Shown here: positions 1 to 40,741 of the stretch, piece by piece
Numbering within the stretch: the stretch's first letter is position 1
Layout of the letters: every line of letters starts with the position of its first letter
IMG/VR virus record: IMGVR_UViG_3300028558_000051
Span: 1 to 40,741 of that record
Reading direction: 5' to 3' (one strand)
DNA length: 40,741 nucleotides
Source of the DNA: a virus
Made by a program: the position numbers and the translations under genes
The notes under the pieces: model-generated
Seen by the model: only the letters and a program-made list of their open reading frames with translations
Told to the model about the DNA's origin: nothing
Databases searched by the model: none

Positions 1-171
1 CGCCGAGGGGCTGACGATCGCGCCCAGCGACGATCCCGACGCAGAGGATTCTGAGCGCCGCGAGGAAATGATCAGCGGCAATGTGCTTACCGTTACGGCT
101 GTCGGATCGGGGACTGTCGTCCGGGGCGCCGCGATTTCCGGCACTAATGTCGCCGAGGGGCTGACGATCGC
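1..171. repeat. Patchwork of short copies of downstream sequence
   Basis: Bases 1-48 equal 358-405; 49-70 equal 1911-1932; 70-154 equal 4393-4477 except for one mismatch at 113 (A instead of C); 151-171 equal 358-378. Adjacent blocks share one to four bases at each joint. All blocks are in direct orientation and come from three different genes (a 52-aa gene, the NUDIX/DUF2213 gene and the cement gene). No reading frame makes sense across the joints. An assembly artefact at a contig edge is the simplest explanation; a real rearrangement is possible. Unique sequence begins at about 172, and 172-262 holds no recognisable gene. Confidence 0.9.
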
Positions 172-262
172 CGGATACGCAAGCTGCCTCACTGTGGCTC
201 CGCAATCGCCAGCCAAGGAAGTGGCGCGATAAGACTGAGAACGCCTGTTGGAGGTCGAACTG

Positions 263-421
263 ATGCCGCACGAGAAAGCCAAGACCGGTTCAACGGCGAC
301 GGATGCTGCCACCGACAGCCGCCGTACGGAAGAAGAAGACAAGTTCGGCTACGCGACCGCCGAGGGGCTGACGATCGCGCCCAGCGACGATCCCGACGCA
401 GAGGAATTCTATCTGGGCTGA
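263..421 (+). CDS. Small acidic 52-aa phage protein
   Basis: ATG at 263 is preceded by a good ribosome site (GGAGG about eight bases upstream). The product starts MPHEKAKTGS, is hydrophilic, and ends in an acidic tail (APSDDPDAEEFYLG). The stop at 419-421 lies five bases before the next ATG at 427, so the two genes are probably cotranscribed. No family is recognised. Its place upstream of the head protease suggests a small accessory head gene, but that rests only on position. Its 3' part is the source of two of the copied blocks in bases 1-171. Confidence 0.6.
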   Translation: MPHEKAKTGSTATDAATDSRRTEEEDKFGYATAEGLTIAPSDDPDAEEFYLG

Positions 422-426
422 GCAAT

Positions 427-750
427 ATGGCTCAGTTTTTTGGGATCGCGCCCGGAGAGGAAAAGACCGCGCCAGGGCTTCGTGTTCGTGTTGCCGAGGA
501 TGGCGAGCACGTCTGGATGCATGGCAAGTGGCTTGATCTTGGCGATGATCACGCCGTCGTGTGGATCGGCTGCAGCGAGATGGTGCGGTTTGTGCGGCAT
601 GACGGGGTCGCGTTACGGCTAGGCGAGTTTCCCGCCTGGATCGTGCGCGGCACCGGGCGCAGAAAAGCGCTCGCTGCGATGTTCAATATTGGGCAGTTCA
701 AGATGGTAGAGATTGTCGCGGCCGCGCGGCGGCATCGACAGTCATTGTAA
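427..750 (+). CDS. Hypothetical protein, 107 aa
   Basis: The ORF starts at ATG 427 and encodes a mixed hydrophobic/charged protein rich in Val and Trp (HVWMHGKWLDLGDD, HAVVWIGCSEMVRF), which looks like a small beta-rich fold with a basic C-terminal helix (VAAARRHRQSL). There is no signal peptide or membrane segment. It sits between a 52-aa gene and a secreted protein gene in the same direction. I do not recognise the family. A competing frame over the same bases lacks these gene-to-gene junctions and is less likely. Confidence 0.55.
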   Translation: MAQFFGIAPGEEKTAPGLRVRVAEDGEHVWMHGKWLDLGDDHAVVWIGCSEMVRFVRHDGVALRLGEFPAWIVRGTGRRKALAAMFNIGQFKMVEIVAAARRHRQSL

Positions 751-793
751 TTCGCCGTCTACACTATCAACAACGCAATCGCGGAGATGCGAA

Positions 794-1177
794 ATGAAGG
801 TTCTCGCCGCGATTTTGCTCGGCCTCTTCGCTGCCATGACCGCGCCGGCGATGGCGCAGACATCGCCGGTGCCGGTCACGCCGCGCGCCTGCGACACAAC
901 AACGGTATCAACCGGTGGGACAGCGGTCTCCGCGATCACCGGCCCAGTCAATGGCTACATTATCGTCAATCCGACCTCGGCCGCGAACCAAGGTATCGAG
1001 ACGGCGGAAGACCTCGCTCTCAATATGGTAACGAGCGCAACGACGACTGAGAACGGCACGACGATCGAGTTGGTGCCGGGGCAGTCCTATACCTGGACTC
1101 AGCAATCACCGCTGACCAATCCGGTATCCGTGAATGCCGCCACCAGCGGTCATGAATTCGCCTGTGAGCGGTGGTAG
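794..1177 (+). CDS. Small secreted protein with Sec signal peptide
   Basis: ATG 794 is preceded by GGAG about seven bases upstream; the frame is open further upstream, but this start places a classic signal peptide at the N-terminus: MKVLAAILLGLFAAMTAPAMA followed by Q, a signal peptidase I site (AMA|Q) near residue 22. The mature part is about 105 aa, Thr/Ser-rich and probably all beta, with two cysteines (PRACDT and HEFACERW) that could form one disulfide after export. The stop (1175-1177) lies just before the ATG of the head protease gene. Function is unknown. Export is unexpected for a head-operon product. Confidence 0.65.
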   Translation: MKVLAAILLGLFAAMTAPAMAQTSPVPVTPRACDTTTVSTGGTAVSAITGPVNGYIIVNPTSAANQGIETAEDLALNMVTSATTTENGTTIELVPGQSYTWTQQSPLTNPVSVNAATSGHEFACERW

Positions 1178-1179
1178 TG

Positions 1180-2922
1180 ATGCCGTTGACATCTAAGGGA
1201 GAGACAGTCCTCCGCGCCATGCAGGCCGAGTATGGCCGCAAAAAGGGCAAAGAAGTCTTCAACGCGAGCCGCAACGCCAAAACCATCACCGGCGTTGATG
1301 CAGAAGATATGTCGGGTTCTGAATGGGATGAGTTGCAGCGCCTCTTCGGCGAATGGATCGCAGAAGAACGAAAAGAGCCCGAACACGCAGACGATGAAGC
1401 CTTCATGCTGAGGCTCGGTCGCGGGCTCCGGAAGTTGCTGGGTTTCGATGCGGCGCCGGAAACGAAAAAGGCGGCATCGATCCTGTTCGTCGCTCCGAGC
1501 GGCAAAGTGCTGTTGCTTAAGCGGTCACCGACCGACGACTACCGGGCCGGCGAATGGGGCTTGCCCGGCGGGAAGGCCGAGACAGGCGAAGAAGCGGAGG
1601 ATGCCGCCCGGCGCGAGGCGAAAGAGGAAGTCGGCGATCACGTTCCGTCGCGCCTTGATGAGCTGCTGAAGCAAAAGACGCCGAAACAATGGGATCACGT
1701 CACCTATCTCGCCCGCGTCCCTGAGGAATTCGAGCCGACGCTGAGCGAAGAGCACACGGCGCATGTTTGGGCGATGCCCGGAGAATTGCCCGAGCCTCGT
1801 CACTCGGCGATCGATGATCTCTGCCGCAAGATGAAAGAACGTCTTGCCGCAGATGCAAACTCAGAAGGCAAGCTTTCAGCGACGACGCGGGAGGATATCG
1901 GCCGCGAAGGTTCTGAGCGCCGCGAGGAAATGCCGCAATCCGCCTTTCTTGGTCCTGACCGCACCTATCCGGTCAAGGAAAAGCGCGACGGGGAATGGAA
2001 ATACACCCGCAACTTGCTGTTGGCGGCAGCGCGGCGTGCCCGGATGCAGGGTCGCAAGGATATCGCGCGTCGGGCCGACGCCATTCGTGAACGGGAATTC
2101 AGCGACGCCGAGGATTGTTTCACCGCGAAGGACGACGAGAGCTTCGAAAAGCTCGAACACAGTCTGGCACACAAGAAAGGCGTTCATGACCCGAAGGCGC
2201 TTGCCGTGTTCATAGGACGCGAGCACGGCAAGATACCGGGTCGCGATGAGGCGCTTGTTGCGATGGCGGCCGATCGGATGCCAGGGCGTATTCATCTGTT
2301 CGAGGATCGCCGACAACTTTCGGGAGTGGCTTTCGATCGCAAGTCGACGCGGACGATCGATCATGACGGTCGCCTTCGGGTGTCGGTCGCCAATATCAGC
2401 AAGTCCAATGTAAGTCCTTACTGGGGACATGAAATACCCGATTGGGACAGGCTTGGTCTGGAACCAAACAAGATTTACCGGCTTTACCGCGATCCAAAAG
2501 AGCTTGCCAAAGCGGTCGACACCTTCAACGGCGTCCCCATTCTTGATGAGCATCAGCCATCAACGGCTGAGGATCATCCGCGCGAGCTTGTTGTCGGCGC
2601 AACGGGGACGGAAGCTAAATTTGAAGCTCCTTACCTAAAGAACTCATTGATATTTTGGCCGCAGGAAGCGATCAACGACATCGATAGAAACGAGCGTCGG
2701 CAATTGTCGGCTTCTTATCGATACGTCGCAGACATGACGCCCGGCGTGACGCCCGAGGGCGAACAATTCGATGGTCGAATGACCCAAATTTTTGGGAATC
2801 ATGTGATGCTCTGTGCCGAAGGGCGCGTCGGAAGCGATGTCATGGTCGGCGACGCCGCTTTGAAAAAGAGCGTTATGCGCAAGGATTTCCGCTGGGCCGA
2901 TCTGCCCGCGATGGCGCGCTAA
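1180..2922 (+). CDS. NUDIX + DUF2213 fusion, probable prohead protease
   Basis: A 580-aa multidomain protein. Residues ~5-45 carry a KGKEVFNASRNAKTITGVD-type motif seen at the N-terminus of phage head proteins. Residues ~95-215 are a NUDIX hydrolase with the box G-x5-E-x7-REAKEEVG (residues ~129-152). Residues ~255-355 resemble a DUF6582-like segment. Residues ~370-565 match DUF2213 (IYRLYRDPKELAKAV, PILDEHQPSTAEDHP, and a C-terminal SDVMVGDAALKKS). DUF2213 proteins are considered head maturation proteases in phages with DUF2184 capsids, which fits the gene order here. The NUDIX part would hydrolyse a nucleoside-diphosphate-linked substrate; which one cannot be told. The start is placed at ATG 1180; GTG 1171 in the same frame is an alternative. 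Confidence 0.8.
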   Translation: MPLTSKGETVLRAMQAEYGRKKGKEVFNASRNAKTITGVDAEDMSGSEWDELQRLFGEWIAEERKEPEHADDEAFMLRLGRGLRKLLGFDAAPETKKAASILFVAPSGKVLLLKRSPTDDYRAGEWGLPGGKAETGEEAEDAARREAKEEVGDHVPSRLDELLKQKTPKQWDHVTYLARVPEEFEPTLSEEHTAHVWAMPGELPEPRHSAIDDLCRKMKERLAADANSEGKLSATTREDIGREGSERREEMPQSAFLGPDRTYPVKEKRDGEWKYTRNLLLAAARRARMQGRKDIARRADAIREREFSDAEDCFTAKDDESFEKLEHSLAHKKGVHDPKALAVFIGREHGKIPGRDEALVAMAADRMPGRIHLFEDRRQLSGVAFDRKSTRTIDHDGRLRVSVANISKSNVSPYWGHEIPDWDRLGLEPNKIYRLYRDPKELAKAVDTFNGVPILDEHQPSTAEDHPRELVVGATGTEAKFEAPYLKNSLIFWPQEAINDIDRNERRQLSASYRYVADMTPGVTPEGEQFDGRMTQIFGNHVMLCAEGRVGSDVMVGDAALKKSVMRKDFRWADLPAMAR

Positions 2923-2983
2923 GCTCGCAAAGAAAACCGCAGCCCGGCGGTCAACGGGCGACAACCACAGGAGACGTGACGAC

Positions 2984-3838
2984 ATGCCGAAACAGGCACA
3001 AAAGTTGTCGCCCGCGGGCCGTGAGCTGCGCGGTGCGCTTGCTGTTTACCTGGCGCCGCGAATGGCCGCGGACCAGAAACTGCCAGACATCGGGGGCATC
3101 CTAACCGGAGCGCCGATCACCAATCGGGTGATGCAGACGACCGGCATCGTGACGGCACTCAAGACCGCCATCACCGGAAAGCTCGCAAAGGATGCCGACA
3201 TCGATGATGTCGTCGATGTCATTCAGGCAGCCGAACGCGTCATCGAAGAGGCTCAGAAGGCCGAAGGCGAGGACGAGATCGAGCCAAACGCCGCGATGCC
3301 GATGGTCGCCGAGCCGGAAGACGAAGACGATGACAACGATGCCAACGGTGAGGACAAGGAAGAGCATCCGATCGTCGCCAAGGTCCGCGCCTTCTGCAAG
3401 GAAAAAATGTCGCCCGAGGACTGTGCCAAGCTCGACGAGCTGATCGGCGAAGAGTTGCGGGCACATGACGAAGAGATCGAAAAAAAGGCCAAGAACGGAA
3501 TGCCCGAAAATGCCGTCACCAAAGAGGCGATGGACGAGGCCATTCGCGTTGCTCTGCGCGCCAATGATGCAAAGCACACCGGCATCGCCGCGGCGCTCGC
3601 AAAGGTGCGTCCATCGGTCGGCGAGATCCGGGTTGCCTGCGACTCCGCCCCGGCCGTCTTCCGGAAGGCCCTCGAAATGAAGGGCATTGCCGCCAAGAAC
3701 GTGCCTGATGCCGGTCTCGAAGCGGTGTGGGACGCCTGTGCGGCAATCCCCAAGACGGCCATACCCCCCCTCGCCGCCGATGTTGCGCTTCCCGAAGGTG
3801 TGCTGCCGTTTGAGCAGCGCATCCTCGGTGCCGCTTAA
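2984..3838 (+). CDS. Acidic, helical scaffold-like head protein
   Basis: The 284-aa product follows the protease gene after 61 bases and has a good ribosome site (AGGAG). The middle (~residues 85-125) is extremely acidic (EPEDEDDDNDANGEDKEE) and is flanked by charged helices likely to coil; the C-terminal ~80 residues are more globular. Charge, helix content and place directly between protease and capsid genes fit an internal scaffold degraded during maturation. In related phages comparable sequence can be the C-terminal part of the DUF2213 protein (from memory); here it is a separate gene. The assignment is by context and composition only. Confidence 0.55.
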   Translation: MPKQAQKLSPAGRELRGALAVYLAPRMAADQKLPDIGGILTGAPITNRVMQTTGIVTALKTAITGKLAKDADIDDVVDVIQAAERVIEEAQKAEGEDEIEPNAAMPMVAEPEDEDDDNDANGEDKEEHPIVAKVRAFCKEKMSPEDCAKLDELIGEELRAHDEEIEKKAKNGMPENAVTKEAMDEAIRVALRANDAKHTGIAAALAKVRPSVGEIRVACDSAPAVFRKALEMKGIAAKNVPDAGLEAVWDACAAIPKTAIPPLAADVALPEGVLPFEQRILGAA

Positions 3839-3874
3839 CGCTCGCCACAGCTTTTCGAAAAGGAGAGATAAGTC

Positions 3875-4849
3875 ATGGCGCAGAGCAGCCAGGGCTTCCA
3901 GAGCATCGTCAACCAGCTCCCCTCGCCGGGTCTGGTTGGCGCGCCGGCGAGCCTCAATCCGCAATATTACTACCCGGCCGGCCCTGGTGGACTTGTCGCC
4001 GGTGATGACGGCGCGGCCGATGGCGGCATCCTCGTCGGACGCTGGGCATGGTTGTCACAGAACTATTTGAACCCGGACAACCAGCCGAACGTCGTCAACA
4101 ATTTCGGCAGCGGTCTGCCGATCGGGCTGGTGCCGAACCACCTTCAGGGGCTCGTCACGGTATTTCTGAAGGAGGCAAGCCTTTTGCTTCCTTCAGGACT
4201 GCCTGTTGGCATTCTAACCGCAGGCGATACCTGGATCATCAATGGCGGTTCGACCCAGGCTCTGATCGGTCAAAAGGTCTACGCGGCCTTCGCCGATGGC
4301 AGTTCGTCCTTTGCGGCGACGGGTTCGCCGACGACCGGCGCCTCGGGGGCCAGCTCAAGCATTGCGCCATCGACCTTTTCCGTCACCGGCTCGATCAGCG
4401 GCAATGTGCTTACCGTTACGGCTGTCGGATCGGGGCCTGTCGTCCGGGGCGCCGCGATTTCCGGCACTAATGTCGCCTCGGGCACGCTGATCGCCAGTCA
4501 GCTTTCTGGAGCGGCCGGCGGGGTCGGGACTTATGCGGTGTCGATCGGCGAGCAGAGCGCAGCCTCGACCGCCATCAGCGGCACCTACGGTACGCTGACC
4601 CTCGGCACGGTCACCGGTGGCATCTTTGCGGTCAACGATGTCATCTCCGGCTCGGGCGTTACTTCGGGTTCGGTGCTGACCCAGCTTCTCACCGGTACCG
4701 GCGGCACTGGCTCGACCTTTGCGGTCAACCCGTCGCAGACCGCGGGTTCCACCACGATCTCGGTCGCCGCGATCAACGTCGAGACCGCGTGGTACGCCCA
4801 GTCTTCGGGCAATCCCGGCGAGATCGTCAAGATTTCGCGGCTCCCGTAA
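3875..4849 (+). CDS. Capsid cement/decoration protein with inserted beta repeats
   Basis: The 324-aa product starts at ATG 3875 behind AGGAG. The N-terminal ~150 residues (GRWAWLSQNYLNPDNQP, LPIGLVPNHLQGLVT) match the phage structural cement (Gp24-like) type usually found just before a DUF2184 capsid gene. From ~168 to ~300 there are two copies of a Gly/Thr/Ser-rich beta module (SISGNVLTVTAV ... GGVGTYAVS; ISGSGVTSGSVLTQLLTGTG), after which the cement fold resumes with a short tail (ETAWYAQSSGNPGEIVKISR). The same module recurs in the neck terminator, sheath and gpJ-like proteins. Part of this insert (4393-4477) is also copied at 70-154. Confidence 0.75.
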   Translation: MAQSSQGFQSIVNQLPSPGLVGAPASLNPQYYYPAGPGGLVAGDDGAADGGILVGRWAWLSQNYLNPDNQPNVVNNFGSGLPIGLVPNHLQGLVTVFLKEASLLLPSGLPVGILTAGDTWIINGGSTQALIGQKVYAAFADGSSSFAATGSPTTGASGASSSIAPSTFSVTGSISGNVLTVTAVGSGPVVRGAAISGTNVASGTLIASQLSGAAGGVGTYAVSIGEQSAASTAISGTYGTLTLGTVTGGIFAVNDVISGSGVTSGSVLTQLLTGTGGTGSTFAVNPSQTAGSTTISVAAINVETAWYAQSSGNPGEIVKISRLP

Positions 4850-4874
4850 TAGCCTCAGCAGGAAGGAAAGAACC

Positions 4875-5984
4875 ATGAACGTCCAGCAGTCGCTCGCTGC
4901 CATGCGGGCGGACCTGCCGATGCTGCACGCGCGGGGCATCCGCTTCGAGCCTGGCACCGAGCCTCTTCTTTACGCATCAAGCGATCCTCGCCTCGGCACG
5001 CCTTTCAATATGGCGATGGACGCGCTCCCCGCGCTCATCACCGAGCCGAACGCCGGCGTCCCGATGCTGTTCACCAACATCGTCGATCCCAGGACCTACA
5101 ATATTCTGTTCGCGCCCATGAAGGTTGCTGAAATCTTCGAAGGCGAAGAACAGCGGGGTTCCTGGGAAGATATCTCGGCGATGTTTCCGACGTCCGAGTA
5201 CATTGGCGAGCCGACATCTTACGACGACTACCAGAAGACCGGTGTCGCCGGGGTCAACCTCAACTGGCCGCAGCGCGAGAATTATCTGTGGCAGATCATG
5301 ATTACCTATGGTGATCTGGAAGCTGCTCGTGCCGCTCGCGCCAATGTCAATATCATCGCTGAAAAGCAGAATTCGGCCGCCTTCCGGCTCGCCAAGTTCG
5401 GCAACGGCGTCTACGCCTTTGGCGTCAATGGATTGCAAAATTACGGATCGGTGAACGATCCCAATCTCAGCGCCTCCCTGACGCCGGCGGTGAAAGCCTA
5501 TGGTGGCACTGCGTGGACGGTCGGCGGCGTCGTCAAGGCCACGGCAAACGAGATTTTCACGGACATTCAGTCGGTTGTCGGCCAGGTGATCAGCCAGGCC
5601 GATGGCCAGGTCACGACCTCATCGCGCATGCGCTTTGCTCTTCCGGCATCGGTCAGCAACGCGCTCACCGCGACGAATTCCTTCGGGGTCACGGTGCGGA
5701 ACCTGCTCAAGGAGAATTATCCCAATCTCGAGCTGGTCGAGGGAGTGCAGGAGTATTCTGCGACCAGTGCGCAGAATCCGATTGGGATCGCCGCGGGGAA
5801 CCTTATCCAGATCGTGGTGCCGGAAATCGCGACGCAGCGTAGCGCGACCTCGTTTTATAGCGACAAGATGCGGACGCACCGCCTCGTCGCACAGTCCAGC
5901 TACTACGAGCAGAAGCGGACTTCCGGCGCCTGGGGAACGGTCATCCGCATGCCGTTGGCGATTGCCAGCATGGTCGGCGTGTGA
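4875..5984 (+). CDS. Major capsid protein, DUF2184 family
   Basis: The 369-aa product starts at ATG 4875 (MNVQQSLAAMRADLPML) behind a strong AGGAAGGAAAG ribosome site. It shows the usual traits of DUF2184 major capsid proteins: a short helical N-arm, a run around residues 65-100 (NIVDPRTYNILFAPMKVAEI), a YDDYQKTGVAGVNLNWPQRE region near 115, and a C-terminal segment reading THRLVAQSSYYEQKRTSGAW. Its length is normal for the family. It follows protease, scaffold-like and cement genes in the expected order. The stop overlaps the next start (TGATG), which indicates translational coupling. Confidence 0.88.
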   Translation: MNVQQSLAAMRADLPMLHARGIRFEPGTEPLLYASSDPRLGTPFNMAMDALPALITEPNAGVPMLFTNIVDPRTYNILFAPMKVAEIFEGEEQRGSWEDISAMFPTSEYIGEPTSYDDYQKTGVAGVNLNWPQRENYLWQIMITYGDLEAARAARANVNIIAEKQNSAAFRLAKFGNGVYAFGVNGLQNYGSVNDPNLSASLTPAVKAYGGTAWTVGGVVKATANEIFTDIQSVVGQVISQADGQVTTSSRMRFALPASVSNALTATNSFGVTVRNLLKENYPNLELVEGVQEYSATSAQNPIGIAAGNLIQIVVPEIATQRSATSFYSDKMRTHRLVAQSSYYEQKRTSGAWGTVIRMPLAIASMVGV

Positions 5985-6580
5985 TGGTCGATCATCCGCA
6001 TCAGCGCGCCCCTCAGCAGGGTGCAAATCGAGGCATCCCGCATCCGACCGATGAACGCGGGGCACCGGCGTTCCCAGCGACGCCGACGCCGCCATCGGCG
6101 CCGGCAAGCGGAACGGATACCGTGACCGTAGCCTGCAAGCTCGCGAATGGCTTGATCCTGCGGGTGTTTGACGAAACGGTAGAATCTCGTCCCGTGCTGG
6201 GCGGTGGGGTCAAGGAAGAGAAAGTCTTTCTTCCGACCGGAACGCAATATGTCGTCCGCGGGCCAATCGTGAACCTCGGTGCCTATCGGCAAGCCGGCGA
6301 ACTTCCCGATGGGATTGTCGGTGGTTATGCCCTCACACCGGGAATCCCGCGCGATTTCTGGGAGCGCTGGCTGGATCAAAATAAACACAGTGACCTGGTT
6401 CGCAACCAGATCGTCTTTGCCTCATCGAGCTACGACCGGGCCAGCGGTCAGGCACGCGACATGAAGGATGTGAAATCGGGACTGGAGCCGCTTGATCCCG
6501 ACAACCCAACAGCGCGCAATCCGCGCGACTTTGCAGGAATTACCCGTGGCGAACACGCGCCGGGCGCCCGCGCCGCCTAA
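5984..6580 (+). CDS. Capsid-proximal protein, first of two tandem paralogs
   Basis: The start ATG 5984 overlaps the capsid stop; GTG 5981 is possible but less likely. The 198-aa product has a Pro-rich N-terminus (PAFPATPTPPSAPASG), then a domain running from TVTVACKLANGLILRVF to IPRDFWERWLDQNKHSDLVRN. The same layout occurs in the next gene (SIGCRLVNGVRLRSF ... VPRTFWESWCVANADSPLLKQ), so the pair arose by duplication or shares one domain. The C-terminal ~50 residues (SGQARDMKDVKSGLEPLDPD) are unique to this copy. It is probably a minor head or decoration protein; function is unknown. Confidence 0.65.
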   Translation: MVDHPHQRAPQQGANRGIPHPTDERGAPAFPATPTPPSAPASGTDTVTVACKLANGLILRVFDETVESRPVLGGGVKEEKVFLPTGTQYVVRGPIVNLGAYRQAGELPDGIVGGYALTPGIPRDFWERWLDQNKHSDLVRNQIVFASSSYDRASGQARDMKDVKSGLEPLDPDNPTARNPRDFAGITRGEHAPGARAA

Positions 6581-6887
6581 GCCGGCGTCCGCCGAAAAGG
6601 GGGATGCCGTTTCCATCGGTTGCCGCTTGGTGAACGGTGTCCGGCTTCGCAGTTTCGTATCGGTCAATGATGCCGACACGGGACTCAATCGGTTTCAGGA
6701 AGATGCCAGCATCTTGCTTCGCGGAACTGGCGCCGCTGCCGACGCTTCGCTGTTCTGGGACGAACGAGGCGGCGCGGTAGCGATAACACCGCTGGTGCCA
6801 CGTACATTTTGGGAATCATGGTGCGTTGCGAACGCCGATTCACCTCTGCTCAAACAAGGCATCATTTACGAAATCGCAGCGGAGTGA
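6546..6887 (+). CDS. Capsid-proximal protein, second tandem paralog
   Basis: The likely start is GTG 6546, seven bases after AGGA (6535-6538), overlapping the upstream gene by 35 bases; an in-frame TTG at 6492 would give a longer product. The 113-aa protein carries only the domain shared with its upstream neighbour: a VSIGCRLVNG strand region, a variable middle, then ITPLVPRTFWESWCVANAD and a terminal strand (IIYEIAAE). It lacks the paralog's C-terminal extension. The two products may form a heteromeric virion part, but this is inferred only from their homology and adjacency. Confidence 0.6.
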   Translation: MANTRRAPAPPKPASAEKGDAVSIGCRLVNGVRLRSFVSVNDADTGLNRFQEDASILLRGTGAAADASLFWDERGGAVAITPLVPRTFWESWCVANADSPLLKQGIIYEIAAE

Positions 6888-6890
6888 GAC

Positions 6891-7466
6891 ATGAGCACGT
6901 ATTACAATCTTCTCGATACCCAACGCGGTGATTTCGTTCTCAACGCAACGACTCTGGCCGCGATCCAAGGGCCGCAGACACGGTACCTGTCTCTCACCGA
7001 CGCGAAGGCAGATAGCGGAATACCGCTGACGGCAGCGGCCGGCACGCCGGCGGGTGCCGTGGGGATTTCCCGCACCGCCGGAACCAGCCTTCAGCTCGTG
7101 GGCGAGGCCACATCGTCGAGCGCCAAGACCGATAAGGCGTTCTTCGAATTCAATCTGCCGAGCACCTATGTCGCCGGCGCCGCGATTCCCGTCGTCGTCA
7201 ATGCAATCGTGACGGGGTCGGGTACATTGACCGGGGCGTCAACGACGATAACCGTGGCGGCGTACACCGAGACGAACGGCGTCGAAGCGGCGCTGACTGT
7301 ATCGGCGGCGCAACAGTTCGACAAGACTGGCGAGACGCTGACATTTACTGTCACCGGGACCGGTCTCGCGCCGGGTCAGCATGTCGCGGTCGAGATCACC
7401 ATGCTGGTGACCTCCGCTTCAGGGGCCAATACCGGCGTCATCAACAGCGTGGCGATCCAGGCGTAG
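6891..7466 (+). CDS. Beta-rich hypothetical structural protein, 191 aa
   Basis: ATG 6891 lies three bases after the previous stop. The product (MSTYYNLLDTQRGDFVLN ...) is Thr/Ala/Val-rich with alternating hydrophobic residues, as in beta-sandwich decoration proteins. A middle stretch (residues ~85-175) contains NLPSTYVAGAAIPVVVNAIV and ends with LAPGQHVAVEITMLVTSASG, which looks like a carbohydrate-binding-type or Ig-like sandwich. No signal peptide is present. It sits between capsid-associated paralogs and the MuF-like gene, so a minor virion protein is likely. I do not recognise the family. Confidence 0.6.
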   Translation: MSTYYNLLDTQRGDFVLNATTLAAIQGPQTRYLSLTDAKADSGIPLTAAAGTPAGAVGISRTAGTSLQLVGEATSSSAKTDKAFFEFNLPSTYVAGAAIPVVVNAIVTGSGTLTGASTTITVAAYTETNGVEAALTVSAAQQFDKTGETLTFTVTGTGLAPGQHVAVEITMLVTSASGANTGVINSVAIQA

Positions 7467-7483
7467 GCTAGCGTCTCTACAAG

Positions 7484-8320
7484 ATGCCTCGGAATGCGCC
7501 GAAGACGTTGAAGCCTGTACGGCCCAACGCGGGCATCGAAATCGCCTATCGGAAGAAGATCGACGCGCTGGTAAAAGCCATGCACGCGTCATTGACGTAC
7601 TGGCTCACGGCGGCTTATCGGGCAAATGAACCCGAGCTATTGGCGCACGATGCTCCCCCCGATGCCAGCGGCGGAACACCGATCCAGCGCAGCCCGGCCA
7701 TGGCATTGCGCGAGAGAATGCGCCAACTCACGCGACAGTGGCAGAAGCGCTTCGACGACGCGTCTCTCGACCTGGCCAAGTATTTCGCCACCGCCGTTAC
7801 CGAGCGGAACGATGCTGCCCTGCGCTCGATCCTGAAGCGTAGCGGGTTCACGGTGCAGTTCAAGCTTACCCGGGCCATGAATGATGTGCTACAGGCGACG
7901 GTCGGGGAAAACGTCTCACTGATCAAAAGCATCGCTTCGCAGCATTTGACGCAGGTCGAGGGATTAGTGATGCGCTCGGTCACCGCGGGACGCGATCTCG
8001 AAAGCCTCGCCAAGGAGCTGCAAGAACAATTCGGGGTAACGAAGCGACGCGCGGCGAGGATAAGCCTAGACCAAAATAACAAGGCGACGGCGGCACTGAC
8101 GCGAGTTCGCTATGTCGAACTCGGGATAAAAACCGCCAAGTGGCGCCATTCAGGGGGCGGCAAAGAACCCAGACCCTCGCATGTTAAGGCAAGCCGAGAG
8201 GGTGTGACCTACAATATTGACGAAGGGTGGCTTGATCCGGCGATAGGGAAAAGAATCTGGCCCGGAAGTGAAATCAATTGCCGATGTGTGTCAATCCCAA
8301 TCGTCGCCGGGTTCTCGTGA
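7484..8320 (+). CDS. Phage Mu gpF-like (MuF) minor head protein
   Basis: The 278-aa product has a helical N-terminal half and a C-terminal MuF-type domain. Hallmarks are seen near the C-terminus: KWRHSGGGKEPRPSHVKASR, then IDEGWLDPA and WPGSEINCRCVSIPIV, the W..H/R...H...PG..NCRC pattern of the family. MuF proteins are minor capsid or injected components, normally encoded next to the portal; here the gene is downstream of the capsid. The gene ends 25 bases before the proposed TTG start of the adaptor gene. There is no C-terminal toxin or effector extension. Confidence 0.8.
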   Translation: MPRNAPKTLKPVRPNAGIEIAYRKKIDALVKAMHASLTYWLTAAYRANEPELLAHDAPPDASGGTPIQRSPAMALRERMRQLTRQWQKRFDDASLDLAKYFATAVTERNDAALRSILKRSGFTVQFKLTRAMNDVLQATVGENVSLIKSIASQHLTQVEGLVMRSVTAGRDLESLAKELQEQFGVTKRRAARISLDQNNKATAALTRVRYVELGIKTAKWRHSGGGKEPRPSHVKASREGVTYNIDEGWLDPAIGKRIWPGSEINCRCVSIPIVAGFS

Positions 8321-8345
8321 TGTCGCGCAAAAATCCGAGGCTACA

Positions 8346-8840
8346 TTGACCCAAACGCCAGCCGTCACGTTCAACTATATCGCATGGGTAGCGCGCTATC
8401 CGGGCCTCGCGGCAGTGGACTCGGATTTCGCCCAGCTTCTTTTCAATGAGGCATCGCTCTATTGCGCGAACGTTCTTGGCATTGTCTGTGATGTCAATAC
8501 GCTCAGCGCTTTGCTGAACATGCTGACGGCGCATCTGGCCTATCTCAATGCGCCGCAGCTCAATGGGCAGCCCAATACAGCCGGAACGTCGGCGCCCCCG
8601 AGCCAAGTCGGACGCGTCAGCAATGCTAGCGAGGGCTCCGTCACCGTAGCGTTCGATATGCCGAACCAACCGCAAGGCGCAGCCTGGTATCAGCAGACGC
8701 AGCCCGGCGCCGCGTTCTGGGCGGCGACGGCACGCTTCCGGACGTTCCGATATGTGCCCGGTGCCCCGATGCAACCGGCATTTCCGACCCTTGGTTCTGC
8801 GCCGTGGCCCATCGGCCCGCGTGTGTTCACGGTGAGATAA
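8346..8840 (+). CDS. DUF4054-type head-tail adaptor
   Basis: Proposed start TTG 8346 (MTQTPAVTFNYIAWVARYPG) with CCGAGG about five bases upstream. This removes the overlap with the MuF gene that an in-frame GTG at 8268 would give, and matches where family members begin. The 164-aa product has the DUF4054 traits: an N-terminal helix followed by LLFNEASLYCANVLG, then LNMLTAHLAYLNAP, and a C-terminal AWYQQTQPGAAFWAATARFR with a Pro-rich end. DUF4054 proteins form the first connector ring on the portal in contractile-tailed phages. Confidence 0.75.
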   Translation: MTQTPAVTFNYIAWVARYPGLAAVDSDFAQLLFNEASLYCANVLGIVCDVNTLSALLNMLTAHLAYLNAPQLNGQPNTAGTSAPPSQVGRVSNASEGSVTVAFDMPNQPQGAAWYQQTQPGAAFWAATARFRTFRYVPGAPMQPAFPTLGSAPWPIGPRVFTVR

Positions 8841-8842
8841 GA

Positions 8843-9292
8843 ATGGCAACCCATTACATCCAGGGCGGCGAAAAGCTGCAAGCGCGTCTCGCCGAGATTG
8901 GGCGCAATGCCAACAAGGCGGCGACGGTCAAGGTCGGGTTTTTGGAAAATGCCACTTATCCCGATGGTACGTTCGTGGCGATGATTGCTGCCATCCAAGA
9001 ATTCGGAGCGCCATCCAAAGGTATTCCGCCGCGCCCCTATTTTCGGCACATGATCGCGGCGAAATCCAATGAGTGGCCCGACGCCATTGCCAATCTGCTC
9101 GTAGTCAATAACTACGACGCAGCCTTGACGCTGGCCCAAGCCGGCGACGCGGTGGCAGGCCAACTACGGCAGAGCATCATCGACACCAATGAGCCGCCGC
9201 TGAAGCCGGCAACGATCGCGCGCAAGGGAAGCGCAAAGCCTCTGGTCGACACCGGCCATTTGCTGAACAGCATCGATTACGACGTCCGGTAA
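8843..9292 (+). CDS. HK97 gp10-like neck/tail completion protein
   Basis: The start is taken as ATG 8843, two bases after the previous stop; the 149-aa product begins MATHYIQGGEKLQARLAEIG. Family traits are the phrases KVGFLENATYPDG, VAMIAAIQEFGAP, IPPRPYFRHMIA and the C-terminal LKPATIARKGSAKPLVDTG followed by HLLNSIDYDV. These mark the HK97-gp10/virion morphogenesis type of neck or tail-completion protein. Directly past its TAA stop another frame stays open to 9482 without a normal start codon, so this gene may be followed by, or once fused with, a further segment. Confidence 0.75.
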   Translation: MATHYIQGGEKLQARLAEIGRNANKAATVKVGFLENATYPDGTFVAMIAAIQEFGAPSKGIPPRPYFRHMIAAKSNEWPDAIANLLVVNNYDAALTLAQAGDAVAGQLRQSIIDTNEPPLKPATIARKGSAKPLVDTGHLLNSIDYDVR

Positions 9293-9482
9293 AAATGCGT
9301 CTTTCAAAGCCACTGGCGAAGCGTCGGCCAATGCGTTCAATGCAGAACCGCAGATTTATGGTGCCGATGTAGTTTTTGAAGCGAGCGGCGAACCGGTTAA
9401 CACCGGCCTGGTGAACGCAGAAGGCCAGCCGATTTGGCGCTGGCCCGACCCGAAGACATTCGGTTTCGTCGGTAAGAAATGA
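9267..9482 (+). CDS. Start-less coding-like frame after the gp10-like gene
   Basis: This frame (+1 relative to the gp10-like gene) is open from 9267 to the TGA at 9480-9482, which overlaps the next ATG as ATGA. The part after the gp10-like stop reads GKNASFKATGEASANAF, then EPQIYGADVVFEASGEP and PIWRWPDPKTFGFVGKK, and looks like real protein. There is no ATG, GTG or TTG until 9411. It could be reached by +1 frameshifting at the CGG-TAA end of the upstream gene, use a rare start such as ATT 9279, or be the tail of a gene whose start was deleted. Function is unknown. Confidence 0.4.
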   Translation, partial: TASITTSGKNASFKATGEASANAFNAEPQIYGADVVFEASGEPVNTGLVNAEGQPIWRWPDPKTFGFVGKK

Positions 9483-9871
9483 ACCTCCACGCAGTCGTTG
9501 CCAATGTGGTTGCCGCTGTCAACCCGACACAAACAGTCGCGCTGCAAACCGGTAGCACGTCGACAATCGCGGCAGATTTCACAGTCACGCCAGTCTATAC
9601 TACAACCAGCGTACAGGCGCAAATCCAAGCCCTTAGCGGCAAGGATTTGCGGCAGATCGACGGCCTCAACCTGCAAGGCACGCTGCGCGCGATCTACTTC
9701 TACGGCAATGTGACCGGGCTGATCCGAGCGTCGCAATCGAACGGCTCCCTCGTCACTTTTCCTGATGGATCGGTATGGATGGTCGCTCAGGTGCTCGAAA
9801 CCTGGGGGGAAGGGCTGACGGGCGGTAACGGGTGGTGCAAGTGCGTGGTTATCGCGCAGAACGGCAAGTGA
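9479..9871 (+). CDS. Conserved myophage neck-region protein, 130 aa
   Basis: ATG 9479 overlaps the preceding TGA (ATGA). The product contains VQAQIQALSGKDLRQIDGLN, then LRAIYFYGNVTGLIR, LVTFPDGSVWMVAQVLETW and a C-terminal GWCKCVVIAQ. I recall this pattern from small proteins encoded between gp10-like and tail terminator genes of myophages, where a head-closure or connector role is presumed. No signal peptide is present. It is followed after seven bases by another small gene in the same direction. Confidence 0.65.
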   Translation: MNLHAVVANVVAAVNPTQTVALQTGSTSTIAADFTVTPVYTTTSVQAQIQALSGKDLRQIDGLNLQGTLRAIYFYGNVTGLIRASQSNGSLVTFPDGSVWMVAQVLETWGEGLTGGNGWCKCVVIAQNGK

Positions 9872-9878
9872 GGGATAG

Positions 9879-10163
9879 ATGACGAAGGACGAGGCGTTTG
9901 CCGTTTTTGAGCGCGCGGCTGCCGAGGAATATGACAGGCTCGGCATGGATGCCAGCCCGGGTTCGCCGAATCAAACGATCGCTCGCGTCATGGGCCGAGC
10001 GTTGCTGGCCGTGCAGAACATCCAAGGTCGCGAGTTCTCCTACACCGTTACAATAGGCGAGACTGCCATGAGGCTATCGGCACCAAGCGCCGATGAGCTT
10101 CAGAGCCTAATAAAACAGCTTATGTCAGCGGTATCGGCAGAGCGGGGCTTTGGGCTACGCTGA
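9879..10163 (+). CDS. Small hypothetical neck-region protein, 94 aa
   Basis: ATG 9879 follows a purine-rich GAGGGATAG. The 94-aa product begins MTKDEAFAVFERAAAEEYD and is mostly helical with a central strand pair (FSYTVTIGETAMRLS) and a C-terminal amphipathic helix (LQSLIKQLMSAVSAERG). I do not recognise the family. It lies two bases upstream of the neck terminator gene, so it is almost certainly part of the same late operon. Confidence 0.6.
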   Translation: MTKDEAFAVFERAAAEEYDRLGMDASPGSPNQTIARVMGRALLAVQNIQGREFSYTVTIGETAMRLSAPSADELQSLIKQLMSAVSAERGFGLR

Positions 10164-10165
10164 TC

Positions 10166-11005
10166 ATGGCGATCCCGACGCTGTCGTTCTCTGAAAGTCA
10201 GGCATTTACCGCTTTAGGATCGTTTCTACTCGGCATCTCCACTCCGTTGGATCCCACGCAGCCAATGCGGGTCATCCGCGGGCAGGCCGGCAACAACCAG
10301 GTGCCGGAGCCGAGTGGTCCCGACTTCATCGTGATGACGCCGCTCCGACAGAAGCGGCTTGCCACCAACGACACGACGTATCAGGACAATGTGCTGACGG
10401 GATCGATCTCGGACACGACCCTCATCGTCACGGAGATTGCTCAAGCTCAAAGCCCGCTCGGCGCGGGAATGCTGATCATCGACGGCAACTGGCCGCAGGT
10501 CATCGCCGCGAACACGACGATCATCGAACAGTTGACCGGGCCAGAAGGGAGCGTCGGAACTTACCGAGTTTCGGTATCGCAGAACCTGCCGAGCCAAGCC
10601 CTTTACGTGGGCGTTCGTTCCGATCTGGTGCCGACCGAATGGACGGTGCAGCTTGACATCCACGGCCCCAACAGCGGCAACAACACCAAAATCATCGAGG
10701 GGCTGTTTCGCTCGGATTACGGTACGTTCGCGATCGGCGAGCCGTCAGATTGGCAGCTCGTGCCGCTCTACTGCGATGAAGCTCGCGAAGTTCCCTTCGT
10801 CAATGATCAGCAGAAATATGAATACCGCTGGTCGATGGATGCGGTGATGCAGATCAACCCGATCATCGGCACGCCGGCGCAGTTCTTCGATCAAGTCGAG
10901 CTACAAACGATCGAAGCCTATCCCCGATACGTCGAGGGCGACGAACGCGCCGCACCGCCTATCGATCCGCCGACAAATCCGGGCGGGTTGGTGCCGCGGC
11001 CGTAG
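10166..11005 (+). CDS. Phage neck/tail terminator protein with beta insert
   Basis: The 279-aa product starts MAIPTLSFSESQAFTALGS and resembles the phage neck terminator (gp12-like/LIC_12616) type encoded immediately before sheath genes. Landmarks are VIRGQAGNNQVPEPSGPDFI, the TEWTVQLDIHGPNSGNNTKI region and a C-terminal EYRWSMDAVMQINPI. Between ~73 and ~145 sits one copy of the same Gly/Thr-rich beta module found in cement, sheath and gpJ-like proteins (VLTGSISDTTLIVTEI ... SVGTYRVSVSQ). The protein probably caps the tail tube and joins it to the head. The 93 bases to the sheath start hold only its ribosome site. Confidence 0.75.
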   Translation: MAIPTLSFSESQAFTALGSFLLGISTPLDPTQPMRVIRGQAGNNQVPEPSGPDFIVMTPLRQKRLATNDTTYQDNVLTGSISDTTLIVTEIAQAQSPLGAGMLIIDGNWPQVIAANTTIIEQLTGPEGSVGTYRVSVSQNLPSQALYVGVRSDLVPTEWTVQLDIHGPNSGNNTKIIEGLFRSDYGTFAIGEPSDWQLVPLYCDEAREVPFVNDQQKYEYRWSMDAVMQINPIIGTPAQFFDQVELQTIEAYPRYVEGDERAAPPIDPPTNPGGLVPRP

Positions 11006-11098
11006 TGATCCGCTACGTCGCTCTCTCCGCAGCGCCCTAATTTTGACTCCAAAAGCCTGAGAGAGTTCGCCCTTCCTCTCTTCTGAGGATCATAACAC

Positions 11099-13093
11099 AT
11101 GGCTGAATTTATCACCCCCGCGATCTCCGCGGGACAGCTCGTTACGGTCACGTCGAACGTCCTGCCAGCGGGCGGGAACGCGCTCAACCTGATCGAGACG
11201 ATGCTGACGCAGAATTGGCGTGTGCCGATCGGCAGCGTCTATCAGTTCGCCAGCCCGACCGACGTCGCCGCGTTCTTCGGCCAGAATACTACGCAAGCCG
11301 GACTTGCGAGCGTCTATTTCAACGGGTTCAACAACTCGAACGTAAAGCCGGGCCTGCTCAATTTCTGGCGGCACGCGACCACTGCGGTCGGTGCGTATCT
11401 GCGGGGCGGCAATGTCTCGGGTCTCAGCCTCACGCAGTTACAGGCCCTGAACGGCACGCTCAGCGTCACCATCGATGCGGTGCTGAAATCGGGCGATGTC
11501 GATCTGTCCACCGCGACCAGCTTTTCGAGCGCGGCGCAGATCATTCAGGACACCCTCGGCATTGAGGGCGAGGCGGCCGCGAGCTTTACCGCATCGATCG
11601 GCGCGACATTCACCGGAACCGCCTCGGGCACAAATCTGACGGTCACGAGCGTCGCCGGCGTCATCACGCCAGGTTCGGCAGCGACTGCCACGATTTCAGG
11701 CACGGGGATCACGAGCGGCACCTATATCGTCAGTCAAACGTCGGGAACCACAGGGGGCGCTGGTGTCTATGTGACCAGCCAGCCCAGTACGGCATCGGGC
11801 ACGTCTATTACCATGACCAGCACCCAGATGACCGTGACGGGCACCCCGACAGGCACATTGGCGGTTGGCCAGCTCGTCTCCGGCGCAGGGGTCACGGCCG
11901 ACAGCTTTATCAGTGGCATGGCGTCGGACACTTCCGGCGCCGCCGGCACTTACACGCTCACCAACAGCATGCAGGTAGAGAGCGAATCAATGACTTCGGC
12001 GTGGCCTGCCGTTGCCTATGACAGCGTCTTCGGGGCCTTCATCATCCATTCCGGCACGACCGGCGCAAACTCGACGATCACCTTTGCCGCAACCGATGCG
12101 TTTGCATCCTCGCTCAAGTTGACCCAAGCAACCGGAGCCGTGCTGTCGCAAGGAACGGCGGCCTATACCCCGGCATCATCGATGAACGCGATTACCGCGA
12201 TCACGCAGAATTGGGTCACCTTCCAGACCGATTGGGAGCCGAGCGACAGCGACAAGGAAGGCTTCGCCGCCTGGGCAAGCGGTCAGAATGGCGGCACGCT
12301 GAACCGCTACGGCTACATCATGTGGGATACGAACGTGCTTGATACCGAGCAGGGCGGTCCCTCTCCGCCGGCCGCGTATATCAATGCCGGGCAATTGTCC
12401 GGGACGGTGATGATCTACCAGAACCCGGACATCACGACGCTGCCCGGCGAAAAAGCCGCTTTCTTCGCCGGTATGGTCGCCTCGGTCGATTACACCGAAA
12501 CGAACGGCGATGTGACTTTCGCCGGCAAAGGGCAATCCGGGCTGCTGCCCGATATCACGGATGGGAACGTCGCGGTCATTCTCGCGGGCAATCCTCAAGT
12601 GCAGGGTTCGTTCGGTTACGGGATCAATTTTTACGGCGATTACACGACAGCGAACCAAGCCTTCATCCAGTGGCAACGTGGTCTCGTCTCGGGGCCGTTC
12701 ACGTGGGCCGACGACTATTTCAACCAGATCTGGTTCAACAACCAGTGCCAACTCGCGCTCATGCTGCTGACGACGACGGCGAAATCGCTGCCGTATGCGC
12801 CGCCAGGCTATGCGATGGTCGAGGCGGTATTGCTCGATCCGATATCGCAAGCGCTGAACTTCGGCATGATCGTACCAGGTGTCACGCTGTCGAATGCCCA
12901 GATCGCCCAGATCAACAGCGCAGCAGGCAATACCAACGCCGCAACTGCCGTAGCGAACCAGGGCTATTATCTCCAAGTCAAGCCGGCCATCGCGCAGGTG
13001 CGACAGAGCCGCACGTCGCCGCCATGCACGATATTTTATTCGACTGGTGAAAGCATCCAAAGTATCAATCTCGCGAGCGTTCAAGTACAATAA
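11099..13093 (+). CDS. Tail sheath protein, DUF3383 family, with beta inserts
   Basis: The 664-aa product begins MAEFITPAISAGQLVTVTSN, behind a GAGG ribosome site. It is a DUF3383-type contractile sheath protein: an N-terminal FASPTDVAAFFGQNTTQAG, a central FQTDWEPSDSDKEGFAAWAS segment and a C-terminal ATAVANQGYYLQVKPAIAQ. About 130 residues (~165-300) of Gly/Ser/Thr-rich beta modules are inserted in the N-terminal third, making it longer than typical members. It identifies the virus as contractile-tailed. The tube gene, normally next, lies 7.3 kb further on. Confidence 0.88.
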   Translation: MAEFITPAISAGQLVTVTSNVLPAGGNALNLIETMLTQNWRVPIGSVYQFASPTDVAAFFGQNTTQAGLASVYFNGFNNSNVKPGLLNFWRHATTAVGAYLRGGNVSGLSLTQLQALNGTLSVTIDAVLKSGDVDLSTATSFSSAAQIIQDTLGIEGEAAASFTASIGATFTGTASGTNLTVTSVAGVITPGSAATATISGTGITSGTYIVSQTSGTTGGAGVYVTSQPSTASGTSITMTSTQMTVTGTPTGTLAVGQLVSGAGVTADSFISGMASDTSGAAGTYTLTNSMQVESESMTSAWPAVAYDSVFGAFIIHSGTTGANSTITFAATDAFASSLKLTQATGAVLSQGTAAYTPASSMNAITAITQNWVTFQTDWEPSDSDKEGFAAWASGQNGGTLNRYGYIMWDTNVLDTEQGGPSPPAAYINAGQLSGTVMIYQNPDITTLPGEKAAFFAGMVASVDYTETNGDVTFAGKGQSGLLPDITDGNVAVILAGNPQVQGSFGYGINFYGDYTTANQAFIQWQRGLVSGPFTWADDYFNQIWFNNQCQLALMLLTTTAKSLPYAPPGYAMVEAVLLDPISQALNFGMIVPGVTLSNAQIAQINSAAGNTNAATAVANQGYYLQVKPAIAQVRQSRTSPPCTIFYSTGESIQSINLASVQVQ

Positions 13094-13097
13094 CAAG

Positions 13098-13715
13098 ATG
13101 ACGCATGAAGAACGTAAGAAACGGCAGCGCGAATATAACAAGCGCTACTACGAAAAGAACTACGACCGCGAACGATTGCGTTCAGCCAAATATCGCCAAA
13201 ACAATCCTGATGCTCATAAGGCCGCCACAATGGCGTGGCGCGCTAGGAACGAAGATCGCTTTCTTAAAATGCGACGTGACTGGCGAACCGCTAATGTCGA
13301 GGCGCGCCGTCAATATCGGAAAGCATATCGCCAGGAAAATGCCGAAGCGGTAGCGGCGAGTGAGCGCGCTTATCGCCAGAATAATCCAGACAAAATGCAG
13401 GCGTTGCGGAAGCGGCGCTTGATCGAACAGCCTGAGCAAAACCGATTTGCCAGATCTATTCGGCGGGCTCGCGAGAAACAGGCTTTCCCCGAATGGGCCG
13501 ATCACAAGATCATGCGGGCGATCTATCGAGAAGCCGCGCGACTGACGAAAGAGACTGGCATCGCGCACGACGTGGATCACATCGTGCCGTTGGCAGGCAA
13601 AAATGTCTGCGGGCTGCATTGGGAAGGAAATCTCCGCATCGTCACGGCGGCGGAAAATCGGGAAAAGAGCAACCGATTTTTGCCCGAGCTGGTTGAAGGG
13701 GCCTCCAGAGCATAA
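13098..13715 (+). CDS. HNH homing-type endonuclease
   Basis: ATG 13098 lies five bases after the sheath stop. The 205-aa product is strongly basic. Its N-terminal two thirds consists of repeated YR..N...A-type helices (KYRQNNPDAHKAA, YRQENAEAVAASERAYRQNN) that probably grip DNA. The C-terminus is an HNH nuclease: HDVDHIVPLAGKNVCGLHW, then NLRIVTAAENREKSNRF, with the DH and N residues expected at the metal site. Such free-standing genes spread by cutting cognate sites in related phages. It borders the cassette that separates sheath and tube, so it could have driven acquisition of that cassette; this link is inference. Confidence 0.85.
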   Translation: MTHEERKKRQREYNKRYYEKNYDRERLRSAKYRQNNPDAHKAATMAWRARNEDRFLKMRRDWRTANVEARRQYRKAYRQENAEAVAASERAYRQNNPDKMQALRKRRLIEQPEQNRFARSIRRAREKQAFPEWADHKIMRAIYREAARLTKETGIAHDVDHIVPLAGKNVCGLHWEGNLRIVTAAENREKSNRFLPELVEGASRA

Positions 13716-13731
13716 TGGACGAGAGCATACA

Positions 13732-16700
13732 GTGCAGCGACATGTAAGCCATTCGATAGTCTCAGTAGCTATATTGTGGACCGGCGCCGCTATGGCGCAG
13801 ACCGCGCCGCTGCCCTCCGGCTACCAGTTCACCGCAACCGCGACCACCACTCTGACGCCCGGGACGACATCCAGTCGCACTGCGATCTCGAGCGTACCGA
13901 CAGCGCTGGTCACAAATCAGGGGGTGACGCCGGCTTGTGTAGCATTCGGCGGCTCGTCGGTGACCGCCATATGGCCCTGCGCTAATCTGTCCAACTCGCT
14001 GGTGAATCCGGGACAGACGCTCAACCTCGCAGTCAATGGCGCCGGGTACCTTGCGGGCATCACCGGGACCGGAACAGCGACACTCTCGATCCAGCAGGGC
14101 TATTTTTCGCCGCCTACGTCAGGAGGGTTGGCGTCCACAGTCAGTCAGGGCAGCGCGGGTTCCGCGTCGCAGGCATGGTTTAATCAGCTCGTACTTGGCG
14201 GCGCAGTTGTCTCTGCGACGAATGCCCTTCCGGTTCAGCCCGGTTCGGGTGCGACGTTTCCCGTCAGCGGAACATTCTGGCAGGCAACGCAGCCGATCTC
14301 CGCTGTATCGCTGCCATTGCCTTCGGGCGCGGCTACGCAGACGACGCTGGCAGCGATCCTGACGGCGCTCGGCTCGCCGATGCAACAGACCGGCGGGTCA
14401 GTCTCGCTCGCTGCGGCGCTTCCGGCCGGTTCCAATACGCTTGGCGCCGTGACTCAGGCATCGGGGCCGTGGACTTCCAATATAACCCAGTTCGGCGGTA
14501 ACGCGATTGCGACGGGGACGGGCGTAAGCGGAGCCGGCATCCCTCGGGTGACGATCTCGAATGATAGCTCGTTGGCGCCCAACCAGAGTGTCAATCTCTC
14601 GCAAATCGCCGGGATCACGACTTCGACTGGAGCCGGCGCGGCAGGAGTCGGGTCTCAGCGCGTAGCCGTGGGACAGGATGCTTCGACCATCGCCGGTTCC
14701 GCTCCCCCGACAGCAGCCACTCCCTTTGATGTTACGTTGGCGCTCGGCGGATCGCTGGTGACATCTGGCAACCCGTTGCCGATCATCTGCGAGTCAGGGT
14801 GTTCAGGGGGAGGAAGCGGCGGCGGAACATCGCTGGCGGATGCGTCATCATTCACGCAGGGCACTACGGCCCTGACGCCGATCGGCGGCATCTACACGAC
14901 TTCGCCCACCTCCTTGTCTTCGGGACAAGCCGGCGTTGCCAGGCTTACGGCGACGCGGTTGCTCATGGGGAACTTGCCTGATCTGGAGGCAACGCTCGGG
15001 CCTGGGGCGGCACCGTCCGACATGATCGTCTCCGGCTTGCAGTACAACACGTCGCCTCCTGCGCCGAGCAATGGTCAGACAGTCGCCTTACAGGGCGACT
15101 CGGGCGGGAACCTGTTGGTTGACCTGAAAACTTCGCTCCCCGCCGGTGCCAACACCATCGGTGCCGTGACGCAAGCGTCGGGGCCATGGACGGTCAGCCA
15201 GCCCACCGCAGCGAACCTCAATGCCACCGTCGTCGGAGCCGGCACGGCAGGTTCGCCGGCTGGCGGTGTAGTCTCGATCCAAGGCGTCACAAGCGGTCAG
15301 GCCGTTCCCGTCTCTGCGGCGTCGCTGCCGCTGCCGTCAAATGCAGCTCAGGAAACGGGCGGTAATCTTGCTACTCTTGCCGGCACGGTATCCGGCGGGA
15401 AGGTCGCGGTCTCGGGCACGTTCTGGCAGACGACGCAGCCGATAAGCGCAGCGTCGTTGCCGCTGCCGACCGGCGCCGCGACCGCCGCCAACCAGTCCAG
15501 CGTGCAGGGCACGGTCGCGGCGGGCACCGCACCCTCAAATGCCGTTATGGCGGGGCTGGTCTATAACTCAGCGGCTCCCACGCCGTCCAACGGACAAGCC
15601 CTCGCGCTGCAAGGCGATGCCTCGGGGAATCTCAAGGTCGATATCGCGACTAGCGCCACTATCTCGACCAACGTCGCCCAGGTGAACGGCTCAACGGTGT
15701 CCACCGGGGCCGGTGCTGCGGGAGGTGGCGCGCAGCGCGTGACCGTCGCCGAGGACACCAACACGATCGCCGGCAGTGCGCCGCCCACTACTTCTTCTCC
15801 GTTTGACGTGAGCCTCGTGCAGGGCGGAGCGGTCATCGGCGCTCTCAACGGTCTCTATGTGCAACCGGGCACCGGCGCGACATTCCCGGTCAGTGCCGCA
15901 TCACTTCCTCTGCCGAGCGGCGCGGCGATCTCGGCTGATCAGTGCGGCTGGGAGAGTGGATCTCCTTGCTACAGTGAGGGGCTTGGCACCGCTGGTTCGC
16001 CAAGCGGAGGGATTTTCACCGTCCAGGGCGTAAGCGGCGGCACCGCTCTATCGGTCTCGGCGGCTTCTCTCCCGCTACCCTCCGGTGCGGCAACCGCAGC
16101 AAATCAAACCGACGTTCAAGGTGTCGTCGGAGCCGGCACGGCCCCTGCGAGCATGGCGGTCGCCGGTCTCGTCTACAATTCTTCACCGCTTACGCCATCG
16201 GACGGGCAATCTCTCGCGCTACAGGGAGATGCCTCGGGCTATCTGTACACGGATGTCAAAGCGCTGCCTTCGATCCCGGCGGGCTCGAATACGATCGGGG
16301 CCGTTACACAAGCCTCCGGGCCGTGGACAGAAAATCTTACGCAGATCGACGGCAATGCGGTCCTGACCGGAGCCGGCGCCGTGGGCGCGGGATCGGTGCG
16401 AGTTGCCGTGGGCCAGGATGGGACCACGATCGCGGGGTCTTCTCCCCCGACGACGAGTTCGCCGTTTGATGTAGCCTTGGTGCAGGGCGGCGCCGTGATT
16501 GGAAGCACCAACGGCCTCTATACCCAGCCCGCGTCCGGCGCAACCTTCCCGGTGAGCGCGGCGAGCCTACCGCTTCCCACCGGAGCCTCGACGGCCGCCA
16601 ATCAGTGCGGATCGAGCAGCGGCGCGCCTTGCTACGCGGAGGGGCTGGGGACGGCCGGGTCTCCCGCCGGCGGCATCGTGAGCATTCAGGGCGTGTCCGG

Positions 16701-17142
16701 CGGAACGGTCGTCCCGGCGAACATTTCTCAAATCGCCGGCGGCTCGGTGCCGTCGCTCGGTACGGGCATTCTCGGCATATCGCCTGCGCCCACCGCGGCT
16801 GCGGGCGCAGGCATCGTTCCTGTCGCTTCAGCATCGGCCGAAGCGTCTCACGTCCTCAAATCGAGTGCGGGCAATTTCTATTCCGGCTCGGCCTTTAACG
16901 CGACGACGACGGCCGGCATCTGCATGCTGATCAACGCGACCGCCGCACCGACGACGGGAAGTTCGGTCACGCCCTTGGCGTGGAGCTACCTGCCGGCGAG
17001 CGGGCAATGCAGCATATCGACGCTCGGCGGCCCTCCGGCTTATTTCTCGACGGGAATCGTGTTTCTCGTCTCATCAAACGCCAGTCCCTTTACCTTCACG
17101 TCTGGCACGATCACCGCAGCCATCTCGGGGATGGTGCAATGA
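13732..17142 (+). CDS. Giant repetitive exported fibre-like protein, 1136 aa
   Basis: Start GTG 13732 is chosen because it gives a signal peptide (VQRHVSHSIVSVAILWTGAA then MA|Q, cut near residue 22). The rest is low-complexity Ala/Gly/Ser/Thr/Pro sequence built of degenerate repeats: TIGAVTQASGPWT-like units occur three times (codons near 14430, 15150, 16290), FPVSAASLPLPSGAATAANQ-like units at least six times, and PCYSEGLGTAGSPSGGI-type units with cysteines. A non-repeated C-terminal ~110 residues (GICMLINATAAPTTGSS, IVFLVSSNASPF) looks like a beta-sandwich. These repeats are familiar from phage long tail fibre-like proteins. The stop overlaps the next ATG. Confidence 0.7.
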   Translation: MQRHVSHSIVSVAILWTGAAMAQTAPLPSGYQFTATATTTLTPGTTSSRTAISSVPTALVTNQGVTPACVAFGGSSVTAIWPCANLSNSLVNPGQTLNLAVNGAGYLAGITGTGTATLSIQQGYFSPPTSGGLASTVSQGSAGSASQAWFNQLVLGGAVVSATNALPVQPGSGATFPVSGTFWQATQPISAVSLPLPSGAATQTTLAAILTALGSPMQQTGGSVSLAAALPAGSNTLGAVTQASGPWTSNITQFGGNAIATGTGVSGAGIPRVTISNDSSLAPNQSVNLSQIAGITTSTGAGAAGVGSQRVAVGQDASTIAGSAPPTAATPFDVTLALGGSLVTSGNPLPIICESGCSGGGSGGGTSLADASSFTQGTTALTPIGGIYTTSPTSLSSGQAGVARLTATRLLMGNLPDLEATLGPGAAPSDMIVSGLQYNTSPPAPSNGQTVALQGDSGGNLLVDLKTSLPAGANTIGAVTQASGPWTVSQPTAANLNATVVGAGTAGSPAGGVVSIQGVTSGQAVPVSAASLPLPSNAAQETGGNLATLAGTVSGGKVAVSGTFWQTTQPISAASLPLPTGAATAANQSSVQGTVAAGTAPSNAVMAGLVYNSAAPTPSNGQALALQGDASGNLKVDIATSATISTNVAQVNGSTVSTGAGAAGGGAQRVTVAEDTNTIAGSAPPTTSSPFDVSLVQGGAVIGALNGLYVQPGTGATFPVSAASLPLPSGAAISADQCGWESGSPCYSEGLGTAGSPSGGIFTVQGVSGGTALSVSAASLPLPSGAATAANQTDVQGVVGAGTAPASMAVAGLVYNSSPLTPSDGQSLALQGDASGYLYTDVKALPSIPAGSNTIGAVTQASGPWTENLTQIDGNAVLTGAGAVGAGSVRVAVGQDGTTIAGSSPPTTSSPFDVALVQGGAVIGSTNGLYTQPASGATFPVSAASLPLPTGASTAANQCGSSSGAPCYAEGLGTAGSPAGGIVSIQGVSGGTVVPANISQIAGGSVPSLGTGILGISPAPTAAAGAGIVPVASASAEASHVLKSSAGNFYSGSAFNATTTAGICMLINATAAPTTGSSVTPLAWSYLPASGQCSISTLGGPPAYFSTGIVFLVSSNASPFTFTSGTITAAISGMVQ

Positions 17143-17891
17143 CTGGGAAGCTCTTTGCTGCCGTCGCGGTGCTGATCCTCGGCGGAGCGCCGGCATTCGC
17201 TCAGATGGCGGGGTCGAACGGTCCGGCGGTTTCACCCGGCGGTACGAATGGAGCCGTTCAGTACAACAACAGCGGTGCTTTCGGTGGTTCATCGATCACC
17301 GGTCTCGTCAAGGGCAATGGCACGAGTGCGCCGAGCGCTGCGACGGCCGGGACGGATTACGCACCGGCGACGACGGGTTCATCGATTTTGAAGGCAAGCG
17401 CGGGTGGGTTTGCGAATGCTGTCGCCGGGACGGATTATGTAGGACCGACGACGGGAAGCGCGATCCAGAAAGCCAGTTCCGGTGGACTGACGGCGGCAAC
17501 GGCCGGGACGGACTACGGCGCTCCGGGCACGGCTGAAACTTGGACGGCCGGGCAGAGCGGCGGTCAGTTCACCCCGACGATCAGCGGGTCCACTTTCACC
17601 TGTGACTTCAATCAGGGGAACCACTGCATCATCCAGCTCGTGCATGCCTCATGCCCTTGCACGATCGCGGCCCCGAGCAACCTGTCGTCTCGGGTCGGCA
17701 TAACCGGGGTTATCACGATCGTTCAATCGTCCTCGGGCTCCGACATTGCAAGTTGGAATAGCGTGTTCAAGTTCGCGAACGCGACGGCGCCGACGCTCTC
17801 AACTGCCGCCAATGCGGTGGATGACTTCGGGTTTTATGCCAGGACGAGCAGTGCCGTCGATGTCGGCACCTTCGGCCTGAATTTTCACTGA
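17139..17891 (+). CDS. Exported tail fibre-like protein, 250 aa
   Basis: ATG 17139 overlaps the upstream TGA (ATGA). The N-terminus is a signal peptide (MTGKLFAAVAVLILGGAPAF then A|Q near residue 22). The body starts with fibre repeats: GGTNGAVQYNNSGAFGGSS, then three GTDY units (TAGTDYAP, VAGTDYVGP, TAGTDYGAP) typical of phage tail fibre shafts. The C-terminal ~120 residues form a probable beta-sandwich with cysteines (FTCDFNQGNHC, SCPCTIAAPS). It belongs to the run of four signal-peptide genes between sheath and tube. Confidence 0.7.
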   Translation: MTGKLFAAVAVLILGGAPAFAQMAGSNGPAVSPGGTNGAVQYNNSGAFGGSSITGLVKGNGTSAPSAATAGTDYAPATTGSSILKASAGGFANAVAGTDYVGPTTGSAIQKASSGGLTAATAGTDYGAPGTAETWTAGQSGGQFTPTISGSTFTCDFNQGNHCIIQLVHASCPCTIAAPSNLSSRVGITGVITIVQSSSGSDIASWNSVFKFANATAPTLSTAANAVDDFGFYARTSSAVDVGTFGLNFH

Positions 17892-17903
17892 GGACTGAGA
17901 ACG

Positions 17904-18686
17904 ATGCGCCGCTACTTGCCGTGGGCGGTCTGCGTTGCGCTGCTGACTTGCATCGCGGCTCGCGCGGTGTCGGTTGCCGAAATCGCGCTTGCGAGTCCGG
18001 TCGGCATGCCGCCAATAGCAGTGGCACCATGCACTGCATCGCCGACCTACATCACCGCGACCGGAACGGGCACCTACACGCAGCCGGTAAATTGTAATCA
18101 CCTCACGGCGGAGGTTATTGGGGCCGGACAGAATGGAGGATCAAAGGGCGGTGGCGGAGGCGGATATTCCAGTTCAGGTTTCGTGTCCATAACCCCCGGC
18201 CTCACGATTGCATATTCAAACGGACTCGCTCCTGGGGGGAACACCTGGGTCTGTAATTCTACGAGCAACTGCGCTTCGATCGTTGGAACTGCCGTTATAG
18301 CAGGAGCGAATGGCGCGGGTACTGCGCCCGCAGGAGCTTCGACAACTGGAGCGATCGGTACTCTTAAATATGCCGGAGGCTCCGGTTTTTCATCATCGTC
18401 GGGGGGAGGAGGTGGCGCGGCCGGCCCCTACGGAGCGGGCAATAATTCTACTTCAAGCGTCGGCGGTTCGGGGGACGCGGGGTTTGGTGGAGCGGGAGGC
18501 GCGAGTCTCTCTTCGGGCGCTAACGGAACCGAAATGGGTGGCGGCTTGGGCGGCGGGGGCGGCGGTGGTTACAATAGCTCCACTACGCCCCAGACTATGG
18601 GTGGTACCTGCGGTGGAGGCGGAGGGGCCGGATTTTTTATCGGTTTAGGAGCCTCGGGCTGCATCAAGCTCACGCCGTCAAATTAA
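17904..18686 (+). CDS. Exported glycine-rich adhesin-like protein
   Basis: The 260-aa product starts MRRYLPWAVCVALLTCIAAR, a signal sequence or N-terminal anchor. It then has a short beta part (MPPIAVAPCTASPTYITATG and TYTQPVNCNHLTAEVIGAG) followed by glycine-rich runs (GGSKGGGGGGYSSSG, GGGLGGGGGGGYNSS, CGGGGGAGFFIGLGASG). Glycine-rich segments of this sort form polyglycine helix sandwiches in phage adhesins such as those at the tips of T-even long fibres. A homologous N-terminus is found in the broken gene at 40128 and a similar layout in the fibre gene at 33509. Confidence 0.68.
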   Translation: MRRYLPWAVCVALLTCIAARAVSVAEIALASPVGMPPIAVAPCTASPTYITATGTGTYTQPVNCNHLTAEVIGAGQNGGSKGGGGGGYSSSGFVSITPGLTIAYSNGLAPGGNTWVCNSTSNCASIVGTAVIAGANGAGTAPAGASTTGAIGTLKYAGGSGFSSSSGGGGGAAGPYGAGNNSTSSVGGSGDAGFGGAGGASLSSGANGTEMGGGLGGGGGGGYNSSTTPQTMGGTCGGGGGAGFFIGLGASGCIKLTPSN

Positions 18687-18702
18687 GTCGGAGAGCCGGT
18701 TC

Positions 18703-19290
18703 ATGAAATTTTGCCGTCATCTGATTGCGCTGGCCACCGCCATTGCGGCGACACAGTCACAAGCGCAAACCGCATCGTGCATCGACGGGCGAGTTGCCCC
18801 GCCGACGGTATACCTTGCCTCTGACGGAAATGGTGATCTCGACATCTTGTCCCCTGGCAGTACGGTGACATTGCCCGACAGCAGCCGCACCCCCTACTCT
18901 AGCCTCCCGCTATGGCCATCTGATCGTCTCGCCGCGGTGGGGATTTACGCGGTGACGACACCGACCGCGCCGAGTGGCCAGAGTCTCACCCAGATCTGCT
19001 ATGCGCTCGCGGATGGCAGCGTCACCGCGACGCCGACCTACGCGGATATTCCGGCACTGACAACGATTTCATCGGCGGCTTTTCAGGGCCGATTTACGGA
19101 CGCCGAGCAGGCTGCGATCTGGAAGGCGGCGGCACAGGATGCGACGGGTGCGATCGGCGCCGGGCTGACCAAAGGGCTGACGGCCGGGACGGTCGACCTG
19201 ACCTCGACAATCGTCAAAGGCTGGATGGACAGCCTCGTCACGGCAGGGGCAATCACCGCCGATCGCGAGACGGCGATCCTCACGCCCTGA
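18703..19290 (+). CDS. Exported protein with fibre-associated C-terminal domain, 195 aa
   Basis: ATG 18703 has GGAGA upstream. The N-terminus is a signal peptide (MKFCRHLIALATAIAATQSQAQ). The middle holds TVYLASDGNGDLDILSPGS and a strand-rich part. The C-terminal ~75 residues (FTDAEQAAIWKAAAQDATG, LTAGTVDLTS, GAITADRETAILTP) are almost the same as the last part of the broken gene at 40128-40459, showing that this two-gene block (glycine-rich protein plus this one) existed twice. No enzymatic motif is seen. Confidence 0.65.
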   Translation: MKFCRHLIALATAIAATQSQAQTASCIDGRVAPPTVYLASDGNGDLDILSPGSTVTLPDSSRTPYSSLPLWPSDRLAAVGIYAVTTPTAPSGQSLTQICYALADGSVTATPTYADIPALTTISSAAFQGRFTDAEQAAIWKAAAQDATGAIGAGLTKGLTAGTVDLTSTIVKGWMDSLVTAGAITADRETAILTP

Positions 19291-19319
19291 CACCGACGCC
19301 GCAGTAGCAGGGAAATCAG

Positions 19320-19805
19320 ATGCCTCGCATCTACACGGTCTCTTTTGAACAAGCGCTGATCACCGCTGTCCAAGACCTTTTTCAGGTCAGCGGTGCAGCC
19401 GGGAAGATGCTGCGTATCCGTCGCGCTGTGCTCTCATGCAGTGATCCGGTGCTGCCGGCGAGCCAAATGCTCGCGGTCCGTGCCCGCTTTCTGCCCGCCA
19501 CGGTGATTTCAGGGTCAGGGGGCGGAAACCCGACACCGGCGCGGACTGATCCGGGGGATGCGGCAGCGAGCTTTGTGGCGCTGACGAACAGCACGACGAA
19601 GGCGACCACCAACGGGTCTCCGGCGACCCTGTATGAAAGTGGCTTTTATCTCTACAAAGGGTTCGACGAGCCTTTCGATGACGGCGTCGGTCATGGCGCT
19701 CCATTGGTCGGCCCGGGTGAGGCGTGGGTACTTGAGCTTCTGAACGGCCTGATCGGCGTCGTGCATTTGTCAGGCACCGTCTGGGTCGAAGAAATGGGAG
19801 GCTAG
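19320..19805 (+). CDS. Conserved phage structural protein, 161 aa
   Basis: ATG 19320 begins MPRIYTVSFEQALITAVQDLF. The product is beta-rich and contains KMLRIRRAVLSCSDPVLPAS near the start, a Gly/Pro linker and FYLYKGFDEPFDDGVGHG, ending in GVVHLSGTVWVEEMGG. From memory, proteins with the MPRIYTV start are encoded in tail or decoration regions of many temperate phages, with no known activity. Unlike the four preceding genes it lacks a signal peptide, so the exported set ends here. Confidence 0.6.
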   Translation: MPRIYTVSFEQALITAVQDLFQVSGAAGKMLRIRRAVLSCSDPVLPASQMLAVRARFLPATVISGSGGGNPTPARTDPGDAAASFVALTNSTTKATTNGSPATLYESGFYLYKGFDEPFDDGVGHGAPLVGPGEAWVLELLNGLIGVVHLSGTVWVEEMGG

Positions 19806-19807
19806 CC

Positions 19808-19990
19808 GTGTCCGATTGGCTTGCCGATCGTCCCCGTCGGCCGCCCCCCGAATTCTCGGCCATTCTCGCGCGCCGTCGCCGCATGGCCGATACCTGGCTA
19901 CCCTATGTGACGCTGGCCTATCCGCCGATCAGCCTCATCGATGACGCGATGCTTTCCGCCTCAATCGTCGATGACGCAATACTGGTCTAG
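19808..19990 (+). CDS. Small phage protein, 60 aa
   Basis: GTG 19808 follows GGAGG by about five bases, which makes this short ORF credible. The product begins MSDWLADRPRRPPPEFSAIL, has a basic segment (ARRRRMADTW) and a hydrophobic end with two similar phrases (SLIDDAMLSA, SIVDDAILV). It starts two bases after the 161-aa gene and ends before the next gene at 19994, indicating one operon. The function is unknown. Confidence 0.55.
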   Translation: MSDWLADRPRRPPPEFSAILARRRRMADTWLPYVTLAYPPISLIDDAMLSASIVDDAILV

Positions 19991-19993
19991 GCA

Positions 19994-20374
19994 TTGCCTG
20001 CGATCATCAACATCCCCGGCGGACCTATCCCCGCCGGATCGACACCGATCTATCGGGCGAAGATCGTCGATGGGTTTGGACGCGGCATATCGGCTGCATC
20101 CCTCGATACTTTGACACTGACGATCGTCGATACCAAGACCGAGACGATCATCAACGATTGCGATCAGGTGGACATCCTCAACACCGGACGCGGAACGCTG
20201 GATGGCAACGGTAATTTGGCCGTGCAGCTTCTCGCTGGCGATACGTCGATGAGCGAAGTTCCAGGTCTTCCTCAGGTACAGCGAGCACTGGTCTTCGACT
20301 GGACCTACAATTTTGGCACTAACGTGGGAAGGCATCAGGCCAGCTTCATGCTGGTCGCGCTCGCCGGCCCGTAA
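19994..20374 (+). CDS. Phage structural protein, 126 aa, upstream of tube
   Basis: The start is TTG 19994, three bases after the previous stop. The product (MPAIINIPGGPIPAGSTPIY) is a beta-sandwich type with LTLTIVDTKTETIINDCDQV and NTGRGTLDGNGNLAVQLLAG, then VFDWTYNFGTNVGRHQASF. This order (a strand pair listing 'D-G-N' turns and a terminal H-x-A-S-F strand) is recalled from small BppU-like or fibre-adjacent domains of phages. It is the last gene of the cassette between sheath and tube. Confidence 0.6.
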   Translation: MPAIINIPGGPIPAGSTPIYRAKIVDGFGRGISAASLDTLTLTIVDTKTETIINDCDQVDILNTGRGTLDGNGNLAVQLLAGDTSMSEVPGLPQVQRALVFDWTYNFGTNVGRHQASFMLVALAGP

Positions 20375-20395
20375 TCAACTGGACGAGGTCGAAAC

Positions 20396-20872
20396 ATGGC
20401 CGGGAATGGCACGATAACCTCCGCAAATGTCACGTTGGCGCTTGGCGCGACGGGTGTCTTCTCGACGCCGCAGACGATCCAAGACTTCAGCATGGATGAC
20501 ATTTTCGATCATGACATGGTCGATTGGGCTGAAGTCCAGCTCGGGGCGGACAGTATCGGCGTCGCCGGCTGGATTCCACGTCTGAACAAGCAAACAATCA
20601 CGCTCTTGGCATCGTCTCGATCGGTGAACTTTTTTGAGCTGATCCAGCAGGCGCAGGATAACGGGCCCTTCGGCAACGGACCGGATGTGGTCTACCTGTT
20701 CGGTTCTCTTCGGTATCCCTCGATCGGTCGTAGATACACGCTGAACCAAGGCGTGATTTCACGCGGTGCCGCCGCCCCCAGCGCGAAGAAGACGCTGTCG
20801 CCTCGGCAATTCGAAATTACGTGGATGCCGCCGCAGCAAGGCGTGCCGGCGATCTTCGGTCAACCACTGTAG
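20396..20872 (+). CDS. Tail tube protein, DUF3277-like
   Basis: The 158-aa product starts at ATG 20396 behind GAGG. The pattern fits DUF3277-type tube proteins: ANVTLALGATGVFSTPQTIQ, then DFSMDDIFDHDMVDWAEVQL, LNKQTITLLASSRSVNFFEL and a C-terminal TLSPRQFEITWMPP. Length is normal. Tube proteins polymerise inside the sheath around the tape measure. The chaperone gene starts ten bases after its stop, as usual; what is unusual is that the sheath gene is 7.3 kb upstream. Confidence 0.8.
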   Translation: MAGNGTITSANVTLALGATGVFSTPQTIQDFSMDDIFDHDMVDWAEVQLGADSIGVAGWIPRLNKQTITLLASSRSVNFFELIQQAQDNGPFGNGPDVVYLFGSLRYPSIGRRYTLNQGVISRGAAAPSAKKTLSPRQFEITWMPPQQGVPAIFGQPL

Positions 20873-20882
20873 GACCGAGCAC

Positions 20883-21416
20883 ATGCGAAGAACCAAGGAA
20901 ATCACCATCTCATGGGGTGCGCCGCCAGCCGACCCGGAGCATCCCAAAACCGGCGAAAACCGCGACCACGGCAAGCGGTTCCTGCTTACGGAAATGTCGG
21001 CGTTTGCGGCTGAGCGCTGGGCAATGCGCCTTACGCTGGCGATGACGAAATGCGGCCTCGACGTACCCGAGGGAGCGACGAACTGGGGCGCGATCCTCGC
21101 CTATGGCGTGATGAAGGGCATCGGCTCGCTGCCGTGGAATGAGGCAGAGCCGCTACTTGATGAGATGCTATCCTGCGTCAGAGTGATCGAGGATCGTATC
21201 CCAGAAGGGCGGCCGCCGACCGAGGACGACATCGAGGAGGTACAAACCCGACTGCTCTTGCGCCAGGAGGTGTTTGAGCTGCACTGCGGTTTTTCCGTCG
21301 CCGAAATCCTCTCCCTGTTGGCGTTGGAGGTTTTGCGGCGCCAGGAAGTTTCGTCGAATACGCCAACATCGCATCCGCTGTCGGAGTCGTCGTTTCAGGA
21401 AGGCTTGCCACACTGA
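20883..21416 (+). CDS. Tail assembly chaperone, short form
   Basis: ATG 20883 (MRRTKEITISWGAPPADPEH) gives 177 aa. The core (GKRFLLTEMSAFAAERWAMR, ATNWGAILAYGVMKGIG) matches tail assembly chaperones encoded between tube and tape measure in myophages. The zero frame ends with a poorly structured SNTPTSHPLSESSFQEGLPH, whereas the -1 frame over the same bases encodes a well-formed domain. The short and extended forms would together coat the tape measure before tube polymerisation, as known for lambda gpG/gpGT and many other phages. Confidence 0.75.
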   Translation: MRRTKEITISWGAPPADPEHPKTGENRDHGKRFLLTEMSAFAAERWAMRLTLAMTKCGLDVPEGATNWGAILAYGVMKGIGSLPWNEAEPLLDEMLSCVRVIEDRIPEGRPPTEDDIEEVQTRLLLRQEVFELHCGFSVAEILSLLALEVLRRQEVSSNTPTSHPLSESSFQEGLPH

Positions 21417-21514
21417 ACGAACTGCAAACCGTGTACGGCCTGGAAGACCTTTACGACATGGTCGAAATCCTTGCTGTTGATGCGGAGAACCAGCGGCGCG
21501 CGAGGCAGAGCTGA
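21278..21514 (+). CDS. Tail assembly chaperone, -1 frame extension
   Basis: The frame is open from 21278 to TGA 21512-21514 and overlaps the end of the chaperone gene in the -1 frame. It has no ATG, GTG or TTG before the coding-like part: GFAAPGSFVEYANIASAVGV, VVSGRLATLNELQTVYGLED, LYDMVEILAVDAENQRRA. I recall the ASAVGVVVSGRLATLNELQTVYG-like phrase from proteins at this position in other phages. A candidate slip site is GGT-TTT-TCC at 21288-21296, where the Phe tRNA on TTT can re-pair one base back; this is not a perfect canonical heptamer. Confidence 0.6.
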   Translation, partial: AALRFFRRRNPLPVGVGGFAAPGSFVEYANIASAVGVVVSGRLATLNELQTVYGLEDLYDMVEILAVDAENQRRARQS

Positions 21515-21656
21515 ATTGGTGTTAACTTGTCTGGACATCGGATTAGCGCATAATTGGCGTATTGCTGTGGGTTCGGGCGGCGCTAATGTTGTGGCTGAAA
21601 CGGCTTTTGGGGCGAGACAAGAAAAATGTAGCCCCAAAGTCTGTTGATATTAGACA

Positions 21657-21664
21657 AGAATATG
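21657..21664. repeat. Target site duplication, left copy (AGAATATG)
   Basis: Eight bases AGAATATG immediately left of the left inverted repeat, identical to 24693-24700. Eight bases is the length expected for IS1595-family insertions. Confidence 0.93.
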
Positions 21665-21695
21665 GGCAATGTTACACTTGACGTAGAAAGCGCTA
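21665..21695 (+). repeat. Left terminal inverted repeat
   Basis: Begins GGCAATGTTACACTTGAC and pairs with the reverse complement of 24662-24692 (26 of 31 positions). The transposase promoter appears to overlap its inner part. Confidence 0.9.
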
Positions 21696-21705
21696 CTGAT
21701 AGAAT
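21678..21705 (+). promoter_or_regulatory. Putative transposase promoter in the left repeat
   Basis: TTGACG (21678-21683) and TAGAAT (21700-21705) are separated by 16 bases, a plausible sigma70-type -35/-10 pair, ahead of an AGAAGGA ribosome site and ATG 21729. It lies partly within the inverted repeat, so transposase binding could repress it. Confidence 0.5.
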
Positions 21706-21728
21706 GACGGTCAAGAAGGAATACCGTC

Positions 21729-22664
21729 ATGAAATCAGCCCTTAACGCCCCGCATCTGTGCAACGAAGAAGCCGCAATCGAGTACGTCGAGGCGCGGCTG
21801 TGGCCGAACGGCCCGGTCTGCCCGCATTGCGGCACAGTCGGCGAGGCTGCGCGCTCAAAGGGCAAGACGACGCGGCCCGGTTTGTGGAACTGTCGCGCCT
21901 GCGACAAGCCCTTCACGGTCAAGATCGGCACGGTGTTCGAGTCGTCGCATATTCCGCTGCACATCTGGCTGCAAACCATCTACCTGTTTTCCAGTAGCAA
22001 GAAGGGCATCTCGACGCGCCAGCTTCAGCGCACCTTTGGCGGGTCGATGAAAACCGCGTGGTTCCTTGGGCATCGCGTCCGCGAGGCGATGGCGCAGCTC
22101 GGGCTAGACGTGCCCAGCGGCAGCCAACTCGGCGGCGCAAATCAGGTTGTCGAGATTGACGAGACCTACGTTGGCGGCAAGGCAAAGAACCGGAAGGGCA
22201 AAATCCCGCCGAAGTTCGTTGTGCTGGCGCTGGTCGAGCGCGACGGCAAGGTTCGCTCGTTCCATGTTCCGAACGTGACGGCCGCGACACTTGGGCCGGT
22301 CATCACCGCGAACGTCGATCGCGCTACCTTCGTGATGACGGATGAGGCTCCCGTCTACCCCAGTATCGGCCGCTGGTTCTCCGCTCACGGCACCGTCAAT
22401 CACTCGGCGGAGGAATATGTCCGGGCGCAGTTCTGGCACACGAACACCGTCGAAAACTACTTCTCGATGTTCAAGCGGTCGGTGTTCGGCTGCTACTTCC
22501 ACGTCAGCGAAGCTCATCTGCATCGCTACGCTGCGGAACGTGATTTCATGCACAACCATCGCCAGAAGCTCGGCTTTGACGACGCGGCGCGCGCCGATGC
22601 GATCCTTGCTGGCGCCAAGGGTAAGCGATTGACGTACCGTGGCACTGATCGCGCGGTCGCCTAA
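21729..22664 (+). CDS. IS1595/ISXO2-family DDE transposase
   Basis: The 311-aa product has an N-terminal zinc ribbon (VCPHCGTVGEAARS ... WNCRACDKPF, four cysteines in two CxxC pairs, residues ~37-65), a helical part (SSKKGISTRQLQRTFGGS) and an ISXO2-like catalytic domain. The latter shows VVEIDETYVGGKAKNRKGK (first D, ~residue 140), MTDEAPVYPSIGRWFSAHGT (second D) and TNTVENYFSMFKRSVFG (E), followed by a RYAAERDFMHNHR helix. This is the IS1595 pattern. The length is normal and no frameshift is seen. It catalyses cut-and-join at the repeats found at both ends. Confidence 0.93.
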   Translation: MKSALNAPHLCNEEAAIEYVEARLWPNGPVCPHCGTVGEAARSKGKTTRPGLWNCRACDKPFTVKIGTVFESSHIPLHIWLQTIYLFSSSKKGISTRQLQRTFGGSMKTAWFLGHRVREAMAQLGLDVPSGSQLGGANQVVEIDETYVGGKAKNRKGKIPPKFVVLALVERDGKVRSFHVPNVTAATLGPVITANVDRATFVMTDEAPVYPSIGRWFSAHGTVNHSAEEYVRAQFWHTNTVENYFSMFKRSVFGCYFHVSEAHLHRYAAERDFMHNHRQKLGFDDAARADAILAGAKGKRLTYRGTDRAVA

Positions 22665-22889
22665 GTCGAAGCGCCCTTTTCAACTGGCGTTCAAATTCGA
22701 TTCGTGATTCACGTTCTGTTCATCTTGACAGAAAATCCAGCAAAAACCGGATGTTACCCGTATATGATTGATTCTGATCGCGAATCTTCATAGAATCGGA
22801 TTTGCGAGCAACGCCGGAGTGCCCTTGTTGCGGAAACGTGGCAGTCGGATGGATGCCTTCTCTGGGAGCGGGCTAGAACACCGCCGATG

Positions 22890-22918
22890 AAAAGAGGGTC
22901 CGGGGGCTCGCCGCCCTC
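22890..22918 (-). terminator. Rho-independent terminator-like hairpin after the DUF3800 gene
   Basis: Read on the minus strand, GAGGG (22918-22914) pairs with CCCTC (22898-22894), with additional CGG/CCG pairing inside, followed by TTTT (22893-22890). It starts one base past the DUF3800 stop codon. Confidence 0.5.
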
Positions 22919-22919
22919 C

Positions 22920-23789
22920 TTATCCGTCGAGATAATGGTTCAAGATATCCGCCTGATCGGGCGGCAGACGCGACGGAATCCATGTCGGCATCACTTTCAA
23001 TCCGAAGCCGTATCGAAGCGCCGTCTTCGGGTTGATGCAGACGGTTTTATGCAGGAGCTTGGCAAACTGAGGTCTGACTAGGCCCTCGTTGGTGCGCTCG
23101 ACAGCGTGGTAAAATGAACTCGATACGGCATCAGCAAGTTGTAACCCCGCCCGCATTCTATTCGGATAAATAAAAAACTGATCGATATCCACCACCGGCC
23201 AAGCGGGCTGGTAAAGGTCTAAATATAGCATATTAAGTTCGCTTTGCTGAGACAGGTAGCGATAATATGCTTTGATATCGTCAATGTTGACTCCGCCGCG
23301 CTCTGAAAATTCTATTCGAACTTTTCTAAGTTCTTGATAATCATTCATCGAACGGTACTCGCAGTAGGCCGTTACCCGCTCTAACAGTAACCTGGACATC
23401 CAGCAAAAAAACCACGCCGTGCGATTGACCCTCGCTTTCTCTGCCGCAAGGTTGCGATGGTTTTTCATATTTTTCTTGTGCGACAGAACGGTGAACGATC
23501 GGAGCGGCAGGTTCGCTACGGCGTTGCACACAATCGATTTTTTGTCCTCACGCAATTTACTGAAATGCAAATGCGTCATCTGGTGCTGATCGATGTCGCG
23601 AATGATGTCCTTGGCCCATTTGACCGTCGTGGTCTCATTCTCCGCGCGCACGACCACTGCGGACATCACCATCCATTCGGATGCTCCACCTTGAGAGTCC
23701 GGCTTCATAGCGCTGTAAAGGCCGTCGTCGCCGGCCTCATCGATATATGCTATATATCCGTATGGCTTAGGTCGGTTGAGTGCATCCAT
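22920..23789 (-). CDS. DUF3800 domain protein (transposon cargo)
   Basis: The probable start is the ATG at 23789 (MDALNRPKPYGYIAYIDEAG), giving 289 aa; an in-frame upstream start at 23816 is less likely. Family traits are an N-terminal YIAYIDEAGDDG with acidic residues, a middle LHFSKLREDKKSIVCN-like region, an ERVTAYCEYRSMNDYQEL stretch and a C-terminal GLQLADAVSSSFYHAVE. DUF3800 genes occur widely in mobile elements and near defence genes; to my knowledge no activity is firmly established, though conserved acids suggest a metal-dependent enzyme. Here it faces the transposase gene and ends at a hairpin. Confidence 0.75.
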   Translation of the reverse strand: MDALNRPKPYGYIAYIDEAGDDGLYSAMKPDSQGGASEWMVMSAVVVRAENETTTVKWAKDIIRDIDQHQMTHLHFSKLREDKKSIVCNAVANLPLRSFTVLSHKKNMKNHRNLAAEKARVNRTAWFFCWMSRLLLERVTAYCEYRSMNDYQELRKVRIEFSERGGVNIDDIKAYYRYLSQQSELNMLYLDLYQPAWPVVDIDQFFIYPNRMRAGLQLADAVSSSFYHAVERTNEGLVRPQFAKLLHKTVCINPKTALRYGFGLKVMPTWIPSRLPPDQADILNHYLDG

Positions 23790-23853
23790 GCACTCTAGCA
23801 AAACCAAAACGCGCAAAGAGTCAAATACCGCGAAGCTGTGCTATCATCTGAGC

Positions 23854-24027
23854 ATGCCACGAAAACCAGCCCCCAAGCCCGACAACCCGGAACAGTACAA
23901 GCGCTTCCTTAAGACGGCGCGCGAGGTCGGTGCGGAGGAACCCGGCGAGGCGGTTGACAGCCTGTTCGATCAGGTCGCGCGATCGAAACCGGCCGAGAAG
24001 CCGAAACGCGGCGAGAAGGGCACCTAA
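23854..24027 (+). CDS. Small basic 57-aa protein (transposon cargo)
   Basis: ATG 23854 gives MPRKPAPKPDNPEQYKRFLK followed by TAREVGAEEPGEAVDSLFDQ and a Lys/Arg/Pro-rich tail. I recall this PDNPEQ-K-RF-TA-E pattern from many short hypothetical proteins in alphaproteobacterial genomes, with no known role. It is divergent from the DUF3800 gene (64 bases between starts), so the two may share a promoter region. A GC-rich hairpin (24031-24050) follows its stop, without a clear T run. Confidence 0.55.
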   Translation: MPRKPAPKPDNPEQYKRFLKTAREVGAEEPGEAVDSLFDQVARSKPAEKPKRGEKGT

Positions 24028-24080
24028 GGGGCGGCGTAAGGACTCGCCGCCGCCTCGCGCGTGATGAGCCGAAGCGCGCC

Positions 24081-24440
24081 TCAATTATGGCCGTCGCCAG
24101 GCCCGATGCGGGCTACAATTGATTCTGTGAAGTCCGCGAGCCTGAAGGGCTTTACTAGATGGAATTCACCGTTAGCCTCTAGTTGGGCCATGTGAGGGAA
24201 ACTCCCAGTCATCAAGAGGTATGGGATGTTCCGCCTTTTTGCCTCATCTATCGCTGGAAATGCCGTTCCGTCAGGAAGCAGTATGTCGGCGATGAACAGG
24301 TCTACCTTAGATCGTTCAAGCATTTCTTTTGCATCAGCCACCCGTGCCGTGGTGGAGACATAATAACCCGCCTCTTGCAAGAGCGACGATAACAGCTCAA
24401 CTACGCCAGAATCGTCTTCCAGCAGCAATATATGTTTCAT
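24081..24440 (-). CDS. Single-domain response regulator (transposon cargo)
   Basis: The 119-aa product is a CheY-like receiver with all key residues: acidic pair D9/D10 (LLLEDDSG), phospho-acceptor D52 (KVDLFIADILLPDG), T78 (YLLMTGSF) and K97 (FHLVKPFRL). No output domain is attached. It could act as a phosphate sink or a partner for a host histidine kinase. No kinase gene lies in the window. It is oriented like the DUF3800 gene, opposite to the transposase, between the 57-aa gene and the right inverted repeat. Confidence 0.85.
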   Translation of the reverse strand: MKHILLLEDDSGVVELLSSLLQEAGYYVSTTARVADAKEMLERSKVDLFIADILLPDGTAFPAIDEAKRRNIPYLLMTGSFPHMAQLEANGEFHLVKPFRLADFTESIVARIGPGDGHN

Positions 24441-24661
24441 TTTGCATGAGAGAACCGTTCACCGGAACCCTTCCTTTGCCCGAATTAGGCGGGAGGGTGC
24501 GCTGCCATTCAGATGGCTACGCTTGTGGTGCCTCTCAGCCGCCAGCGCCCAGGGGAGATAGGCCGGCGATACGTCTAACATGGCGATGGCGGGGGTCATC
24601 CGCAATGGCGCTTCCGGGATTCACTGAGCCCACACTTCCCGCCCAATGGCCGATCAACATC

Positions 24662-24692
24662 TAGCGCTATCTATGCAAAGTGTAACACTGCC
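24662..24692 (-). repeat. Right terminal inverted repeat
   Basis: Read on the minus strand it begins GGCAGTGTTACACTTTGC, matching the left repeat at 26 of 31 positions, including an inner AGCGCTA. Confidence 0.9.
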
Positions 24693-24700
24693 AGAATATG
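24693..24700. repeat. Target site duplication, right copy (AGAATATG)
   Basis: Eight bases AGAATATG immediately right of the right inverted repeat, a perfect copy of 21657-21664. An intact duplication means no rearrangement at the ends since insertion. Confidence 0.93.
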
Positions 24701-25072
24701 GCATCCCTACGGTTCGGACGCCGGAAGGATACCCAGAGCTTGAGACATTTCGAGGGCCTAATGCCCGCGGATCGTCGAATATTCCAAAAGCACGCGATGA
24801 GGATGACTATAACCGCCGGATGCGACGCCGCTTTGCGCAGACGGCTGAATTCAGACGCAAGCAGGCGGTCTCTTTAGGTCTTACGAAATATCGATGGGCT
24901 GTTCCAGCGCCTATGATCGCATGTGATATTGCCCTCAATAACGCCGGCAAGGTGTTCTCGTATCTTGAGCCGCCACCAAGCGGACATCCTTGCGAAGGTG
25001 AATGCCACGCGAAAGATTGGTGCCGGTGCGTCTGTATAACGCTCGCACCGAAATAGGCGCGAGGAATAGCGC

Positions 25073-27160
25073 ATGCCGACGATTATCGATCAGCTTGTCG
25101 TCTCGCTCAGCCTTGATCCCTCGCAGTTCACCGAGGGACAGCGCAAATTAGCGAACGATCTACGGCGCATGGAGGAAAGCGCTCATCGCGCCAATCAAAA
25201 TATTCAACAGTCAGGTCACGGAATAGTGACCTTTTTTCGAGCGCTTGAATCCCCGCTTGGGAGCCTTCGTCAGCATTTCGAAAGATTGGCGACTGTCACC
25301 GCGACGCCACAAAAGAATCTAGCTGCGCTTTCGCGCCAAAGTCAGCAAACCGGACAGGCGCTTACGGTTGCACAACGCAACTATGCCACAGTGGTCAAAT
25401 CCGCTGAACAGTCGGGAATGCAACTTCACGTTCTGGGTCAACAGGGGCGACGTACAGGAGCGGAGGTCGAGGCTGGCGCTCTCCAGGGGGCCGCGGGTCT
25501 TAGGGCAATGGGCGTCGCCGGACTGACGGCTGTGGCGGCCTTTGTAGCGCTCGACAAAGTACGAAACTCGGCAACCGAGACAGCGCGTAACTTATTCGGC
25601 GCGAGTGTTGGCGCGGCCGCGGCCGGCGTTCCCATCCAGCAATATACCGCGATCAGTCAAGCGCTGCTGCACGGCGGCAATGTGCCGGAAGCCGAGACGC
25701 AGGGATGGCTATCACAATTACGGGGAATGCAGGTTAGGGCTCAGCAGGGCGATACTGGTGCCGCTCAGAATTTGGCGACGATCGCGCGCTTCGCGCCCGG
25801 GGTGAATACGTTCAATGACAGCCCTGAGAAAGTCCTTGAGGCGATAGCGCAGAATTTTCATTCCGTGACGGGCGATGTCGCCATCGGCATGGGAGAAATG
25901 ATCGGTCAGAGTGCGGCCTTAGCGCTCGCGCTGCATAATCTCGGCATCGCGGGCTTGCAAGAGCAGATACAGCTAGAGCGGCAGCGCTCAGCGACGGAAG
26001 GGCAAAGCCAAGCTGCTCGCGACCTGACGCAGGCACAGGCCAATCTTGACGTGGCGTGGCAAAGCCTTGAACGCCGAATCGGCGAGGAAATCGATCCCGC
26101 ACTGAGCCGCTTTGACAATCTTCTGGCTAGTATTCTGGACCGGTTGACCGGGAAACAGGGAGCTTCAATCGGCCGTGATGCGCTTCTAATGCTTTTGCCG
26201 GGAGGTCCGGCAATCGTTGCGGCGCTACATGCAGGAGATGCCGCGACTGGAGGACAGTCCTCTACGATCCAAGGGCAGTCGTCTCCGGCCGACACACGAA
26301 ACTGGTGGCAGCGAAACGCGCCGACATGGGTCGGAGGACGCTCGGCACCGAGTAGTGTTTCGGCCGTGCCGCCGCCGCGAGATGCTGCGACTAGCGAAGG
26401 CGCCGCGCCAAATGACACACGAAACTGGTGGCAGCGAAACGCGCCGACATGGCTTGGCGGTCAGGTGGCATCCCCGGCGGGACCTGTTAGCTTACATGCT
26501 GCGCCGCAAGGTGATGTGCCCGCTATCCCGATGCCGCCAGATACCGGGCAGAGTGGGACAGAATTGGCCATCAACAATTTTGGCGGCTTGCGACGTCCGG
26601 GGCTCACTGCCGGCCCGGTTGGCGGCGGATTTAAGTCTTTCGCCACGCCGCAAGCCGGGGCACAGGCGACGGCGAGCCTCTTGCAAACATATCAGGATCG
26701 CCATGGGCTCAACACGTTGCGTGGGATCATCACGCGCTGGGCGCCTCCCTTTGAAAACAATACCGAGCGATTAATAGCCGAGGCGGCACAGCAGACAGGA
26801 TTTGCGCCTGACCAGCCGCTCAATCTTCACGATGCCGCTACGCTTTCGGCCGTTACAGCCGCAATGATCCGCAATGAGGTAGGAATTCGTGGGCCGTCGA
26901 AAGACATGGTGAATAGCGTTGTCTCGGAGTTCGCTAACGCTAATGTGGGCGTCAATGCCGCTCATCTCCGCTCTATCCAAGCGGCGCAGGCTGGCGGAAG
27001 TACAAGCACAACGCATGCTACGAACAATGATATCGCGCTGAACGGCGGCATCCACGTTACGGTCGCACCAGGCAGCGATGGCTATAAGATCGGCGAAGCG
27101 ATCAACGCTGCGCTGCAAAGCCAGCTTCTGACGAGCCAGATTAACACGGGGCAACAGTAA
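25073..27160 (+). CDS. Tape measure protein with C-terminal muralytic-like domain
   Basis: ATG 25073 (MPTIIDQLVVSLSLDPSQFT) has GAGG upstream. The 695-aa protein is helical in its first half (coiled coils ~10-130, a hydrophobic MGVAGLTAVAAFVALDKV near 150), typical for a tape measure. Residues ~405-465 hold two nearly identical DTRNWWQRNAPTW units. Residues ~498-615 (NNFGGLRRPG, SFATPQAGAQATASLLQTY, IITRWAPPFENNTERLI) match a domain found in phage virion proteins thought to contact or cut peptidoglycan. The length predicts a relatively short tail. Its position after the chaperone is as expected apart from the transposon. Confidence 0.8.
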   Translation: MPTIIDQLVVSLSLDPSQFTEGQRKLANDLRRMEESAHRANQNIQQSGHGIVTFFRALESPLGSLRQHFERLATVTATPQKNLAALSRQSQQTGQALTVAQRNYATVVKSAEQSGMQLHVLGQQGRRTGAEVEAGALQGAAGLRAMGVAGLTAVAAFVALDKVRNSATETARNLFGASVGAAAAGVPIQQYTAISQALLHGGNVPEAETQGWLSQLRGMQVRAQQGDTGAAQNLATIARFAPGVNTFNDSPEKVLEAIAQNFHSVTGDVAIGMGEMIGQSAALALALHNLGIAGLQEQIQLERQRSATEGQSQAARDLTQAQANLDVAWQSLERRIGEEIDPALSRFDNLLASILDRLTGKQGASIGRDALLMLLPGGPAIVAALHAGDAATGGQSSTIQGQSSPADTRNWWQRNAPTWVGGRSAPSSVSAVPPPRDAATSEGAAPNDTRNWWQRNAPTWLGGQVASPAGPVSLHAAPQGDVPAIPMPPDTGQSGTELAINNFGGLRRPGLTAGPVGGGFKSFATPQAGAQATASLLQTYQDRHGLNTLRGIITRWAPPFENNTERLIAEAAQQTGFAPDQPLNLHDAATLSAVTAAMIRNEVGIRGPSKDMVNSVVSEFANANVGVNAAHLRSIQAAQAGGSTSTTHATNNDIALNGGIHVTVAPGSDGYKIGEAINAALQSQLLTSQINTGQQ
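26290..26328 (+). repeat. 39-bp direct repeat in the tape measure gene, copy 1
   Basis: Identical over 39 bases to 26414-26452 (offset 124). It encodes DTRNWWQRNAPTW. The offset is not a multiple of three times the repeat, but both copies are read in the same frame (124 is 1 mod 3 only if frames differed; the translated units DTRNWWQ occur in both, since the second copy starts one base earlier in its codon context AAT-GAC versus GCC-GAC). Confidence 0.6.
26414..26452 (+). repeat. 39-bp direct repeat in the tape measure gene, copy 2
   Basis: Second copy of the repeat at 26290-26328, again read as DTRNWWQRNAPTW. It is a recent internal duplication in the linker between the helical part and the C-terminal domain. 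Confidence 0.75.
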
Positions 27161-27168
27161 AACCCGGC

Positions 27169-27456
27169 TCAGGGGAGTCCAGTATGCGTGCAGGTCATTA
27201 GCGCGCGATTCCAATCTGCCGTTACGCGCGCGACGAGCGCCAAACTGCACGTCCCATTTTTGCAAGCCTTTTTGACGACTTCATAATCCGACCAACAAGG
27301 TGCGATGCGAGCGGTACAAGTGGCCGAACGAGGGTCGTAGCATTCAGGCATTCCGGCCGGGACGCTATTTTGAGCCTCGGCAACGTCGATATTTGAGATT
27401 GCGATTACGATCGCAATTAGCCGTCCAAGAATTTCCCGATGGGACATGAAACGCAT
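27169..27456 (-). CDS. Antisense secreted Cys-rich small protein, 95 aa
   Basis: On the minus strand, ATG at 27456 has AGGAAGAGG upstream. The product begins MRFMSHREILGRLIAIVIAI and continues SNIDVAEAQN: a signal peptide likely cut after AEA. The mature ~65 residues contain six cysteines (ECYDP, ATCTA, APCWS, KACKN, GTCSL, MTCTH), enough for three disulfides in the periplasm. Orientation against the tail operon suggests independent expression, as for prophage 'moron' genes. The function is unknown. Confidence 0.6.
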   Translation of the reverse strand: MRFMSHREILGRLIAIVIAISNIDVAEAQNSVPAGMPECYDPRSATCTARIAPCWSDYEVVKKACKNGTCSLALVARVTADWNRALMTCTHTGLP

Positions 27457-27542
27457 AGAGCCTCTTCCTTTCTGCCTTCAACCTTCAACGATGATCGTTA
27501 CCGGGGAGTGGAGGCGGTAGGCCGGTCATGAGATTGGAGCTG

Positions 27543-27737
27543 CTATCCGCCGGACCGTTGAATACTTCGTCGACACGCCGAGGCGAAATGATCCTGCGTC
27601 ATCTCCGCCTTGTTGCGGATACTACGCACATCGATTTTCGGCGGCACATGCAACCGCCGCGGCGCTGCGGTTCCCCGCGCGATTTCCAGGGCTTCGCTCA
27701 GCCCTTCGGCGATCTTGTCGAATGCTGCCTTGCTCAT
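27543..27737 (-). pseudogene. Truncated XRE-type antitoxin (HigA/RelB-partner type)
   Basis: The 64-residue frame reads MSKAAFDKIAEGLSEALEIA, then RLHVPPKIDVRSIRNKAEM and TQDHFAS. This matches the start of antitoxins of the type that pair with RelE/HigB-like toxins (IDVRAIR.K..MSQ..FA.), but the sequence then departs from the expected helix-turn-helix second half (ACRRSIQRSGG, stop), so it is likely cut short by a frameshift or deletion. It lies just downstream of a toxin-like fragment on the same strand, the usual toxin-antitoxin order in this group. 27457-27542 shows no gene. Confidence 0.5.
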
Positions 27738-27739
27738 GG

Positions 27740-27931
27740 TTAAGCCCTCGCTTTCACGACGCGTGCACGATATTCGGCGACAATGGCTTTCGATATGGTT
27801 GCCAACGCATTTCGTTCTGCCTTGGACAGGTTCGCGCGTTCACCTTTCGAGAACGCGGCGAGCAGGAAATCGATGATTGCCTTTTCGACGAGCGAAGGCT
27901 CGCGGGTCGCGGTGATGAGAAAGATGGCCAT
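27740..27931 (-). pseudogene. Probable RelE/HigB-type toxin fragment
   Basis: The 63-residue frame ends FSKGERANLSKAERNALATI, similar to the C-terminal phrase 'GFAKSERANLS..E..AL' of RelE/HigB-type toxins, and its stop precedes the antitoxin start by two bases. The N-terminal ~40 residues of a ~100-aa toxin, including most of the RNase fold, are missing; residues 1-25 (MAIFLITATREPSLVEKAII) do not resemble the family. Calling it a toxin fragment rests on one phrase plus gene order, so confidence is moderate. If so, the pair cannot be an active system. Confidence 0.4.
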
Positions 27932-28006
27932 GCAAGGTCAACGCTCTCATAGGGCGTCCATCACGGTAAGTGGGCTGCTTGGCGATAGCGGCAACGGTAA
28001 TCGCTG

Positions 28007-28663
28007 ATGGGCTCCCCTTTCGCATCCGTGCTGTCGAATGCTAGCCCGCCACAGTGGGGCTTGTTCAGTCAGGACGGCACGCCAACGCTAGTCGCATCAT
28101 CCTTTGCCACGCTCGATTACGCGCACGACTATCGCATCTCCAATTACCAACAAGAGCAAGGCGCGTTCGCCAGCTACAACAAGGTGCAGCAGCCTTTTAT
28201 TGCGAAGGTGGGGTTCCTTGTCGGCGGTGATGCCGGAACGCGATCGGCCTTTCTCAATCAGGCCGAGCAGGTGTGCGCGACGCTTGATCTTGTCACGATC
28301 ATTACGCCGGAGATACCCTACCTTAACGCAAACCCGGTTCACGTCAGTTACCGCCGCACAGCGAAGAACGGCGTCACACTAATCCTCGTTGAGATCGACC
28401 TCGAAGAAGTCCGGCTCATCACAAGCGCCGCATTGTCGAATACGGCATCGGTCAATGGCGCGGCGCCTCAGCAAAATGGCATCCAGCAGCCAGGCGCCGC
28501 GCTGACATCGCAGACAGCCTCGCCGTCCGGTGTGGGGCCGCAGACCACGATCACCACGTCGCAGGCGCAGACGAATTCGAATTATCAGTTCTTCAATCTC
28601 GCGCCGCCTGCGACGCAAAATCTCAACGAGACATCGGCCTTCTATAAGGGGCCAACAACCTGA
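28007..28663 (+). CDS. Dit-like baseplate protein
   Basis: The 218-aa product has YAHDYRISNYQQEQGAFASY followed by NKVQQPFIAKVGFLVGGD and AFLNQAEQVCATLDLVTI, traits of the Dit-like N-terminal tail domain (VRISNYPVE.G....YNKV..P). The C-terminal ~60 residues are Gln/Thr/Ser-rich and probably flexible. It is the first baseplate gene after the tape measure once the antisense inserts are ignored. The stop overlaps the next start (TGATG). Confidence 0.72.
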   Translation: MGSPFASVLSNASPPQWGLFSQDGTPTLVASSFATLDYAHDYRISNYQQEQGAFASYNKVQQPFIAKVGFLVGGDAGTRSAFLNQAEQVCATLDLVTIITPEIPYLNANPVHVSYRRTAKNGVTLILVEIDLEEVRLITSAALSNTASVNGAAPQQNGIQQPGAALTSQTASPSGVGPQTTITTSQAQTNSNYQFFNLAPPATQNLNETSAFYKGPTT

Positions 28664-29031
28664 TGGCCGCAGTCTCGCAAATCATCCCAAGCCAGCCAGT
28701 GGCTTCACAAACCCTCAACGTGACGCTGAATCAGCAAGCTTGCCAAATCAACATCTACGCCAAGAACATCTGGGTGCCGGTGACGCCGGCCGGCTCGATC
28801 CCGACCGACCCGCCCGCGTATGTTGAGACGACGGTCTTCTTCCTCGACTTATTTCTCAATGACACACTGATCATCGGCGGATGCCTCGTGCGTAACGGGG
28901 TGGGTGTCGTGCAGAACTCGTATTTCGGTTTCGTCGGCGAGATCGCGATCGAGGACACCGAAGGTGATACCGACCCAACGATTGCCGGTCTCGGCACGCG
29001 ATATCTTTTAACCTATTGGTTCGATCAGTAA
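28663..29031 (+). CDS. Baseplate plug protein (Pam3 gp18-like)
   Basis: The 122-aa product begins MAAVSQIIPSQPVASQTLNV. It shows IIPSQPVASQTLNVTLNQQ, FFLDLFLNDTLIIGGCLVRN, a YFGFVGEIAIEDTEG strand and GLGTRYLLTYWFDQ, the pattern of the small plug protein in simple myophage baseplates such as cyanophage Pam3. It would sit in the central hub. It is translationally coupled to the Dit-like gene. Confidence 0.75.
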   Translation: MAAVSQIIPSQPVASQTLNVTLNQQACQINIYAKNIWVPVTPAGSIPTDPPAYVETTVFFLDLFLNDTLIIGGCLVRNGVGVVQNSYFGFVGEIAIEDTEGDTDPTIAGLGTRYLLTYWFDQ

Positions 29032-29032
29032 A

Positions 29033-30064
29033 ATGGGCTCGTCTTCCGGTGTCGTCGACCTGGGCACGCTGCCCGATGTCAATGTCACGGCCCAGGCACC
29101 GACAGCACAAACGCCCCCGACGCCGACGACCGTAACCGCGCCGACGCAGGCCAGTGGGTCATTTGTCGCGCGGATCATATCGCTTGTTATCCAGCTCGGC
29201 ACCGGCTCCTTCGGTAATTCCGGCTCGAACACTTTAACTCTCGGGCCGATCGGCAACGCAGGGACACAACCCTACAATAGCCTGCGGTGCGTCGTGCAAA
29301 TTCAGGCCGCTTCAGCGCCGTTTCCGGGTCTAGCTATCGTTCAAGTATGGGGTCTGAGCCTAGATACGATCAACCAACTCAGCATTGCAGGGCTCATATG
29401 GGGAAGCCGCGGTAATTACGTCGCCATCCAGGCTGGCGATTCCGTGAACGGTCTGACGACGATCTTCACTGGAGAAATCGTCCAAGCCTACCCGCGCGCG
29501 AACCAGCCTGAAATGCCGCTCGTCATCGTGCTCAACCCCGCATACGGCATCCAACTCACGCCAGCCAATCCAACGACCTTCAGCGGTCCGACAAATGGCG
29601 TGACCGCGCTCACCGCGGCATTGAAACCAACCAAATTTGTCCTCGAAAATAACGGTGTTTCCGCGATCCTCTCAAACCCCTATTTTCACGGTTCGGCGTG
29701 GGATCAGGTGAAGGCGATAACCGCAGCGATGGGCGCGGTCGGCTATCTGGATTCCGCCAAGAGCGTCTACGCGATCTGGCCCCAGAATGGCAATCGGACT
29801 GGCGGCAATACCCCACTGATTTCCCCTCAGACGGGAATGATCGGCTACCCCGAATTTCAGCAGAGGTTAATCCGGGTACGCACGCTGTTTGACCCGCATG
29901 CATCGCTATCGGTGGGCCATGAAATTCAGGTGGAGAGCCAGCTTAAGGCCGCGAACGGAACCTGGCCGATTTCGACAATTACGCACGATATTTCAGCGCA
30001 GCTAGCTGATGGTCCCTGGGAAACGTCGATTGTCGCGGTCCGCAACACAACGCCGGGATCATGA
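29033..30064 (+). CDS. Baseplate hub protein
   Basis: The 343-aa product starts at ATG 29033, two bases after the plug stop. An N-terminal Pro/Thr-rich stretch (APTAQTPPTPTTVTAPTQAS) precedes a hub-type beta fold: VVQIQAASAPFPGLAIVQVW, FTGEIVQAYPRANQPEMPLV, GSAWDQVKAITAAMGAVGYL and PQTGMIGYPEFQQRLIRVR. The order plug-hub-spike matches simple contractile baseplates. The C-terminus contains WPISTITHDISAQLADGPWE, which fits the last hub domain. The stop overlaps the spike ATG (ATGA). Confidence 0.72.
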   Translation: MGSSSGVVDLGTLPDVNVTAQAPTAQTPPTPTTVTAPTQASGSFVARIISLVIQLGTGSFGNSGSNTLTLGPIGNAGTQPYNSLRCVVQIQAASAPFPGLAIVQVWGLSLDTINQLSIAGLIWGSRGNYVAIQAGDSVNGLTTIFTGEIVQAYPRANQPEMPLVIVLNPAYGIQLTPANPTTFSGPTNGVTALTAALKPTKFVLENNGVSAILSNPYFHGSAWDQVKAITAAMGAVGYLDSAKSVYAIWPQNGNRTGGNTPLISPQTGMIGYPEFQQRLIRVRTLFDPHASLSVGHEIQVESQLKAANGTWPISTITHDISAQLADGPWETSIVAVRNTTPGS

Positions 30065-30720
30065 CCGGTTCCGCTAATTATGCTTATCAGGGCGTAGCGA
30101 CGCCTGGCGATAGCGATCACCAGTTCAACGCGCAAGTGAACCTCGTCCAGCGCCTTATAAATCAGCGCCACACCATAACGGTAGCTAAAATTGTCGGAAC
30201 GTCCAATATCGTTGAATACGGTTCAGCAGAACCGATCAAGACAATCGATGTACTGCCTCTCGTAAACGAAGTGACCGGTGCCGGGCAGCCGGTGCCTCAT
30301 CAGACCGTCTATGGGGTGCCTTATCTGCGACTGCAAGGCGGTTCCAATGCAGTCATCGTCGATCCCGTCATCGGCGATCTGGTCATTTTTGCGGCAGCCG
30401 AAACCGACATATCGAGCGCTCTCAAGACTGGGCAGCAATCAAATCCCGGTTCCGCGCGACGAAACAATTACTCGGACGGAATGTGCCTCGGCTGCATCAG
30501 CGCCGGCACGCCGACGCAATATTTCTCTTTCACGGCGACCGGGCTCAAGATCGCCGACAAGAATGGCAACGTGCTGACGACCGATGCGGATGGCTGGCAC
30601 ATCAACGGCGCGCTGATCAACATGTCAGGCGACGTGATCACTAAGGCCGGGCACGATCTTGACACGCACCTTCACAGTGACGTGACGCATGGGTCCGATG
30701 ATACCGGGCCGCCAGTTTAG
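30061..30720 (+). CDS. Baseplate central spike, Gp138/gpV-like
   Basis: The 219-aa product begins with an OB-fold of the Gp138 N-terminal type (VNLVQRLINQRHTITVAKIV, VIVDPVIGDLVIFAAAETDI). The second half is a beta-helix tip: TATGLKIADKNGNVLTTDAD, HINGALINMSGDVITKAG, ending in a THLHSDVTHGSDDTGPPV sequence. The H-x-H pair near the C-terminus is the iron-binding signature found at the apex of contractile-phage spikes. It pierces the outer membrane on contraction. Confidence 0.8.
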   Translation: MTGSANYAYQGVATPGDSDHQFNAQVNLVQRLINQRHTITVAKIVGTSNIVEYGSAEPIKTIDVLPLVNEVTGAGQPVPHQTVYGVPYLRLQGGSNAVIVDPVIGDLVIFAAAETDISSALKTGQQSNPGSARRNNYSDGMCLGCISAGTPTQYFSFTATGLKIADKNGNVLTTDADGWHINGALINMSGDVITKAGHDLDTHLHSDVTHGSDDTGPPV

Positions 30721-30741
30721 TGATAATCGATTGATCCACGC

Positions 30742-30951
30742 TCAGGGCGGCGCACGATTTGTGGAGGGGCCGGCGCCGATAAGGCTCTCGGCCGGAATAT
30801 GCCACTGACGAAACAAGAGGCGCGCTTGCTCCATCGTGATGCTTCGCTTCCCGCTCAGGATTTCAGAAGCGCGGGACGCTGAGCCGAGCAGAGCCGCCAA
30901 GTCCCGCTGCGTATAGTTCTTGAGGTTCATGACTTCCTTGATGGCGCTCAC
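30742..30951 (-). CDS. HigA-like antitoxin remnant with intact helix-turn-helix
   Basis: GTG at 30951 (MSAIKEVMNLKNYTQRDLAA) gives 69 aa with a helix-turn-helix: NYTQRDLAALLGSASRASEI and LSGKRSITMEQARLLF, ending HIPAESLIGAG. The same frame stays open upstream to about 30996 and reads AYEQEHWRIEAPDAV, which is the linker found before the helix-turn-helix in full-length HigA antitoxins ('YE.EH.PI..PDPV.AI'). The N-terminal ~45 residues of HigA are absent, so this is probably a 5'-truncated gene. No HigB partner is adjacent. It is antisense between spike and gp25-like genes. Confidence 0.5.
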   Translation of the reverse strand: MSAIKEVMNLKNYTQRDLAALLGSASRASEILSGKRSITMEQARLLFRQWHIPAESLIGAGPSTNRAPP

Positions 30952-31007
30952 GGCGTCTGGCGCTTCAATGCGCCAGTGCTCTTGCTCATAGGCTGGATGT
31001 CTCGCTT

Positions 31008-31442
31008 ATGAATACCCTTCTGCTCACCGCGGGATGGGGCCTGACGCTCAATGCGGCGGGCAACATCGCGACGGCCTATGACGCAGCCCCGGTGACGCCG
31101 GCGTTGCGTCCGCTCTATGCGCTCGCGCAGGACGTAGCGTCGGCGATCCGGCTGTTTCGGGGCGAACTCTGGTACGACACGACGCAGGGTATGCCGTACT
31201 TCGAGCAAATTCTCGGGAAACGGCCGCCAGCCGAATTTCTCAAGGCGCAGTTTGTTCAGGCGGCTCTGACGGTTCCTGGCGTGGCAACCGCTGTCTGTAC
31301 CTTCAAATCATTCACCGGGCGATTGCTCGTCGGCTCGGTGACAGGGACTGCGCAGACCACTGGTCAGTTTGCCGTGTCGCTGAACGCGGCCGCGAACTCG
31401 TCGCCGCCCTGGTACGTGAATGCCGCTGCCGTGATGGATTGA
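31008..31442 (+). CDS. Baseplate wedge protein, gp25-like
   Basis: The 144-aa product contains QDVASAIRLFRGELWYDTTQ and GMPYFEQILGKRPPAEFLKA, followed by QAALTVPGVATAVCTFKSFT. This matches the T4 gp25/gpW-like wedge component encoded immediately upstream of baseplate J genes. Part of the reading frame upstream is shared with the antisense HigA-like remnant, so the operon link to the spike gene was probably continuous before that insertion. The J-like gene starts three bases after its stop. Confidence 0.8.
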   Translation: MNTLLLTAGWGLTLNAAGNIATAYDAAPVTPALRPLYALAQDVASAIRLFRGELWYDTTQGMPYFEQILGKRPPAEFLKAQFVQAALTVPGVATAVCTFKSFTGRLLVGSVTGTAQTTGQFAVSLNAAANSSPPWYVNAAAVMD

Positions 31443-31445
31443 CGT

Positions 31446-32894
31446 ATGGGATCACCGCCGCCCACAACCAATGTGCCCTTCCCGAGCTTCGGACCAAATG
31501 GCTTCGTGGCGCCGACTGAGGCGGCGATACTTGCCGGCGTTCAAGCCGACTGGCAGCAGGCTTTCGCCTCACAAGGCACGCTCAATTTCACCACGGCAGG
31601 CGGCTCGCAGACCAACCCGACGCCGCAGGGCCAGCTCACGACGTCCGAAACTGCCGTCATCGGCGACAATTTCGCGATGTTCCTATGGTTCTGTAACCAG
31701 GTCGATCCCGCTTTCAATTCCGGTCGGATGCAGGATGCGATCGGGCGCATCTATTTCATTTCTCGCATCGCTGGCGAGCCAACCGTGCAGCCGGTTCTCT
31801 GCAGCGGGTTACAGGGTGTGCAAATCCCGATCGGGTTGCTGGCAACGGATCAGGCCGGCAATCAATGGCTAAGCCAGGGTGAGGGGACCATACCCTCGGG
31901 CGGCTCGGTCACGCTCAATTTCGCCTGCGCCGTCAACGGCCCAACGACGGGACCTGTCAGTTTCACAAGCTTTCAGTCCGTCTTCGGCCTCGACAGCCTC
32001 ACGCCGACCGGTGATGCGGTTTTGGGGAGTTTGGTTGAATCGCCCTCGCAATTCGAGGCGCGGCGGTCGCAGTCAACGGGGAAGAATTCGCAAGGGCCGA
32101 TCAATTCGATCTATGCCAATGTGGCTGCTGTGCCAGGCGTGATTGATCTTTACTGCTTCGCCAACGACAGCAACTCACCCCAGACCATCGGCGGTGTGAC
32201 ACTCAATGCGCACGCGACCTATGTCTGCGTTCTTGGGGGATCGTCTGCCGCTGTGGCGCTTGCGGCGTGGCAGGGCAAGATGCCCGGCGCTCCCTGGTAC
32301 ACCTCGGGCAATACAAGCGTCATCGTCACTGATCCGAACCCGCTTTACGCCCCGCCAGCACCGACCTACACGGTCATGTTTGAAACTGCGCAGGTTGTGG
32401 CGTTTGTCGCGGTCGTGGTCCTGAAAAACAATGCCGGCATCCCGTCTAATGCGCTGCAACTCGTTCAGAATGCGATCATCGCGGCGTTCGCCGGCTTGGA
32501 CGGCGGGACACGCGCCAAGATAGGCTCGACGGTATTTGCCAGCCGCTATTACCCGGGCATCATGGCCCTTGGAAGCTGGGCGCAGATCGTCGATATCCAG
32601 CTCGGACTTAACGGTGCGGATGCGCAGTTCACCGGTTCGATTGCCGGCACAACACTGACAGTCTCCGGCGTGACCGGAACAATTGCAGCCGGCCAGCTTT
32701 TGCAGGACGCGTCAGGCGTCATCGCCAACGGCACGACAATCGTATCGGGCTCGGGAACGAGTTGGACCGTCTCGATTTCGCAGACTGTTTCGAGCGAACT
32801 CATGACCGGGACGACACTCGTCAATGACGTGACGGTGGACATCAATCAGTCGCCCGGCATATCGGCGGCAAATATCGCGCTGATCCTGGTCTGA
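31446..32894 (+). CDS. Baseplate J-like protein with beta insert
   Basis: The 482-aa product shows the J-protein pattern: TEAAILAGVQADWQQAFASQ, SETAVIGDNFAMFLWFCNQV, GRMQDAIGRIYFISRIAGEP and SPSQFEARRSQSTGKNSQGP, then a VALAAWQGKMPGAPWY-like segment. Residues ~393-465 carry one copy of the Gly/Thr/Ser-rich module (FTGSIAGTTLTVSGVTGTI ... TIVSGSGTSWTVSISQTVS) before the C-terminal VNDVTVDINQSPGISAANIA. J proteins link wedges to the sheath. The stop overlaps the next start (TGATG). Confidence 0.85.
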   Translation: MGSPPPTTNVPFPSFGPNGFVAPTEAAILAGVQADWQQAFASQGTLNFTTAGGSQTNPTPQGQLTTSETAVIGDNFAMFLWFCNQVDPAFNSGRMQDAIGRIYFISRIAGEPTVQPVLCSGLQGVQIPIGLLATDQAGNQWLSQGEGTIPSGGSVTLNFACAVNGPTTGPVSFTSFQSVFGLDSLTPTGDAVLGSLVESPSQFEARRSQSTGKNSQGPINSIYANVAAVPGVIDLYCFANDSNSPQTIGGVTLNAHATYVCVLGGSSAAVALAAWQGKMPGAPWYTSGNTSVIVTDPNPLYAPPAPTYTVMFETAQVVAFVAVVVLKNNAGIPSNALQLVQNAIIAAFAGLDGGTRAKIGSTVFASRYYPGIMALGSWAQIVDIQLGLNGADAQFTGSIAGTTLTVSGVTGTIAAGQLLQDASGVIANGTTIVSGSGTSWTVSISQTVSSELMTGTTLVNDVTVDINQSPGISAANIALILV

Positions 32895-33499
32895 TGCAGC
32901 AGTTAAGCCAAACGGTCATTTCGCAATATGACAGCGATCCGGTCACGGATGCGTTGGTTGCTTCTTTTGGGCAGGCGATCAACCCGGATTATTTGTTCGA
33001 GCAGTTCTATAGCCTGATCTGGAACGCGCTCGATCCCAACAATACGTCCATCGACCCCACCAGCACCATCGGCTACGGCCTTGATGTATGGGGCAGAATT
33101 GTCGGGGTGGGGCGTGTGGTCACCGGAAATGCGGGACCGTTTCTTGGTTTCAGCAACAACGACACCAGCGAGGCGAGCGGTAATCCATTCGGCTTCGGCA
33201 TCTTCTATAACGGCGAGAATACCACCGTAAATTTTACGCTCACAAACCAATCCTATCGACTATTGATCCTCGCCAAAGCTGCGGCGAACATTACTGGCGA
33301 CTCGGTTCCGGAGATTAATCAAATTCTGCTCAACCTGTTTCCTAATCGAGGGAATTGCTGGGTGCAGGACAATCAAGACATGACGATGACCTACACCTTT
33401 TCGTTTCCGCTCCAGCCTTTTGAAGTCGCCATTCTCGAAAATTCAGGAGTGTTCCCAACACCAACTGGCGTTCGGGCGCTCTTTTTGTTTCCGTCATAG
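32894..33499 (+). CDS. Baseplate protein, DUF2612-like
   Basis: The 201-aa product begins MQQLSQTVISQYDSDPVTDA and has TIGYGLDVWGRIVGVGRVV near residue 60 and YRLLILAKAAANITGDSVPE near residue 120, followed by INQILLNLFPNRGNCWVQDN. These are the landmarks of DUF2612 proteins, encoded after baseplate J and thought to connect the baseplate to fibres (gpI-like role). The gene is coupled to the J gene and is followed by the first fibre gene. Confidence 0.8.
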   Translation: MQQLSQTVISQYDSDPVTDALVASFGQAINPDYLFEQFYSLIWNALDPNNTSIDPTSTIGYGLDVWGRIVGVGRVVTGNAGPFLGFSNNDTSEASGNPFGFGIFYNGENTTVNFTLTNQSYRLLILAKAAANITGDSVPEINQILLNLFPNRGNCWVQDNQDMTMTYTFSFPLQPFEVAILENSGVFPTPTGVRALFLFPS

Positions 33500-33508
33500 G
33501 GAAAAATC

Positions 33509-34498
33509 ATGGACGCAAGTAGTATCCCCTACAAAATTCCAGCACCATTTGCCTCGGGCAATCTTTCGAATGCGACGGTTCCAATCCCCACGGCCGCGCA
33601 ACCCAATGGGTTCGCATCATGGAACGAGGGATGGGGGATCATCAATGCCACCAACCCGAGCGCGGGCGGCATCCCACCTCGGTGGCAAGATTTTCTCGGG
33701 ATATTCTATATCTGCTCGGCATGGCTGCAATGGGTGCAAGCTGGGGGTGCTCCCGTTGCTTACGACAGCGCATTCCAAATCACAATCGGCGGCTATCCCA
33801 ACGGCGCTGTTGTCGCCTCCGCAACATATGCCGGCGTTTACTGGGTGTCCACAATCGACAATAATTTGTCCGATCCAGATACCGGCGGAGCAAATTGGGA
33901 AACATTTCCCCAACATGGCTCGCTAATATTTACAGCTAGCGGAACATTCACCCCCCCGCTGCCATACTTTTATGCTGAAGGATGGGGAGGTGGCGGCGGT
34001 GGCGGCGGTGCAACTAGCAATATAGCGGTGGGGGGGACCGGTGGCGGTGGTGGTGGTTATTTCTATGGACTTTTCACTTGTACGCCAAGAAGCACATTCA
34101 CAATCACTATTGGTCTCGGCGGGACTGGCGGTTCGGCTTTCGGGGGAAACGGAGCAAATGGCACGGCCACTTCGCTAGGATCGCTTGCGACAGCGACTGG
34201 CGGCATGGGGGGCGTCGGCAATGGTAGCATTCCTGCCTTAGGGGGCAATGCCGTTGGTGGTCAAATTCAGTGCTCCGGTGTAGATGGCGGTTTCAGTTAT
34301 TCCATTGGCGACGGTTCTTATCTCGGTGGAATAGGCGGGTCTTCCTATAAGGGACCACCTCCTTCGCCGAATAATAGTGCGGAAGGTCATCCGGGAAATT
34401 ATCCCGGCGTCGGCGGTAACGGATCATCCGGAAACGCCAGTGGCGGTGGGTCCCCCGGTGGCGATGGAGCCAACGGCCAAATTAACGTGTGGTGGTAA
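33509..34498 (+). CDS. Glycine-rich tail fibre/adhesin
   Basis: The 329-aa product has a virion-attachment-type N-terminus without signal peptide (MDASSIPYKIPAPFASGNLS, then WNEGWGIINATNPSAGGIPP). A middle part reads VYWVSTIDNNLSDPDTGGAN, a short carbohydrate-binding-like phrase. From ~residue 148 it has a FTASGTFTPPLPYFYAEGWG strand pair followed by long Gly-rich runs. That arrangement corresponds to the glycine-rich domain in the exported protein at 17904, so one fold appears both on a virion protein and on an exported one. It probably binds the host surface. Confidence 0.72.
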   Translation: MDASSIPYKIPAPFASGNLSNATVPIPTAAQPNGFASWNEGWGIINATNPSAGGIPPRWQDFLGIFYICSAWLQWVQAGGAPVAYDSAFQITIGGYPNGAVVASATYAGVYWVSTIDNNLSDPDTGGANWETFPQHGSLIFTASGTFTPPLPYFYAEGWGGGGGGGGATSNIAVGGTGGGGGGYFYGLFTCTPRSTFTITIGLGGTGGSAFGGNGANGTATSLGSLATATGGMGGVGNGSIPALGGNAVGGQIQCSGVDGGFSYSIGDGSYLGGIGGSSYKGPPPSPNNSAEGHPGNYPGVGGNGSSGNASGGGSPGGDGANGQINVWW

Positions 34499-34500
34499 AC

Positions 34501-35031
34501 ATGGCATTGTTCGCTCTGGTGGCCAACGGCAAAATCTGCCAACTTTCCGCAGCTATGTTTCCTGTCGCCCCGCCGATGCAGTGGACGACAGATGTCAGCC
34601 GTATTTCGCCCCAACCGCAAGATGGATGGTCCGCGACTTTAAACGGCCAAACGTGGATATTTGATGCTCCCCCCTCCCCTCCGTCGCCGACATTGGCGCA
34701 GCAAGCGCGGGGGGCGGCGATCGGCGGTCTAATTGTGGCTCTGTCCGGTAGCGTAGCGCTGGCCGCAACACTGTTTCCGACCGATCGGGTGACGCAGCAG
34801 AAACTCAGCGCAGTGGTGACGACGATCGCTGCGACCGGCACTTTCCCTGGCGGCGCGACGAGCTATCCGCTCAAGGACGCGGACGGAGGATGGCATACGC
34901 TGACGATCGATCAGTACAAGGTGGTTGCGGGAGCTATCGCCGCTTATGTCGCCGCCTGCGATCTGATCGCCGATGGCAACCCCCTGAGCGCGACCGAACT
35001 TCCGGCGAGCATTGTCAGCCTGACGGTCTGA
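34501..35031 (+). CDS. Fibre-associated protein, DUF4376-like C-terminus
   Basis: ATG 34501 (MALFALVANGKICQLSAAMF) lies three bases after the fibre stop. The 176-aa product has ISPQPQDGWSATLNGQTWIF in the N-terminal half and an Ala-rich helix (GGLIVALSGSVALAATLF). The C-terminal ~65 residues (SYPLKDADGGWHTLTIDQYK, VVAGAIAAYVAACDLIADG) resemble the DUF4376-type domain found in fibre-assembly or fibre-end proteins. A chaperone role for the glycine-rich fibre is plausible but not shown. 35032-35119 contains no gene. Confidence 0.6.
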   Translation: MALFALVANGKICQLSAAMFPVAPPMQWTTDVSRISPQPQDGWSATLNGQTWIFDAPPSPPSPTLAQQARGAAIGGLIVALSGSVALAATLFPTDRVTQQKLSAVVTTIAATGTFPGGATSYPLKDADGGWHTLTIDQYKVVAGAIAAYVAACDLIADGNPLSATELPASIVSLTV

Positions 35032-35119
35032 TCTTCACGCCTAGCGCCGTATGCCTTAGGCGCATTATGCGGAACGCAGATGCGCTGCGTCAAACGATCA
35101 TAGTCGAAAAGAACATATC

Positions 35120-36268
35120 ATGCGATTTCTTGTCATGATTGTGTTGCTGGGTATTGCGTCTACAGCAAATGCCCAAAGCGGCTGCCCACAGAACCAGTCA
35201 CCGCCGATATCGGGCGGCGGCAGTGTCTTTGGCGCGATTGTTTCGCAATGGAAGCAATTTTTTGCCGCTAAGATCGACGCCATTAACGGATGCTCGGTCA
35301 ACTTGAACTTGATCAATCCTACATTAAACGGAATAACCATAACAGCGTATCTGCCATTAGCCGGCGGGACAATGAGCGGTGGTATCGTGATGGGGAATCA
35401 CGATATCACGGGCGCCGGGACGGTCGATGCCTCAACGCTCAAGCAAGGCGGCGCAGCCTTGACGAGCTTGTTCTCCCCTCTCGCCGGAAGTTCCAGCCTG
35501 ACAACCGTTGGCACCATCGGTTCCGGCACCTGGAACGGTGTTCCGATCGACACGGCTCATGGCGGCACGAATGCCACCTCACAAACGACGAACGGAGTCG
35601 CTTACTACGACGGCACGAAATTGGTGACGGACGGGGCTTTGACGTGGGACGGAACTACATTGGAGATAGGATCGAACCCCGTCTATACGGTTTCCGGCTC
35701 GACCACCAACGGCAACTGCGTCGAATTTGGGGCCGGACATATCTTAGCCGATACCGGAAGTCCTTGCGGCTCCGGCGGCGGTGGAGGCGGTTCAGTCACG
35801 AGTGTCGGCCTGAACTTGCCGAGCAGTATTTTTGCTGTCTCTGGTACTCCTGTCACGACCAGCGGTGTACTGACCGGCACTCTTCAGACGCAAAGCGCCA
35901 ACACAGTATTTGCCGGACCGTCTTCAGGCGCGGCCGCTGCGCCGACCTTTCGGTCTTTGACCACCGCCGATCTTCCTACATCGGTTTCGTCCGGTGTTGT
36001 GGCGACGGGGTCGACACAGGGAACAGCCGCAGCTCTCACGGCGAGTGTCAATGTGATCAACACGGTAGCGTCGGGCACCGGGGTGATCGATAGCGCTGCG
36101 ACCAATATTCCGGTCCGAGTGCTTAATCGTGGCGCCAACGTACTGAACTTCTATCCGCCGTCCGGCGCTCAGATCGAGAGTTTCGGCACGAACAATCCCG
36201 TCATCGTCGCCGTTGGTGGGTCCACTACAGTGTTATGTATCTCGTCAACTCAATGTTGGAGTTATTAA
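35120..36268 (+). CDS. Exported tail fibre-like protein, 382 aa
   Basis: The N-terminus is a signal peptide: MRFLVMIVLLGIASTANA then QSGCPQN. After a stretch with VSQWKQFFAAKIDAINGCSV the body has fibre-shaft features (LPLAGGTMSGGIVMGNHDIT, TVGTIGSGTWNGVPIDTAHG, GGTNATSQTTNG). Residues ~225-290 contain the SVTSVGLNLPSSIFAVSGTP domain followed by QTQSANTVFAGPSSGAAAAP, a common phage fibre domain. DNA of this part (35798-35978) is very similar to 39058-39238. The C-terminal ~90 residues (NFYPPSGAQIESFGTNNPVI) look like a beta-sandwich tip. Confidence 0.75.
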   Translation: MRFLVMIVLLGIASTANAQSGCPQNQSPPISGGGSVFGAIVSQWKQFFAAKIDAINGCSVNLNLINPTLNGITITAYLPLAGGTMSGGIVMGNHDITGAGTVDASTLKQGGAALTSLFSPLAGSSSLTTVGTIGSGTWNGVPIDTAHGGTNATSQTTNGVAYYDGTKLVTDGALTWDGTTLEIGSNPVYTVSGSTTNGNCVEFGAGHILADTGSPCGSGGGGGGSVTSVGLNLPSSIFAVSGTPVTTSGVLTGTLQTQSANTVFAGPSSGAAAAPTFRSLTTADLPTSVSSGVVATGSTQGTAAALTASVNVINTVASGTGVIDSAATNIPVRVLNRGANVLNFYPPSGAQIESFGTNNPVIVAVGGSTTVLCISSTQCWSY

Positions 36269-36272
36269 TCCA

Positions 36273-37859
36273 ATGGACAGCAATCTGCTGACTGCAACAT
36301 ATGTCACCCCTGAGAACTTCGGCGCGAAAGGTGACGGATCGACCGATGATACAGCCGCTATACAGGCGGCGGACACCTGGGCGCGTGCGCACGGGAACAT
36401 GATGGTCTTGTTCTCGGCCAAGACCTATATGGTATCACAGTTAGTTGTCTATAGTGGCACGAACTGGATGGGAACCGGGCTACCGATGGGAGCCAACGAT
36501 ACGTCATTCACGCCGCCAATAGCAGGAACGATCATTCGGCAGATCGTGGGATCGAATACCGATCTAATTTATGGCGTCAACAGCAATTTAAATTGGGGCA
36601 CCCTCAATCCCGTTAATCCTCCCGTTCGATATTCCCTCCAGCGACTGTGCCTGGATGGCAATTGGAACAACGGTGCCGGAAACGTCTCGGGGCATGGTAT
36701 AGCGATCTTCGGCAACGCCCCATTGATGAAAGATCTCTACATTTGCAACGTTGCTGGGTGCGGCATTCGTCATGCGTGGAGCGCACAGCACGATCCGACC
36801 CACACCCAAGGGTTCGAATTGTTCTCATCGGCGTACTGGGAGAATATTTCAATCGACACGTGCGGGCAGCACGGATGGTGGGACGGCGGTCCGACTGACG
36901 GAAACGTTAACTTCTGTTACATCGTTGATTCCAGCCGCAGTGCGAATAACGCCTATGACGGATTATACGCGGATTCCGGCAGCGACCTTTATTGGTTTAA
37001 TTTGCATCCATGGACGCGCCATTCTACGGCAGGGTTCGCCACGATCCGCTCACGGTATGCCCTCAACTGTCGCCCAGGGAGCAACAACACTTTCGCTGCC
37101 TGCCAGTTCGAAGGCGCCTATAGCGCGCCAGTAAATATATCTGGGAGCAACAATAAATTCGACTCGAATTGCAGTTTTTATGGTTCGGTCACGGGCGTTG
37201 TCATAAACATGAACACCCAGGCCAGCGGTAACATCGTGAAGGGATATGTCAACGGAAACCCGGTTAGCGGATTCCCCGCGGCGACCGGGATTCTCATTTC
37301 CAGCACACCTGGCGATGTGGTGGCAAACAACATTATCGACGTCAATTTCAGCGGAACCGGCCCGGCAATCACGGTCGGGACTGCCAGTAACTCCAATATC
37401 GTCAAAATCTCGGGCATCGGCGTGATGACGCCCCCTTGCTATGCTGGAACGTGGAGTCAAACTGATTATTACAAAATTATCAATGGCAATACGACCTTTA
37501 CTAATGGTCACTACCAGAGCTCCGTTGCTGTCGCGTCAGGACCTTTCATAAGCAGTGCCGTGACAACCAATATTCTCAGTATGACAGTAAGCCCGGGAAC
37601 TTGGTTAATATGGGGAAGTGTCGCAGTCGGAACGACGACAGCAACAAGTATAGCCGGCGGATTTGGCACAACAAGCGGGGTCTTGCCTGTGGGAACGACC
37701 GGACAGCTCCGAAACACCGCTGGCAGCAGCAGTCCGGTCGATGCTGGGCAGGCGGTGATGACATTCACGGTCTCGACGACTGTTTATTTGATGATTAATG
37801 CCGTGTTCGGTGGCGGTTCCATCCGAGCCGGCGGCGAGCTGCAAGTGCAGAGATTGTGA
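36273..37859 (+). CDS. Beta-helix tailspike (pectate lyase 3 type)
   Basis: ATG 36273 (MDSNLLTATYVTPENFGAKG) gives 528 aa. Residues ~14-35 carry the entry motif of the pectate-lyase-3 fold, NFGAKGDGSTDDTAAIQAAD. The middle is a right-handed beta-helix with many N/S/G turns (NVSGHGIAIFGNAPLMKDLY, YDGLYADSGSDLYWFN). The C-terminal ~110 residues (ILSMTVSPGTWLIWGSVAVG ... GGELQVQRL) form a trimer-tip domain also found at the end of the broken gene 38981-40131. It probably degrades or binds a surface glycan. It has no signal peptide, unlike the gene just upstream. Confidence 0.8.
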   Translation: MDSNLLTATYVTPENFGAKGDGSTDDTAAIQAADTWARAHGNMMVLFSAKTYMVSQLVVYSGTNWMGTGLPMGANDTSFTPPIAGTIIRQIVGSNTDLIYGVNSNLNWGTLNPVNPPVRYSLQRLCLDGNWNNGAGNVSGHGIAIFGNAPLMKDLYICNVAGCGIRHAWSAQHDPTHTQGFELFSSAYWENISIDTCGQHGWWDGGPTDGNVNFCYIVDSSRSANNAYDGLYADSGSDLYWFNLHPWTRHSTAGFATIRSRYALNCRPGSNNTFAACQFEGAYSAPVNISGSNNKFDSNCSFYGSVTGVVINMNTQASGNIVKGYVNGNPVSGFPAATGILISSTPGDVVANNIIDVNFSGTGPAITVGTASNSNIVKISGIGVMTPPCYAGTWSQTDYYKIINGNTTFTNGHYQSSVAVASGPFISSAVTTNILSMTVSPGTWLIWGSVAVGTTTATSIAGGFGTTSGVLPVGTTGQLRNTAGSSSPVDAGQAVMTFTVSTTVYLMINAVFGGGSIRAGGELQVQRL

Positions 37860-37887
37860 CGCAAGATGTGATCCGCCATCATCACCG

Positions 37888-38745
37888 CTATATTAGATCG
37901 TGCATATACGGCAATGATGCAAAAATACGTCCCACAAAGAACGGCACAACCCAAAATCCAGATTCATCCAGCACGAGCTCTCTATTGAAGCGATTGGCTT
38001 CCGCATGGGCTGGAAGATATGCTAAACGTCCTTGCTTTTTGAGTGCGGCGTTGGGTTCGTAAAATCGTTCGCGGGTATGAGCCTCTTCCGACTGGCGCTG
38101 ATGTGCGCCCCACCCCGCGGTCAAAGCGTGATCGGACCAAGCCATATTCCTGGTGAATCGCAGCCGATTAATTGCGATTTCGTAGTCGGCCCATTTTGTG
38201 TGAAAAAGCCATAATGCCGGATCAGCGTGAACCGGCTTATCGCTAGCATGGAAACCTTCGGACCAGCGCGTCGGCTCTCTTACGATCACCGGCTTGCACA
38301 TGGGCGATCGAAATTCGAACGCCGTACGCTGAGATAATATGGGACGAGCCGGATCGAGTGCAGGCTCCTTTTCGCGTTGATGAACGATATTAAAACCAAC
38401 GGGGCGACTGAAAGGGCTGCTCATCGAGCTGACGTATTCCGTGATAGTCGTAAAAACATGCGGATCGGGGACAATCAATTCGTCGGAATCGGTATAAATC
38501 ACAGCGTCAAAATGTCGGAGAAAATACCGCTGCACATCATTTACAAAATTAACGCGAGCGGCATCGTCAAATGGAGAGCGCGGGAGTCGAAGACGTTCAG
38601 CCGGGGCAATGTTTTCAGTACTCCCATCATCCGAACCATGATCGATCACCAAAAGATGCTTAACATGCCGCTGATAATGCCGCATCCATCGCTGTAAGTT
38701 AGAGCCATCATTATACACCATGGTCATTACAACAACGTTCAGCAT
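37888..38745 (-). CDS. Glycosyltransferase family 2-like protein
   Basis: The 285-aa product begins MLNVVVMTMVYNDGSNLQRW, with HLLVIDHGSDDGSTENIAP and the metal/nucleotide-sugar motif AVIYTDSDELIVPDP near residue 85, as in glycosyltransferase 2/92-like enzymes (N-E-ggnL..W..hy). The C-terminal half contains ALWLFHTKWADYEIAINRLR. There is no membrane segment. It converges on the tailspike gene. An antisense sugar-transfer gene beside receptor-binding genes suggests modification of host surface glycan during lysogeny, which is inference. Confidence 0.8.
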   Translation of the reverse strand: MLNVVVMTMVYNDGSNLQRWMRHYQRHVKHLLVIDHGSDDGSTENIAPAERLRLPRSPFDDAARVNFVNDVQRYFLRHFDAVIYTDSDELIVPDPHVFTTITEYVSSMSSPFSRPVGFNIVHQREKEPALDPARPILSQRTAFEFRSPMCKPVIVREPTRWSEGFHASDKPVHADPALWLFHTKWADYEIAINRLRFTRNMAWSDHALTAGWGAHQRQSEEAHTRERFYEPNAALKKQGRLAYLPAHAEANRFNRELVLDESGFWVVPFFVGRIFASLPYMHDLI

Positions 38746-38980
38746 CTGTGGATTCCCTGATTAACTGAGAACAAAGTGCTGTCCTGCCTAGAATCCATAG
38801 CCACGTAGCTGCCCAGGCAACGTACTCTGTCTCGCCGACCGCAGCATCGTCTCATTCAGGTCAGGTGCGGGGCGCTTATGGTGGCCGGGTCATTATATTA
38901 CGAAGACTCTGGCTACAGGGTCGGCAATGGCAGCAACGACGCCCATCTACATAACCCCACTGTACTGAGGAAGGTCCGTG
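38746..38980. other. Intergenic region upstream of the decayed fibre set
   Basis: About 235 bases between the start of the antisense glycosyltransferase gene and the next fibre gene. No coding frame is convincing. Both flanking genes are transcribed away from it, so it should hold promoters for both, but I see no clear -35/-10 pair. A GAGGAAGG ribosome site lies at 38967-38974 just before ATG 38981. Confidence 0.5.
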
Positions 38981-40131
38981 ATGAGGATCCTCGCGCTTGC
39001 ATGCATCATCTTTCTGATGGCGTTCTCGCTAGCTAAAGCACAAAGCGGCGGAACGGTCACGAGCGTTGGCCTGAACTTGCCGAGCAGCGTCTTTGCGGTC
39101 TCGGGTACCCCGGTGACGACGAGCGGGACACTAACCGGCACTCTCCAGACGCAAAGCGCCAACACAGTATTCGCCGGGCCGTCCTCCGGCGCGGCCGCCA
39201 CGCCGACCTTTCGGTCGCTGGTCACGGCCGATCTGCCGAGCACCGTGTTATCTGGTCCGGGGTCGTCCACCTCTGGCTACATCCCGACGTGGAACGGCAC
39301 CACTGGAAACGCCCTCGGCGCCGGCATCGCCGTGCCAGTGCCGGTGGCCAGCGGCGGTACGGGGGCTACATCGCTGAGCACCGCGTTCGATGGCGCGTAC
39401 TGCTCGACCGTGGGCTACCTACTGGTCCGCTTTACTGGCTCGTGGACGTGCGGCAAGGGAGTCCCTGCTAACCCGGTCTGGTGGGGCGCGGACCCCACGG
39501 GGACAGCGGACTCGACGTCGGCATCTTCATCGCCAGCGCGGCACCGGGGACCGTGTTCACAAGCAACTTCTTTGAAGACCTGCAAGACGGCATCCTCCTG
39601 GCCTCCGGTTCATCCGGCGTGCTCAGCGCGAACAACACGTTTGTCGGCAACACGACGGACATCGGCGACGTAGGTTCTAGCAACCCGAAGACCTACACGA
39701 CCACCGGAACGGCATATTGGACGAGCGGCACCCAGTCGGGGCAGAATCCGCCGGCCGGTTACGTGGGCGAGTATGTCTCCAACGCCGCGAGCGGGGTCTT
39801 CGTCCCAGGCAGCGCTACCCCCATCACGAATGTTACGCTCACGCCCGGCGATTGGGATGTGACCGCTACCGTGACGGTCACGCCCACCGGGACGATCCAG
39901 TCCGCGGCGGGCGGCGTCAATACCACGACGTCGATGCCCTCGGTCATCTCCAGCGGACGCGCCTTCTCGCAGGTCGTGGCCACCGACACGGCCACGGAGC
40001 AGGCGTTCGTGCTGATGCCGTCGAGGTTCAACGTAACATCGTCTACGACGGTCTACTGCCTGGCATCGGCGTCGATCACCTCCGGCGCGGTGTCAGGCGG
40101 GTGCTATCTACGCGCGCGGAGGCTGCCGTGA
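38981..40131 (+). pseudogene. Exported fibre/tailspike gene with internal out-of-frame deletion
   Basis: ATG 38981 starts a signal peptide (MRILALACIIFLMAFSLAKA then QSGG), followed by the TSVGLNLPSSVFAVSGTPVT fibre domain, a VPVASGGTGATSLSTAFDGA shaft repeat and WWGADPTGTADSTSA, the entry motif of a pectate-lyase-3 beta-helix. At ~39510-39525 this frame turns to nonsense, while the -1 frame becomes coding (VGIFIASAAPGTVFTSNFFE ... LSANNTFVGNTTDIGDV) and ends with the NVTLTPGDWDVTATVTVTP tip domain at 40131. Nearly all of the beta-helix is missing. A deletion that changed the frame explains this; as it stands, the first frame stops at 39673. Confidence 0.75.
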
Positions 40132-40459
40132 GCAGGTCGTTTTCCTTCGCTGTGCTTCCTTGGTTGATGATCTTTGCGAATGGCGCCCACGCGCAGTCGA
40201 TCGGCGGCATGCCGCCTATCTCCGTCTCCTGCCTCGCGTCGCCCACTTATATCACCGCGACCAGCACGGGCACGAGCAGGCGGCGATCTGGAAGGCCGCG
40301 GCGGCGGATACGACCGGCGCGCTGGGCGCCAGCCTCATCAAGGGGCTGAGCGCCGGGACGGTCGATCTCACCTCATCGGAGGTCAAGACGTGGATGGACG
40401 CCCTCGTCACGGCGGAGGCCATCACCGCCGACCGCGAGACGGCGATCCTGACGCCCTGA
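40128..40459 (+). pseudogene. Fusion of two fibre-cassette genes by deletion
   Basis: GTG 40128 has GGAGG about five bases upstream and begins a signal peptide (VSRSFSFAVLPWLMIFANGA then HAQSIGG). The next residues (GMPPISVSCLASPTYITATS) match the exported glycine-rich protein at 17904. At ~40273 the DNA switches to sequence matching the end of the neighbouring gene at 18703 (EQAAIWKAAAADTTG ... ITADRETAILTP, stop 40457-40459), but in another frame. So the intervening glycine-rich and N-terminal parts of two adjacent genes were lost in one deletion. The current frame stops at 40349 after 73 codons. Confidence 0.8.
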
Positions 40460-40517
40460 GCTTCCGGCCCGGCTGCGGGCTGTCCGCCTCATCTCACTCT
40501 AAACGCGAGGATCACGC

Positions 40518-40741
40518 ATGGTGGTGACGCGGGCGCGCTCGGCGGAGCGCGACGATGACGGTGAGCGCCTAGCTGTTGTCGAGGCGGTGACGTCGCGGAT
40601 CGAAAAGCGCCTGGAGCAGCTCGGGGACCGCACCCACGCTCAGGCGACGAACCTGACGATCGTCACCGGCCTCGTCGAGCGCATCGCCGAAGCCGTCGAT
40701 CGGATCGAGACACGGGTCGGACGCGTCGAGGACAATCAGCA
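40518..40741 (+). CDS. Coiled-coil protein, partial at window edge
   Basis: ATG 40518 has GAGG about eight bases upstream. The visible 74 codons read MVVTRARSAERDDDGERLAV, then VEAVTSRIEKRLEQLGD and IVTGLVERIAEAVDRIETRV, a strongly heptad-like helix. The gene continues beyond 40741. Short coiled-coil proteins at this position after fibre genes can be lysis-region or holin-associated products; nothing here decides that. It shows no decay, unlike the two genes before it. Confidence 0.6.
   Translation, partial: MVVTRARSAERDDDGERLAVVEAVTSRIEKRLEQLGDRTHAQATNLTIVTGLVERIAEAVDRIETRVGRVEDNQ

Follow-up and report, generated by a model that had tools for sequence, protein, structure and literature searches.

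We found that the gene at 35120..36268 of the analysed window, an IMG/VR virus record of 40,741 nucleotides that carries a myovirus tail module, belongs to a class of fibre-like proteins with an N-terminal signal peptide (SP), and we propose that these proteins are probably SP-tagged receptor binders that would be used outside the virion or finished outside the cytoplasm. What can be read directly from the sequences is the recurrence of such genes, their position, the features of the SPs, an exact exchange of the SP for a start methionine, paired cysteines and a bias towards even cysteine numbers. SPs were called with our own strict rule for the n-, h- and c-regions, not with SignalP, and a few by eye.

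The plus-strand gene 33509..34498 of the window encodes a baseplate-type tail fibre with an N-domain of phrog_12796 (4.4e-27) and a C-domain of Gly_rich_2. It is followed on the same strand by a DUF4376 protein without SP (34501..35031, with the ATG at 34501 taken as start; PF14301, 4.9e-8), which is a fibre-assembly-type neighbour. Then comes the intact exported fibre-like protein of 382 aa (35120..36268, plus strand), with its SP at 35120-35173 (MRFLVMIVLLGIASTANA, QSGC following the predicted cleavage), a short N-domain of the QW family described below and an SVGLNLPSS domain at about 35786-35976. Four bases past its stop starts a beta-helix tailspike-type protein (36273..37859, plus strand; PF12708, 3.7e-7) without a recognisable baseplate-binding N-domain. 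As the sequence-only reading had stated, neither 33509 nor 36273 has an SP. A glycosyltransferase family 2 gene on the opposite strand (37888..38745, minus; PF13704, 1.6e-9) lies between this tail operon and a block with the SP-bearing plus-strand genes 38981..39673 (SP 38981-39040, MRILALACIIFLMAFSLAKA before QSGG) and 40128..40349 (SP 40128-40193, VSRSFSFAVLPWLMIFANGAHA before QSIG). No DNA-level relatives of 33509-40349 were found among phage records.

All three N-termini that had been read as SPs, those of 35120, 38981 and 40128, are confirmed as such, but only 35120 and 38981 pass the strict rule; 40128 fails it, probably because a proline interrupts its hydrophobic core. Of the three genes, moreover, only 35120 is intact. 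The beta-helix frame of 38981, which begins behind an SVGLNLPSS domain, breaks at about 39515, and its second half resumes in another frame as the ORF 39481..40131 (plus), which carries the end of the beta-helix and a C-terminal knob (NosD, phrog_11393). The PF12708-type helix of this gene is represented by its two ends, in different frames, and a stretch equivalent to roughly residues 15-338 of 36273 is missing. Gene 40128 is an out-of-frame remnant with a 17904-like start and an 18703-like end: 40205-40273 matches 18002-18073, 40273-40459 matches 19104-19290, and the two halves are joined out of frame at base 40273. The junctions in both genes may be real deletions or assembly joins. Genes 38981 and 40128 are best taken as decayed members of the exported-fibre class, which is also represented by 35120 and by the island at 13732-19290.

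Further SP genes of the window start at 794, 13732, 17139, 17904 and 18703 on the plus strand, all of which pass the rule, and at 27447 on the minus strand. Nearly all SPs of the window end in AxA/Q (the slash marks cleavage), and a cysteine at position +1, the mark of a lipobox, is absent at these sites in the SP genes of the window and in the QW proteins. Four of the genes form, together with an HNH-type gene, an island (13047-19290) between the sheath (11099) and tube (20396) genes. They encode a 1136-aa repeat protein with 10 cysteines in its mature part (13732..17142), a protein with a tail-fibre-type C-terminus (17139..17891; phrog_7760, 2.9e-4; 4 cysteines), a glycine-rich protein (17904..18686; 6 cysteines) and a relative of phrog_25252 (18703..19290; 2 cysteines), all on the plus strand. 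Since the sheath and tube genes are adjacent in a related locus (L005), the island is probably an insertion. The minus-strand gene 27169-27447, directly behind the gene 25073-27160, encodes a small exported protein whose mature part contains six cysteines. A transposase-like ORF with a zinc-ribbon start (CPHCG) was also seen within the tail operon (21729-22664).

Relatives were gathered via the baseplate gene J, which gave 80 loci in IMG/VR and 80 in prophages of named genomes, 145 of which were non-redundant and used for counting SPs; the top isolated relative by gene J is Acetobacter phage phiAO1 (43%). SP genes make up 70 of the 369 genes at 1-6 kb downstream of J and 25 of the 942 at 1-8 kb upstream (odds ratio 8.6, p 1e-21). 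Because lysis genes also lie downstream of J, the count was repeated with only those proteins that reach 250 aa or more, and the excess persisted (44/251 downstream versus 11/344 upstream, p 2e-9). A downstream SP gene of this size occurs in 37 of 107 loci. Gene calls on contigs were heuristic, and with many IMG/VR loci being fragments, the lack of a gene counts for little.

Many of the SP-bearing fibres have in common a short N-domain just after the SP, which we call QW (typical form QSSPNLTYGQVPTAGQWNSYFAAKQDVLGYTPLN; motif G-x-V/T...QW..YF..K.D, directly behind the SP or the start methionine). The motif is present in 35120, a diverged member of a subfamily B with the pattern CPxxx..GGxVFGxxxxQWxxFFAAKxDaxNG. 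It scores 107 bits against the profile of subfamily B, which includes its own row, and 39.8 bits against the profile of the main family, whose seed also includes it. The family comprises 78 distinct members, or 70 after dereplication at 85%, and these divide into 57 with SP, 11 without SP and two ambiguous cases, in one of which (L194) the SP is intact but lies in a neighbouring frame. The cores of the QW SPs have diverged while their design is constant. In SP-free members the start methionine lies at most a few residues from the point where SP-bearing members are cleaved, for example MGSSPNLSYG in L093 (compared with AQSSPNLSYG), MGNSPGWTFG in L108 and MACGPQSTPNF in L252, which characterises the SP as a module that is swapped without touching the mature part. 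Homologs without SP, named by the sequence-only reading as evidence against its proposal, therefore do exist (11 of the 68 scored), yet they do not overturn export; they are proteins from which the SP was precisely lost or to which it was never added. In L087 (14875-14910) an SP-free QW fibre starts with MGAQSSPGWSYG (MGAQSSPGW); it retains the AQ of a cleavage site, as if this had been left behind when an SP was lost.

The QW family was absent from 50,697 phage records, with no isolated phage carrying it, and from plasmids, and of the 397 genomes of the order that were scanned only two contain it. It appears to be confined to phages and prophages, and these counts speak against the QW fibres being secreted proteins of the host. 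An AlphaFold2 model of the domain (pLDDT 79, pTM 0.51) contains a single helix (14-26) along with a small beta element; it has no match in PDB or BFVD at E <= 0.001, and sequence searches assigned the domain to no known fold.

Exported bacterial proteins favour even cysteine numbers (PMC7678975), and the same was observed here. The cysteine count is even in 44 of 50 mature SP-bearing QW proteins and in 18 of 20 other SP-bearing fibre-like proteins, compared with 18 of 61 SP-free baseplate-type fibres, 42 of 85 other SP-free fibres and three of five SP-free QW proteins. Pooled, the ratio of even to odd is 62:8 with SP and 63:88 without (p 1e-11). It is 52:7 versus 49:59 (p 2.6e-8) after clustering at 50% identity over 50% of the length and, under very strict single-linkage clustering, 15:3 versus 26:21, where p is only 0.046. 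In the window, each of the seven SP genes that are intact has an even number (2, 10, 4, 6, 2, 6 and 6), with 6 in the mature part of 35120, while the SP-free fibres 33509 and 36273 have 3 and 9. We take the even-cysteine bias as a mark of folding in the oxidising periplasm, which would make the export real. The SP-free baseplate-type fibres tend towards odd counts (18 even, 43 odd), possibly due to shared descent of one conserved cysteine. The QW domain itself has two cysteine positions, which are both occupied in 19 members and both empty in 49; in the six that were listed as unpaired, the cysteine belongs to the SP. The pair is found in 18 of 57 members with SP and in one of 11 without (p 0.16), so that it is not significant alone as a mark specific to SP-bearing proteins, and the SP-free L252 has it too. 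The parity bias, the pairing of the QW cysteines and a cysteine pair in the baseplate-type fibre of L103 (see below) are independent signs that folding really takes place in the periplasm. A mis-start by chance, already judged unlikely by the sequence-only reading, is rejected in view of the pattern in the QW family, the excess of SPs at the same place in many phages and the even cysteine numbers of the mature proteins.

Three fold classes had been thought to exist in both exported and virion-type versions within the window. This is borne out for the beta-helix, where 36273 is homologous to ORF 39481-40131 over the end of the helix and the C-terminal knob (score 146, z 9.9; the best of 300 shuffles reached 89). 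For the glycine-rich class, the homology between 33509 and 17904 is weak and suggestive (z 4.1, above 300 shuffles), and a comparison of profiles gave no signal for this pair. The SVGLNLPSS domain is common to 35120 and 38981 (z 26.7), both exported, and is found within the window in exported proteins only; a non-exported protein with this domain occurs in another phage (L010). The general idea that one domain exists in exported and non-exported versions is confirmed by the QW family with its SP-bearing and SP-free members. Neither 35120 nor 38981 matches phrog_12796.

From these pairs, it had been suggested that the phage makes a virion receptor binder and a secreted copy of it, and this is not supported. 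Among 35 same-phage pairs of a baseplate-type and an SP-bearing fibre at one locus, not one has a C-terminal domain in common (E 1e-5), but six cross-phage pairs do. This indicates that the C-terminal modules come from one pool, with different ones on the two fibres of a given phage. QW fibres with and without SP substitute for each other at the same locus across phages and do not coexist as paired copies. Furthermore, two phages export the baseplate-type fibre itself, the only such fibre found in them. Among 102 homologs of the 33509-type fibre, 95 have no SP call and two have a convincing SP (L021:11268 and L103:12282). In L021 and L103 both fibres are SP-bearing, and a second baseplate-type fibre was not found in the record or genome of either. 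L103 alone among the 102 has a new cysteine pair in the baseplate-type N-domain, and the mature part of its fibre contains 4 cysteines. A dual start that would yield an exported and a virion form from one gene was rejected for L021 and L103: the internal ATG sits immediately past the cleavage site, and no Shine-Dalgarno-like sequence precedes it. In L096 (12321-14447) the frame of a baseplate-type fibre continues without a stop into an SP-bearing QW gene with an internal start at 12903, so that the locus may give rise to a fusion protein or to two products.

Isolated phages of Acetobacter carry comparable genes. In phiAO1 an SP-free fibre (27982-29025) is followed by BCZ75793.1, a protein with an SP and a pectate-lyase/tailspike domain that is annotated only as hypothetical. 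In phiAX1 (LC644973.1; L260) the SP-bearing fibre-like gene BCZ75904.1 adjoins BCZ75905.1, a GH66 enzyme of the dextranase/cycloisomaltooligosaccharide glucanotransferase family (27387-29312; PF13199, 3e-84) whose SP is seen when the gene is read from 27387, upstream of the annotated start. The exported GH66 enzyme beside the fibre-like gene favours a role of export that is directed at polysaccharides. Both phages come from mitomycin-induced particles, and the paper describing them contains none of the terms signal peptide, tail fiber, SDS-PAGE and mass spectrometry (PMC8566455).

We hypothesize, with about even confidence for and against, that the class comprises late Sec-exported, disulfide-bonded fibre or tailspike proteins that act freely on envelope glycans at lysis and are not copies of the virion fibre of the same phage. 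The near-total absence of SPs from the other baseplate-type fibres and the GH66 enzyme of phiAX1 favour this free-protein reading. Against it, the SP-free orthologs at the same locus suggest that export would be dispensable for the final role. The main competing explanation, which we regard as possible but rather doubtful, is that true virion fibres are exported, gain disulfides and join the tail either once lysis opens the inner membrane or after release. In its favour, L021 and L103 each export the only baseplate-type fibre found in them, which suits periplasmic maturation of virion fibres better than it suits a free protein; the new N-domain cysteine pair and the four mature cysteines of L103 also count for it. 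The interchangeability of QW fibres with and without SP at one locus and the C-terminal modules held in common with virion-type fibres of other phages are in line with it as well. However, 100 of the 102 baseplate-type fibres have no convincing SP, so that virion fibres are as a rule not exported; the QW domain does not resemble the N-domain that binds the baseplate, and the assembly of tailed phages is cytoplasmic.

Lysogenic conversion or superinfection exclusion, in which a protein made and exported in the lysogen modifies or occupies the surface receptor, appears unlikely to us. Exported phage proteins that block receptors exist, such as the T5 lipoprotein Llp, which excludes superinfection by blocking the receptor FhuA (PMC9586334), and the 38981 block sits behind the opposite-strand glycosyltransferase gene; but 35120 and most of its relatives are part of the late tail operon and share its strand, and the QW proteins are large fibres without lipobox or outer-membrane anchor, not small lipoproteins. 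Llp resembles the 35120-type proteins in being phage-encoded, exported and acting on the receptor of the phage's own binder, but it is a small periplasmic lipoprotein without a fibre fold. Very improbable is a reading without export, in which the SP would be a hydrophobic anchor at the N-terminus or an effect of chance or annotation. The complete lack of the SP in some homologs and the broken state of the window copies 38981 and 40128 would agree with such an artefact, but AxA/Q sites, diverged cores of constant design, the exact exchange of SP for methionine and the even-cysteine bias argue against it.

Under the free-protein reading, the 35120 class would represent extra fibre- or tailspike-like proteins. 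Their genes belong to the late tail operon of myophages from Alphaproteobacteria (Acetobacteraceae, Hyphomicrobiales) and relatives, a position that suggests late expression. The predicted Sec-type SP would carry the protein across the inner membrane and be cut by signal peptidase at AxA/Q. The mature proteins would fold in the oxidising periplasm, many of them with disulfide bonds, and be released from there at lysis. As free glycan binders or depolymerases, they could then act on the envelope of the producing cell, on debris and on neighbouring cells, so that the progeny would escape from the polysaccharide layer and would not be titrated by spent receptors. More generally, and with somewhat more confidence, we propose that a large group of tailed phages may route receptor-binding fibres through Sec and the Dsb-oxidising periplasm, either for mounting on the virion at lysis or as free, disulfide-stabilised binders or depolymerases, and that the SP module comes and goes without the fibre leaving its position in the tail operon.

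The 35120-type proteins resemble known tail fibres and pectate-lyase-type tailspikes (phrog_12796, phrog_863, phrog_11393, PF12708, PF21722) in their position after baseplate gene J, in low-complexity fibre bodies and in beta-helix, glycine-rich and knob C-domains. The known proteins act in the virion without an SP, in contrast to the 35120 type with its predicted Sec export and even cysteine numbers. Phage depolymerases free of the virion, and the GH66 enzyme of phiAX1, have glycan-directed domains in common with it, but catalysis by 35120 is putative and a lyase-type beta-helix is found in only some members of the family. The streptococcal PblA and PblB, prophage tail proteins that serve as adhesins on the host surface, are alike in working off the virion; they are not known to have an SP, and it is lysis that brings them to the surface.

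Tail fibres are usually treated as cytoplasmic parts of the virion, and a literature search for tail fibres with signal peptides found no description of them. If our proposal is true, many of the prophages in rhizobia, methylobacteria and acetic acid bacteria would release receptor binders apart from the particle, or the last steps of building their virions would take place outside the cytoplasm. This bears on the annotation and use of receptor-binding proteins and is testable in the isolated phages phiAO1 and phiAX1. In phiAP1 (LC644972.1; L258), an SP start at 3782-3925 (MTRYLLIITLVLAPAMASAQTRPNH) is followed by in-frame stops and then by a fibre body (3935-6022) related to the phiAO1 protein; the stops may reflect decay or a recoding signal.
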